A stretch of 64,000 nucleotides of DNA. Origin: Sipunculus nudus (lineage: Eukaryota; Annelida; Sipuncula; Golfingiida; Sipunculidae). Under the pieces are notes generated by a model. The model was not told the origin of the DNA and made no database searches. It saw nothing but the letters and a program-made list of their open reading frames with translations. Shown here piece after piece: positions 1-64,000 of this stretch; positions within the stretch are counted from its first letter, which is position 1, and the number at the start of each line of letters is the position of its first letter. The position numbers were made by a program, and so were the translations under genes. The DNA lies in the NCBI GenBank assembly GCA_026874595.1, contig CM049321.1, forward strand, positions 1,300,479 through 1,364,478, written 5' to 3'.

Positions 1-1756
1 CGTGATCGGTTGTTGCTGTTAAGGTACTTGCTATCCTTGCCTTATTAACCCTACGTTTCCTACTGGACTCCGTCTTCTGCACCTTTGTGTGCAGCTGCAC
101 GCCACCTTGTTAGAACCTTCGCTAGACTTTCCCATGTATCTGTGTTTATGGATAGTTTTATGTAGACATTTGCTGGCTGCACCAAGATAATGAAGTGCCT
201 CTAGTAGTTTTACTAAACACTGGTTGCATTACTGCAAGGTTTTGGTTACTTTAAAATGTACAGCCTATCCTGCCATTGGAATGTATTGATATTTTAAACC
301 TGGGTCAAAGAAAAGATATATTGGTTACTCCAGATAATCAATCCTGTTAACTGATACTGATAGATCTTTAATTTAACAGCTGTAGATTAATTGAGAGTTG
401 GACAAAAATGAAAATCTTGAGCAGATTTGCTATTTATGGGTGACATTGCCTTATATAATTATTTTAAATTTATAATACTTGTCAATATAATTGTGTCCTT
501 TTTAAAGATAAACATCCTTAAGCATCCATGCTTTCTTGTGAAAGTGTTAATGTGTAATTTTCTTGGGAACTGCAGTCTGCTATATTTACTACTAAGTATT
601 AATTCGTGTACCTCTTACGGAAAATATCTAGCTACTATTAGTTCTGATCAGACCACCTTTTAACACTTTTCAGGCAGCTGTAACACACTGCATTCATTCC
701 AGACCTCCTCATTTTAACTGCAGCTTTGATTTTTAGGGCCTCAACACCAGGGCTGGTATAGTTACAAGAATAAATTTATCACAATTGTTTGCACTGTGCA
801 AAGCATGGTGGTGTAATCCAGCAAATCTTGTTATACAAAGCAGCGGATAAGAAGAAGAAGATCTGCAATGACTGCCGTGTAAAATGGAATGTGCAGTGCA
901 TAATGGAATGTGCAGGGTATAATGGATTGTGCAGGGTATAATGGAATGTACAATGTATAATGTTTGGTTCTGTAATACCGGAGACGTAGTACGCTGTGTC
1001 CCTCCAGACAGCCGACAAAACCCCCACTAACATCAACACAAGCAAACAGAACTACGCAGTCTCATATACGTTAAGACGATAATACCCCGTGTCCAATTGC
1101 AGCCGGCTCATCCAACGCTTACATCAACACAAGCAGCAAAACCATACAATCACATATATACCATCTCTTGGTCTTCCAGAGTTGTCCTGGAAGTGTACTG
1201 TCGTCATCTCTCGCTGAACCTGAGCAGCATTAGCTTTAGATCATGGAAGAATGATACAAGAGACGCATTTACAAACTCTAAACTTGTAATGTTAAAGGCC
1301 TATTAATGATTATATCCCTAAACCTTGCCTGGTATATTCAGTTAAGTAGGAAATCTAAGAGCGGTACAGGGATAACGAGCAAAGCCAAAATATTCCATAG
1401 AAAGATTAGTTATATTATTGCTAAGCAAAACCAATATAGGACGGGGGATTTATGAATTAAAAATAAATTTTTAAGTTTTGATATTCAGTTGCAAGCCACT
1501 GAGCCACTGTGAGGTTATTTTAAGTAAACTTGGTATATTTTTAGCATAAGGAATTCTCTCTGTAAAGTGACAGATCAATATATGTAAAGTTACGGATTGA
1601 CTTGTTATCATTTATGTTATTTATTATTTTAATCAAGTAACTTAATTTCCAAGCTGTAAAAAAGTGAGAAAACAATGAAAATAATGGGTAACTATATTAT
1701 AACTCCTCCCTGTTCTGAGTGTTGATATTTGAATATAGCATATATTAAAATATGAT

Positions 1757-1794
<38 letters not shown>

Positions 1795-2449
1795 ACACGA
1801 TAGTATATACTTACTAATTTTAATATAATATTTCAAATACATGCATGGGTAAAGTTTTGTGTCTAGCAATTTTTGTTAATGTAAAGTGACTCCTAAATGA
1901 TAGGTACACCTAAAACATGTCGGGTTAGAACCAAATGTAGATACAGGTTTTATAGTGTAAAACTTATATCAGGTCACATTTTTGTTTAAGGTACGGGAAT
2001 ATTAGAGTAATAAATATGAAAGCCCAGGCCTAAGTTGCATATGCTCACCCTATATATCTTTTTTATATTTACAAAATGACGTCACGAGAATCAGCTCCGC
2101 TACGTTTGTCAGGTAGGACAAAAAAGGTTAATGTTCCACACACGCGGAACCGGCACTTTCGCCGTACATCGCGCCAGATTTCTAACATTTACTTAAAATG
2201 TACACTTCAAGGAGGGCGATGTGTCTGCAGAAATTACAAATAATAATTAAACTAGTTATAATACCAGTTGTGGGGAGGGCGAACTTCGAAAACATGATTA
2301 TGAGCACCAAGACCATAAGTAATTTAGAGAAGACCGAGCAATGAGCGGAGATTGGCGTATACCCTAATAACCAGTAAATCATAAGGATTTTAAAATTAAT
2401 ATACTTATAATGCAGTTAAGCTATATATAGCATATGCTACTAATACTGT
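1..2449. other. No recognisable gene
   Basis: Low-complexity AT-rich sequence without a convincing exon. It holds a (TA)n run at about 1763-1790 and a repeated segment of about 50 bp (near 1018-1066 and 1107-1160, both with ACATCAACACAAGCA). A 34-codon hydrophobic reading frame ends at a stop near 120 at the window edge; it is too short and has no border signal to call. Confidence 0.5.
883..960. repeat. 19-bp tandem repeat, about 4 copies
   Basis: Copies of AATGGAATGTGCAGGGTAT start at 883, 902, 921 and 940 with a few substitutions. The last copy is the most diverged. Confidence 0.8.
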
Positions 2450-3745
2450 ATAAGGCTGTTACCCATTATAGGGGATTGTCAGATGGAGGAGATGTTGCGT
2501 TGGTTTTGTTACTTTTGAAGCCCTCTACTTGTGAGTAGTCTGATATAGGGGATTTGTAATTGCTCTGCTGCTTGTGCTGCTATCTCTATGTCAATGGTGC
2601 TGGGGCCCTATGCTGGTACTGTTGCATGTGATGCCATCCCAAGTTCACTGTAGTAATCATAATGGATGATGCAGTCTTTTGCTTGTTGTAGTGCCTATGC
2701 TGCCCTCTATAGGGGAATGGTATGATGGAGATGTTGTGCCCTTTCGTGTTGATTGTGCCGCTATCTATAAGCAATTTGTGTATGATAATGGAGCTAGAGG
2801 TCACGTCGTCTTATTTGTTTACATGACCTGGGGTCACCAAGCCCTGAACTTTAAGGAGAGAAGTAAATGCTCTGGTTGGCTCCAGCCATCCTGTGATTGA
2901 GCATCAAAAACATCCCATTCTTTGACTTTTAAGTATGTTAAGATAATGTTATGATAATCTCCAATAAGTTTGACAGTATTTGTCATTTTTTTAATCTGAG
3001 GCCAATCAAAGACATCTTGTGCAAATGCTTGTTTGGGGCTGCTTAGAGGGTATTTTTGGCCTCACTTCTTTCGGGCCAGGATGGTTAAAAAAGTAGATAC
3101 ACAAGTCCCCCTTTTTTTTCTTGGTCTAGTTTGACTAAAGAGACAACAAATTCTCAGACAAAAAAAAGTTTAATATCAGAATTTATTTTGAAAATGTTTT
3201 AAAAGAGGCCCAAACCTCTGGTGTTTTTATAGATGTTATATAGGCAGAATAAATATAGCCACGTGTCCTAGAGCCCTGTGCTTTGTGTTGGTTGTGTTGG
3301 TTGCGTTGTTTGTGCCGCCTTCTATAGGGGAATGGTATGATGGATTAGATGTTGAGTTGTGGTGCTTATGCTGTCCTCTATAAGGGAAGTCTGATTGAAA
3401 AGATGTTATTTCACTTTTGCTGCATCTTGTCGGGGAATGGTCTGGTCATTGAGATGTTGTGTTGCTTGTGCTGCCACCTATATGATACTGGTGTAATGAT
3501 AATGGAGCTTGAGCCCTGTACTGACCATGCGTAGGACAGTTGTGTAAAAATAATGGAGCTAGAGTCCTGTGTGGTTTTGTTGCTCAAGCTGCCATGTCCA
3601 GATCACTGGTGATGATGATAAAGTGTGCCTGTTGTGTTGATTGGGCATTTTATATATAATGATATAATTTGAAAGATTTTTGCTGCCATATCTTTGTCAC
3701 TCATGATTTATGCTGACATATCTGTTACCAAACACTTATTGTATT
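2450..3745. repeat. Degenerate TG-rich tandem repeat family
   Basis: Two motif types recur with heavy divergence: GTGCTGCCATCTCTAGGTCA followed by TAATGATAATGGAG, and CTGCCCTCTATAGGGGAATG followed by GTATGATGGAGATG. Spacing is irregular. The same motifs return in the spacer between the two segmental-duplication copies (28990-29255), to the right of the second copy (34540-34616) and inverted at about 4383-4410. It is therefore a dispersed family and not a local array only. No coding potential is apparent. Confidence 0.6.
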
Positions 3746-5195
3746 GGTTCCAACTGAAATGTAAAACATAAATATGTCTTAGACATCCAGATAATTAGAC
3801 ATACATCTCCGGTATATTTTTGCTTTTGTAATCTTTCTTTGTGTACATTAATATTTTTTTATTGCTTAACATCTGAGGACGTACATAACTCTTTCAGGTG
3901 AAGCAATGCGGAAATAAAAGACATTATATGGATTTTAGCAGTCTAACTTTAATTTGTGTCGATAGCCGTGGTACTGCATTTCTATGTCTGCAAGGCAGGC
4001 TCATGAGAACTATTTCTCCTTACACATGAAGAACAACTTTACCAATAACGCCTAAACACTAATGTATGCCAAATAGGAAAATTGACTATATTTTCCTAAA
4101 ACAAGTTACAGAATACTACTTAGAGTAGTGAATAAATTGAAAGCAGACCAGTTATGTTTACAAAGCCTGTCAGTCCCTAAAAGTATGCTCGTTTCTATCG
4201 TTTTGTTCCAACATCAACTATGAACATTTTATTATTTATTCAAATTTCATCATAGAGGAGGTTGTGTTTTTCTCCGTGTTTGTTTGCTGGAAAACTTGAA
4301 ATATTGTGACACAGCCGACCGCTTTTAAGAAAACAAGTTTAAACATTAAATGGCCTATCCAAGTTTCGCAAGATCTTTTCCGTCATACCATTCCCCTATA
4401 GAGGGAATCATCATTAATATCATTAATATTTTTTTAAACCGTTGTAAAAAAGCAAAGGAAACCTTATCATATCGTTCTGCGCGCAAAGTTGGTGGTGGTG
4501 GTGGTGTGTGGGGGGGGGGGCTTAGAGTAAAAAGGTTCCGGCCAAATGGGTCCATTACCCCCTTCCACGACCCTGAATTAAGACATCCTCATTTTTAGAA
4601 AGTATAGTATATACATAACTCAATTAAGAATGAAAGTATATTACCGGATCATCAACAGCTACTGGCTAAACTCATTTTGTGGTTATATGTACTTAACATA
4701 AATTCAGAAATCAGTTCTACCTTGAAATAAAATAAAATTTTTTGATAAAGCTATCTACATAAAATTATATAGGGACTTCCATTGCATTTCTACAATTTGT
4801 TTTTTAAAATGTCACATAAGTTAAACTATTTTACCCTAGGAAATAGTCCCGATCAATCCTTTAGATATTTCCTGACCAAGAGGACTTCTTTATTATAATA
4901 ATAATAATAATAACAATAACAATAACAATTTCAATAATAATAATAACAATAATAATAAAAAAAGATTGACATTTTATCTGTAACGAGTAATCTCTTATAA
5001 CCCCCCTCCCTCCCTCTCTCTCTCTCACCTCTGTCTGTCTCTCTCACACACACACACATTCAACTAGTTCATAGATAACAAAGTTTTACTGAGGGATTCG
5101 TGTTATTTATTTTTCAGTAAACAACTTTCAAGCAAGCTTTGTACCTGAAGATATGACACATCAGTACACCCAATACACCTCTTGCGAATATTTGT
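3746..5195. other. Intergenic, simple repeats only
   Basis: It contains a GGT/G-run tract (4489-4520), an AAT/AAC-rich stretch (4893-4962) and CT/CA microsatellites (5006-5060). No exon was recognised. Confidence 0.5.
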
Positions 5196-5201
5196 TTTAA
5201 T
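5196..5201 (-). terminator. Candidate poly(A) signal ATTAAA
   Basis: ATTAAA on the minus strand, about 255 bases beyond the stop codon of the trefoil-array gene. It is the nearest common hexamer variant I see downstream; no AATAAA is closer. Position alone supports it. Confidence 0.3.
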
Positions 5202-5217
5202 TAACGGGGCGGGAGGA

Positions 5218-5330
5218 AGTTAACAAGATAGCACTTATGGAACATCATAAACATATATTTTATATAAACAGCTACAAAGGGGTCATCAGGAGCACCACTT
5301 TGGTATATTATTTCTATAAATCCTTCTGAT
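5218..5330 (+). repeat. Dispersed repeat in the 3' flank of the trefoil gene
   Basis: Resembles 26796-26905 and 32399-32510 in order and spacing: GTTAACAAG, then AACATCA-ATAAA, CAGCTACA-AGG, CATCA-GAG and TTTGGTATAT. Divergence is high (by eye roughly a third of positions). It links the trefoil 3' flank to the segmental-duplication region through a shared dispersed element. Confidence 0.5.
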
Positions 5331-5455
5331 TTCAAATCAACAAATTAAATTTGACTTGAAACAAGGTTTGAAAAAAGATTGATGTACAGTGCAAAAGGTA
5401 TATATGTTGGTGCAGGTGTATGGTGCCATTGGTGGACCCTCATACAACACTATGT

Positions 5456-5655
5456 TTAGTGTTGAGATTTCGGTTTAAAACACCAGGGGACACCCGGAGT
5501 TTCGCTCTTGCACCAGTAACACCCTCTGCCTAGACAAGCTTCCGAGGTGGCCCCGGGCTCTGGATGACAATCTACTCTCTCGTGGGTTGAAATGTCGGCC
5601 GGACAGAACTCCCCGCCCATTGATACAGCTGGGTCAGGAAAACACCAAGGAATTC
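5456..5655 (-). CDS. Terminal exon: closes one trefoil and encodes a complete last one
   Basis: Starts at a good acceptor (TTGTTTTCCACAG) with phase 1. It opens with IPWCF, which supplies the sixth cysteine of the preceding repeat. It then encodes a whole six-cysteine trefoil (CPADISTHERVDC, then C, GCYWC and GVPWCF) and ends KPKSQH-stop. The sequence is unlike the array units, so it did not take part in homogenisation. The C-Y-W-C spacing is the same odd one as in the array. Confidence 0.8.
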
Positions 5656-8600
5656 CTGTGGAAAACAAGGTAATAAGAATAAATCATATGGCTATATTGT
5701 AACTCATATACAACATTGATGTCAAACAATATTTAAGAAAAAAATCTGCATTCTAATGAGTGCAAGCCTCCGTCATTCATTTATTTGACCAAAATTATCA
5801 TGTTCATTCGTGCATGAATGACATTTGTGAATATTCCTTGATGACGTTCCAGGATCCGGATCATTCGGTGAATCCTAAACAAAATCTGAGCGATTCATCA
5901 TTGGCCCAATTCCGAAATGCCCTGATTATATCATGAGATTTCTTTCAAAATTCGGGTGAGTTTTTTTTGTAAACAAACACTCACGAATGGGAAGAATGCA
6001 TAACCTACTGGCAGAGGCAATTAGAGTGGAATATAATCACTGCATTCAAAATACAACAGAAGATTTGAAATGTTAGCTTTGCAATATTTAGGTATTCAAC
6101 CATGGTTTTTTCCCGATTTTTTTCAATAAATACACCAAAGATATTTATTTTAAACAAAATTTATGTTTAAACGAAGCATGATTATCATCAGTCGTCATCT
6201 TTATAGAAACACCACGGCATTTCTAAAATATTCCAAATATAATATTTTCGGTATAAAACCAGGTATATTTCCTTATGTGTCTTTCCAATAAACACACCAA
6301 AGAAAATCTTTATCCCCGTAATCAACCTTTGAAGAAAGCATGATTATGATCAGCATCAGCATGAATTTATAAATACTTAAGAAAAAGAACTACAGTAAAA
6401 AGAGTAATAACATTAAAACGGGAGGAACAATTTCCGGCGAAACTGGGTACTCATCTTGTCAAATCTCCCATTGTCTCAGTTGCATTTATTTATATCTTAC
6501 TTACAATTCTTTTAACGAATTTCAATGGATTTCATTTATCTCTCACTTGAAAAACCTGTTTAAATTCCAATGGATTTTGATAAAAGGTGTGCTTTGGACA
6601 AAGTTTCATTTTGCGGAGTTCGAGAATTCTTAAGTGACCTACCATGAGTAGACGATTCACACCAGAGGCAGCCCTTTGACAGACATTTTCTTTTATCTCC
6701 TCCCTCGGGCATACAATCCGTCCGTGCACTTTCCGGGATGTTAGACGGGCAGTCTTTTTCTTTAAAGAAGCACCACGGCACTCCTGAAATTTCCGATTTT
6801 CATTTTTTTATACCAAATCATGTATATTTCTCTTTCTGTCTTTTTCAATAAATCAACTTAAGAAAATCCTGTTATCCATCATTAATTTATATTTCAAGGA
6901 AGCAGGATTATCAACAGCAAAAGCATAAAGTTATATAAACTTTAAAAAAAGAACTACAATAAAAAGATGATAACATTTATACGGGAGGAACAATTTCTCG
7001 CAAATCTTGGTACTCATCTTCCCAAAATCCCTCTTTCTCTTAGATGCTCTTATTTTTCTCTCACTCACAAACCCTTTAATGAATTTCAATCGATTTTGAG
7101 AAAAAGGTGTGCTATGGACAAGGTTCCATTATGTGGAGTTCAAAAATTCATGTGTGACTTAGCATGAGTAGACGATTCACACCAGAGGCAGCCCTTTGAC
7201 AGACATTCTTTTTTATGTCCTCCTCCAGGCAAACAATCCGTCCGTGCACTTTCCGGGATGTTAGACGGGCAGTCTTTTTCTTTATAGAAGCACCACGGCA
7301 CTCCTGAAATTTCCGATTTTCATTTCTTTATATCCAATCATGTTTATTTCTCTTTCTGTCTTTTTCAATAAATCAACTAAAGAAAGTCCTGTTATCCGTA
7401 ATTAATATTTCAAAGAAGCAGGATTACCAACAGTATAAGCATTAAGTTGTATAAACTTAAAAAAAAAAGAACTACAGTAAAACGATTATAACATTTATAC
7501 GGGAGGAACAATTTCTCGCAAATCTTGGTACTCATCTTCCCAAAATCCCTCTTTCTCTTAGATGCTCTTATTTTTCACTCACTCACAAACCCTTTAATAA
7601 ATTTCAATCGATTTTGAGAAAAAGGTGTGCTATGGACAAGGTTCCATTATGTGGAGTTCAAAAATTCATGTGTGACTTACCATGAGTAGACGATTCACAC
7701 CAGAGGCAGCCCTTTGACAGACATTCTTTTTCATGTCCTCCTCCAGGCAAACAATCCGTCCGTGCACTTTCCGGGATGTTAGACGGGCAGTCTTTTTCTT
7801 TATAGAAGCACCACGGCACTCCTTAAATTTCCGATTTTCATTTTTTTTTATCAAATCATGTATATTTCTCTTTCTGTCTTTTTCAATAAATCAACTAAAG
7901 AAAATCCTGTTATCCGTAATTAATATTTCAAGGAAGCAGGATTATCAACAGCAAAGGCATGAAGTTATATAAACTTTAAAAAAAGGACTACAATAAAACG
8001 ATTATAACATTTATACGGGAGGAACAATTTCTCGCAAATCTTGGTACTCATCTTGCCAAAATCCCCCTTTCTCTTAGTTGCTCTTATTTATCTCTCACTC
8101 ACAAACCCTTTTTAACGAATTTCAGTCGATTTTGAGAAAAGGGTGTACTATGAACAAGGTTCCATTATGTGGAGTTCAAAAATTCATGTGTGATTTACCA
8201 TGAGTAGACGATTCACACCAGAGGCAGCCCTTTGACAGACATTCTTTTTTATGTCCTCCTCCAGGCAAACAATCCGTCCGTGCACTTTCCGGGATGTTAG
8301 ACGGGCAGTCTTTTTCTTTATAGAAGCACCACGGCACTCCTGAAATTTACGATTTTCATTTTTTTTTATCAAATCATGTATATTTCTCTTTCTGTCTTTT
8401 TCAATAAATCAACTAAAGAAAATCTTGTTATCCGTAATTAATATTTCAAGGAAGCAGGAATATCAACAGCAAAGGATGAAGTTATATAAACTTTAAAAAA
8501 ATGACTACAATAAAAAGATTATAACATTTATACGGGAGGAACAATTTCTCGCAAATCTTGGTACTCATCTTGCCAAAATCCCCCTTTCTCTTAGTTGCTC

Positions 8601-11600
8601 TTATTTATCTGTCACTCACAAACCTTTTTTAACGAATTTTAATCGATTTTGAGAAAAGGCTGTACTATGGACAAGGTTCCATTATGTTGAGTTCAAAAAT
8701 TCATGTGTGACCTACCATGAGTAGACGATTCACACCAGAGGCAGCCCTTTGACAGACATTCTTTTTTATGTCCTCCTCCAGGCAAACAATCCGTCCGTGC
8801 ACTTTCCGGGATGTTAGACGGGCAGTCTTTTTCTTTATAGAAGCACCACGGCACTCCTGAAATTTACGATTTTCATTTTTTTTTATCAAATCATGTATAT
8901 TTCTCTTTCTGTCTTTTTCAAAAAATCAACTAAAGAAAATCCTGTTATCCGTAATTAATATTTCAAGGAAGCAGGATTTTCAACAGCAAAGGCATGAAGT
9001 TATATAAACTTTAAAAAAAGGACTACAATAAAAAGATTATAACATTTATACGGGAGGAACAATTTCTCGCAAATCTTGGTACTCATCTTGCCAAAATCCC
9101 CCTTTCTCTTAGTTGCTCTTATTTATCTCTCACTCACAAACCCTTTTTAACGAATTTCAATCGATTTTGAGAAAAGGCTTTACTATGGACAAGGTTTCAT
9201 TATGTGGAGTTCAAAAATTCATGTGTGACTTACCATGAGTAGACGATTCACACCAGTGGCAGCCCTTTGACAGACATTCTTTTTTATGTCCTCCTCCAGG
9301 CAAACAATCCGTCCGTGCACTTTCCGGGATGTTAGACGGGCAGTCTTTTTCTTTATAGAAGCACCACGGCACTCCTGAAATTTACGATTTTCATTTTTTT
9401 TTATCAACTCATGTATATTTCTCTTTCTGTCTTTTTCAATAAATCAACTAAAGAAAATCCTGTTATCCGTAATTAATATTTCAAGGAAGCAGGATTATCA
9501 ACAGCAAAGGCATGAAGTTATATAAACTTTAAAAAAAGGACTACAATAAAACGATTATAACATTTATACGGGAGGAACAATTTCTCGCAAATCTTGGTAC
9601 TCATCTTGCCAAAATCCCCCTTTCTCTTAGTTGCTTTTATTTATCTCTCACTCACAAACCCTTTTTAACGATTTTCAATCGATTTTGAGAAAAAAGTGTG
9701 CTATGGACAAGGTTCCATTATGTGGAGTTCAAAAATTCATGTGTGACTTACCATGAGTAGTCGATTCACACCAGAGGCAGCCCTTTGACAGACATTCTTT
9801 TTCATGTCCTCCTCCAGGCAAACAATCCGTCCGTGCCCTTTCCGGGATTTTAGACGGGCAGTCTTTTTTTTTATAGAAGCACCACGGTACTCCTGAAATT
9901 TGCGATTTTCATTTTTTTTATATCAAATCATGTATATTTCTCTTTCTGTCTTTTTCAAAAAATCAACTAAAGAAAATCCTGTTATCCGTAATTAATATTT
10001 CAAGGAAGCAGGATTTTCAACAGCAAAGGCATGAAGTTATATAAACTTTAAAAAAAGGACTACAATAAAAAGATTATAACATTTATACGGGAGGAACAAT
10101 TTCTCGCAAATCTTGGTACTCATCTTGCCAAAATCCCCCTTTCTCTTAGTTGCTCTTATTTATCTCTCACTCACAAACCCTTTTTAACGAATTTCAATCG
10201 ATTTTGAGAAAAGGCTTTACTATGGACAAGGTTTCATTATGTGGAGTTCAAAAATTCATGTGTGACTTACCATGAGTAGACGATTCACACCAGTGGCAGC
10301 CCTTTGACAGACATTCTTTTTTATGTCCTCCTCCAGGCAAACAATCCGTCCGTGCACTTTCCGGGATGTTAGACGGGCAGTCTTTTTCTTTATAGAAGCA
10401 CCACGGCACTCCTGAAATTTACGATTTTCATTTTTTTTTATCAACTCATGTATATTTCTCTTTCTGTCTTTTTCAATAAATCAACTAAAGAAAATCCTGT
10501 TATCCGTAATTAATATTTCAAGGAAGCAGGATTATCAACAGCAAAGGCATGAAGTTATATAAACTTTAAAAAAAGGACTACAATAAAACGATTATAACAT
10601 TTATACGGGAGGAACAATTTCTCGCAAATCTTGGTACTCATCTTGCCAAAATCCCCCTTTCTCTTAGTTGCTTTTATTTATCTCTCACTCACAAACCCTT
10701 TTTAACGATTTTCAATCGATTTTGAGAAAAAAGTGTGCTATGGACAAGGTTCCATTATGTGGAGTTCAAAAATTCATGTGTGACTTACCATGAGTAGTCG
10801 ATTCACACCAGAGGCAGCCCTTTGACAGACATTCTTTTTCATGTCCTCCTCCAGGCAAACAATCCGTCCGTGCCCTTTCCGGGATTTTAGACGGGCAGTC
10901 TTTTTTTTTATAGAAGCACCACGGTACTCCTGAAATTTGCGATTTTCATTTTTTTTATATCAAATCATGTATATTTCTCTTTCTGTCTTTTTCAATAAAT
11001 CAACTAAAGAAAATCCTGTTATTCGTAGTTAATATTTCAAGGAAGCAGGATTATCAACAGCAAAGGCATGAAGTTATATAAATTTAAAAAAAAAACACTA
11101 CAATAAAAAGATTATAACATTTATACGGGAGGAACAATTTCTCGCAAATCTTGGTACTCATCTTCCCAAAATACCCCTTTCTCTTAGTTGCTCTTATTTA
11201 TCTCTCACTCACAAACCCTTTTTAACGAATTTCAATCGATTTTGAGAAAAGAGTGTACTTTGGACAAGGTTCCATTATGTGGAGTTCAAAAATTCATGTG
11301 TGACTTACCATGAGTAGACGATTCACACCAGAGGCAGCCCTTTGACAGACATTCTTTTTTATGTCCTCCTCCAGGCAAACAATCCGTCCGTGCACTTTCC
11401 GGGATGTTAGACGGGCAGTTTTTTTCTTTATAGAAGCACCACGGCACTCCTGAAATTTCCGATTTTCATTTTTTTATATCCAATCGTATATATTTATCTT
11501 TCTGTCTTTTTCAATAAATCAACTAAAGAAAGTCCTGTTATCCGTAATTAATATTTCAAAGAAGCAGGATTATCAACAGTATAAGCATTAAGTTGTATAA

Positions 11601-14550
11601 ACTTAAAAAAAAGAACTACAGTAAAACGATTATAACATTTATACGGGAGGAACAATTTCTCGCAAATCTTGGTACTCATCTTCCCAAAATCCCTCTTTCT
11701 CTTAGATGCTCTTATTTTTTACTCACTCGCAAACCCTTTAATGAATTTCAATCGATTTTGAGAAAAAGGTGTGCTATGGACAAGGTTCCATTATGTGGAG
11801 TTCAAAAATTCATGTGTGACTTACCATGAGTAGACGATTCACACCAGAGGCAGCCCTTTGACAGACATTCTTTTTCATGTCCTCCTCCAGGCAAACAATC
11901 CGTCCGTGCACTTTCCGGGATGTTAGACGGGCAGTCTTTTTCTTTATAGAAGCACCACGGCACTCCTGAAATTTACGATTTTCATTTTTTTTATCAAATC
12001 ATGTATATTTCTCTTTCTGTCTTTTTCAATAAATCAACTAAAGAAAATCCTGTTATCCGTAATTAATATTTCAAGGAAGCAGGATTATCAACAGCAAAGG
12101 CATAAAGTTATATAAACTTTAAAAAAAGGACTACAATAAAAATATTATAACATTTATACGGGAGGAACAATTTCTCGCAAATCTTGGTACTCATCTTGCC
12201 AAAATCCCCCTTTCTCTTAGTTGCTCTTATTTATCTCTCACTCACAAACCTTTTTTAACGAATTTCAATCGATTTTGAGAAAAGGCTGTACTATGGACAA
12301 GGTTCCATTATGTGGAGTTCAAAAATTCATGTGTGACTTACCATGAGTAGACGATTCACACCAGAGGCAGCCCTTTGACAGACATTCTTTTTTATGTCCT
12401 CCTCCAGACAAACAATCCGTCCGTGCACTTTCCGGGATGTTAGACGGGCAGTCTTTTTCTTTATAGAAGCACCACGGCACTCCTGAAATTTACGATTTTC
12501 ATTTTTTTTTTATCAAATCATGTATATTTCTCTTTCTGTCTTTTTCAATAAATCAACTAAAGAAAATCCTGTTATCCGTAATTAATATTTCAAGGAAGCA
12601 GGATTATCAACAGCAAAGGCATGAAGTTATATAAACTTTAAAAAAAGGACTACAATAAAAAGATTATAACATTTATACGGGAGGAACAATTTCTCGCAAA
12701 TCTTGGTACTCATCTTGCCAAAATCCCCCTTTCTCTTAGTTACTCTTATTTATCTCTCACTCACAAATCTTTTTTAACGAATTTCAATCGATTTTGAGAA
12801 AAGGCTGTACTATGGACAAGGTTCCATTATGTGGAGTTCAAAAATTCATGTGTGACTTACCATGAGTAGACGATTCACACCAGAGGCAGCCCTTTGACAG
12901 ACATTCTTTTTTATGTCCTCCTCCAGGCAAACAATCCGTCCGTGCACTTTCCGGGATGTTAGACGGGCTGTCTTTTTCTTTATAGAAGCACCACGGCACT
13001 CCTGAAATTTACGATTTTCATTTTTTTTTATCAAATCATGTATATTTCTCTTTCTGTCTTTTTCAAAAAATCAACTAAAGAAAATCCTGTTATCCGTAAT
13101 TAATATTTCAAGGAAGCAGGATTATCAACAGCAAAGGCATGAAGTTATATAAACTTTAAAAAAAGGACTACAATAAAAAGATTATAACATTTATACGGGA
13201 GGAACAATTTCTCGCAAATCTTGGTACTCATCTTGCCAAAATCCCCCTTTCTCTTAGTTGCTCTTATTTATCTCTCACTCACAAACCCTTTTTTAAAGAA
13301 TTTCAATCGATTTTGAGAAAAGGCTGTACTATGGACAAGGTTTCATTATGTGGAGTTCAAAAATTCATGTGTGACTTACCATGAGTAGACGATTCACACC
13401 AGAGGCAGCCCTTTGACAGACATTCTTTTTTATGTCCTCCTCCAGGCAAACAATCCGTCCGTGCACTTTCCGGGATGTTAGACGGGCAGTCTTTTTCTTT
13501 ATAGAAGCACCACGGCACTCCTGAAATTTCCGATTTTCATTTTTTTATATCCAATCATGTATATTTCTCTTTCTGTCTTTTTCAATAAATCAACTAAAGA
13601 AAGTCCTGTTATCCGTAATTAATATTTCAAAGAAGCAGGATTATCAACAGTATAAGCATTAAGTTGTATAAACATAAAAAAAAGAACTACAGTAAAACGA
13701 TTATAACATTTATACGGGAGGAACAATTTCTCGCAAATCTTGGTACTCATCTTCCCAAAATCCCCCTTTCTCTTAGATGCTCTTATTTATCTCTCACTCA
13801 CAAACCCTTTTGAGAAAAAGTTCTGCTATGGACAAGGTTCCATTATGTGGAGTTCAAAAATTCATGTATGACTTACCATGAGTAGACGATTCACACCAGA
13901 GGCAGCCCTTTGACAGACATTCTTTTTTATGTCCACCTTCAGGCAAACAATCCGTCCGTGCACTTTCCGGGATGTTAGACGGGCAGTCTTTTTCTTTATA
14001 GAAGCACCACGGCACTCCTGAAATTTCCGATTTTCTTTTTTTTTTATATCCAATCATGTATATTTCTCTTTCTGTCTTTTTCAATAAATCAACTAAAGAA
14101 AATCCTGTTATCCGTAATTAATATTTCACGGAAACAGGATTATCAACAGCAAAGGCATGAAGTTATATAAACTTTAAAAAAAGAATTACAATAAAAAGAA
14201 TATAACATTTATACGGAGGGGAACAATTTCTCGCAAATCTTGGTACTCATCTTGCCAAAATCCTCCTTTCTCTTAGTTGCTCTTATTTATCTCTCACTCA
14301 CAAACCCTTTTTAACGAATTTCAATCGATTTTGAGAAAAGGCTGTACTATGGACAAGGTTTCATTATGTGGAGTTCAAAACTTCATGTGTGACTTACCAT
14401 GAGTAGACGATTCACACCAGAGGCAGCCCTTTGACAGACATTCTTTTTCATGTCCTCCTCCAGGCATACAATCCGTCCGTGCATTTTCCGTTATGGTAGA
14501 CGGGCAGGGCCCGGGCTCTGGATTGATCAAATCCCCATGTGCAACCATGA
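5456..14550 (-). CDS. Multi-trefoil (P-type) domain secreted protein, exon array
   Basis: Gene model, 5' to 3' on the minus strand: 14550-14398, fifteen 141-bp exons (14017-13877 down to 6783-6643), then 5655-5456 with the stop. Nearly all borders are GT/AG; every junction is phase 1 (CAT G | GA GTG CCG). Each internal exon supplies the last cysteine of one trefoil (PWCF) and the first five of the next, so about 17 trefoils result in about 820 residues plus a signal peptide whose exon I did not find. Cysteine order is C-x11-C-x9-C-x4-C-x2-C-x9-C with the family arginine three residues before C2. The C-[LYH]-W-C spacing differs from the adjacent CC of classical trefoils. Trefoil proteins are compact, disulphide-rich secreted modules of mucus and some glycosidases; a mucus or matrix role is inference. 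The same exon frame has no stop anywhere, and in the oldest unit the exon is far better kept than its intron, suggesting constraint. Confidence 0.78.
6188..6222 (-). pseudogene. Decayed half-unit or alternative terminal exon
   Basis: A degenerate copy of the array acceptor (TATTTTAG) is followed in phase 1 by MPWCFYKDDD and TGA. The flanking bases match the array intron, but the part from mid-intron to mid-exon is deleted. If used, it would close the last array trefoil and end the protein 11 codons later. It may equally be a dead remnant. Confidence 0.45.
6643..6783 (-). CDS. Trefoil exon, unit 1 (most diverged)
   Basis: 47 codons, donor GTAGGT, acceptor TTTCAG. It differs from the others at FFKEKD and CMPEGGDKRKC, but all six cysteine positions are kept. 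Its 3' intron is strongly diverged from the rest of the array while the exon is not. Confidence 0.8.
7163..7303 (-). CDS. Trefoil exon, unit 2, with destroyed splice donor
   Basis: The coding part is intact and matches neighbours. The donor, GTAAGT in most other units, reads CTAAGT here (plus-strand 7161-7162 is AG instead of AC). The exon is probably skipped; skipping keeps frame because every exon is phase 1-1. Confidence 0.7.
7681..7821 (-). CDS. Trefoil exon, unit 3
   Basis: Open and complete. The acceptor is TTTAAG instead of TTTCAG, still AG. It carries GHEKEC where most copies have GHKKEC. Confidence 0.78.
8199..8339 (-). CDS. Trefoil exon, unit 4
   Basis: Consensus sequence: VPWCFYKEKD, the first five cysteines of the next repeat, ESSTH. 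The donor is GTAAAT, a weaker variant. Confidence 0.78.
8716..8856 (-). CDS. Trefoil exon, unit 5
   Basis: Consensus coding sequence; donor GTAGGT. Confidence 0.78.
9234..9374 (-). CDS. Trefoil exon, unit 6 (GCHWC variant)
   Basis: Leu to His between the fourth and fifth cysteines (GCHWC). Shared only with unit 8, its tandem duplicate. Confidence 0.78.
9752..9892 (-). CDS. Trefoil exon, unit 7
   Basis: Carries YKKKD, PSKIPERAR and ESTTH, a set shared only with unit 9. Confidence 0.78.
10271..10411 (-). CDS. Trefoil exon, unit 8 (GCHWC variant)
   Basis: Duplicate of unit 6, 1037 bp away, with matching flanking intron. Confidence 0.78.
10789..10929 (-). CDS. Trefoil exon, unit 9
   Basis: Duplicate of unit 7, 1037 bp away, with the same private substitutions. 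Confidence 0.78.
11309..11449 (-). CDS. Trefoil exon, unit 10
   Basis: Asp to Asn just before the first cysteine (KEKNC); otherwise consensus. Confidence 0.78.
11825..11965 (-). CDS. Trefoil exon, unit 11
   Basis: GHEKEC variant, as in units 3, 7 and 9. Donor GTAAGT. Confidence 0.78.
12342..12482 (-). CDS. Trefoil exon, unit 12
   Basis: Pro to Ser after the second cysteine (DCLSGGG); otherwise consensus. Confidence 0.78.
12861..13001 (-). CDS. Trefoil exon, unit 13, first cysteine lost
   Basis: TGC to AGC changes KDCPS to KDSPS, removing the first trefoil cysteine (partner of the fifth in the classical 1-5, 2-4, 3-6 pattern). The rest of the exon and both borders are intact. Confidence 0.75.
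13380..13520 (-). CDS. Trefoil exon, unit 14
   Basis: Consensus coding sequence, donor GTAAGT. Confidence 0.78.
13877..14017 (-). CDS. Trefoil exon, unit 15
   Basis: Carries CLPEGGHKKEC. The intron on its 3' side is about 20 bp shorter than the others owing to a small deletion near 13810. Confidence 0.78.
14398..14550 (-). CDS. 5' trefoil exon with non-array leader
   Basis: Array homology covers 14398-14507; upstream the sequence is unique but stays in frame (MVAHGDLINPEPGPCPSTIT, then ENARTDC and onward). The acceptor TTTCTTGTTGTAG is the best polypyrimidine tract in the gene. It gives a 153-bp phase 1-1 exon, the phase usual for an exon that follows a signal-peptide exon. The missing upstream exon should supply the start. 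The first cysteine here begins the first trefoil of the protein. Confidence 0.6.
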
Positions 14551-14750
14551 CTACAACAAGAAACGTACGTGCAATTATGTCTTCAAAAGTCCTTTGGACT
14601 AAGCTAAAAAAGTAGGCACGGGGGTTTCAGTGATAATCCAGCTCCTTTAGAGGCTGCTCCTCTTCGCCATCTTCTTTGAAGTCCTGTTATCACAGATGCG
14701 TAAATTTATCTTCAAGATTGGAAGTGAGGGTAGGGGTTTGGTGGATGACA

Positions 14751-14753
<3 letters not shown>

Positions 14754-14811
<58 letters not shown>

Positions 14812-15088
14812 CGGTTTTAAAAAATAAGGTTTGTTTCCATATGAGAAATGCCCCTAACAAAACACGGCGTATCCACGAGCAAGCTCCGCAACTCTCATTC
14901 AGTTTTGGAAAGAGTATTTTTCATCAAATAATGACATAAATGAAGAAATCCTTAAATCATGTGAAAGCCCTTAAAATATAAATGAAGTTTTTTATGAATA
15001 TAAATGTCCCTGCCTTAAACACAGACATCTGGCCACAACAGGACCGCAGGGCCTGACATCCTTTCACTGTATATATATATAATATATA

Positions 15089-15143
<55 letters not shown>
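14754..15143. repeat. Two long (TA)n microsatellites
   Basis: (TA)n at about 14754-14809 and 15068-15143, separated by unique sequence. Confidence 0.95.
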
Positions 15144-15146
<3 letters not shown>

Positions 15147-15245
15147 TAACCATCTGGTTCTTTGTATAGAGATCGAACTGGTATGCACAGAAAAGTCGGT
15201 TCAACGGCAATGAACCGACTTCTCTCTGTATACAAGTTCCATATA

Positions 15246-16491
15246 CAGTAGAACGTCTGCTAACGGCCAAGCCATAATAACGGTCAATACGTCTATAACG
15301 GTCAGATTTTCCGGTCCCGAATGTTCGCCCGTTATATTTCAGAATCATTTTGTTGTCAGTTACGGTCCCTCCCCTTTTCCGTATTACGGCCAAGTTTCTC
15401 GGTCCCGCAGGCTGGGAAACGCCTCAATTACGGTCAGGGGCAGTGATTCCGTTGCATGGGCTCAACAAATTGACCGGCCACTTCTGACCTCAATATCATT
15501 AAACAGTTGTCGGCTCTCACATATTCCTGTTTGTTAATAAGTGCCTGGATAAAGGTAACCACTCGACCGTGACTGAATAGCTTGATACGTAACCTGCGTC
15601 GTATTACCCCAACACAGCCTCATTAGCATGCACATTAGTGAGGCATATGTTCCCACCTGCGTTTATGTTTGTGAATCAGTCGTGCGAACCGGATCTTAAA
15701 CAGGTGTTTGTCATTTAATTAACTAATGACAGCCAGCGGGATTATATCATAATAAAGGTTATGCAAACTGTGGATCTTTAAACTTTATTTAATGTCCTTG
15801 TGAACAAGTACATCAAACGAAAACAGTGCGGCAAACATCGCACAATTTACTCATACATGAATAATTATGAAGGAAATATAAACATTGTTACATGTATAAA
15901 ATGTTACGTATATTCTGTCCCAATCACTTTAAACATTATGGTCACCAAGAGAAGACATGAACTAGCTCTCAAAAAAGGTAGATCTGATCAGAAAGAGTGA
16001 CGGGAAAAGCAGTCGACAGCTTAGCAGAAATCTATGGTGGCGGCCGAACTTAAAACACACTTAAGAGGAAGCGAAAGATTATGGAACAGTGTGAAGAAAA
16101 CGCAAATGCCAGTAGATAGAGACAGTGTGTATCTACAGGGAATGATAAACTGAAAGATGTCATGTGGCAGTGGTTCAACAAATTTTTACAAATGTTATGG
16201 ATATACAATCTGTTTGTAATTTAATAGCAAACACTGTATTTATATATATGGTTGGTAATTGTTATAAATAGGGTTGAAGTGATTGTAAATATTTTATTTT
16301 TTATTGATAACAATAATTATACCAATACTCTGTATATACGTTTATTTTGTTGATTGTAATAAAGATTTGAACTTGGTTTCGTGTTACATTTTAACCCACT
16401 TTTCCTGGTCAAGTCCTGTATAACGGCCACTCCAGAATTAAGGCCACTTTTATCCAGTCCCGATGGTGACCGTAATACAGGCGTTCTACTG
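15246..16491 (+). mobile_element. Decayed pogo/Tigger-like DNA transposon
   Basis: Ends are inverted: CAGTAGAACGTCTGCTAACG at 15246 and the reverse complement of CAGTAGAACGCCTGTATTAC ending at 16491. Subterminal copies of TAACGGTCA lie inside both ends. Inside, the remains of a pogo-type N-terminus can be read: MVTKRRHELALKKG at 15938, then a shifted frame with LAEIYGG, KRKRKIMEQCEENA and KDVMWQWFNKF. These resemble the CENP-B/Tigger DNA-binding region. Stops and frameshifts make it non-autonomous. The expected TA target duplication is visible only on the left. Confidence 0.7.
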
Positions 16492-17392
16492 AATATATGT
16501 GTGTGTGTCTGTGTGTCTGTGTGTGTATGAAATTGTGTTTGTATAACCGAACTTAAGAGGACACTATATTGACTGCACACCAAACGCGCGATGACTTTTT
16601 CTTCCTGTGAGGACTTACAAACGGGTCCTCGTAAACGAAAAGATGTAAAAGCATCATAAAAGCATTAAAAAAGCTTGAGAAACTCTGGTCGGGAAGTTTC
16701 TTGCAAGTCCTCAGAAAGAACGCTTTGATTGAAATTTATTTTGTGTGTTTCACAGTGCCATACATTGAGAGCTTTGCAAGATGGTTAGAAAGGTGTTCGT
16801 GTTAGCCAGTAGCACGAAAATATGTTTAAACTGGTTATACAACCTGTGTAGCGGTATCAGATCCTATTTAGATCATGAGGAGTTAGAATTAGAACCTTAT
16901 ATTACCATGGGTTCCAGGAGTAAATAGGAAATAAAAAACTAATAGATTTTCTCATCTACATGATTGGTATAAACTCTAATCTGTCAAGAAAAAAACTTGA
17001 TGAAGCTTAGTTCTAAAGTTTATAATACACCTAACGTTTTACATGATAAAATCATTAATCTTTTCAACCAGTGTAAATATATGTTAATATATGTTTAACT
17101 TTTGTATTTTGTGCTTTGCACTTTATTTATCGAGAGAGCATGTTACATCATTATATTGTTACATTATTCATTGATTTCTTTCAAATCTGTCTTGTTTCAT
17201 TCTGGTGAAAATTGAGAATTATCATAGAATTTCAACATTACTTTAAATATTTAATATCTTTACATACTTTATGTACTTTTACTTCTACCATGATGTCTTG
17301 TATATATAATGTGTTTATATATATATATATCTATAGGAAAGCATGTACATTAGCCGGATTGGCTACTTTCGTCATCCTGTTATAAATAATAT
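16492..17392. other. No feature seen
   Basis: AT-rich; a short TG microsatellite at 16498-16527 and a TA stretch near 17316. Confidence 0.5.
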
Positions 17393-18110
17393 ACAGTGAA
17401 ACCCCGTTGTGTCGAAATCGGTTAAGTGGAATTGTCGAAGTCGAATAAGGAGTCCCTGCAAAAATAACAGATACACCTTACTTATTTAACGCCTTTTCTA
17501 TCGAACTCGGATGGGCCGAAAAACCTGATGTGTCGAAGTGATTTGTTGGTCCCAAGCTAGTATTTTTATCGTTTAACTTGAAGTTGGGTCTCGTGAATGT
17601 TTAAGTAGCAGTTGTGCACGGCTCGCCAATCGTGATTGGGCCATGATGACCAGTTATACCGGAAATAAATTAATACCGACAAGGCTCTTACTCATCAAGC
17701 GCGATGGCTCTGTCGCTCGAATCGAGTTCACGCTGCATTAATGTTTGGATAACAGTTGTGCACGATATATCAATCATACCTATGACAGTGATGACCAATT
17801 ACATAATTAATACCGGCAAGGATCAAACTCAATAAACGCAATGGTTTACATACCTGTTCAGTTGTTTAAATGTTTGGCCAATTAGGAAAATGAGATTTAT
17901 GTCAGATTGACTCATATTTTACATAGAGTACATTATACTGCATTACTCTTCACTTTTATATTGTTCGTATCCTGTTTGCTATGGCCTGTTCGCCACCTGG
18001 CAGGCGTAAGCTTCATGTAAAACACATTGAGCAGAAGTACGAAGCACTCAGTTCCTCGAGGCTGAAAATGGTTTATTGTGTGACACAAAAAAATACCACT
18101 GAAAATATAA
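17393..18110 (+). mobile_element. Fragment of a second pogo/Tigger-like element
   Basis: Begins CAGTGAAACCCCGTTGTGTC, a typical end of this class, preceded by TA. At 17981 a reading frame opens with MACSPPGRRKLHVKHIEQKYEAL, which resembles a Tigger/CENP-B N-terminus, and then degenerates. No matching right end was found. Confidence 0.5.
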
Positions 18111-20320
18111 TTTTCAATTATAAAATTTATAGTTTACCTGAACAGATAACAATTAGACAGGAATTCCTGGTCGCCATGCTTTCTCTCGCTCTGTCTTCTC
18201 ACGGTAAACTCTGAGAGAATATATATATAAAATGCTTCAGAACCTTAATATATTTGAGATATTACAAGCAAGTAAAAGATTGAAAAGTATGGTCAAGCAG
18301 AAAAGCAAAACTGAAACTAAACTCTCTCATAATAATTATTCATATATTTTTTTCAGCTTGTTATCTCACTCTCTCAGTAACAGGGGTGATGTTCACATTT
18401 ATCAACCCTCACCCCCCCCCCCCCCTCCCCCAACCCAACCCAACCCCTCCCTCTTGGCAAAATATGGGGGATATATATCCAGCTCCGCCCTTTTTTGACG
18501 CCCCCGAGTTTAAGAGATAAAACATTAACATTTGAATTAAACTATTTACCAAGGAACATTTACGGTTTATTTTGCAAAACAGATTAAAATAACAAACTAG
18601 GTAAGAATAAATATTTGATAGTCCTAAGTTCATATATATATTATTCTTGGCTGGGTAAAATGCAATGAATTATTTCAGAATAACATATAATTAATATTTT
18701 AACTAAGATTTAATTAAGATTTTTAACATCATGGTCTGTTTTATTGTTTTTTTAGGTCTTTCCGGGTGTATAACTGTTCTAAATGTATTGCCATGTTTTT
18801 TTAACTTGTGAAGGGGATTGGGTATTATATAAGCAGTGTGTAGTCAGGAGGGTGCAGCAGGGGACCATGGAAACAGCAACCCTAAACGGAATATAACTAA
18901 GTTAAATGTCGTGAAAATAGGCTCTTTCCAACCTTTTCCCAATTTACATTTATGCTGTGGCAACTATGTCTCTTGTTTTAGTAATAAAAATATTAGAGAA
19001 TATTGAAGTTTATACTCTGCTGAACAGACACAAAGATTTTTTTTTTCAATTTTTATCACAACTCTCTTAAATTCTTAGAATATTTGGGGTATGTATATAA
19101 TTTTTAAACTCTGATGTGTCGATCCATAGCCGCTTGACAGAACTATATGACTATATGAACTCGGATTTTCTTACTTTGAGTGGTTTTATATGTAAAACAC
19201 ATCATAAAGTCTCCCCACAAGAGACAATGTTTAAGCATACCAATCCCACCTTTGAGACTAATCTCGTCTGTGTTCTTACACATATCTCATCGATATTGTC
19301 CTATGTTAGGGACCAAGCTGTCTACATCCATGTTTTCATGGTCAAGGATTATGATCAACCGTTGCATAAAACTATTAAATAAATATTTAATATGTAAATT
19401 AGCCTTCGTCATTACTTTAACTACCTGTTTTGCTCATATTCCTTTTGGACTTGTTCCATCTTAGATATAAAGATCACTAAACCCATATTTCATGGTCAGG
19501 GATTATGATGAACAGTTTCAAATTATCCTTTGGTGATTTTCATTTAATTTGTAATATGCAAATTAGCTGTCGCCATTTTGGGACTCCTTATTTTGCTTAT
19601 ATCGTCTTACGGAACCAGGTTATGTTAAATCATTTCAAACTACCATTTATTGGATTTAAATCTTAGAGATCAAGGTATCTTAATTTTTCTTAAGTTATAG
19701 GCTTGAATGATGTACAGTTCAAAATAAGCTTTTGGAGAGTGTTATGGGCTCATATGAAACTTAAGTAAAAATAAAACAAGTGTATTCAATATTATTTATA
19801 GAACATATATTTTAAATGAAAGTACCTTCTGTACCTTATTGTTTCCTTATTGTTACAGATACAAAACACACTGAAAGTAAATGCGCCTTTACTTATATGG
19901 CTAATCAGCTAATAAGAGTGCAATAACGTGATTTCAACGATGACCATTTATTTCACAGTCGCTGATAAGACTACGAAAGTGATAAGTCAATTTGCATGAT
20001 AACAATTAATCAAGTGAAACAGCTAATTAAAGTAGCTATCAAAAATTAATGTTATTATACATGAACTGGATTGGACATTCAATGATAAACATTGATTTTA
20101 CTTTCACTGGCACCCATTTTTATTTTAAGACTTTGATGAAATGCATTTTCTATCCATCTTCGATATGACGGAGTAGGGATCTCACAATAATCTATGGTGT
20201 AATTATATACATTAAAACTTCGGAATTATACCAAACCACTGGACCTCGATAAAGACAGCAATCCTGTAATTATATAATAGGCGATCGCTCTTTAGAGTAA
20301 TAACTAGAGAGTATTTCGTG

Positions 20321-20376
<56 letters not shown>

Positions 20377-20466
20377 TTTAGGACATCTAACATTGATATT
20401 ATTGTATGGTGTCCTATTAAAAGCAACATGTTAAATATATAACACAAGATTTTGCACCCTCCACCT
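18111..20466. other. Intergenic, no gene
   Basis: Contains a poly-C/CCCAA tract (18412-18442), a diverged repeat of CATGGTCAAGGATTATGATC (19337 and 19491) and a (TA)n run (20323-20368). Confidence 0.5.
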
Positions 20467-20598
20467 CTATTACTAATCATTTAACATATCAAGCATGATA
20501 TTTATCATTCTCATGATAAACGCAATACAGCCCTATTACTAATCATTTAACATATCCAACATAATATTTATCATTCTCATGATAAGCGCAATACAGAT
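20467..20598. repeat. 66-bp tandem duplication
   Basis: Two copies starting at 20467 and 20533 (CTATTACTAATCATTTAACA onward), with about six differences. Confidence 0.85.
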
Positions 20599-20723
20599 TC
20601 ATGTTCCGTTATGTCATTTAGTGAAACCCTAAATACTAGTAATTATAATAGGCAAATGTTGCGTAAATAAAATGCTTCATGGTCATTTGGCTTTAATTAC
20701 GTTGTATAACTACATATTTGCAG

Positions 20724-20816
20724 TTCCCAAATCCACGAATGCAAATAGAGCTTTGGGACGGATATACAGGACGCGACAAAATACAAATAGACGACCAATG
20801 CCCATACATTGTCTGA
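20724..20816 (+). CDS. Candidate terminal exon, unknown protein
   Basis: Follows CATATTTGCAG. Thirty codons in phase 0 read FPNPRMQIELWDGYTGRDKI and then QIDDQCPYIV before TGA. The composition (Trp, Asp, Gly, Pro, Cys in an AT-rich background) looks coding. I do not recognise the family and see no linked exon. Confidence 0.3.
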   Translation, partial: FPNPRMQIELWDGYTGRDKIQIDDQCPYIV

Positions 20817-21508
20817 TCTTTTTTACACACACATTAAAGTATAAACGATCCATAGTATTCTACTCACTGCGGTACCGTTTGTACTGATATCACTAATATA
20901 AAAAAGACAAGGTATCAGAGACAACCGGGCATTAGCATAACCCGTCAACCCGACACATTGGACCACAGTGTCCGCCCAAATTATGTTATCAATCCACCAT
21001 CTCGCTTATCTGCGAGTGCTATACTACGGAGCTTTGGTTCAGAACATTTGTTTCTTCAATACACCTACACAGACTCAATTATATTTTTGAGACCATAAAA
21101 CTTTAACTGGTAAATGATTTGGTCTCTGTTTATTTTCGTTGGCATATCTCTATTTAAATTATTTGTTTTGGGAATTTTACAGGTCACATATATTTAAATT
21201 ATTGGGTCAGAGAAATATTGCGTATTATATTATTGGATCATTTTATATATAGACGTGATTTATATGAAATTATATGTTAAAAATGTTATGTCATCGTAAT
21301 TCTGGGTCATATAAAATGTTTATTGCACGATGTAACCATGATGTACATACATAACTAAATCCTCTATAACATGACACGTGACAGAGTTATGAGTACGTTC
21401 ATGAATTCGGGCCGTGAAATGTTTTGTTTTCATTATTCAATTTTTTCCAGTAATTGTATATGTTAATCATTCTATTTTAAAGTAATTTTTGTTTCAATAT
21501 TATCCCAG

Positions 21509-21666
21509 ACAACAATGTAAGAGCACCACCGATAGACGGTGTCCGTATTGGTAATATAAAAGGTCTAATGAACGAGGCTTACACATTGGGCTCATCGGCT
21601 TTTAACATGTTGACAGCGGAACGGATTCTTTTCGAAGCCAACCTAGACTTCTTTAAAACGATGTAA
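21509..21666 (+). CDS. Candidate terminal exon, unknown protein
   Basis: Preceded by TTTGTTTCAATATTATCCCAG, a reasonable acceptor. Two bases plus 51 codons and TAA read DNNVRAPPIDGVRIGNIKGL, MNEAYTLGSSAFNMLTAERI and LFEANLDFFKTM. Amphipathic, helix-like and protein-like in composition, but no family recognised. Upstream exons were not identified, and it need not belong with 20724-20816. Confidence 0.35.
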
Positions 21667-23672
21667 CAGTGTGAATTACATTTATGATTATTTTGCAGGC
21701 GGACGATATTATAAGATTAAATTATCGCCATTTTAAACCTAAAACTTTAATGGACAGTAATTGAATGTGTATTGACAAACAAGTAAACGCATATTGAACT
21801 TCATGGTCCAGTCCGGCAAACCAGTTATTTAACGTCGACAGTTTCTGCTAAAGGCTATACAATTATATTCTAAAACATCACATATTTGATAGAAATTTAT
21901 TTTTAAAATTAGTAGTAGTAGTCGCAATAATATTAGCATAAGTATTATTAAATGCGTCTGTACAATAATTCACCTCTAAACATCAATGTGCATGTATACA
22001 TAAGCAATTTTCAAATATGATATTGTATAAATAAACCTACCAGTAACAGGTGCTCCGTAACGATTTAACATCTGGTGAATGCACGGGTGATAAAAATGTT
22101 TAAATATATAATAATCAATATGTCACGTGGAAGTAAGAGGCGGCAAGTTTTTTTACATCATTTTTCGTCCGTCAACCTATTCAGAGTCCAATCAGGTGAA
22201 GGGACGGGGCGGGGGCGGGGTTACATTCTGCCTCTAATACAGATTACAAATTAGTGTAAAACTCACCAAACTAATTTTTAACTACTGTTTGTATATCTAA
22301 TAATAATACAAAATTACTTTATTTTAGGTACACTTAACCTTAATTATATCCCAAATTTAAATGAAACCAAGATTGTCTAGAATATTACGACAAACAAAAA
22401 CATTTTGAAAATTATCTTTAAAGAACGGCAACATACGTAACAACTCAAATGGTTTACCTCACACAGATCTTTCAATACGCCGTCCAATTAAGCTTAGGTA
22501 GAACTTCAGCTATAATTGTGAGCAGAGGAAAACGTGCGTCCTCAATACGAATGCCACAGAATACTTTTGGGTTTCAACATTTGTTTTGCAATTGTTACCC
22601 TCTGACGTGATTGTTTACTCTTTTTATGTGCATTACTTTATTATTTTTTTGTGAAAGCCTGTTCACGTATTTCCCTAACTCCGATTAACCCATCCGGTAC
22701 TTCTTAATATCTGTTGCATAATCTCTATTTAAGAATATGAGTTAATATTAATCAAAATTAGCATTTGCTCACTCAAATGTGAGCTTGTTTGCTATTTTTC
22801 CTTTAACTTAAATGGACTTGCTCTTTCATCAAATCAAAATCAGATGATAATGTACACGGAAATTTCTTTTAATATTTGCGTACACATTAAACACAAAATG
22901 AGTCCATTTAAAAAATATTTGGTTTTAATAATCTTCTTTAATGTCGGTGGACACATGAAACTTTACCTAAACCTGTCAAGCAAGTGAAATACGAATCACC
23001 AGCAAGCTCATTCTTATATGCTGTATCGATGACATGTATATTTCAAACTATATCTTACTGGTGCCAATTTAATGCCATAATACTACTCATACAAGAAAAC
23101 ACAGGAAGCAGCCAAAGGGGCCTCCAAGACGATTACTTCCCTCTAGACAGATTAAAAGTGGCGCTTCACCATTATTTATCCATGTCTCCATCCTTGAAAT
23201 GAAAATTGCTAAATCCAGATTTCTTAGATAAATGATAAAAAATGTTATGGTAACACAATCGCCAGCCCTGTACAGCAAAAAGCTGTAAGCGATACAATAC
23301 ATTTTTTTTTCTGGACAAATGGGCAAGATTTCACGAGACCATATTAGGTAGACAAAGTAGATTATACAGTGACACAATATGCAGAAAACCAGATCTCTCG
23401 AACATGAAAAGTGGTAGACTTTTGAGCATGATTGTAAAAGCCCGCTTGTTCTCATTTGACTGCAGATGTCGCGATATCAAACGATTTCTGCAGTTTATTC
23501 ACTGAGAGCTACCAAGAAAAGCCACCAAAAGCCGAAAATGGACCGGTCTAGTTGAAGATTTGACGAGACTCCTGTGTCTGTGAAAATTTGTACAAAAGCT
23601 ACCCACTGCATAAAAATATATCTCTCTAGCCTAAAAATTGACCGGGTTATAGCCGTCTTGCAAAATAGCATA
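21667..23672. other. No gene recognised
   Basis: AT-rich with a GC-rich patch near 22200-22220 (GGGACGGGGCGGGGGCGGGG). Short reading frames are present but without supporting signals. Confidence 0.45.
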
Positions 23673-24722
23673 TATTCTTGCTTGAGGCCAAACTGGACAA
23701 GATTTTATGAGACCTACATCTCTCTTGAACAGAGACCTACATCTCTGTTCAAGAAAACTCCTGCTGCTAACTATAATAGCAACAGAAACGGGTCGAACGC
23801 TTCAAACGATGCATTTAATATCTGCAGCTGCAGAAAGGGTTGGTTCTCGAGTTGGTTAAAGAATTAGTTTTATTAGTCAGATTAAATTGATAAAGATTTC
23901 TAGATGTAATAGCCTTTCGGCTTTAAGGCCGAGCCAGTCAAGTAGCAGTAGAGATCATGACGCCTAATTAGGAGTTGCTAAAGTTAATTAGTGTATATGG
24001 AAGCATTAACATCACATTTATCAGAACACGTAAGTTTAAACTATGTTTGGGTCTTCCACTCAGGTTAATCTATGTAACTTATGGATGGTGAGCTGGGATC
24101 CTTCAGTGGCAACAATGTGTGGGCAGTGCTGGCATTAGTGCTGCCATGTTCGGTATGCAGTATTGTTTATTTGCATGTATGACAAATGGAATTGCATTGA
24201 ACAAAGATTATTGCCTTCCCTGCGTTGGCGCTTATTACACAAAATCAAAAGCGTTGTGGCAATAAATGATGACAAGCCTTCTAAATTAATGTAGGTTTGT
24301 TTGTAAGAATCCTTTACTTGTTGCTAACGACTCGCACTGAATTATGGCTTATGTAGGTGTTACATCTCAAAAAGTCAGAACAAAAAGTAGGTATGCGGGT
24401 GCTATGTTGAGCCAAGTTTCATTGTCGCGGGACGGTGATTGATGAACAGCATTATAATGTTGATGAACTCTTTTTTTTCCAGCACAAACAATGGTTCCCA
24501 GCGTTGTGTGTATGCCCATTGTCTCCTACATTTCAAATGAAATGAATATGAATTTTTAGGCGGAAGGATGGACCATGGATTGCATGAATAATTTCATAGC
24601 TGTTTTGGGGAATTTGCTGTTTTTTTATGAAATGCTGATTTTGATCAATCCAACCCTGCTCAGTATGTCTGGTGAAATGCCATGGGACAAACTATCAATC
24701 GGTCTAATTAAGGCGATATCCA

Positions 24723-24917
24723 TTGGAGATACGCGTCGGTATAGATAACGACTGGAAAATGTTTGCCCATGGGTTGGCTTATGATGGTTTGGTTATTTCA
24801 TGTTCGATCCGATCGGATATTGATTCGGAATTTCAGGGCCAACTTAAAGGTAGGCACTTAGCAAGTCTACAACCAAATGAACATTCTCTAACTGACATGA
24901 TCTACAGAGGCTTGTAG
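24723..24917 (+). CDS. Candidate exon, possible death-fold domain (copy A)
   Basis: An open frame runs from a TAA at 24705 to TAG at 24915-24917. The core reads IRVGIDNDWKMFAHGLAYDG followed by about 45 residues ending SLTDMIYRGL. NDWK-hA-xL followed by about 40 residues to a leucine-rich end is the layout of UNC5-type death domains; similarity is weak and is inference. Between copies A and B, all five differences in this frame are at third codon positions and four are silent, which is direct evidence of codon structure. The exon start is not resolved. Confidence 0.4.
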   Translation: MEIRVGIDNDWKMFAHGLAYDGLVISCSIRSDIDSEFQGQLKGRHLASLQPNEHSLTDMIYRGL

Positions 24918-25146
24918 CAATTAGTGACATCTCATTATTATTCTATTTGGTAATCTGGCAGGTGTCCATACATCACTGGGCCGCCCGGTGCATGAGCAGA
25001 GACCAACGCACGTGCATACCTGTATCAATGGAGCCGAGTGGTGTCTGTGCATTATGTCATTGTTATCGATCAGGAATTCTGGACATGCAATTCTAGCTGG
25101 CCTTCTGATTTGTGCAGGTCAGTTTCTAGCCCTGAACAATCAATAT

Positions 25147-25147
25147 T

Positions 25148-25216
<69 letters not shown>

Positions 25217-25218
25217 GT
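25147..25218. repeat. (TCTA)n-(TA)n microsatellite (copy A)
   Basis: Compound repeat; the copy B equivalent at 30724-30817 is longer. Confidence 0.95.
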
Positions 25219-26273
25219 CATATTATATAATTCTTCTTGGTTTAAGGATTTTATGATTGTATTCGCTAGTATAACTAATATAACTAAACTGTCATAGTTA
25301 TATAAATATTTTAAAATTTCCGAAGAAAATACGATGCAATTATAATAGAAAATTGCGCAATATTTTAATGTATAATGTAAACCCTCTAATCTGATTACAT
25401 TTCAATTTCATTAAACCTCTCCACCGTGGTATTACATATATATAAGGTGGCATATGTACTGTTAGGTGCTCATGCCGGAGTAGAACAGTGTATATAATTT
25501 AAAGCTGGAGTGAAAAAGACTCGTACTCTTAGCATGATTGTATATATTTCAGGTAGGATGAAATCAAGTTACATGGTTTTTAGAAAAAAGCTGGGAAACG
25601 CTTCCTTATCCTTTGATAGATCATGATACTTTTTATTTGGAGGGGGGTGGTTGGGCGTTATCTATACTGTCCATTTTTCCGGCAAAAACTGCTGTTGCTG
25701 GAAAGATGTCAATGTTTGTAGAACATGATTCCATACGTTGGGGCTTCAATGATGATAATGCATATAATTTAAAGTTTGAGTGGGTAAGACACGTACTGAA
25801 AACGGACGCCTTAATTAGATATTCATGCATTCATAATCCAAAGTAAACAAAATGTTTCATGACCAAACTTTGTGATACCTTCCATTATCCCGTAAGATGA
25901 TAGTATATGATTAAATCAACCATATGCTTGATGATGTTAAATTTATACACTGTAGATGAAATATGACATAGTTGACCATTTCCCTAAGGAAATTGATAAT
26001 CGATAATGGGAATGATGGGTTGAGATGTGGGGAGGTTATGATATTATTTTAGTATTCAAATTGAAATTTAATTCCCTGTTTATACATCAGATAAAAATAT
26101 TTCACATAATACAAACTTTGAAAAGCTGCATAAAATGTTACATTATATATTTATTGTTTGCCCTGGATAAGCTCATGTTTTTTGTGAAAATAGAACTTGA
26201 AATAAGCAATCTTTGGTGAAAAGTTACACATTTATATTAAGGAAACCGGTCCATATACTTTATATTTGAACAG

Positions 26274-26395
26274 CAAGTACATGGAGCTGGACCTGTAAAT
26301 AACTTTGTAAATATATGTGCATGTCATCAGGACTACATTCAGGATAACGATTTATCAAACAGGGGAGTTCACCCTCCAAGAAGCGACCTTTATAG

Positions 26396-26445
<50 letters not shown>

Positions 26446-26549
26446 CGAAACCAATTTTAAACATAGTCCCTCGTGGTTGCCCTATTGAACATTTACGTAA
26501 CGTTGGTAAAAGTGCCTTAGACATACTGAAATCAAGGTGCCAAATGTAA
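26274..26549 (+). CDS. Candidate terminal exon with in-frame (TA)n (copy A)
   Basis: Follows TTTATATTTGAACAG. 91 codons plus TAA: QVHGAGPVNNFVNICACHQD onward, then a Tyr-Ile run coded by (TA)n at 26396-26440, then TPKPILNIVPRGCPIEHLRN and a short tail ending SRCQM. The copy B repeat differs by 6 bp, so the frame holds in both copies. Family unknown. Confidence 0.35.
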
Positions 26550-27538
26550 ACTCGAATTTTGCGTTTTACCTTAGTTTTCTCTGCCGCACGAGACACTGAA
26601 AATAGCTGGACTGGTTCCCGCATCCATTAACTGATCCGTGTACGAGAGAGCCACAAAGAATACCCGGCTGGGGCCTTCTGCTTCCTGCTAGAAAGGTTAT
26701 AGGCTTTCCAGTCCAGTATAAATACCTGCTAAGGCATGTATTCACGGCAATTGTCTTCTGAGAACATTAGGTTCTAATTAAAGGATTGGGTAAAGTTAAC
26801 AAGGCATCACATATGAAACATCACATAAATACTTTTGTATCATCAGCTACACAGGAAGCATCATGAGATTCAGTTTGGTATATCATATGCATATCACCTG
26901 TTTTTACAACTTTAGTTCAAACTGAAAATATGTAACAAGGCAACAGAAAAGTGGAAAATCATCAGCTCAACATTGCCAAGTTCAGCCGCGTTCTGTGATA
27001 AAACGCCTGCATATAATCAGCTTATCATGACCTGATGTATGATGTCAAATGTAAATATTTTGGTGAAGGTGTTCCTATAGGTTGGTCCTCCTGCGTCAAT
27101 AATATACCAATTAATACTTGACCCTTTCTCTCTGTATTGCCTCATTTATCCGCCAGGAGGATATGCTGTCATATCCGTTCGTGTGTGTTTGTGTGTATGT
27201 TAGTTCAAAACATAACTCATTTAGTCTTGAAAGGATTCTCATGAAATTTGCATGTCATTTCGGGACATGATCAAGAAATATTACAAATGTACTGTCACTT
27301 ATCCGTTAATGAACCTGGGAATATGGGTCGAATAAGGGAATGTAAACACGGTTTGGGAGCAATCCACAATAGGTACCTGGTGACCATTTAGAATTAATGT
27401 TTTCACAGACGCACGTACTCCAGCATAACGCCCATACACTTTTTCGACAATAATGCCTTGGGTGATGATAATCACCTGTCAAGTGATATGCTGGTGGTTG
27501 TAAATATACACTAAAATAAAGTAACATTTATGTGGAGG

Positions 27539-27539
<1 letters not shown>

Positions 27540-27580
<41 letters not shown>

Positions 27581-27789
27581 TAAACTAGTGATGATTCAGT
27601 TAAATTTCTAACATCTTTTGGAAAAGGTAAAAAATTTTGTTTAAGTCATGAGAGGGCCATAGAAAATCATTAAATTTTGATCTTCTGGAAGTGCGTACTC
27701 ACTAGTGATTCATACATAAATAATACTTCAAAGTTAAACTCGCAGGGTCATAGTTATGAGCTGTTATGAGCAATTACACATTGGGGCGT

Positions 27790-27855
<66 letters not shown>

Positions 27856-27916
27856 ATATATATTTTAAAGTTAACGTATGTGTTCCATCCCAAATTATGA
27901 AATTAACCATGAGCAG

Positions 27917-27965
<49 letters not shown>

Positions 27966-28009
27966 AATCTAATGGTTTACTGCAAAAAAACTACTGCTAG
28001 AGTTATGTG

Positions 28010-28057
<48 letters not shown>
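27540..28057. repeat. (CT)n and three (TA)n microsatellites (copy A)
   Basis: (CT)n 27540-27576; (TA)n 27798-27850, 27918-27961 and 28013-28057. Confidence 0.95.
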
Positions 28058-28061
<4 letters not shown>

Positions 28062-28097
28062 GAAACCATTGAATAATTAAAATATGCACTGAACCTC

Positions 28098-28670
28098 CTT
28101 TAAAATGTCGTACGACAAGTCCTACCACTCGCAACAAGTAGTAGAATGTCCTAAGCAGCCGTAAGTATTCCTAAAGCCTCACAAAAACAACCTACGATTT
28201 TTACCGTCGTTCGATCTCAGCAGGGCTACGACAGATGGAAAGAATGACAAACAGGATGACCTACGACGATGAAAAATGTTTAACATGTTAAAAATTCTAC
28301 ATAAAGGTCTAATAGGTCTATGACAGATTTTCCCTTAGCAAAATACCTGAATCTCGCATGACACACCAACAACATTCCTAGGAATTTTCCAGATTTTCTA
28401 TCGTATACCTGTCGTATTTGTGTTTTGCGATGTATGTGACTAAGACTTTACTTTAGCCTATTTGTACGACCAAACGGCAGTGGTCTTTGAGAGGTCGATG
28501 GAACTCTTTTGTTTTCATACGACTTGTTTACAAGTGGTCGTAAGTGGTCGTATGTGATCGGTAGCATCCGGAGGTTCAGACTTGTCCCTGGGTCGTGACA
28601 CAGCGGAAGCCCAAAGATCAGAGACGACCGACCCCGTACGACTAGTCGTACGACCTGTCGTGATCACATG
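28098..28670. repeat. TACGAC-dense element (copy A)
   Basis: TACGAC or its complement, and one-base variants, occur more than a dozen times in both orientations, including the palindrome GTCGTACGAC near each end (28108 and about 28645). Probably a mobile repeat with complex ends. Copy B is at 33796-34325 with a ~23-bp deletion. Confidence 0.55.
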
Positions 28671-28989
28671 ACTGGCATATAGAGAAATTTCATACACAGG
28701 GCTAGGCAAATTTCATTTGTATGATCCTTTGGAAACAAATACATGGTGAACTGAAATTTTACGTGCACGGTTGCTTGTATGGTTGGAATACACCCCCCCC
28801 CCCCAAGAAAATAGTTAAAGAAATTTGAAAAACCATTAAAATGGAGCATTGTGTAATATTTTGCTCGATGTGTAAGGAATGTCTACACCTAAAAAAATAG
28901 CTAATAGCTACCTCAGTCTCTATTGTCCTAAATACCCAATTGTTTTCTGCGTCTTTAATGAAATGTACAACATTTTGTGACATGTCTTT

Positions 28990-29255
28990 TTATGTTGTTA
29001 TTTAGATGCTTGTGCCGCCATCTCTAGGTCAACAGGGTAATGATAATGAAAGTAGATTCCTGTGCTTATATTATGTTGCTTATATTGGTCTCTGCAGTGA
29101 AATGGTCTGTGGTGTGTAGTTGGTGCTTGTTGTGTTGCCTCTGTTGCCATCTCTAGGTCACTATCGTGATAATGATGGAGTTGCAGCTATGTTCTTATGT
29201 GTTGCCTGTGCTGCTCTGAATAGGGGATGGTATGTGATCTAATGGAGGGATATTT
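28990..29255. repeat. TG-rich family repeats between duplication copies
   Basis: Three diverged copies of GTGCCGCCATCTCTAGGTCA with TAATGATAATG, and an AATAGGGGATGGTATG copy. Same family as 2450-3745. Copy B of the segmental duplication begins only about 30 bases past the last motif. Confidence 0.65.
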
Positions 29256-30297
29256 GTGCATATTCTTGCTTGAGGCCAAACTGGACAAGATTTTATGAGA
29301 CCTACATCTCTGTTCAAGAAAACCACCTGCTGCTAACTATAATAGAAACAAAAACGTGTCGAACGCTTCAAACGATGCATTTAATATCTGCAGCTGCAGA
29401 AAGGGTTGGTTCTCCTGTTGGTTAAGGAATTATTTTTTTTACTCAGATTAAATTGATAAAGATTTCTAGATGTAATAGCCTTTCGGCTTTAAGGCCGAGC
29501 CAGTCAAGTAGCAGTAGAGATCATGACGCCTAATTAGGAGTTGCTAAAGTTAATTAGTGTATATGGAAGCATTAACATCACATTTATCAGAACACGTAAG
29601 TTTAAACTATGTTTGGGTCTTCCACTCAGGTTAATCTATGTAACTTATGGCACGGTGAGCTGGGATCCTTCAGTGGCAACAATATGTGGGCAGTGCTGGC
29701 ATTAGTGCTGCCATGTTCGGTATGCAGTATTGTTTATTTGCATGTATGACAAAAGGAATTGCATTGCAAAAAGATTATTGCCTTCCCTGCGTTGGCGCTT
29801 ATTACACAAAATCAAAAGCTTTGTGACAATAAATGATGACAAGCCTTCTAAATCAATGTGGATTTGTTTGTAAGAATAATTTATTTGTTGCTAACGACTC
29901 GCACTGAATTATGGCTTATGTAGGTGTTTCATTTCAAAAAGTCAGAACAAGAACTATGTATGCGGGTGCTATGTTGAGCCAAGTTTCATTGTCGAGGGAC
30001 GGTGGTTGATTGGTTGATGCACACCATTATGATGTTGATGTACTCTCTTTTTCCCAGCACAAACAATGGTGCCCAGCGTTGTGTGTATGCCCCTTGTCTC
30101 AAACATTTCAAATGAAATGAATCTGAAATTGCTGGTGAAAGGATTGACCATGAATTGCATGAATAATTTCGTAGCTGTTTTTGGAATGTTTGATGAAATG
30201 CTGATTTTGATCAATCCAACCCTGCACACTATGTCCTGTGAAATGCCATTTATTACATGGGACAAACTATCAATCGGTCTAATTAAGGCGATATCCA

Positions 30298-30492
30298 TTG
30301 GAGATACGCGTCGGTATAGATAACGACTGGAAAATGTTCGCTCATGGGTTGGCTTATGATGGTTTGGTTATTTCATGTTCGATTCGATCGGATATTGATT
30401 CAGAATTTCAGGGCCATCTTAAAGGTAGGCACTTAGCAAGTCTACAACCAAATGAACATTCTCTAACTGACATGATCTACAGAGGCTTGTAG
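30298..30492 (+). CDS. Candidate exon, possible death-fold domain (copy B)
   Basis: Same frame as 24723-24917. TTT-GCC is TTC-GCT here, ATC is ATT, TCG is TCA, and CAA is CAT (Gln to His, the only replacement). Upstream in copy B a longer frame (30066-30323) is open where copy A has a stop, but it is not conserved between copies. Confidence 0.4.
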   Translation: MEIRVGIDNDWKMFAHGLAYDGLVISCSIRSDIDSEFQGHLKGRHLASLQPNEHSLTDMIYRGL

Positions 30493-30722
30493 CAATTAGT
30501 GACATCTCATTATTATTCTATTTGGTAATCTGGCAGGTGTCCATACATCACTGGGCCGCCCGGTGCATGAGCAGAGACCAACGCACGTGCATACCTGTAT
30601 CAATGGAGCCGAGTGGTGTCTGTGCATTATGTCATTGTTAACGATCAGGAATTCTGGACATGCAATTCTAGCTGGCCTTCTGATTTGTGCAGGTCAGTTT
30701 CTAGCCCTGAACAATCAATATT

Positions 30723-30723
<1 letters not shown>

Positions 30724-30817
<94 letters not shown>
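30724..30817. repeat. (TCTA)n-(TA)n microsatellite (copy B)
   Basis: Expanded version of 25147-25218. Confidence 0.95.
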
Positions 30818-30820
<3 letters not shown>

Positions 30821-31876
30821 ATATTATATAATTCTTCTTGGTTTACGGATTTTATGATTGTATTCGCTAGTATAACTAATATAACTAAACTGTCATAGTT
30901 ATATAAATATTTTAAAATTTCCGAAGAAAATACGATGCAATTATAATAGAAAATTGCGCAATATTTTAATGTATAATGAAAACCCTCTAATCTGATTACA
31001 TTTCAATTTCATTAAACCTCTCCACCGTGGTATTACATATATATAAGGTGGCATATGTACTGTTAGGTGCTCATGCCGGAGTAGAACAGTGTATATAATT
31101 TAAAGCTGGAGTGAAAAAGACTCGTACTCTTAGCATGGTTGTATATATTTCAGGTAGGATGAAATCAAGTTACATGGTTTTTAGAAAAAAGCTGGGAAAC
31201 GCTTCCTTATCCTTTGATAGATCATGATACTTTTTATTTGGAGGGGGTGGTTGGGCGTTATCTATACATATCCATTTTTCCGGCAAAAACTGCTGTTGCT
31301 GGAAAGATGTCAATGTTTGTAGAACATGATTCCAGACTTTGGGGCTTCAATGATGATAATGCATATAATTTAAAGTTTGAGTGGGTAAGACACGTACTGA
31401 AAACGGACGCCTTAATTAGATATTCATGCATTCATAATCCAAAGTAAACAAAATGTTTCATGACCAAACTTTGTGATACCTTCCATTATCCCGTAAGATG
31501 ATAGTATATGATTAAATCAACCATATGCTTGATGATGTTAAATTTATACACTGTAGATGAAATATGACATAGTTGACCATTTCCCTAAGGAAATTGATAA
31601 TCGATAATGGGAATGATGGGTTGAGATGTGGGGAGGTTATGATATTATTTTAGTATTCAAATTGAAATTTAATTACCTGTTTATACATCAGATAAAAATA
31701 TTTCACATAATACAAACTTTGAAAAGCTGCATAAAATGTTACATTATATATTTATTGTTTGCCCTGGATAAGCTCATGTTTTTTTTGAAAATAGAACTTG
31801 AAATAAGCAATCTTTGGTGAAAAGTTACACATTTATATTAAGGAAAAACCGGTCCATATACTTTATATTTGAACAG

Positions 31877-31998
31877 CAAGTACATGGAGCTGGACCTGTA
31901 AATAACTTTGTAAATATATGTGCATGTCATCAGGACTACATTCAGGATAACGATTTATCAAACAGGGGAGTTCACCCTCCAAGAAGCGACCTTTATAG

Positions 31999-32054
<56 letters not shown>

Positions 32055-32158
32055 CGAAACCAATTTTAAACATAGTCCCTCGTGGTTGCCCTATTGAACA
32101 TTTACGTAACGTTGGTAAAAGTGCCTTAGACATACTGAAATCAAGGTGCCAAATGTAA
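31877..32158 (+). CDS. Candidate terminal exon with in-frame (TA)n (copy B)
   Basis: Partner of 26274-26549. Flanks of the Tyr-Ile run are identical to copy A. 93 codons plus stop, two more than copy A. Confidence 0.35.
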
Positions 32159-33148
32159 ACTCGAATTTTGCGTTTTACCTTAGTTTTCTCTGCCGCACGA
32201 GACACTGAAAACAGCTGGACTGGTTCCCGCATCCATTAACTGATCCGTGTACGAGAGAGCCACAAAGAATACCCGGCTGGGGCCTTCTGCTTCCTGCTAG
32301 AAAGGTTATAGGCTTTCCAGTCCAGTATAAATACCTGCTAAGGCATGTATTCTCGGCAATTGTCTTCTGAGAACATTAGGTTCTAATTAAAGGATTGGGT
32401 AAAGTTAACAAGGCATCACATATGAAACATCACATAAATACTTTTGTATCATCAGCTACACAGGAAGCATCATGAGATTCAGTTTGGTATATCATATGCA
32501 TATCACCTGTTTTTACAACTCTTATTCAAACTGAAAATATGTAACAAGGCAACAGAAAAGTGGAAAATCATCAGCTCAACATTGCCAAGTTCAGCCGCGT
32601 TCTGTGATAAAACGCCTGCATATAATCAGCTTATAATGACCTGATGTATGATGTCAAATGTATATATTTTGGTGAGGGTGTTCCTATAGGTTGGTCCTCC
32701 TGCGTCAATAATATACCAATTAATACTTGACCCTTTCTCTCTGTATTGCCTCATTGATTCCGCCAGGAGTTTATGCTGTCATACCCGTTCGTGTGTGTTT
32801 GTGTGTATGTTAGTTCAAAACATAACTCATTTAGTCTTGAAAGGATTCTCATGAAATTTGCATGTCATTTCGGGACATGATCAAGAAATATTACAAATGT
32901 ACTGTCACTTATCCGTTAATGAACCTGGGAATATGGGTCGAATAAGGGAATGTAAACACGGTTTGGGAGCAATCCACAATAGGTACCTGGTGACCATTTA
33001 GAATTAATGTTTTCACAGACGCACGTACTCCAGCATAACGCCCATACACTTTTTCGACAATAATGCCTTGGGTGATGATAATCACCTGTCAAGTGATATG
33101 CTGGTGGTTGTAAATATACACTAAAATAAAGTAACATTTATGTGGAGG

Positions 33149-33149
<1 letters not shown>

Positions 33150-33194
<45 letters not shown>

Positions 33195-33507
33195 TAAACT
33201 AGTGTTGATTCAGTTAAATTTCTAACATCTTTTGGAAAAGGTAAAAAATTTTGTTTAAGTCATGAGAGGGCCATAGAAAATCATTAAATTTTGATCTTCT
33301 GGAAGTGCGTACTCACTAGTGATTCATACATAAATAATACTTCAAAGTTAAACTCGCAGGGTCATAGTTATGAGCTGTTATGAGCAATTACACATTGGGG
33401 CGTAACATATATATATATATATATATTCTAACCACATTCACCTGATGATCGGGTCGCATCCCGTGAAACAGTCTGTTGTGAATTAACAGTGTTGTTTTTC
33501 TTCAGAG

Positions 33508-33550
<43 letters not shown>

Positions 33551-33611
33551 ATATATATTTTAAAGTTAACGTATGTGTTCCATCCCAAATTATGAAATTA
33601 ACCATGAGCAG

Positions 33612-33662
<51 letters not shown>

Positions 33663-33706
33663 AATCTAATGGTTTACTGCAAAAAAACTACTGCTAGAGT
33701 TATGTG

Positions 33707-33748
<42 letters not shown>
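33150..33748. repeat. (CT)n and (TA)n microsatellites (copy B)
   Basis: (CT)n 33150-33190; (TA)n 33405-33426, 33508-33544, 33614-33657 and 33714-33748. Confidence 0.95.
33427..33507. mobile_element. 81-bp insertion inside a copy B (TA)n
   Basis: Absent from copy A. It contains CACCTGATGATCGGGTCGCA followed by TCCCGTGAAACAGTCTGTTG. Stem-like CTGATGA...GAAAC sequences of this kind, set in microsatellites, are common at ends of retroelement tails; assignment is inference. Confidence 0.5.
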
Positions 33749-33752
<4 letters not shown>

Positions 33753-34616
33753 GAAACCATTGAATAATTAAAATATGCACTGAACCTCCTTTAAAATGTC
33801 GTACGACAAGTCCTACCACTCGCAACAAGTAGTAGAATGTCCTAAGCAGCCGTAAGTATTCCTAAAGCCTCACAAAAACAACCTACGATTTTTACCGTCG
33901 TTCGATCTCAGCAGGGCTACGACAGATGGAAAGATTGACAAACAGGATGACCTACGACGATGAAAAATGTTTAACATGTTAAAAATTCTACATAAAGGTC
34001 TAATAGGTCTATGATTTTCCCTTAGCAAAATACCTGAATCTCGCATGACACACCAACAACATTCCTAGGAATTTTCCCAATTTTCTATCGTATACCCGTC
34101 GTATATGTGTTTTGCGATGTATGTGACTAAGACTTTACGGCAGTGGTCTTTGAGAAGACGGTGCTTTTGTGGTCATACGACTTGTTTACAAGTGGATGTA
34201 CGTGGTCTTATGTGATTGGTAGCATAAGGAGGTACAGACTTGTCCCTTGGTCGTGACACAGCGAAAGCCCAAAGATCAGAGACCACAGACCCCACACGAC
34301 GAGTCGTACGACCTGTCGTGATCACATAGAGAAATTTCATACACAGGGCTAGGCAAATTTCATTTGTATGATCCTTTGGAAACAAATACATGGTGAACTG
34401 AAATTTCACATGCACGGTTGCGTGCCCTCCCCCCCCCCCCCCCCCCCTCAAAAAAAGTAAAAGAAATTTGAAAAAAAAAAACTTAAATAGAGCATTGTGT
34501 AATATTTTGCTCGATGTGCAATTATATGTATTATGGAAGACTGTTGTTGTCATCTCTATGTCACATGGGTTGTATGCTGATACATCTGTCAACAAATACT
34601 TGTGTCTGTGCTAAAG

Positions 34617-36560
34617 ACTGGTGCCTGTAATGCCTGTGCTGGCGTTTATCAATAAGGAGAGGGTTAAGTTTGGCACTGTTTTGCTGTGATCCCTGTGATG
34701 CCTGTGCTTTATCAATAAGGTGAGGGCTAAGTTTGGTACTGTTTTCCTGTGATGCCTGTGCTGGCGTTTATCAATAGAGAGAGGGCTAAGGATGGCACTG
34801 TTTTGCTGTGATGCCTGTGATGCCTGTGCTTGCGTTTATTAATAAAGAGAGGGCTAAGGTTGGCACTGTTTTGCTGTGATGCCTGTGCTGGCATTTATCA
34901 ATAAAGAGAAGGCTAATTTAGGCACTGTTTTGCTGTGATGCCTGTGCAGGCGTTTATCAATTAAGAGAAGGCTAAGTTTGGCACTGTTTTCCTGTGATGC
35001 CTGTGCTGGCGTTTTTGAATAAGGAGAGGGCTAAGTTTGGCACTGTTTTGCTGTGATGCCTCTGCAGCCGTTGATCAATTAAGAGAAGGCTAAGTTTGGC
35101 ACTGTTTTCTTGTGATGCCTGTGCTGGCGTTTTTGAATAAGGAGAGGGCTAAGTTTTGCACTGTTTTGCTGTGATGCCTGTGATGTCTGTGCTGGCGTTT
35201 ATCAATAAGAAGAGGCCCAAGTTTGCCACTGTTTTGCTGTGATGCCTGTGATGCCTGTGCTGGCGTTTATCAATAATGAGAGGGCCAAGTGTGGCTTTGT
35301 TTTGCTATGATGCCTGTGATGCCTGTGCTGGCGTTTATCAATAAAGAGAGGGCTAAGGTTGGCACTGTTTTGCTGTGATGCCTGTGATGCCTGTGCTGGC
35401 GTTTATCAATAAAGAGAGGGCTAAGGTTGGCACTTTTGCTTTAATGCCTGTGCTTGCGTTTATCAATAAAGAGAAGGCTTAGTTTGCACTGTTTTGCAGT
35501 GATGCCTGTGATGCCTGTGCTAGCGTTTATCAATAAGGGGAGGGCTAAGTTTGGCACTGTGCTGAGATGCCTGTGATGGCTGTGCTGGCGTTTATCAATG
35601 AAGAGAGGGCTAAGGTTGACACTGTTTTGCTGTGATGCCTGTGATGCCTGTGCTGGCGTTTATCAATAAAGAGAGGGTTAAGGTTGGCACTGTTTTGCTG
35701 TGATGCCTGTGACGGTTTTATCTATTAGGAGAGGGCAAAGTGTGGCACTGTTTTGCCATGATGCCGGTAATGCCTGTGACGCCTGTGCTGGCGTTTATCA
35801 ATAATGAGAGGGCAAAGTTTGGTACTGTTTTGCTGTGATGCCTGTGCTGGCGTTTATCAATAAAGAGAGGACTAAGGATGGCACTGTTTTGCTGTGATGC
35901 CTGTGATGCCTGTGCTGGCGTTTATCAATAAAGAGAGGGCTAAGATTGGCACTGTTTTGCTGTGATGCCTGTGATGCCTGTGATGCCTGTGCTGGCGTTT
36001 ATCAATAAAGAGAAGCCTAAGTTTGGCACTGTTTTGCTGTGATGCCTGTGCTGGCGTTTATCAATAAAGAGAAGGCCAAGTTTCGCACTGTTTTCCTGTG
36101 ATGCCTGTGCTGGCGTTTATCAATAAGGAGAGGGCTAAGTTTGCCACTATTTTGCTGTGATGCCTGTGATGCTTGTGCTGGCGTTTTTCAATAAGGAGAG
36201 GGCCAAGTTTGCCACTGTTCTGCTGTGATGCCTGTGATGCCTGTGCTGGCATTTATCAATAAGGAGAAGGCTAAGTTTGGCACTGTTTTGCTGTGTAGCC
36301 TGTGGTGCCCGTGATGCCTGTGCTGGCGTTTATCAATAAGGAGAGGGCTAAGTTTGGCACTGTTTTGCTTTGATGCCTGTGCTGGCGTTTATCAATAAGG
36401 AGAGGGTTAAGTTTGGCACTGTTTTGCTGTGATCCCTGTGATGCCTGTGCTTTATCAATAAGGAGAGGGCTAAGTTTGGTACTGTTTTCCTGTGATGCCT
36501 GTGCTGGCGTTTATCAATAAGGAGAGGGCCAAGTTTGGCACTGTTTTGCTGTGATGCTTG
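34617..36560. repeat. Minisatellite, about 30 units of 59-77 bp
   Basis: Unit: GTGATGCCTGTGCTGGCGTT, TATCAATAAGGAGAGGGCTA, AGTTTGGCACTGTTTTGCT. Length varies with extra GATGCCTGT steps. I count 30 copies of the GAGAGGGCTAAG core between 34661 and 36521. Both strands give long open frames because units often lack stops, but frame changes between units of different length, so coding is unlikely. Confidence 0.95.
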
Positions 36561-36897
36561 TGTCGGTGAAAGCACAGACTGCTGGTCTTTCTAAGGAACC
36601 CTTTTATTAAATTGTTCCGTGTAAGGATGTCTCTTGGTCTTCCAGGTTTTTTTTTTTTTTTTTTTTTTTTTTGCTAGGATGTTCTGAAAGAGTTATGATG
36701 TTATTCCTTACTAAACCTGACCAGCATGAGCTATTGATCACGGAATCAGGGTTCAAGAGTTGCATTTACAAACGCACACACATGCAATAACGTCTCCTCT
36801 CACATTTCATGCGAATTTTTTGTGGCATGTTTCTGGATATTGGTTCTATAAATTACCAACATATTGAGCCCCGGATCTGATATGAACTTAATTTATT
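36561..36897. other. Flank with poly-T tract
   Basis: T-run at about 36647-36672; nothing else recognised. Confidence 0.6.
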
Positions 36898-37225
36898 ATG
36901 GAGCACTTTACATGTCTCTTATGGTGGTAAAGGGTTATAGGAAACCGGAGGACCCGGAGAAAACCCCTCCCTTGGACGGGCCACTACAGCCCGTTCTCAT
37001 AGCCAAGTCAGCTTAGGGAACGGAATGTTAATAAACATGACGCTGATGGATTATACAATTGTATTTGATAAAAATGGAGCACTTTACATGTGTCGGATGA
37101 TGGTAAAGAGCTATAGGAAACCGGAGGACCCGGAGAAAGCCCCGACAATCTTCCTCATAGCCATGGCCGGGAATCGATCCCGGCTCGTCAGCCTAGGGAG
37201 CGGAGTGTTAATAAATATGACATTG
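36898..37225 (+). repeat. Tandem pair of a dispersed ACCGGAGGACCCGG repeat
   Basis: Two copies about 180 bp apart (36898-37040, 37076-37225) share GAGCACTTTACATGT, TATAGGAAACCGGAGGACCC, GGAGAAA and AGGGA-CGGA-TGTTAATAAA. The GGAAACCGGAG-ACCCGGAGAAA core is a sequence seen in dispersed repeats of many animals (recalled, not checked). The second copy has a GGGAATCGATCCCGG box resembling a tRNA-type B box. Confidence 0.6.
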
Positions 37226-37770
37226 AAGAACCACTCAGTTTCGGATCCAGAGGTGAGGAGACTTTGGAGGAAATAAAACCATTCATCCTTTTAATAAATT
37301 AATGTTAATATATAAACATTCAATTAAAAATAATAAATAGTGTGTGAATATACATACATGGTCTTTGTTTTTTATGATAGGCAGGGAAAATTTATTGCCT
37401 CGTCATACATAACATGTATTGTGGACTTGGATTTTGGCTGTATTTATCAGCTGGAATTATCTGAGGAATCTGTTTTGAAATAATGAGTCCTTGCCTCTGT
37501 TTTGTTAGTTGCCAGTCTGCAAATTATTACAAGTTAGATTGAAACTACGACAATATGTTTACAGAAGACTTAATGTGATACTGGCCATATATAATACAAC
37601 TTTCTCTGATCATTCAATAACTGTTATTTTCTAATCATATTCTGAAACAGGGCAGTTTTCAAAACGGCTAAGAATTCTGATTTGTATTGGTATAAAGGGA
37701 CTTAAATTCAGGAAACGTATCAAACGATCCATACACTTAAACATTTTGAAATCAAAAGTGAACACTGCAT

Positions 37771-37815
<45 letters not shown>

Positions 37816-37817
<2 letters not shown>

Positions 37818-38115
37818 CCGACTAATGCCGCAATTATAGATTTTCAAAGACTTTCTCCTGGATTTTATGCATTTGTACTTCAGTTTACTTCCTGGGTTGT
37901 TGCAAGAACTTTCCACTGGACTGTCATTCTCCGAGATTATACATTTAAAGAACTTAACGTGGTGACGGTGTTGGTAACCAGGTACTGTGCACATTATCTT
38001 CTGTGTGATTGTATCGACTTGTTGCTATACCGTTGTTTTACTGTATAATTGTATTGAATTATTGTATTGTATTGTTAGGGTTGTTTTAAGAATAAATTAT
38101 AGTTATTTGTTAACA
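37816..38115 (+). mobile_element. LTR-like repeat, 5'-truncated copy
   Basis: Homologous in opposite orientation to 41476-41951. It ends TTATTTGTTAACA and contains AATAAA at 38090. A (CT)n/(TA)n tract (37771-37814) replaces its left part. Homology continues beyond the end (CACTAACTTCT, CATTTCACGATGCCTAGTGT), so it is an LTR plus leader or a different repeat. Confidence 0.45.
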
Positions 38116-38586
38116 AAAAACCACTAACTTCTCTATTCATTCCCTTAGACATTTCACGATGCCTAGTGTTACAGAATCTGATTTGTTTTTATCTCCATTG
38201 CAAAATTTGTGTTCATCACGCATACGTGATCTGTTTATATTAGGTTTCGTTACAATATATATAAAGTATCAAAGGTCTATTCAATATGGCGGATATACTG
38301 ATTGCGGTATCAAAAGCGCCGCGCTCATCAACGGTAAAATTTGGTATACAGTTACCATAGGTAAAATATGTACGCGTGGTGCTAGAATAATACTGATTAT
38401 GGTTAAGATACCTAGCCCTCAATTACCGGAATTTGTACCGCCTCATGCGAAAAAAAACTCCAGCTGTTATGAAACATTACAGACTTGCTGATATTTTATG
38501 TGTGTATATTTACTTGTTTGTTGAATATTTCATATCCTGTTGGAAACTCATAGAAAGGAATCACCCTATATTTAAGTGTATTTTTC

Positions 38587-39326
38587 CTATTGTAATATTT
38601 TCAACTGATCACTTACAACAATTTGATCCCATGCAGTTGGATCTTTTCTCATAATATCTACTGATCGTTTTAGTAACTCTTTGGTTTTTCCAGTGGCTCA
38701 AAATAATTCAATGCCAACACATATTTCATTGATTTGTCCTGGTATGTTCATCTGTATTTCTATGTCACAACTATGACTCTTAAAAAATGGAAAAGGATTT
38801 TTCACAAAAACATTATCAAGGTCAAGGGGTAACACGGTATAACGAAGGGAAACTAATATGTAAGTCATGATAAATTTCATTAAGCCGTTCTTCTTGCATT
38901 CCCGACTCTGAAAACCATGTTCCTGACCAGAAAGGCTTGCCATCGAAGATTCAAAATAAGGCAAGTAGCCGAGATCCAGGAGTTGTTTGTTTGCCTTACT
39001 CCCTAAAGTCACAGGCAGTAAATTGTTTACATCGCAATGCCTTGACGATGAGGCAAAATTCAAGAACATTTCGACATATAAGTCATCCAGAATTGCCATA
39101 GTGACCACGCGTTTTGGACCAGCAGGTGTATGAATGCTTAGTTTTTTGCTATACAGTTAAGATCAGTATTGTCGCAGCTGTCGATTGGGGAAACAGGAGA
39201 AGTGGACGAGTAAATAACGTTCGGTATTATATGACAAACATAATGGTTAGTGGTCGGCATCAACATATATATGGTAAAAACCATCAACACACTCAAAATA
39301 ATCGTCCAGCTTTTCAGCCTCGGCAT
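38587..39326 (-). pseudogene. Golgi-type glycosyltransferase (PF03407-like), disrupted
   Basis: Starts MPRLKSWTIILSVLMVFTIY, a short basic tail plus a membrane anchor as in type II Golgi enzymes. It then loses frame by one base in an A6 run (plus 39142-39147). In the next frame it continues KRVVTMAILDDLYVEMFLNF, LDLGYLPYFES, MKFIMTYILVSLRYTVLPLD, LDNVFVKNPFPFF and CDIEIQMN. LPLDLDNVFVKNPFPFF is the acidic donor-sugar site of the nucleotide-diphospho-sugar transferase family (PF03407). An in-frame TGA (38698-38700) interrupts before ATGKTKELLKRS and KDPTAWDQIV; CGA to TGA would explain it. The frame ends at 38587, or a GTAAGT donor at 38616 leads to a lost C-terminal exon. About 240 residues, two thirds of the family length. 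Two lesions favour a pseudogene; a base-call error at the A6 run would explain only one. Confidence 0.65.
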
Positions 39327-40229
39327 GATGCTGTGATATCAGAAGGCCTGAAAAGAAAAATATGAAACGTTTTCTTACACACTACGGTTATATCAGTTCG
39401 GATTAATCCATAACTATTGCCTTAAATTATCAAGCTTTATCTAGGCAGTATTTAGTCTAGTGATAAGCGAAGTCAGAAGATGTAAATTATTTAATAGATA
39501 GGAATTTGAGTATTATGTATCATCTAGTTACTGAAGTATTTTTATCATCCTAATACCCACTTCTCTCTGCTAGCTAAAGCAGCGCTATTTAAGGTAGTTA
39601 CCTGTTATATATGACCCGTATGAAATGTCACACCTTCAGCTCTTCGACAGAATTTTCGTTGACCAGGCAGAATCTTTGGTAGCCGATGTTTTGTTACGGA
39701 CGAGGATCAGAAGCGAGACCAATGGTGCATGTTCGTAACCATCGGGAATCTTATCTGGTTTAAAGGGCTCTTATAGCACTAGATCCAGCGAAAATAAGTA
39801 GGTCTTTTCAGGTCTGCCATTCTGCACGCGATCTGAAAAGGGATGTTTACCTGACATGGCTAAACCGCCACTCATATACTAGGTCTTACCACGTCATTCA
39901 TTTATTCGGCCCATATGCCTAGGTTCATTTGATGAACGTGACTGTACAATTGTGAATATTCCTGAAGCATGATTACCAAACAACACAAAATAGTATAACC
40001 GTCTTACAAATGTTGAATATCCTTTTCAGTATGTAAACAAAGTAAGTGCGGAAGTTAACCATATGCACATAAATGTCAGGACTTCCATGAGAAACCACTT
40101 TTGTACTTGACTCGAGGTGAACTCAGTTTAATTTCTGTAGTTGTGTTTTTAACTGTCAGGTAGGCTTCAGAGTCAACACATGTCCGTGGGTTCGCACTGT
40201 CATAGTTTGTCCCATACGGCAGGGTAGAC

Positions 40230-40280
<51 letters not shown>

Positions 40281-41084
40281 GAGTATGGATTCCTTCCATG
40301 ATAAAACTCCTCTACCGTGGCACATCCTTTTTACAAGATGATACGTGCCGACAAAAGTGATCTTACAAAATGAAGGAATAGCTGTATTATCTTTTCTGAG
40401 ACATCTTATCTGAACCTTATAAAATAACATATTTATGAATTAAATAACAAGGTTCCATTTAATATATCACACAGGTCCCGCTCATTATACCTTAAAATAA
40501 ATACAATGTAAAAGTAAACGTTTACTTACAAACATCATCATCATTTTGAAACTACAAAATTTATCAAAATAAAGTACCTTCACACACCTACAAACATATG
40601 CGTAATAGATAGCTCCAGAGATATCTGCGTATGTCTAATTGGAAGAGTATTTACGTTAAAGACGTGGAAAAGGCGCATTACTCTGCCAAGGTATGCTTTT
40701 CCGCAAGAACAGCCCTCACGTTTGGTAATCTAATCCCGCCCAATCCGGACTTTCTTTCGTACAATGGTACACATTGCAGTAATATTTACTTTTGCAGTAT
40801 GCTGTGCATCATCGTTATAATCATATAGATACAGAGGCAAATTAACCCCAGATCTTGAATTATTAAAAAGCATTCCTTTATCTCAAAGTACATTATAACA
40901 CAAAATATCATAATATAATGTAGAGCATTATATCCATCCTATACCAATCTCTTGTCAATACCATATTATTATTTGGCCGTGTTGGTCCGTCAAAAAATTT
41001 TGGGGTGTAGTAAAACATCAAAATTTGATCATTACTAGCAAAATGTAGCAAAAGTAGGGGTCATGGCACGAATAAAACTTTCAA
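39327..41084. other. Intergenic
   Basis: A (GT)n-(GA)n microsatellite at 40230-40280; otherwise AT-rich sequence without recognised features. Confidence 0.5.
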
Positions 41085-41216
41085 CCGAAGTGTCACAAGG
41101 GTTTCATGGTCGGGCTGTTACCAGGGTGAGGGATCTGCAGGCATAATGCAGGTTGTGACCCACAGCCGTGTATCACTATAAATGAACTACAGGTGCGGTA
41201 GACACGGGCTTGGCTG
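41085..41216 (+). mobile_element. Short diverged SINE-body copy
   Basis: Shares CAGCCGTGTATCACT and CAGGTGCGGTAGACACGGGC with the element at 42085-42352 (inverse orientation of parts). Internally deleted. Confidence 0.5.
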
Positions 41217-41475
41217 ATATATTGCTTTTACTTCAAAGTATTTTTTAAAAAAAAGTAAGGCAGTGATATTTAATAAAAAACAGAATATAAATAATCCCCG
41301 CAGTCTAAAACAGAACATACAAACTATATATTCTTGATATTAATAGCATCACGGCAATTATTGGCGTCATGTGTGACGAATATAAACTTTGTAATGGAGA
41401 TAAAAAAAACAGATTCTGTAACACTAAGCAGCGTGAAATGTATAGGGGAATGAATACAGAAGTCAGTGTTTTTTT

Positions 41476-41951
41476 TGTTAACAAATAACTATAATTTATT
41501 CTTAAAACAACCCTAACATTACAATACACTAAATCAATACACTTACACAGTACAACAATAGTATAACAGTAAATCAATATAATCACACAGCAAAATAAAC
41601 AAAGTGCACAGTACTGAATACCACCACTGTCACAGCGACAAGTCCTTTAAAATGTATAAACCGGATGAACAGTTCACACAATTCTTCTCAGAGAATAACC
41701 GTCCAATGTAATCACAAAATCAATCTACTGTAATCTAAAGTGAAATCCTGGCAGTGATCCGTAAGGCAAACTGAAGACTCTACAAAATCCGTCACAAATT
41801 TAAAAGAAAATTTATAATTGCGAGAAAACCCCAGACTAGCATGACCGCTGTTTACCCGTAAGACCCCACGCGTGGGTCGGGCTATGCCGTCATGGCAACG
41901 GCCAATGCTAGCGGTGCACATACACATACAAAGAAAGGGACATCTGTAACA
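41476..41951 (-). mobile_element. LTR-like repeat, 476 bp
   Basis: On the minus strand it begins TGTTACAGATGTCCC and ends GTTATTTGTTAACA, so the ends form TGTTA...TAACA as in Ty3/Bel-type LTRs. AATAAA lies near the 3' end. Sequence beyond the end (41340-41475) is also shared with the copy at 38116-38250, so a leader was mobilised with it. No gag-pol frame was recognised. Confidence 0.5.
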
Positions 41952-42084
41952 ATGTGCATATGCTTAATATGGTATTAACTATACTCTTTTTATACGCTCG
42001 TCGATGACAGAGTTTCCATTTCGGTTTCGGACTACTTGACAGAGCGGTAGCACTCGCTTCCTATCATTATTATTTGTATCCTGG

Positions 42085-42352
42085 TGTCACCAAGGCCCGG
42101 TGTCTACCGCACCTGCGGGTCCTGGGTGTGTATTCATCACCATTGCTGGGTCATAACACCGAGGAACCCCCAAAAGACGCACTCGTATGTGAGTGATACA
42201 CGGCTGTTGGGCACAGCCTTCCCATTAAGCCTGCAGAGCGCTCAGCCTGGGTGGGGCCCAACCGTGAAAAACATCACCGACTCGGCTGAGATTCGAACCC
42301 ACGATCTCCCGGCTTTGAGTCCTGCGTGCTACCCCTGAGCTACAGAAGCCGG
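42085..42352 (-). mobile_element. tRNA-derived SINE
   Basis: The minus strand starts GGCTTCTGTAGCTCAGGGGT (A box, tRNA-like) and has GTGGGTTCGAATCTC (B box) 35 bases on. The tRNA fold is imperfect in the acceptor and T stems, so it is a SINE head and not a tRNA gene. The body includes GGGGTTCCTCGGTGTTATGA and GCGGTAGACACCGGGCC, which recur at 41085-41216 and 57014-57120. Confidence 0.7.
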
Positions 42353-45286
42353 TTTTCATTATACATATTAACCGCTCCAGTTTAAAATTCTACACTGAAT
42401 TATATTCTCGGCAAAATTCACGCATGTTTAGCGATGTCAGAGGTCAAAAGTATACTTTGTGCTGTTAATTGCCTTGCATCCGTCTGTTATATTGTACTGT
42501 AGCTGCGATAGGGCTTTGAAAGATTTTCACAAATCTTACCAATAGATTGTATATTATCAGGAAGACTACAGGTCATATTTTATATGTCATGTAATAACAC
42601 AGTTTCTGGTATAATGTGTATCCCCTAAACATCATTAAATAAGTGTGTGATTTTCAGAAAGGCCTTAGCCACGAGGTTCACCAGAATACGCAGGTATAAA
42701 TGCACCTCGAAAAAATGCGTATCGGTAACTGTATCGATGTGGCGTATCGATGTGTATCGATATATTGGTATATTGATCCAGCCCTATTTTTAACTGACTG
42801 AAATGTTAACAAAGACCCCACTAGCCCGGTACATTTCGATGCGACATCCAAATATCCAGGTTGGGAGTGTGCAGCAGCCCTCTTGCTTCTAATCTTGGAG
42901 AACTTTACATGAAATACGTCTTCTCCTTAATGCCATCATCATGCCTTATTCATGGTAATGATAAGTACTATTCGAATTTTATTATAGGCTGCATACTGGT
43001 TTTGAATGATGGATAAATTACGCAATGCTGAGATCTCGAAAATGGAACCTCGCAAAACAGTGAAATAGTCGAAATCACGAAAATTAACTTCGCGAAAATG
43101 AATCCAACCACAGAATATAAATGAAATCATAATCTTGTCGGTATAAACGTAAAAATGGCTCAGTCCCAAGAGAATGCCTCACCGATAATGTTGATTTTTT
43201 TAACATGGGAGATGAAAGTTTTTTTTATAAAAAACTATGATACTTCACGTGACAGGTATGCTGGTAATGGTAAAATAATCAGTTTGGAAGAAAACCTGCA
43301 AAATTCCAGTCTCTGCCAGTGTGTCTGTCTGTCTGACTGTCTCTGTCTCAGTCTCTGTCTGTCTGTCTCTCTCTCAATGCTGTGGTACCAAATTTGTGGC
43401 AAACCAATAATTAAATGCTATAATATTGAAAGAAAAAAAATACGTATATATGTATTGGTAGTGACAATATCAACTTTATATGAAATTGGTATAAAATGTT
43501 TAGCTTGACTTCTTTTTTATTTTCTTTTTAACGTCCCCTCTGTATTATCTTCTAGGGTTTTCTTGCAATGTGCTGTGACCGTGAAATGACCGCAACGTTG
43601 CGGTGTAGTACCCTGACCCTTTTCATAATCGTATGATCCGTTTGTCCGATGGATGATAGATAAATGGTCAGTATCTGGTTTATCGATGGATAAGTCAATA
43701 ACTGAGTCAGATCATCGATCCAAAATACGTGCGTCCTTAACGCAAGTTTCGGGGATCAGGTGCGGATAAAGGACCATGGAACGGCAGGGGTTTACTCTTG
43801 CACGAGGAAAATGATACCCTTAAAGTGGGGGATTTCTGAACCCCGAGACCGAAGAGTATCAGAATAGTTACAAAAAAGTAAAGGATAAGGAACAGAATTG
43901 AAATCTTACAAAAAAAACTATACGGTGTTTTCAGTAACTTTTCGGTAATTTTCGTTACTTTGGTACTTATCGCTGTTCAGCAATACTTGGAAAAACTGGG
44001 AAGGGGGGTAGCCTAAAAAAAATTTGATAAACACTTCAGGCGCTGCATTGATTTTAATAGTTACAAATAAATGTAGAATGGCTATGTTTTTGCGCTGGAG
44101 GGGGGGGACATAATAAAACAAACGGTAATGGTTTTGACATGAGGCCAAGCGTAGCCCCCCCCCCCCCCCCCCAACACACACACACGGATTATGATTCCTT
44201 GGGGAAACCCTAGCATTACGGGCATATAGTTCATTTACCATATCTCCGTGTCAGATATCGAGACCATCTACATGTGATAACCCCAACACACAAACCTTAT
44301 CAGATCGAGAGTACGTGCACCGAGGCGTGCCCGTGATTATTGTGTACAGTAAAACTTTGAAATTACGACGACCAACGGAACTTTAGTGAAGGCAGACATT
44401 AATAATTGGATTCCACTATGTCAAGGAAACGAGTGAATTTTGCCATAAAACTGTCATCCTTTGAAGTTATAGTTATTTAGTTCTTTCTGAAAGCTAACAC
44501 TCTTTTTATATTTGAGGAAACTTATACATTTATGTTAATAATAATTATTATTATGGCAACCTGACATTCTTTTATTGGATAATATGGGGGGGTGGGGTAA
44601 TATGTTGTGCCACCTAGTGCCCCCTACCCCGATTCCCAATCAAATTGTGCTTCAGTCTTCTTAACAGTTGACTACTCAACACTATATACCAACCATCACA
44701 GTCTGCCTCCACTCAAGGAAAGTAGATAGAAAACAAATCGAAAGTAATAAATACAGGCGCATATTATAGCACATTTTTATTTTTTTTTATTTTTTAATTA
44801 AAAGCTTTCATTTGACTTGATTGTCACGTCTTCTCAAAAGCAAAGATGTAGCCACATGAGTTATGAAATATATTCTGCATATTTGATTGTGTCACAATAG
44901 TCTGCATATTTCAACTACATGATTCTGGCTACCCCTCATCAGTTTGTGTATTTCAGTCTTATAACCTCATCAGTTTTCTTCATAAATAGCCTAGAAAGAA
45001 AAAAAACAGGAATAAAGTTAACTTAAAAGAAGCTGGTAAACTAAATGACAATGTCTGTTTCACAATGATGAGGTATGTGAAACAAAAGACTATTTCATAT
45101 CGATTAAAAATATGTCAACGGCTGATTTTTCAGTCAATTTGTAAAGTGCCTGAACATTTCAGTCGTTTTATAAATTTCTGTTTGAAAATTTCGAGCAGTT
45201 TACAATTTGACTGATTTTACATATTGACTGTGATATATATATACATATATATATACTTATATATAAACTTTTATTTAAACTTTCAC

Positions 45287-45323
<37 letters not shown>
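42353..45323. other. Intergenic with repeat scraps
   Basis: 42720-42786 has stacked TATCGAT motifs ending GATCCAGCCCTA (hAT-like end, weak). 43000-43115 has TCGCGAAA-type motifs. A TCTG/TCTC microsatellite is at 43318-43376. G and C runs lie at 44098-44110 and 44156-44172. 44345-44385 resembles a pogo-like end (ACAGTAAAACTTTGAAATTA). No gene. Confidence 0.45.
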
Positions 45324-45326
<3 letters not shown>

Positions 45327-45398
45327 TTGCGTATCCAGGATATGAGGGGGCGCAGCCCTAAAGTCGGGAAGGGGGCTGTTCTGAGTCGTTTAGACATG

Positions 45399-45454
<56 letters not shown>

Positions 45455-47507
45455 TAATACTTATACTAATTCTACTTCTACTATCTACTAATAAATCATT
45501 TTTTTCTGATTATATTGATGTTCCACAAATCCCTATTAGTAGGAAGCAAGCATATTTAAACTTGTTTGAACACACTGGGTGGCTGTAAAGTTGTCTCCTA
45601 CTAAACATATCAAATATTGTTAGTTCGTGCATTATTTCTATGATTATTATTAGTAATTTTTAAGGCATCCAATTCAAGTTGTTAATTAAGTTAAACCGTG
45701 TAGCACCCATTCATATAAAATGCATTATTTGAACAACAACAAAAATACATGCATTAACTAGAATACGGGTAGTCGACAAGCGACTACGTGTATTTGCCGA
45801 CGTGTATTCGCCGAAATCAGAGTGGGACGTGTGAATTAAGGCATGGATTAAGTTGCAAGGGGAAAAAAGAGTGAGGTGTGTTGCATATTAGCATGAATGT
45901 CTGCAGCCATAATGTGTATGTAGGTAAGGCCACCTACGACAAAATCCAGAAAGCTATCCAAGTTGTTTACATATGCAAAATTTTAGGCAGATAAGTCAAA
46001 GCACTACTTGTTTATGAGTGATTTTATCCCACAGCAGACAAACAGACGGACGCTGTGCAAAAATGGTTGTAGGTGGCGCCTCCAGTTTTGCGTATGATAG
46101 AGAGCTAGGCGAGATCTATACACATGCAAAATTTAAAAAGGAGATGTGAAACCAGCCTTGAGTTATAAGCCAGTATGTCTGCAGCCTGAACGTGAATGTA
46201 GGTGACACCACCTGCCATTAAATCAAGAAAGCTATCCAGGATGTATACACATGCAAAAGTTCAGGTGGATAGGTCCAACCAATGCAGAGGTATGAGTGAT
46301 TTTATCTAAAGGCAGATGAACAGATGGACGCTGTGCAAAAATGGTTGCAGGTGGCGCCACCATTTTTAGTGTATGTTATAAAGCTATCCATGGGCTGCAT
46401 CTGTACAAAATATTTAGCCTGATCGGTCAAAGCTTCCCGAGATATGTGGGTTTATGTGTGATAACAGAGGATTGCCAGCACACATGTAAATGTACTGAAA
46501 TAGATTAACTATTTGTCACTGAATCTGTCAAAGGTGACTGCATTTATTTTCATGTGAAGCTTCTGATAATGAATTCCATAATATAGGTCTTTCGTGGATA
46601 AATTATATATTTGCAGCAATTCAGTACGAACTGGAGCTAGTCGGAGTTAAAAAGTAATTAAGATAGTCTGGCCTGAGGTAATTAAAGTATATAAACACAA
46701 AAAAAAATATTTAAAAAAGAAAAATACTCATTGACTATTATTTGCATGCCATTTTCAGGTTTATATTATTTTTAAAAATGCAGCTTTCAAACATCAAGCC
46801 TGGCCATATAGCTCCAGTGACAGTAGCTGGGTATTTAGAGGTGATTTTAATCACCCCAGAATCAGGAAACCGGAAACTATCATATAGTCTCTTGGTGCAT
46901 TCCAGGGTAAATTTAAAAAATGAGACATAGCAAGCGTCTAGTGAAAGTTTATATAGCTTGCATGGATTGTTTAATAGTTTTTGGCCATATACCATGATGT
47001 AACAGAACAATCATAGGGTTTCAAGACTTCACTTCTGCACACGAAAAAATAGAAAAGAGAGACAGTAAAAATATGAGAGAAATGTGTAAGTATATAATCC
47101 CTTCAATGTTTAAATATATTTTAGAAATTATCAAAGTCTGACCCTCTTTACATTTACATTACAAACAATATCTTGCTAAGCTTTCGTTCTTTTTTCTCAC
47201 AAAATTTAAACAAATAAACAAAAATAGTTTCTCTTTAGGTCAGTAGGAGCCTTTAGAACTGATAATAAATATATATTTCTATTTCATATGGGACAAACTT
47301 TACGACACCCGTGCATAGAGAATCATGAAATAATTAATTTACTTAAAACGCCATGTTTTATCTATGTGTGTATACTTAAATAAAAACATAAAAATAAATG
47401 TGAGTTAACAAACATAACACTTGCAAGTAGTTGACTGGCATAAATGAAAGCAGAATTAAAGGGGGCGCGCCCCTTTGCGCCCCTTCCCCCCGATGAATAC
47501 GCCCTTG
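45324..47507. mobile_element. Candidate TIR-bounded element, 2.2 kb
   Basis: The left end CAGTTGCGTATCCAGGATAT, then GAGGGGGCGCAG, mirrors the right end (reverse complement CAAGGGCGTATTCATCGGGG, then GGAAGGGGCGCA). Both ends abut TATATA. No transposase was recognised inside. A (TA)n tract lies at 45401-45452. Confidence 0.4.
45895..46440. repeat. ~275-bp diverged tandem dimer
   Basis: Both halves contain GTCTGCAGCC, TGTAGGT-A-GCCACC, AAGCTATCCA, ACATGCAAAA, and GACGCTGTGCAAAAATGGTT about 279 bp apart. It lies inside the TIR-bounded element. Confidence 0.65.
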
Positions 47508-47792
47508 TATATATAATCAATGTTATAAACATAGAGGTTCAATACATAATATTATATAAATATATAAATAAATAAATCATCTACACGATGGCTGACTAGA
47601 GAATTTCTATATATATTATGTAGAATGGATTAGACGTTTTCAGGTATTTTATTAATTAGTTTCTTTCCACATTCACTGAGCTTGTTGCGCCCTTCAGATG
47701 ATGTAGCCAGTTGGTGTCCGTTGCTGTAAATGCCGGTTGTATGGGTCTTTTTTTATTATAAATTCACTGAGGTCAGGGTCTAAGATAAACGA

Positions 47793-48185
<393 letters not shown>

Positions 48186-48209
48186 CTATATATATATATA
48201 TATATATAT

Positions 48210-49460
48210 GATTCCTTAAACATTTCCTCCAGTTTCTCAGTAATCTCATGACAAATTCAGAAATAATTGAATTCCCCGGGACGGATCTGTTTTATGTATA
48301 AATTGTTGCATGAGAAAGTGTGCAGTGATGCAACCTGATAACTTCATGTTCATGACTGATGTTTTCATGTTTTAAAAATTACTTTAGAACTATAATCTCC
48401 TGGCAGATATTTAATGTGTTGAAAAAAATATTCTCAGTATTATAAGCATAGTTGGACTGGCTGAGAAGGCTTTCACAAAACATCAAAATACTAAATGATC
48501 AAACACTTTTATCTGATAGAGCTGTGCTATATTTGCTCTTGGCAGGTGTGGACTTGTCTTCGTAATATGGTGGTAAGCGGCCTAATTAATATCATCGGCC
48601 CATAGGCACTTAATTATATCAACTCTCTTTGAAAAGGGTCCGCACATAAAAATATGGCAAAGAATCTATTATCTATGTTGGCACTAAGTTTTTTGGAATT
48701 TTTCAGTATTTCAAGGATAAATCGAATTGTCAACCATGTTAATGCAGTTTATGTATACTTAACATGACTTACTTTTCATCATGATTCTCGTCTATGTTTC
48801 TGTATTCTACTTGTATATTCACGATCATTACTATTTGTGCTGCATTTTTTCACTTTAAACTATATATAATGTCATTCATTGATAAGTATCCGTTAGAGAT
48901 AATGTTTTATATATGTTCTTACATTAATTTTTAAATAAATCTATTTGAGCTGGGTTGAATTAGGTTGGCTTCACTATATGGTTAATACCACAATAAAAAT
49001 AAAAATGGTCATGTAATCGGCCCGACGGGAAATTTCAAGGAAACTTCGCCCGATGGCCACTGGTATTAAAGCAATGATATTTTAAATTCTTCCGAGGGTT
49101 AGCTGGATTTCTGCGGAAAAAAACAGGCCATGCGAGTTAGCCTTGACTAAATAATACAACGCACGTGTCTGGAGCTCGCGGACATTGGCCTGAAGTGTCC
49201 CCTCCATCAGTTACACAACCGTTCATCTTACACTTACACAACTGCCCTAATTGTACCTAAGCACAATGCGGTCAGTCATGCAAATATTCAATATCGTGAC
49301 CATGACCTTGTATATGTAATGTGTATATGTAACGTGACCAACCGGTTATTACATGCATATCCAAACATATATAGATGGATGCTCGTCTTGTACTTCAGTT
49401 TGATTACCGTCTGTTGGTTTAAGTGTCTGATGGTTCAAGCGTCTGATGGGTTTCCTGTGA
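48210..49460. other. Intergenic, upstream of the transporter
   Basis: No exon recognised; AT-rich. Confidence 0.5.
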
Positions 49461-50564
49461 GTGGGTGATATTTCTATTAGTTTTATTTGATTCATTATCA
49501 TTGGACTAGTGCGTGATTCATATGTAGTTATCAATTCATCACCTTACACTAAATAATACGAACGAACAAACACTCAACAGAAAGAAAGGATCTGAAGAAT
49601 CTACACAATGTCACTGATTTTATACAAGGAAGATTGAAACTGCAAAAAAGACCTGGAAGTATTTCAATATTTCAACATCGATCTAGATTTATTACAAAAG
49701 ACAGTTTCTCACATCCTACGGGACCTTGGCGCATCTAGAAAATAAACATGGGTTTCTGGATTAAGTATAAAGAATTTAAAAATGAAACCGAAAAAGAACC
49801 CGCTGACACACTGGAAAAGCTTCCTGATGAGATCACAAAGCTGCCGGACCCGTTCTTGAGATACAAAATCTTCAAACAGATCTGCCTTGTTCTCGTCTGG
49901 ATATGTCTGGTAAGATTTTGTTTATAACTGAAGTGTGGCCCGTGTCATATAGTTAGTTATATAGTTATAGTGGTAGTGTTAATTGTATGAGTGGGAAGAC
50001 AACAACAGATTCCTTTTTGTACGTGTGGTTTTCCATTTCGCGATATTCCCGAATGGAAGGTCATCAAGAATACAAAACCCCCGGGAATAAGATTTCCCAT
50101 CAACTGTAAGATGAACAAGATGGAATGATGCATCTGCACAAATGGGATATACTTCCTCTGGAAACATGGACCATTAATCAGCAACCTAAACATTCACGGT
50201 ACCGAAATCATGCAGCTAATGCAAACACACTTTAATTGTTGTAAAACCGTCGGTAATCAGCTTGGATATTTCGACTGTGACACCTGTCCGAGAATAATGA
50301 CTGTAGCAGAAATGAATGATGTATTGTGGGATATATACATATTTTATAATAACTACTAAAACTGCTGTATTTAGATGGTATAGGTCCTGGTGCAGTTGCC
50401 AAAATGAAACCCTCGCGAAACGTGCAAAACGAAGAAATCGCGTTATATTAGCCTCGTCAATATAAAGCCAACCTCAGTACGTAACAGGGGCTGATACAGA
50501 ATCTCACGGCTCTAAACCAGGCCACTGGTGAAGAACTGTACAGGTAGTGCCGGTAGATTTAATA
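49461..50564 (+). repeat. Promoter/first-exon duplication, copy 1
   Basis: Matches 54352-55411 over about 1.1 kb, covering 5' flank, first exon and ~650 bp of intron. Both copies also contain an antisense frame of about 55 codons (50167-49979 and 55054-54854; MFPEEVYPICADASFHLVHL at its start), with no known family. Confidence 0.9.
49748..49909 (+). CDS. Alternative first exon 1a of the transporter
   Basis: 54 codons from ATG to a GTAAGA donor, phase 0: MGFWIKYKEFKNETEKEPAD, then the stretch leading into TM1. It differs from exon 1b at residues 7, 9, 10, 15, 16 and 28, all in the cytosolic tail; the membrane part is identical. It would splice to 57370 in frame over a 7.5-kb intron. Confidence 0.7.
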
Positions 50565-51826
50565 TTGATTGATTCTTTATTTCCTCCAATAATAAAGAGT
50601 ACATAATCACATTATTTCATAATACAGAACTTAAATGCAAACAAACAAAATTAGAATACAGATATAATACCACAAGTGTACGCTCAGTTCTTGTTATATA
50701 TGTCTTATCATGTAGTTGCATTGTTGAGGCCAAAGTTCTAACATCTCTCTTCGCAGTTCATATAAATATAGCGCTGCATTATGGAAGAACAAAACATTAT
50801 CAATCGGTGACAATAAAGGTACAACTTTGCTTCAAATATTTTGTCTTCTACATTGTGTAGGTAGACCCCAGCTTCAACAGATAATACATTAAGTATGAAC
50901 GACCAATATTCCCCACTTTGATTATATGTAAAGTCACAGGAAAGCAAAACATGTGCTATGGTATTCACATACAATGTTTCGCAAAAATGACAGAGATTCT
51001 ACAAATAGGCATTCTAAGTGGTCATAATACGCTAGCGGTTCGCAGAGGTTCTGAATATTTTAAAGGAATTAGGAATTAAAATTGCGTAAATCCATGATAC
51101 AGATGGGTAGAAAATACATTCTTTGACCAGATTGGTCATCCTGAACGAATCACTACACCTGTCCTAGAGATATACTCTTATTCTTCACATGATATCACAG
51201 CCTGTGTGACAATCTGTGACAACTGATTTTTGGATGGAAAACACGGATCATTCATAACCTTATTTGTGCAGACACTCCAGAAACTACTAACACCAGAAAT
51301 GATTGAAAATGTCATTTATTAATGACGAATAAAGAATAACAATTAATTTGTGGCATAAACATACAGTGCAAAAATCCCTAAACCACAATCAATAATGTAT
51401 GTGATGAACAAAATATCTGTGATGAGGATGTAGATTGCTGTTTACTCGCCGGCAGTCGGTGAAATAATGAATGAAACATCTGATGTGCGAGTACTAGACC
51501 TTGTGTCACATGACAGGATTCCGGTAGCTGATTGGCCAGAAGGCTTATGGGATAGCGTCATGCCCCTGGAACTGGCAACAACCGTGAAATCTAATATTGT
51601 GCAATAGGCTAATGACGTAAACCTTGTAAAATCAAATGCCAACCCTATCAGGATGTTCTGCTAGAAACTGAGATGGGAAAAAAAAAACCTGAGGATACCT
51701 GATTGTATATAGCTAAGAAACATTGGCTATAGATAAATTTAATTACAAATACTATTACTAATAATTGTATAATATAATATATTCTCTGGAGTTCTACACA
51801 AAAATTTTTGCTTCAGCAAATTGTAT
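50565..51826. other. Intron or intergenic, no feature
   Basis: AT-rich; no repeat or exon recognised with confidence. Confidence 0.45.
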
Positions 51827-54236
51827 TTATATAATCAGAAAGACCATACTTTCGAAGTAGGTCGCACATGTCCGCAACAGTACCATCTGAACCTTGGTCA
51901 ATGTTTTCATACAATTCCTAATCCTTATTTGAAAGGACTGTCGCATTTTTCGCCGAAAAGCCCTCTTAGAAGATTTGTATTTTACGTATGAATCATGTTC
52001 CATGCCCCTGGGGCGACCTTCACGTATCCAACAATGGCGTAAGGTAGCCATTTCATCATGGTAAGGTTTCAAAAACTCTGACCATTTTGCCTTGATATGA
52101 GGAGAGTAACGTTTGCACCGAACTACCCCAGATCCTGCTTTAAATAACGCTGAAGTACTAAGTTATATTGTCATAATATAAATTAAGATTTGCCTCTAAA
52201 CAGTTCACTACATCGGGTATTTCACAATAAGCATTACATTTAAAAACTAATATTTTGATAGTTACAAACGTGATTGCGCTTTTGCGCCATTGACTCATTT
52301 GAAAACGATTCAAATTTAATTGAAATATAAATACTAAATATTGAACCTCTCTACAGTTTGACTACATAACGGAAGGACATAAGGGAACAGTTTTTCAGGA
52401 ACAGGAAATCTTCATTATTTTGTGAAAATTGCCTCAAAATGTCCTCTTTACATTGTATATTAAAAAAGTTCCCCAATATGTGAGGGAGAAACCCCATCCC
52501 ATGCCCTCCCGATGTACCTTTAACTAACCTTAATTAAACCATGGTTCATATTTGAAAATAAAAAATATATATATATATATTTTCATACACTAAAATATAT
52601 AAAGTATAGTAAAAATTGTAATAATAATATTAGTAGTAATATATACATATATATACTTTTATATATAACCGTTTTCATATTACCCATACATGCATATTAG
52701 CGCCCCTACCCATCACCCCTCCCCCTTTTTCGAATTTCTTGATCCGCTACTGATGGCCCCCTCCCCTCCCTCAACCCTGGCTACGCCCCTGAAAAGTGAG
52801 CTTGACTAGCGCGTTTGCTGGACTGATCAAATGGAAACCTCGTCTGTCCATTTCAGCTTGCAGCTACATGTCCCTGATTTGTCTGTAGTAGAAAGCGCCG
52901 AGGCGTAACTTCCATCCGGCATCTGTGTTGGGAATGTCTATGCAATTCGTCTGCCTTCACTGGTAAGTGCGTCACAGATGTCAAAACTGACGCAAATTTG
53001 TATTGCTGTGCATGTATTTCTGATTCTGACTTTTTTATTTCTTGTCTCATAGAACGTACGTTACCTCATGGTGTAGAGACAGTTGCATCTGTCTCGTATA
53101 CGTGCACCTTTATGACTTCTTAGAGCGTCTTAAACGCAGTAATGTCAGACTGAGTTTCTGCACACCCCGCAGACTCAGTCTGGTGACCAGGTAGACTAAA
53201 CACTTTAGCTTCTAGTATGTTAAGCCTGTTCTCAAAATTCGATACAAGATCTTTTAACTCGCGTATATCGATCCCCTCTGATTTGATGCAAACAATGATC
53301 ATCATGTGGTTTGTCATTCAACTGGTTAGAAATAATGGTCCTCATCTGCTGCAGCAGAGCAAAATGGCTTTCGACATCATCACTTGGTCTAGAATTGAAA
53401 CAGAACAATTCTGTTTCGTGTCTAAATTAGTATATACGCAAGTTTCTGTAGTAGACACAATACCCGGAACATCCATTATGTGTGCTAAGGGGTTCAGATC
53501 ACCTAGATCAACATGATTATCACATTTATCTTGCATTTGGTCGTGTCCGTTGCCTTCAAGGTCATCGGCATTTTCTACATCAGTCAGGACAGACACGGAA
53601 TGACGTGTAGGAAGCTTAAATTCGACACAATCTGGAGATACCTGCAGTTCACCCTGACCAGATAACATGGGAGGCTTAGCTCTGTAAATGGCGCTGTGAT
53701 CAAGGTTACAAGCCGTATTTTGATCCGACGTCGAATCCTCGACGGCTATTGAGGAGTAACTGAATACATCTCTAATTTCATCCAAAGGGCAGCCTTTCAT
53801 GAATGATATTAACAGATAGGAATCCCTAGCTAACTTTTAAGCCAGAGGGTCACCTTCTGAAGAACGCGGATTCCTTCCTCTTTATTAAACTGGATCTGGG
53901 GAACTCGTCATACGACTGAGCTATATCAAACAGTTCCTGTCGTAATAGTTCCAGTTGGTCACAGTCACCTTATTCGAATAAACACGAGATAAACGAATCT
54001 TTTGGTCTGCTATCATACAGTCTGAGTATACATGTTACCTTCATCTTGGCGGGACAATCAACCCCAGTATCGTGAGGGCCGCGGACATTGTTTACAAGAT
54101 TAAGCGACTCGCTAACAATAGGGGCTACTGAGCCAACCTCGGCCATGTTCATTGTCAACGGTGTTTCATGCACCAACAATTTCTTTGTCTTAGGACGAGC
54201 GTTTGCGGGTGGTCCGTGGGCCCCCAAATGTAACAC
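51827..54236 (-). mobile_element. Decayed non-LTR retroelement, ORF fragments
   Basis: One minus-strand frame (53800-52853) runs through several stops. It has an acidic N-part (ADDLEGNGHDQMQDKCDNHV), a coiled-coil-like stretch (IRELKDLVSNFENRLNILEA) and a basic tail. A second frame (54236-53970) precedes it. Further downstream, 52072-51827 reads CWIREGRPRGMEHDSYVKYK followed by SSKRAFRRKMRQ. That pattern (GRPR..., K-x2-K-x-FR) is found between the endonuclease and reverse transcriptase of LINE ORF2 proteins. ORF1-like then ORF2-like order fits a LINE; endonuclease and RT motifs are absent. Confidence 0.45.
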
Positions 54237-54351
54237 AGAGACGATATTAGTGACGAATTTTCTTTCACGTTTATAGTCCCATCTTACTGCTCAAATAGAA
54301 TTTTACTGCCGCCACCTATTGCCTCGATTACGGATATCGGATGTTTTCTGC

Positions 54352-55411
54352 GTTGGGTGATATTACTATTAGTTTTATTTGTTTCATTATCATTGGGCTA
54401 GAGCCTGATTCATATGTAGCTATCAATTCATCACCGTACACTAAATAACACGAACGAATTAACACTCAACAGAAAGAAAGGATCTGAAGATTCGATACAA
54501 TTTCACTGATTTTATACAAGGAAGATTGAAACTGCTAAAAGGACTAAGTATTTCAGTATTTCAACATCGATATAGATTTTCTACAAAAGACAGTTTCTCA
54601 CATCCTACGGAACCCTGGCGCATCTAAGAAATAAACATGGGTTTCTGGATCAAGAAAAAAGATTATAAAAATGAAACCCAAAATGAACCAGCTGATACAC
54701 TGGAAAAACTTCCCGATAAGATCACAAAGCTGCCGGACCCGTTCTTGAGATACAAAATCTTCAAACAGATCTGCCTTGTTCTCGTCTGGATATGTCTGGT
54801 AAGATTTTGTTTATAACTGAAGTGTGGCCCGTGTCATATAGTTATGGTACTGTTTACGTTATATATGGGAAGCTAACAACAGAAAAATACGCTAGTTTCC
54901 TTTTTGTTCGTGTGCTTTTCCTTTTCGCGATATTCCCGAATGGAAAGTCATCAAGAATACAAAACCCCCGGGAATAAGATTTCCCATCAACTGTAAGATG
55001 AACAAGATGGAATGATGCATCTGCACAAATGGGATATACTTCCTCTGGAAACATGGTCCATTAATCAGCAACCTTAACATTATTTGTTGTAAAACCGGTG
55101 GTAATCATCTTGGATATTTCGACTATGACACCTGTCCGAGAATAATAACTGTAGCAGAAAAGAATAAGGTATTGTGAGATTTATACATATTTTATAATAA
55201 ATACAAATACCGCTGTATTTAGATGGTATAGGTCCTGTTGCAATTGCGAAAATGAAACCCTCGCGAAACTTGCAAAACGAAGAAATCGCGAAATATTAGC
55301 CTTCTGAATGTAAAGCCAACCTCATTACGTAACAGAGGCTGATACAGAATCTCATGGCTCTAAACCAATGCATGGTGAAGAACTGTACCGTTAGCGCGGG
55401 AAGACTTAATA
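54352..55411 (+). repeat. Promoter/first-exon duplication, copy 2
   Basis: Partner of 49461-50564, offset 4889 bp at the start codons. Exon identity is higher than that of the flanks. Confidence 0.9.
54637..54798 (+). CDS. First exon 1b of the transporter
   Basis: 54 codons, donor GTAAGA, phase 0: MGFWIKKKDYKNETQNEPAD and on to WICL. It is the nearer of the two first exons to exon 2 (2.6-kb intron). The ATG is the first in the exon and identical in context (AATAAACATGGG) to copy 1a. Confidence 0.8.
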
Positions 55412-57729
55412 TAACTCCCGCATGTAGATGTATAAAGGGGAGAAAACGGGGCTGGATGCAAAAGTTCGCGATCTTCAAAGTTTAAGATTTTTGCGAGGGT
55501 TTCATTTTTACGATCTCGCAACCTACACAAAATAAAGCATTATTATATGAATGAATTCTACAACATTGAATAATACGTGCGCAAATTCTTCATAATTTGA
55601 CAATTTAATATCGAAAGAGTCGAATTAATTATAATTAATGACAGGTAACTTTAAAGACATTTAATCATTTATTATAGCAATCTTTGAACATGCAAGACAT
55701 TATTATTTATGTTAAATATCAATCATATACCTCTCGACTTACCTTACATGGTGGGACTCTTATTCACGAAGGGTGTTTTTTTTCGCGATACTAGCCCTTT
55801 CGCGAGTATCGTGAATATGAAATCCTCGCGAACAAAAAGGCAAGCACAGTATATTAATTTCATACTACATCTATGGTAATCTATAGGGGTTGCTCCTCCT
55901 CCAAATCCGCTCCGGTGTAGTACACATTTTACTTATCCTCCTTGATTTAAGATGTAATAGCAAAATGTTATTGTAACAGGTCCTTTGTGCACATCATCCG
56001 GTCGGTGCATATATCTTGTGCCTAGAAGGCATTTTACAAAATACCAATCTCTAATGCGCGTGAAAGTATTCAAATGTACCGGTTGACTTGGTTTAGAGTT
56101 AAACACACGGCTCAAATCCGAGAGAGCGTGAGTTCGAATCACAGCACACAGATTTTCACGGTCGGCCCCAATCCAGGGCTCTTAAATCAATAACTGATAA
56201 CCAATTAAACATTAAAAAAAATAATAGCGTCCGAGAAAATCTGGACATTCACCAGGTTCGCCTCTCTGAGTCTTTAGTTCATTCAACATCTGCAGTTTAC
56301 CTAGGAGAAATCGAGATTTGCGTCGTCAGCCCATGGTATTTTCGATTGTTATGTATAAACTAAATATATAGTTGTTCATATGTTGAAAGTATGAATATGA
56401 AGGTTGTCGTCAGGAAATCAAGTAGCTTATTTGGAAATAATTTTGCTTATTTTTTTATAGGCATTACATGATGCCATATAAAAGTTCGTGTTTTCATATA
56501 CACGTCAAAAGAGAGAGGCCAATGATACCAAATTCTATACATGACACTAACAGATCATTCATAAGAACATAAGCGTTTGCACACAATCAGCTTGAGTTGG
56601 GGTTGCTTTACAGAGCTTATCAGTTTTTTGCTCAGCTAATTAGATGTACGTGGCTATCAAACCTGGACCGTCAACTCTGGCCGCCTGTGGACGGGTTGGG
56701 CCCATGCATTAATTAACCAGTTGCATCTCGCGATTGGCCTTCTGACCCTGGTGAGGACTTGGGTACAGTGATTGTCACGCCTATGTCAGGGCTGGAGTTA
56801 GTTTACAAACACCCTGTCAACATCGTAGTTTACCGAATAGAAATCACCCTTTTCCGCTAAATGCAACTGTCGGCAAAATTTGCTCAAGTGCATTAAATTA
56901 GATCCGCCAAATATGTAATATTAAGTACACCGTTTATTGCAAAATCATTAAATTTAACCAGTCCTGCTACCAAAATGGGGAGGCTGCCAAACTATCGTAT
57001 TTCAATCCACACAAGTGCGCCTTTCGGGGGTTCCTCGGTGTTATGATCAACCAATGGGGATGACACACGCACACCCAGAAGAAGCAGGGGTACACTCACC
57101 TAGCCTGGTTGACACCTGGATTAACCGAATCCACAGATATACATATTACTTATTTATGATTTATGCAAGTATTAAAAATGTTGACAGTTACCTGTACAAA
57201 AAAAACAAAGTATTAAATAGTAGGATTTCTTCCTCAGATAAATCATAACGACACAGAAATTGAGGTTCACATTCCCAAAATTGTGATGAAATTATGGTCC
57301 AGCTGGAAGAGAAGCAATTCATATACCTTGGCTTTGTCCTTTCAATTCTAATTAGAACATTTTTTCCAGGGCTGCTTTCAAGAAATAGTTGGCCCAACCC
57401 TCCCTGACTTACGAGACAGAGTCGGCGTCAACATAGAACAGATGTCGCGTGCTCTAATTGCGACCAGCGCAGGGATATTCAGCGGTTCCATTCTCGGCGG
57501 AGTACTACATGAACGCTTCATACGTCACTCAGAGCTCATCATCTCATTGGCTCTCCTCCTGGCGTCTGTCGGCACCGTGGCTGTGCCCTGGGTCACCGCG
57601 CTGTATGGTGTAGCGGTGCTGTTCTTTATGAATGGTTTCGCAGTGGGGCTTATAATAACAGGCGAGTACCTTATTATTATTATACTTCAAATACTTATGT
57701 TACAGAATACTCATACGTGTATTCATTCA

Positions 57730-57804
<75 letters not shown>

Positions 57805-59896
57805 ATTATTTGTATCTTGTGAAAAAGACTCAATGCATTAACACTGAGCAGAAAAACTACATGTGTGTTTGGTCGTACTATGTCATGTTTCAGTAAACTT
57901 GGTTAACCGTGTCAATTGTCAAATTGTCAAAATGCTAGCCCTTATACCTATGAATGGAGCGGTATTCTATGGACAATGGCTTTGCCCTGTGTATAAATGG
58001 AACATAATCCTTTGATTTAATTATATTTTATGGTGATCAAGATTATGGTGATCATAACCTCCAAAATTTAATTGATTTAATGAAAAATTAGGTCATAATG
58101 TTTTTGCGAACCAAGAAGAAAACATACATTTGTGCCTTCCTGACTTAGTATATAGAAATATATAGAAAACATTACCCAAAAAACAGTGATTTAGGCAAAG
58201 GGTACATTAAAAGCAATACACCATTTAAACGCATGGGTTTAAACTCTTTGTCTGTTGTACAAATAAAACTTATGTAATTTTGGTATCGTTAATTGCCCGA
58301 GTCTTTGATAAGAGAGAAGACATGTGATTCTTTTCAGGGCCATCGATAATCGTACCAGTGCTCTTGTATCTAACGATAAATCGATGTATTAGTATCGATC
58401 ATGAGTTATAGCATGATTTAGGAACATGGATTACTGTACTCTATATTTAATGTGTTCATCATTTATATATTCACGTAGATAGCTAATGGTTTCATATGCC
58501 CTTTTTAAAGGACAACAATAAAAACATAATTTATGTAATTAATGAAAAATAATGTATATTTACAAAATAATGATGAACAGTAGTCGAACCTGTCTGAAAG
58601 ACCATCTGTCAAATACGACCACCTGTCTATTAAGAGCACCTTCAAGGGAACTGAAACATTCCCATTTGTTTTAATTGATCTGTCTATTAAGGACACTCTG
58701 AATTTAGACCACTTTTAGCCAGTCCCACCACAGGCTTCACTGTATATATGATAAATCCGAAAATACTCAAATAATGGATCATTCACTGCTCCAGTGAATA
58801 AAAAATCATTTTCGCTCTAATTATTTTTATATTTATTTTCTTATTTATTTCTTTATTTTCTCGAATAGGCGGAAACACCATGGTGATGCATCTTTGGGGA
58901 GAGGAAGCAGCGCCACCTATGCATACCCTTCACCTTGGACTTGGAATTGGTGCCATAATTGCCCAGCAGATGGCGCAACCTTTCCTGAAACCTCGCTCAC
59001 GGGCATCCACCGACTCCGGGCTGATGGCGACACAGTCCTCTGAAACAGGAATCAACAATCATGCAGTGTCCAGAATAGAGTACGCATATTTAATTGCAGC
59101 AGTCCTCGTTCTTTGCGTCTCAGTTTTGTGCACTATACTCTACATCAGGGGGCCTCCGAAAGGATTTCCCCGCCGGTCTGGAAAATTATCATGTGACACT
59201 TTCTCTCCTGGCTCATTTGCACGTGGGGATACCCTGATGGGCAGCCTCATTTTCGTTACACTTTTCTTTTTCTTTATCCAAGCTACCGGTGGACAGCAAG
59301 CGTATGGAAAATTTCTGTTTACATTTTTGGTTGAGAGTAAGCTAAAATTTACGAACGCTGAGGCAGCAACTTTAAATTCTTTATTTTGGGGGAGTTTCAC
59401 GTTAGGGCGCGCCACTGGTATCCCTGTCTCCCGCTTCTTGAAACCTTCGCCTATGATTGGTATACAGTCAATTCTCCTGCTTGTATCCTCAATTTGTATG
59501 GTGGGATTTGTGTTCCAAACCCAATATGTGATCTGGGTTTGCACTGTTTCTATTGGTTTCTTCATGTCACAGGTATTTCCTTCCGGTATGTCGTGGGCCA
59601 ATCAGTATTTAAATTTAAATAGCGTCGGGGTTATGGTCCTTCTCATTGGCTCGTCGGCTGGCGGAGTAATCTACCAGTACCTACCGGGCTACTTGCTGCA
59701 CAAATATGGACAGGAATCATTTATGTACGTCATGGTTATGTATTCTGCCGCCTTAGTGTTATCAATAATTGTGATGGTGATCTTGGCCAAACTTTTTGTA
59801 CACAGAAACCCTGATCCAAAAGAAAAGGAATGCAGGGACGTTGAAGTGAATGTGTTTACGATAGAAAATAATAATACAGCAATTTCAAACGTGTAA
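54637..59896 (+). CDS. MFSD4/NaGLT1-like sugar transporter (major facilitator)
   Basis: Join 54637-54798, 57370-57661, 58869-59896; 493 residues, close to the ~480-515 of the MFSD4/NaGLT1 (SLC60) family. Twelve membrane segments are visible at about 44-64, 80-100, 108-128, 131-152, 170-190, 223-244, 272-292, 313-335, 347-367, 371-390, 401-425 and 435-461. Family hallmarks: GPTLPDLRDRVG after TM1, GSILGGVLHERF between TM2 and TM3, ITGGNT-x5-WG before TM5, and QQAYGKFLFTF and LGRATGIPVSRFL around TM7-8. Members carry glucose or related sugars across the plasma membrane, some with sodium; the substrate here is inferred. The second intron needs a GC donor. Two first exons exist. Confidence 0.85.
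55412..57013. other. Transporter intron sequence
   Basis: Contains a tRNA-derived SINE (56070-56230) and two TCGCGA-rich patches (55480-55520, 55780-55840). Confidence 0.5.
56070..56230 (+). mobile_element. tRNA-derived SINE with A-rich tail
   Basis: TGGTTTAGAGTTAAACACAC (A-box-like), ACGGCTCAAATCCG (anticodon-arm-like) and GAGTTCGAATCAC (B box), ending in AAACATTAAAAAAAATAATA. A different family from 42085-42352. Confidence 0.55.
57014..57120 (+). mobile_element. SINE body fragment
   Basis: GGGGGTTCCTCGGTGTTATG, ATCAACCAATGGGGATGACA and ACACCCAGAAG match the body of the SINE at 42085-42352; the head is missing. It lies in the intron before exon 2. Confidence 0.6.
57370..57661 (+). CDS. Transporter exon 2 with GC donor
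   Basis: Acceptor CATTTTTTCCAG. 97 codons plus one base, GCFQEIVGPTLPDLRDRVGV to GLIIT, covering TM1 end to TM4. The border reads ACAG|GCGAGT. Only this GC donor joins in frame to GCGGAAACACC of exon 3 to give ITGGNT; the nearby GT would shift frame. Confidence 0.85.
57738..57801. repeat. (TA)n microsatellite
   Basis: Inside the GC-AG intron, 77 bases beyond the donor. Confidence 0.95.
58578..58742. mobile_element. Short Tigger-like MITE
   Basis: Ends CAGTAGTCGAACCTGT and, in reverse, CAGTGAAGCCTGTGG. The interior has GACCATCTGTC and AGACCACTTTTAGCCAGTCC, as in short pogo/Tigger derivatives. 165 bp, within the transporter intron. Confidence 0.5.
58869..59896 (+). CDS. Transporter exon 3 (terminal)
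   Basis: Acceptor TCTCGAATAG; 341 codons plus stop, covering TM5 to TM12 and a charged C-terminal tail. The long single exon spans a TM6-TM7 loop with GFPRRSGKL. Confidence 0.9.
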
Positions 59897-60040
59897 AAAA
59901 ATACCAGCTAGACCTGTTTCCGTGCCAAAAATACTCCCAGACGACTACCAACAGTGGTCTAGTCTCTTCTCCTTAACATTGTTGGTGTTGAAGCAAGTAT
60001 ATTACAGTCAATATCCACGAATAAGATATGAAACGTTGGA

Positions 60041-60046
60041 AATAAA
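60041..60046 (+). terminator. Poly(A) signal AATAAA of the transporter
   Basis: AATAAA 145 bases after the stop, followed by a GT-rich stretch (TTTTGTGCCTGTCTATCTGT). A second AATAAA at 60428 could give a longer 3' end. Confidence 0.6.
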
Positions 60047-60562
60047 ATTTTGTGCCTGTCTATCTGTTTATTTAGGTTAGTATGTTTAAGAACATACAGT
60101 ATTTAAAAGATTTTTTATAGATTTCCCTCAAATTTTCTTAAGAGGCGGACCCCGAGGAGAGAATGAGTTTGAGAACTGTTAAATTGCCGAACTTGGCGAA
60201 AATATGCGCTCTCTTTGAAGGTTCTTGTTTTGTAACTGTATAATGTTCATTTTATCCGTATATGGTTTATTTTTTCCACATATAATGAATGCATGCGATG
60301 CGTTTTTAGTATTATTTATGTTCATATATATTTTAATTTATATTGCTTTATGAAAGCATAAACAAGACCTTGTTGAGGAACGTTTGTGTCTCAATAGTTC
60401 TCTTTTATATATTATTTACATCACATCAATAAAAAGTCAGTTCTTACTTTTATTCTTCATTTCTTGTTGTTATAGTAGTTGTGGTTGTAGCAATAGTGGT
60501 ATAATAGCAGTAGTGGCGTAGTAGAGTAGCTTTACATGGCCGCAAAAGCATGTTACTCTAAA

Positions 60563-61004
60563 GCTAAGATTACTTATGAATGGAATGCGGATCAAATTGG
60601 TATTGACCAAATAAATACGGTGAGATTCCTTGTGCGTGGATCCGGGCATGCGGAATGCGGATCCGGAAAAACAAATTGCTACTTGTAGCGATTTTTGCCG
60701 GCTCCGCATTGTAGATAAGATAAGACACTCTATTGCTATACATACGTGATAAAAGTATAACATACAATAGTAATTGTCGTAATAAGCTTGTTGTAAAAGA
60801 TGCACTCAAGAAGAGTAAATATATAAAATCATAAAATCGTTTATAAAAAAAATATTTGCCTACAGATTAGTTTTCCGCAAGTGATCCAGGGGCAACACAT
60901 ATAGAAAACATGCATGCCGCCTTGCCGGTAAATATGCAGTTTCTTAACACACATTCCCCATGCCGGATTCCGCATGACGCATTCCGTACATAAGGAATCT
61001 TAGC
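60563..61004. mobile_element. MITE-like element with inverted ends
   Basis: Left GCTAAGATTACTTATGAATG then GAATGCGGATC; right, reversed, GCTAAGATTCCTTATGTACG then GAATGCGTCATGCGGA. Internal GGATCCGGGCATGCGGAATG copies lie near both ends. 442 bp with no open frame. Confidence 0.55.
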
Positions 61005-61217
61005 CTAAGAAAAGATTCTAGTCTTATAACATATATCCCCCCCCCCTATCATGAAAATGACGTTTCTACGCATAAGGATAGGCAAAGCTCGGAGAGGCTC
61101 GTCTGGCTTAGCATTTGGTTAAGTTCCAAAGTAAACGTCATAGGGAAAATGTAAAAGACCATATAATATGTATGGTTCTCAGGCCCGCCCGCCTCAATTT
61201 TAACCCCCCCCCCCATA

Positions 61218-61414
61218 AAAAAATTATATTATATATAATAAATAAATATATATAATATATATATATATTATATATCAAATAAATTTATTAAGATATTATA
61301 TAAAAAATATGTAATATATTACATATATATATATTATATAACATATATGTATAATTATATTTATTATATATAATAAATTTATATATTATATATTATATAT
61401 TTTATATATTATAC

Positions 61415-61447
<33 letters not shown>

Positions 61448-61668
61448 TACAATAATAATAATAGTAATAATAATAATAATATCCATATATATATTGCATA
61501 CATTTCTTATCAAAATATGCTCAAATTTCTTTTAACATATTAATAAAAACATTTTACGTTTATATATGTTGAAATTTCTATATATATTTGTTTTTGTCTG
61601 ATCCTATGTTATACATAAAAATATTTATACATACATATATATATATATATATCATATATATTATATAT

Positions 61669-61702
<34 letters not shown>
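61218..61702. repeat. AT-only tract and (AAT)n
   Basis: TA-rich palindromic sequence 61218-61420, (AAT)n 61421-61482, and a further (TA)n 61630-61702. Confidence 0.9.
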
Positions 61703-61710
<8 letters not shown>

Positions 61711-62376
61711 AGAAAGCTGCTAACATGTTTTCAGATTCAACCTGCAGCTAAGTAAACTTTAATCAAACGTAATATACTGATATATATACTACCAAATCAT
61801 TGTTCTATGTATAATTGTCATGAATGGATACAGTCTGAGAATTACACCCCTCTTTTATAATGAAATATGTCTGGTAATAGCCAGGCTGCTGTTGTCTGGC
61901 TTTTCTGTCAAATGATGTTGACTGTGTGATCATTTGAACATTACTGTAACAGTGTGTTCGTTGTGTTGCATTAGTGAGAGCACTGAATAAACATATTATG
62001 TCTTGTTCATCATACTATCCTAGATTTCCAACTAAAGCTGGCTTCCCCTTGGCTGGATTAAAGTTGATTGATATGACATGCTGTGAGTTGACTCTATCCT
62101 CTCTTTTCTTTACTAGTTTTGGCTCATCAGAACAAAACTCTGGGATACAATTTATGCTTATAAATTACAAATAAATTACATTTATATATAAATTATGATT
62201 AAGACGATAAATAGTGAATGATTACAGATAGAGAGAAAGATTAAGAGGGAGAGGCAGTTGTTATGTGTGGAGAAAGCAAGGCTTTTTTTGTCTTATCGAT
62301 TACCTGGTTTAACCTGGTTTGAAGATAGAACATATACACTTGACAACGGCATGATGAGTCCGATCGAGGTCTGAAC

Positions 62377-62495
62377 GGGTCCGATATAGTTGTCCAAGAT
62401 GGCACGAAATATGTTCCGAGATCGTCGACCCAGTGGTCCGAGATTGTACTGAATGGTCCGACTTTGTGTGGGCCGTGATGTTAAAGGTCCGAGAT
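62377..62495. repeat. GGTCCGA-type short repeats
   Basis: GGTCCGA or GTTCCGAG recurs at about 62377, 62413, 62436, 62455 and 62486 in a locally CpG-rich patch that also has a TGACGTCA palindrome (62522). Confidence 0.5.
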
Positions 62496-62751
62496 CTCCA
62501 GAGAGCGGGATGCTACGCTACGTGACGTCACAGCTGACCTTGACTATTTGTGTTAGTGCAGCCGTGCTCACCAGGGCGCTGAAACAGCCAGACCATGAGC
62601 CTTTTGAAGTTTCAAGCGTATTAATAATAGTCTGTCCACCATACATTTGTGACAGATGTATTTATTGCAGGGTTTATACTGACGGTGAAAAGATGACTAT
62701 GGAACTAGCATAGGCCTAATATGCATCTAAAAACAATCACGGCGACCAAGG

Positions 62752-62815
62752 GGTTAGTTTATCAATTTGAACTGAACCATTACACTCCGAGGTCGGGGTT
62801 CGAATCCTGTATATC
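62752..62815 (+). mobile_element. tRNA-like SINE head
   Basis: TTAGTTTATCAATTTGAACT then GGTCGGGGTTCGAATCCTG (a good B box). The A box is poor and no full cloverleaf forms, so it is not called a tRNA gene. Confidence 0.4.
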
Positions 62816-64000
62816 TAGTGATTCAAATCTGGATTTCGAAACAGTGTCTTGAAGGAATTTGCGATATCATGGGTGTGCTGTGAAGTGAGAACCAGAATTC
62901 ACTTCTGACTGATCTGGGAAACCGATGGTGATTTCACCTGGGTAAGATAATTTATATTTACTGATCAAAAAAATTGAGGCGTTATAAATTGCAGAGTGTT
63001 GGACCAAGAAAAATTGTTACGCCCTTTTGTTTTAACCCAAATCAGTAATTTACATCCAAGTACTACCTTTCTAAATCTATTAATAATAACTAAAATTAAA
63101 ATGGTAAAGACTCGTATACACCTTGTATAAGCACATTAACCGAATTCAGATTTCGTGTCTTAACTTTATGTTATGATTTATTGATCATTCCTTGCCCCGA
63201 GCATACATACGCCTACATGTACTTTATATACTTAATAGGCTATATATGTTACAATCAATGTGTAAAATTTGTAATTTAGTAAATTGCATTAAGTTTTTAG
63301 GCAAAATGACTGAAATTTTCAGGCCTTTAAAAATGACTAAAATATCAGTCAGTGTATTTGACACATTGACTGATATATAAAAAGAATGACATATTATTGT
63401 TATGCAATAAGACAGGTTTAAATGACATCTAATTTATTAAATATACCTTAGTCTTGCAAAATGTTGATATATTTTACATTATATTATTGCATATTTTGAT
63501 GTATCATGTAACCAAAATCATCCATTTGGTCTTATTTTGGTTCTTGAGATATAATCATGTAATCATAAAACATCTCAATACTTTCTCAGGGGTGCAAATT
63601 CCTTTTCCACTTTTAACTTTATGAGTGGGTGTTGGAGTTTGGTCCTTCCCTTTCAGAGTTGGATATTTTTTTCTATCAAAATTTAAGAATTTCAAAATTT
63701 CATTTTAGAAGCAATTTTTGTACAAAATAACAGAAAATATTCTTGCTTCTGAAGCAAACAACATATAAAAGTGTTGGAACTATAAAATACTTAGGGCAAA
63801 CATTCTCTGAGAACCCCGCCATGATTACATATACGTGATCAAAATAAAATACGCCGTCATGGCACTATACACTCACTCCTTTCTCCGTGGAGAGTTTTAT
63901 GTATAGTTCCCACATACAATGTGTCTAGCTTTATGAAGGAGTTGCCCCCCCCCCCTTTCCAAACATTCGATGCCAATGCTTATACGGATTAGAGGAGTGT
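62816..64000. other. No gene recognised
   Basis: AT-rich sequence to the window edge; a poly-C tract at 63946-63955. Confidence 0.5.

Follow-up and report, generated by a model that had tools for sequence, protein, structure and literature searches.

The window analysed here, a 64,000-nucleotide stretch of Sipunculus nudus DNA, contains on its minus strand what is probably a gene for a secreted multi-trefoil protein, with a GH31 alpha-glucosidase gene of the maltase-glucoamylase-like type as its ancestor. The exon structure, an array of trefoil exons with a recent two-unit duplication, the kinship with GH31 genes on C12 and the absence of an enzyme part nearby can be read from the DNA. Transcription, splicing and a direction of change from enzyme to trefoil-only gene are predicted from sequence.

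Copies of a 141-bp exon were sought on both strands with a sliding scan, at a cut-off of at least 90 of 141 identical positions. The minus strand gave 16 matches, namely one first exon (110/141 identical) and 15 array exons (133-141/141 identical, with peptides in frame), and the plus strand gave none. The 15 full copies lie between 14017 and 6643 (Table 1), and their starts are spaced 497-520 bp apart. All are phase 1-1, and with an intron between Cys5 and Cys6 each exon encodes the last part of a trefoil together with the larger part of the following one. A preliminary description had recognized symmetric exons of this kind, each carrying parts of two consecutive trefoils in a homogeneous array, and the scan bears it out; its limits, 5456-14550, coincide exactly with the stop codon and the acceptor of the first exon. 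Tandem Repeats Finder (TRF), in which the longest period was 500, did not list the array.

Table 1. Coordinates of the predicted exons and related features within the window
Feature	Position	Strand	Details
Likely signal-peptide exon	18138..18177	-	MATRNSCLIVICS; phase-1 end CAG/GTAAAC; candidate scan and C12 homology, splicing inferred
Exon 1	14398..14550	-	signal-peptide end (VMVAHG), DLINPEPGP, Cys1-Cys5 of trefoil 1
Array exon u2	13877..14017	-	141 bp, phase 1-1; exon scan
Array exon u3	13380..13520	-	consensus; exon scan
Array exon u4	12861..13001	-	Ser in place of Cys1; exon scan and full model
Array exon u5	12342..12482	-	exon scan
Array exon u6	11825..11965	-	exon scan
Array exon u7	11309..11449	-	exon scan
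Array exon u8	10789..10929	-	start of first copy of recent two-unit block (10929-9893); exon scan
Array exon u9	10271..10411	-	exon scan
Array exon u10	9752..9892	-	start of second block copy (9892-8857); exon scan
Array exon u11	9234..9374	-	exon scan
Array exon u12	8716..8856	-	exon scan
Array exon u13	8199..8339	-	exon scan
Array exon u14	7681..7821	-	acceptor AAG; exon scan
Array exon u15	7163..7303	-	donor CTAAGT; exon scan
Array exon u16	6643..6783	-	most divergent; MPEGGDK as in C12 relatives; exon scan
Stub of further unit	6188..6222	-	array-type exon start, own-frame stop, then unit-like intron sequence
Last exon	5456..5655	-	Cys6 of trefoil 16, whole trefoil 17, TAA stop (5458-5456)

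An AG precedes all 15 array exons and a GT follows 14 of them. The acceptor of unit 14 has AAG in place of CAG, and unit 15 has CTAAGT in place of the donor GTAAGT. Because of this CT donor, unit 15 is probably skipped in frame, and 16 domains are likelier than 17 in this haplotype. The seventeen domains given in the preliminary description therefore stand as coding capacity, and are probably one too many as a count for this haplotype. The broken donor, the loss of Cys1 in unit 4, the stub at 6222-6188 and the signal exon are features that it did not include.

The stretch around the signal exon (18214-18129) aligns over 86 bp, at 80% identity, with a C12 site that lies upstream of a GH31 relative; the counterpart there reads MAARKSCLIVICS and has its donor at the identical base. 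Exon 1 has the acceptor TTGTTGTAG and the donor GTAAGT, and four C12 relatives have, by eye, candidate acceptors at the matching place. Joined together, the 18 exons (18177-5456) read open to a single terminal stop, and the signal-peptide exon likely completes an 835-aa precursor. This exon lies outside the coordinates first claimed, and backs the claim that the product is secreted. Two other readings of the start were considered and set aside. Initiation at the in-frame ATG of exon 1 (MVAHGD...) would leave no signal peptide, and the C12 relatives show a candidate phase-1 acceptor there; a lost start codon, suggested by an ATA where the L013 relative has an ATG (MVASIFLV...), is made needless by the homologous upstream signal exon.

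The joined peptide matched the Pfam trefoil family PF00088 in hmmscan, the check proposed in the preliminary description, with 17 stretches, E 2.1e-179 and a whole-protein score of 581.7 bits (gathering cut-off, 21). Pfam matches to FDC-SP, an apicomplexan microprotein and the Lin-28 zinc knuckle were rejected, as no stretch of any of them passed alone. By sequence, the product would consist of the signal exon, 17 trefoils and a six-residue tail, with six-residue links between the array domains; the mature chain of the 18-exon model contains no N-glycosylation motif. Six cysteines occur in 16 of the 17 repeats and five in repeat 4, which lacks Cys1. Trefoils 1-16 are split by the intron between Cys5 and Cys6, and only trefoil 17 lies whole within one exon. 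The AlphaFold model built from the last exon and five relatives was poor, at a mean pLDDT of 61.7, and a search of PDB folds with it returned four matches, none significant, the best being sucrase-isomaltase (E 6.5).

Within the genome, the array gene, on C16, is most closely related to maltase-glucoamylase-like genes that stand on C12. The C12 genes have homologous trefoil exons, and the same intron separates Cys5 from Cys6 in them. Past its last trefoil, a C12 relative matches the PDB entries for maltase-glucoamylase and sucrase-isomaltase (E 2.2e-26 and 2.2e-12, respectively), and GH31-like exons come next. A DNA search with the array unit gave 21 matches among the best candidates scored, 19 at the array locus and two being C12 exons at 85-86%. 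With the array exon as protein, the nearest places outside the locus were C12 trefoil-2 exons (73-75% identity), and neither the protein search nor the DNA search, among the best candidates scored, found the array at any other genomic place. The last exon has 80 and 77% identity to two C12 exons. Its homology to the GH31 relatives runs out at 5463, four bases short of the stop codon. Of 13 GH31 exon queries, none matched within the window or in the flanks searched (20 kb downstream, 10 kb upstream), and every one matched C12, the source of the queries, at 2-4 places. Thus the gene, as judged from its DNA, is kin of the GH31 alpha-glucosidases with no catalytic GH31 part nearby, and the two results together indicate that the enzyme part is gone and that one trefoil exon was amplified. 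The C16 copy would have lost, or never received, all sequence beyond the last of its N-terminal trefoils; a single trefoil exon would then have multiplied, most simply via unequal crossing-over. The preliminary description contained neither the kinship with GH31 alpha-glucosidases, nor the missing enzyme part, nor the domain-splitting intron common to both.

A 5' piece of an alpha-glucosidase gene might also have been tandemly expanded without useful selection, and now be a decaying partial duplicate that is perhaps transcribed but yields no protein of importance. We consider this unlikely, though it has several features on its side: unit 15 has a broken donor, unit 14 an AAG acceptor and unit 4 no Cys1, a further unit is left as a truncated stub, and the array acceptors are pyrimidine-poor (30-40% in the last 20 bases, versus 70% at the last exon). 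Changes among the exons of u2-u15 look neutral as well, with 10 nonsynonymous to 2 synonymous, as expected under neutrality (P 0.74). The dN/dS of the array consensus against two C12 relatives is raised (0.32 and 0.40, versus 0.13 between those relatives), and in the last exon the window branch, with 7 nonsynonymous and 6 synonymous changes, shows no significant constraint (P 0.065), in contrast to the enzyme branches (P 0.004 and 0.005). Nonetheless, the 18-exon model is free of stops and frameshifts even though about 0.5 synonymous changes per site separate its last exon from the relatives. The signal exon and the splice positions are retained, as are 101 of the 102 cysteines of the trefoils and the Asp and Trp of all 17 repeats. 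Exons also vary less than introns, with 12/141 versus 68/377 variable sites among u2-u15 (P 0.006) and, most clearly, 8/141 exon sites versus 22.1% of intron sites differing between u16 and u3. Intact frames of the copies themselves count for little, because these are young and not independent; the exons of u2-u15 have no stops (2.5 expected, P 0.08) and no indels (P 0.08), neither being significant alone. Synonymous changes are depleted there (2 observed, 7.9 expected), so exon conversion may account for part of the low exon variation. Selection on the array appears weak or unproven.

A single mismatch and a single gap over 1037 bp distinguish the block 10929-9893 from the block 9892-8857, and the most recent growth of the array, as read from these letters, was a two-unit duplication. 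The earlier description of the array as live holds on this pair of near-identical blocks. Assemblers can duplicate or collapse such blocks, and the donor of unit 15 could be a base error, so that the real array might be shorter or longer than assembled. An artefact of this kind is very improbable: with the u8/u10 and u9/u11 pairs set aside, the introns of u1-u15 differ by 0.8-9.6%, which makes a many-unit array real, its exact count aside.

In the secreted multi-trefoil protein that we favor, each of the 16-17 trefoils, with unit 15 probably skipped, would be a weak lectin for an alpha-linked disaccharide. The Asp and Trp described as contacting GlcNAc-alpha-1,4-Gal in TFF3 (PMC7221086) are present in every repeat, within RxDC and PWC motifs (17/17 each), and it is from these two residues that lectin activity is predicted. 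The Cys4-Cys5 spacing, GC[L/H/Y]WC in 17/17 repeats and not adjacent, may alter the sugar site. Weak binding by each trefoil implies that the chain would work by avidity, and it might cross-link mucus glycans or alpha-glucans. As all array exons are symmetric, gain, loss or skipping of a unit would shift valency by one with the frame intact, leaving valency free to vary as a trait. The product could instead be a cysteine-rich structural or matrix protein, whose disulphide-locked beads serve toughness or protease resistance and not sugar binding. The 101 cysteines in 816 predicted mature residues, the six-residue links and the fact that just two residues indicate sugar binding suit such a protein, but both sugar-contact residues persist in 17/17 repeats, whereas by count several C12 trefoils have the Trp replaced (PYC or PFC), and a structural role appears quite improbable. 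The two readings differ in ligand alone.

The L013 gene among the C12 relatives shares with the array gene a homologous signal exon, and the relatives share trefoil exons and intron position; unlike maltase-glucoamylase and sucrase-isomaltase, which are GH31 enzymes with an N-terminal trefoil, the array gene has no GH31 part that was found and carries one trefoil exon 15 times. Like TFF1-3, it encodes trefoils only, with a predicted signal peptide and with Asp and Trp present. Mammalian TFFs are summarized as having one or two domains, each generally within one class 1-1 exon (PMC7350206), whereas trefoils 1-16 here are split by an intron. The array repeats have GCxWC, unlike the adjacent Cys4-Cys5 (GCC) given for the TFF2 consensus (PMC3146476), and unlike TFF1-3 the closest kin of the array gene are enzymes. 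Several trefoils in one secreted protein, here a predicted one, are also known from the frog FIMs, including FIM-C.1, which in the published summaries are thought to form a mucus network as lectins, FIM-C.1 being polymorphic. Those summaries give at least five TFF domains for FIM-C.1 and four or more for frog stomach peptides, versus 16-17 back to back here, and describe mucin O-glycosylated stretches in FIMs, while the mature chain here lacks an N-glycosylation motif. Among the titles and abstract openings returned by searches of an open-licence library, none concerns an invertebrate protein with many P-type trefoils, which does not prove absence.

Tentatively, and somewhat short of an even chance, the locus may encode an enzyme-free polyvalent lectin that arose from a digestive alpha-glucosidase gene by a route separate from that of vertebrate trefoil factors or frog mucins. 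The valency of such a lectin would depend on how many near-identical exons are present, would be shifting at present through unequal crossing-over, and would probably vary from one individual to another. If so, the locus would be a natural system for valency evolution, and, should copy number vary, its symmetric exons would form a natural allelic series of valency. Maltose or isomaltose have been argued to be the ligands of trefoils in amylose-processing enzymes, and GlcNAc-alpha-1,4-Gal that of TFF trefoils (PMC7221086), so the ligand of the array chain would tell descent from use in specificity. If the gene is expressed, whether trefoil lectins gain function through added domains would become testable, and the gene would clearly exemplify how the binding module of an enzyme can become a binder in its own right, one that can be compared with related enzyme genes of the same genome.

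A tandem array of 141-bp phase 1-1 exons on the minus strand had been proposed here. A scan of both strands of the window, which occupies C16:1300479-1364478, found 16 matches to the 141-bp exon on the minus strand and none on the plus strand. The matches consist of the 3' part of the first exon and 15 full exons, which bear out the proposed array; exon starts are spaced 497-520 bp apart. All 15 share a single frame, translated as GVPWCFYKEKDCPSNIPESARTDCLPGGGHKKECLSKGCLWCESSTH or nearly so, and each encodes Cys6 of one trefoil followed by Cys1-Cys5 of the trefoil after it. Every array acceptor ends in AG (CAG in 14, AAG in unit 14), and 14 of the 15 exons have a GT donor. The remaining donor, that of unit 15, reads CTAAGT and is dead. 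Moreover, the acceptors are purine-rich, with 30-40% pyrimidines in the last 20 bases versus 70% at the last exon, Cys1 is missing from one repeat, and there is also a truncated unit. These four features favor a decaying duplicate, a reading to which we give a minor but substantial probability.

For the reading that we prefer, a gene for a functional trefoil chain, a full model can be assembled. No usable start lies within the first exon itself, and four C12 relatives have, by eye, a candidate phase 1 acceptor at the corresponding place. Around a candidate signal exon, 86 bp of sequence share 80% identity with a place that lies upstream of a C12 relative; that place reads MAARKSCLIVICS, with a donor at the same base. 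The 18 joined exons form one open frame of 835 amino acids, ending in KPKSQH-stop, with 17 trefoils and, in the predicted mature part, 101 cysteines. RxDC and PWC occur in 17 of 17 repeats. A Pfam search with the 821 residues beginning at the exon-1 Met recognized 17 Trefoil (PF00088) stretches (581.7 bits), in agreement with the preliminary description. The number 17 stands in the 18-exon model and is weakened by the dead unit 15 donor: skipping this unit is predicted to give 788 residues in frame, and reading through its intron to give a stop after seven further residues.

Features of the window (positions in the window)
Feature	Position	Strand	Remarks
Candidate signal exon	18177-18138	minus	reads MATRNSCLIVICS
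First exon	14550-14398	minus	
Array exons, units 2-16	14017-6643	minus	
Truncated unit	6222-6188	minus	exon frame: E M P W C F Y K D D D, then stop
Part of last intron	5742-5980		70% identity to C12 near 17905352; perhaps a dispersed repeat
Last exon	5655-5456	minus	
Tandem segmental duplication	24087-28669 and 29654-34327		offset about 5.6 kb; matching pieces 87-100% identical
Minisatellite	34692-36562		59/68-bp units
Same minisatellite, part given by TRF	34746-36562		28.1 copies of 68 bp
Long open frames	57352-57819 and 58802-59893	plus	by eye, resemble a major facilitator-type membrane transporter

The suggestion that the array is live is supported by units 8-9 and 10-11, which form a pair of blocks, 1037 and 1036 bp long, that differ by one mismatch and one gap. 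Judged from the sequence, this near-identity marks the duplication as recent, and copy number may vary. The introns of unit 16 differ by 21.5-24.1% from those of units 2-15, and its exon at 8-14 of 141 sites. These divergent introns, together with the MPEGGDK that it has in common with the C12 relatives, suggest that unit 16 is probably the oldest. Among units 2-15, variable sites are fewer in exons (12/141) than in introns (68/377; P 0.006), exons have no indels versus nine patterns in introns (P 0.08), and no stops were seen versus 2.5 expected (P 0.08). The 10 nonsynonymous and 2 synonymous exon changes fit neutral change (P 0.74). Since synonymous sites are depleted like the others (2 seen versus 7.9 expected), exon conversion may account for some of the reduced variation in exons.

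A PF00088 search of the genome (1.43 Gb, 153 contigs) gave 26 places, with the last exon alone from this gene, because the array exons hold split domains; the unit itself was therefore used as a query. Among the best candidates scored, it had 21 DNA matches (19 at this locus, two on C12 at 85-86%) and 28 protein matches. Of the latter, 17 fall within this gene, one lies on C4 (E 2.3e-4) and ten are on C12, where the trefoil-2 exons reach 73-75% and the remaining eight 44-52%. In one C12 gene the last trefoil is followed by GYRMVGDPVSTAKGWRVTLDR. This sequence has PDB matches to maltase-glucoamylase at E 2.2e-26 and to sucrase-isomaltase at E 2.2e-12, in alignments that span the trefoil and extend beyond it; by eye, GH31-like exons lie farther downstream. 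Pfam gave Trefoil alone on three C12 fragments, so the GH31 label depends on the PDB match and these exons. Four maltase-glucoamylase-like genes (L009, L012, L013 and L015, at C12:17.885-17.965 Mb) have, by eye, three N-terminal trefoils each, all of GC-x-W-C spacing, and form two pairs between which intron positions differ. Two C4 loci, L017 and L018, are single-trefoil open frames. By eye, they have a transmembrane-like stretch ahead of the trefoil and lack a Cys following the GC of Cys4; they are perhaps membrane-anchored relatives.

Up to 5463, four bases ahead of its stop codon, the last exon matches two C12 exons at 85% and 83% identity; beyond this point it departs from them. With 13 GH31 exon peptides as queries and a threshold of E 0.01, no match was found in the window itself, in the 20 kb downstream of it or in the 10 kb upstream; on C12, the control, each peptide had 2-4 places, of which at least one is expected, C12 being their source. 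The Cys5/Cys6 intron of trefoil 2 lies at the same codon in the two closest C12 genes, so the odd domain splitting is common to the enzyme genes and is no novelty here. Over the last exon, this gene differs from the two relatives by dS 0.53 and 0.55 (dN 0.09 and 0.11), and they from each other by dS 0.65 (dN 0.10). On its branch, 7 changes are nonsynonymous and 6 synonymous, which is no clear departure below neutral (P 0.065); on the enzyme branches, P is 0.004 and 0.005. dN/dS is 0.32 and 0.40 between the array consensus and the C12 trefoil-2 exons, versus 0.13 between the latter.

In mammals, TFF2 contains two domains and TFF1 and TFF3 one each, and single class 1-1 exons generally encode TFF domains (PMC7350206); another source, at odds with this, gives three for TFF3 and describes the polymorphic frog FIM-C.1 with at least five (PMC7177656). 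Frog stomach peptides with four or more trefoils were also reported (PMC3146476). A search of one open-licence literature library, by title and abstract start, found no many-trefoil invertebrate protein; predicted ones may well be present in animal protein annotation databases. While the TFF2 consensus has GCC at the corresponding cysteines (PMC3146476), this gene and the C12 genes have GC[L/H/Y]WC, unlike the GCCW of a C2 trefoil gene (L007), and this replacement could alter the binding site. The structure predicted for the last trefoil was of too low quality for use.

Mucin binding was barely detectable when Asp20 was replaced, absent when the Trp of TFF1 or TFF3 was replaced, and merely reduced for the corresponding Asn of TFF1; maltose or isomaltose was argued to be the ligand of trefoils in amylose-processing enzymes (PMC7221086). 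Both sugar-contact residues, Asp and Trp, are present in 17 of 17 repeats. On the best reading, the chain would be a polyvalent lectin whose putative ligand is an alpha-linked disaccharide and whose action, in mucus or on alpha-glucan, would depend on avidity. The enzyme form would be ancestral to the trefoil-only gene, and this putative descent of a lectin from an enzyme is the more interesting part of the finding.
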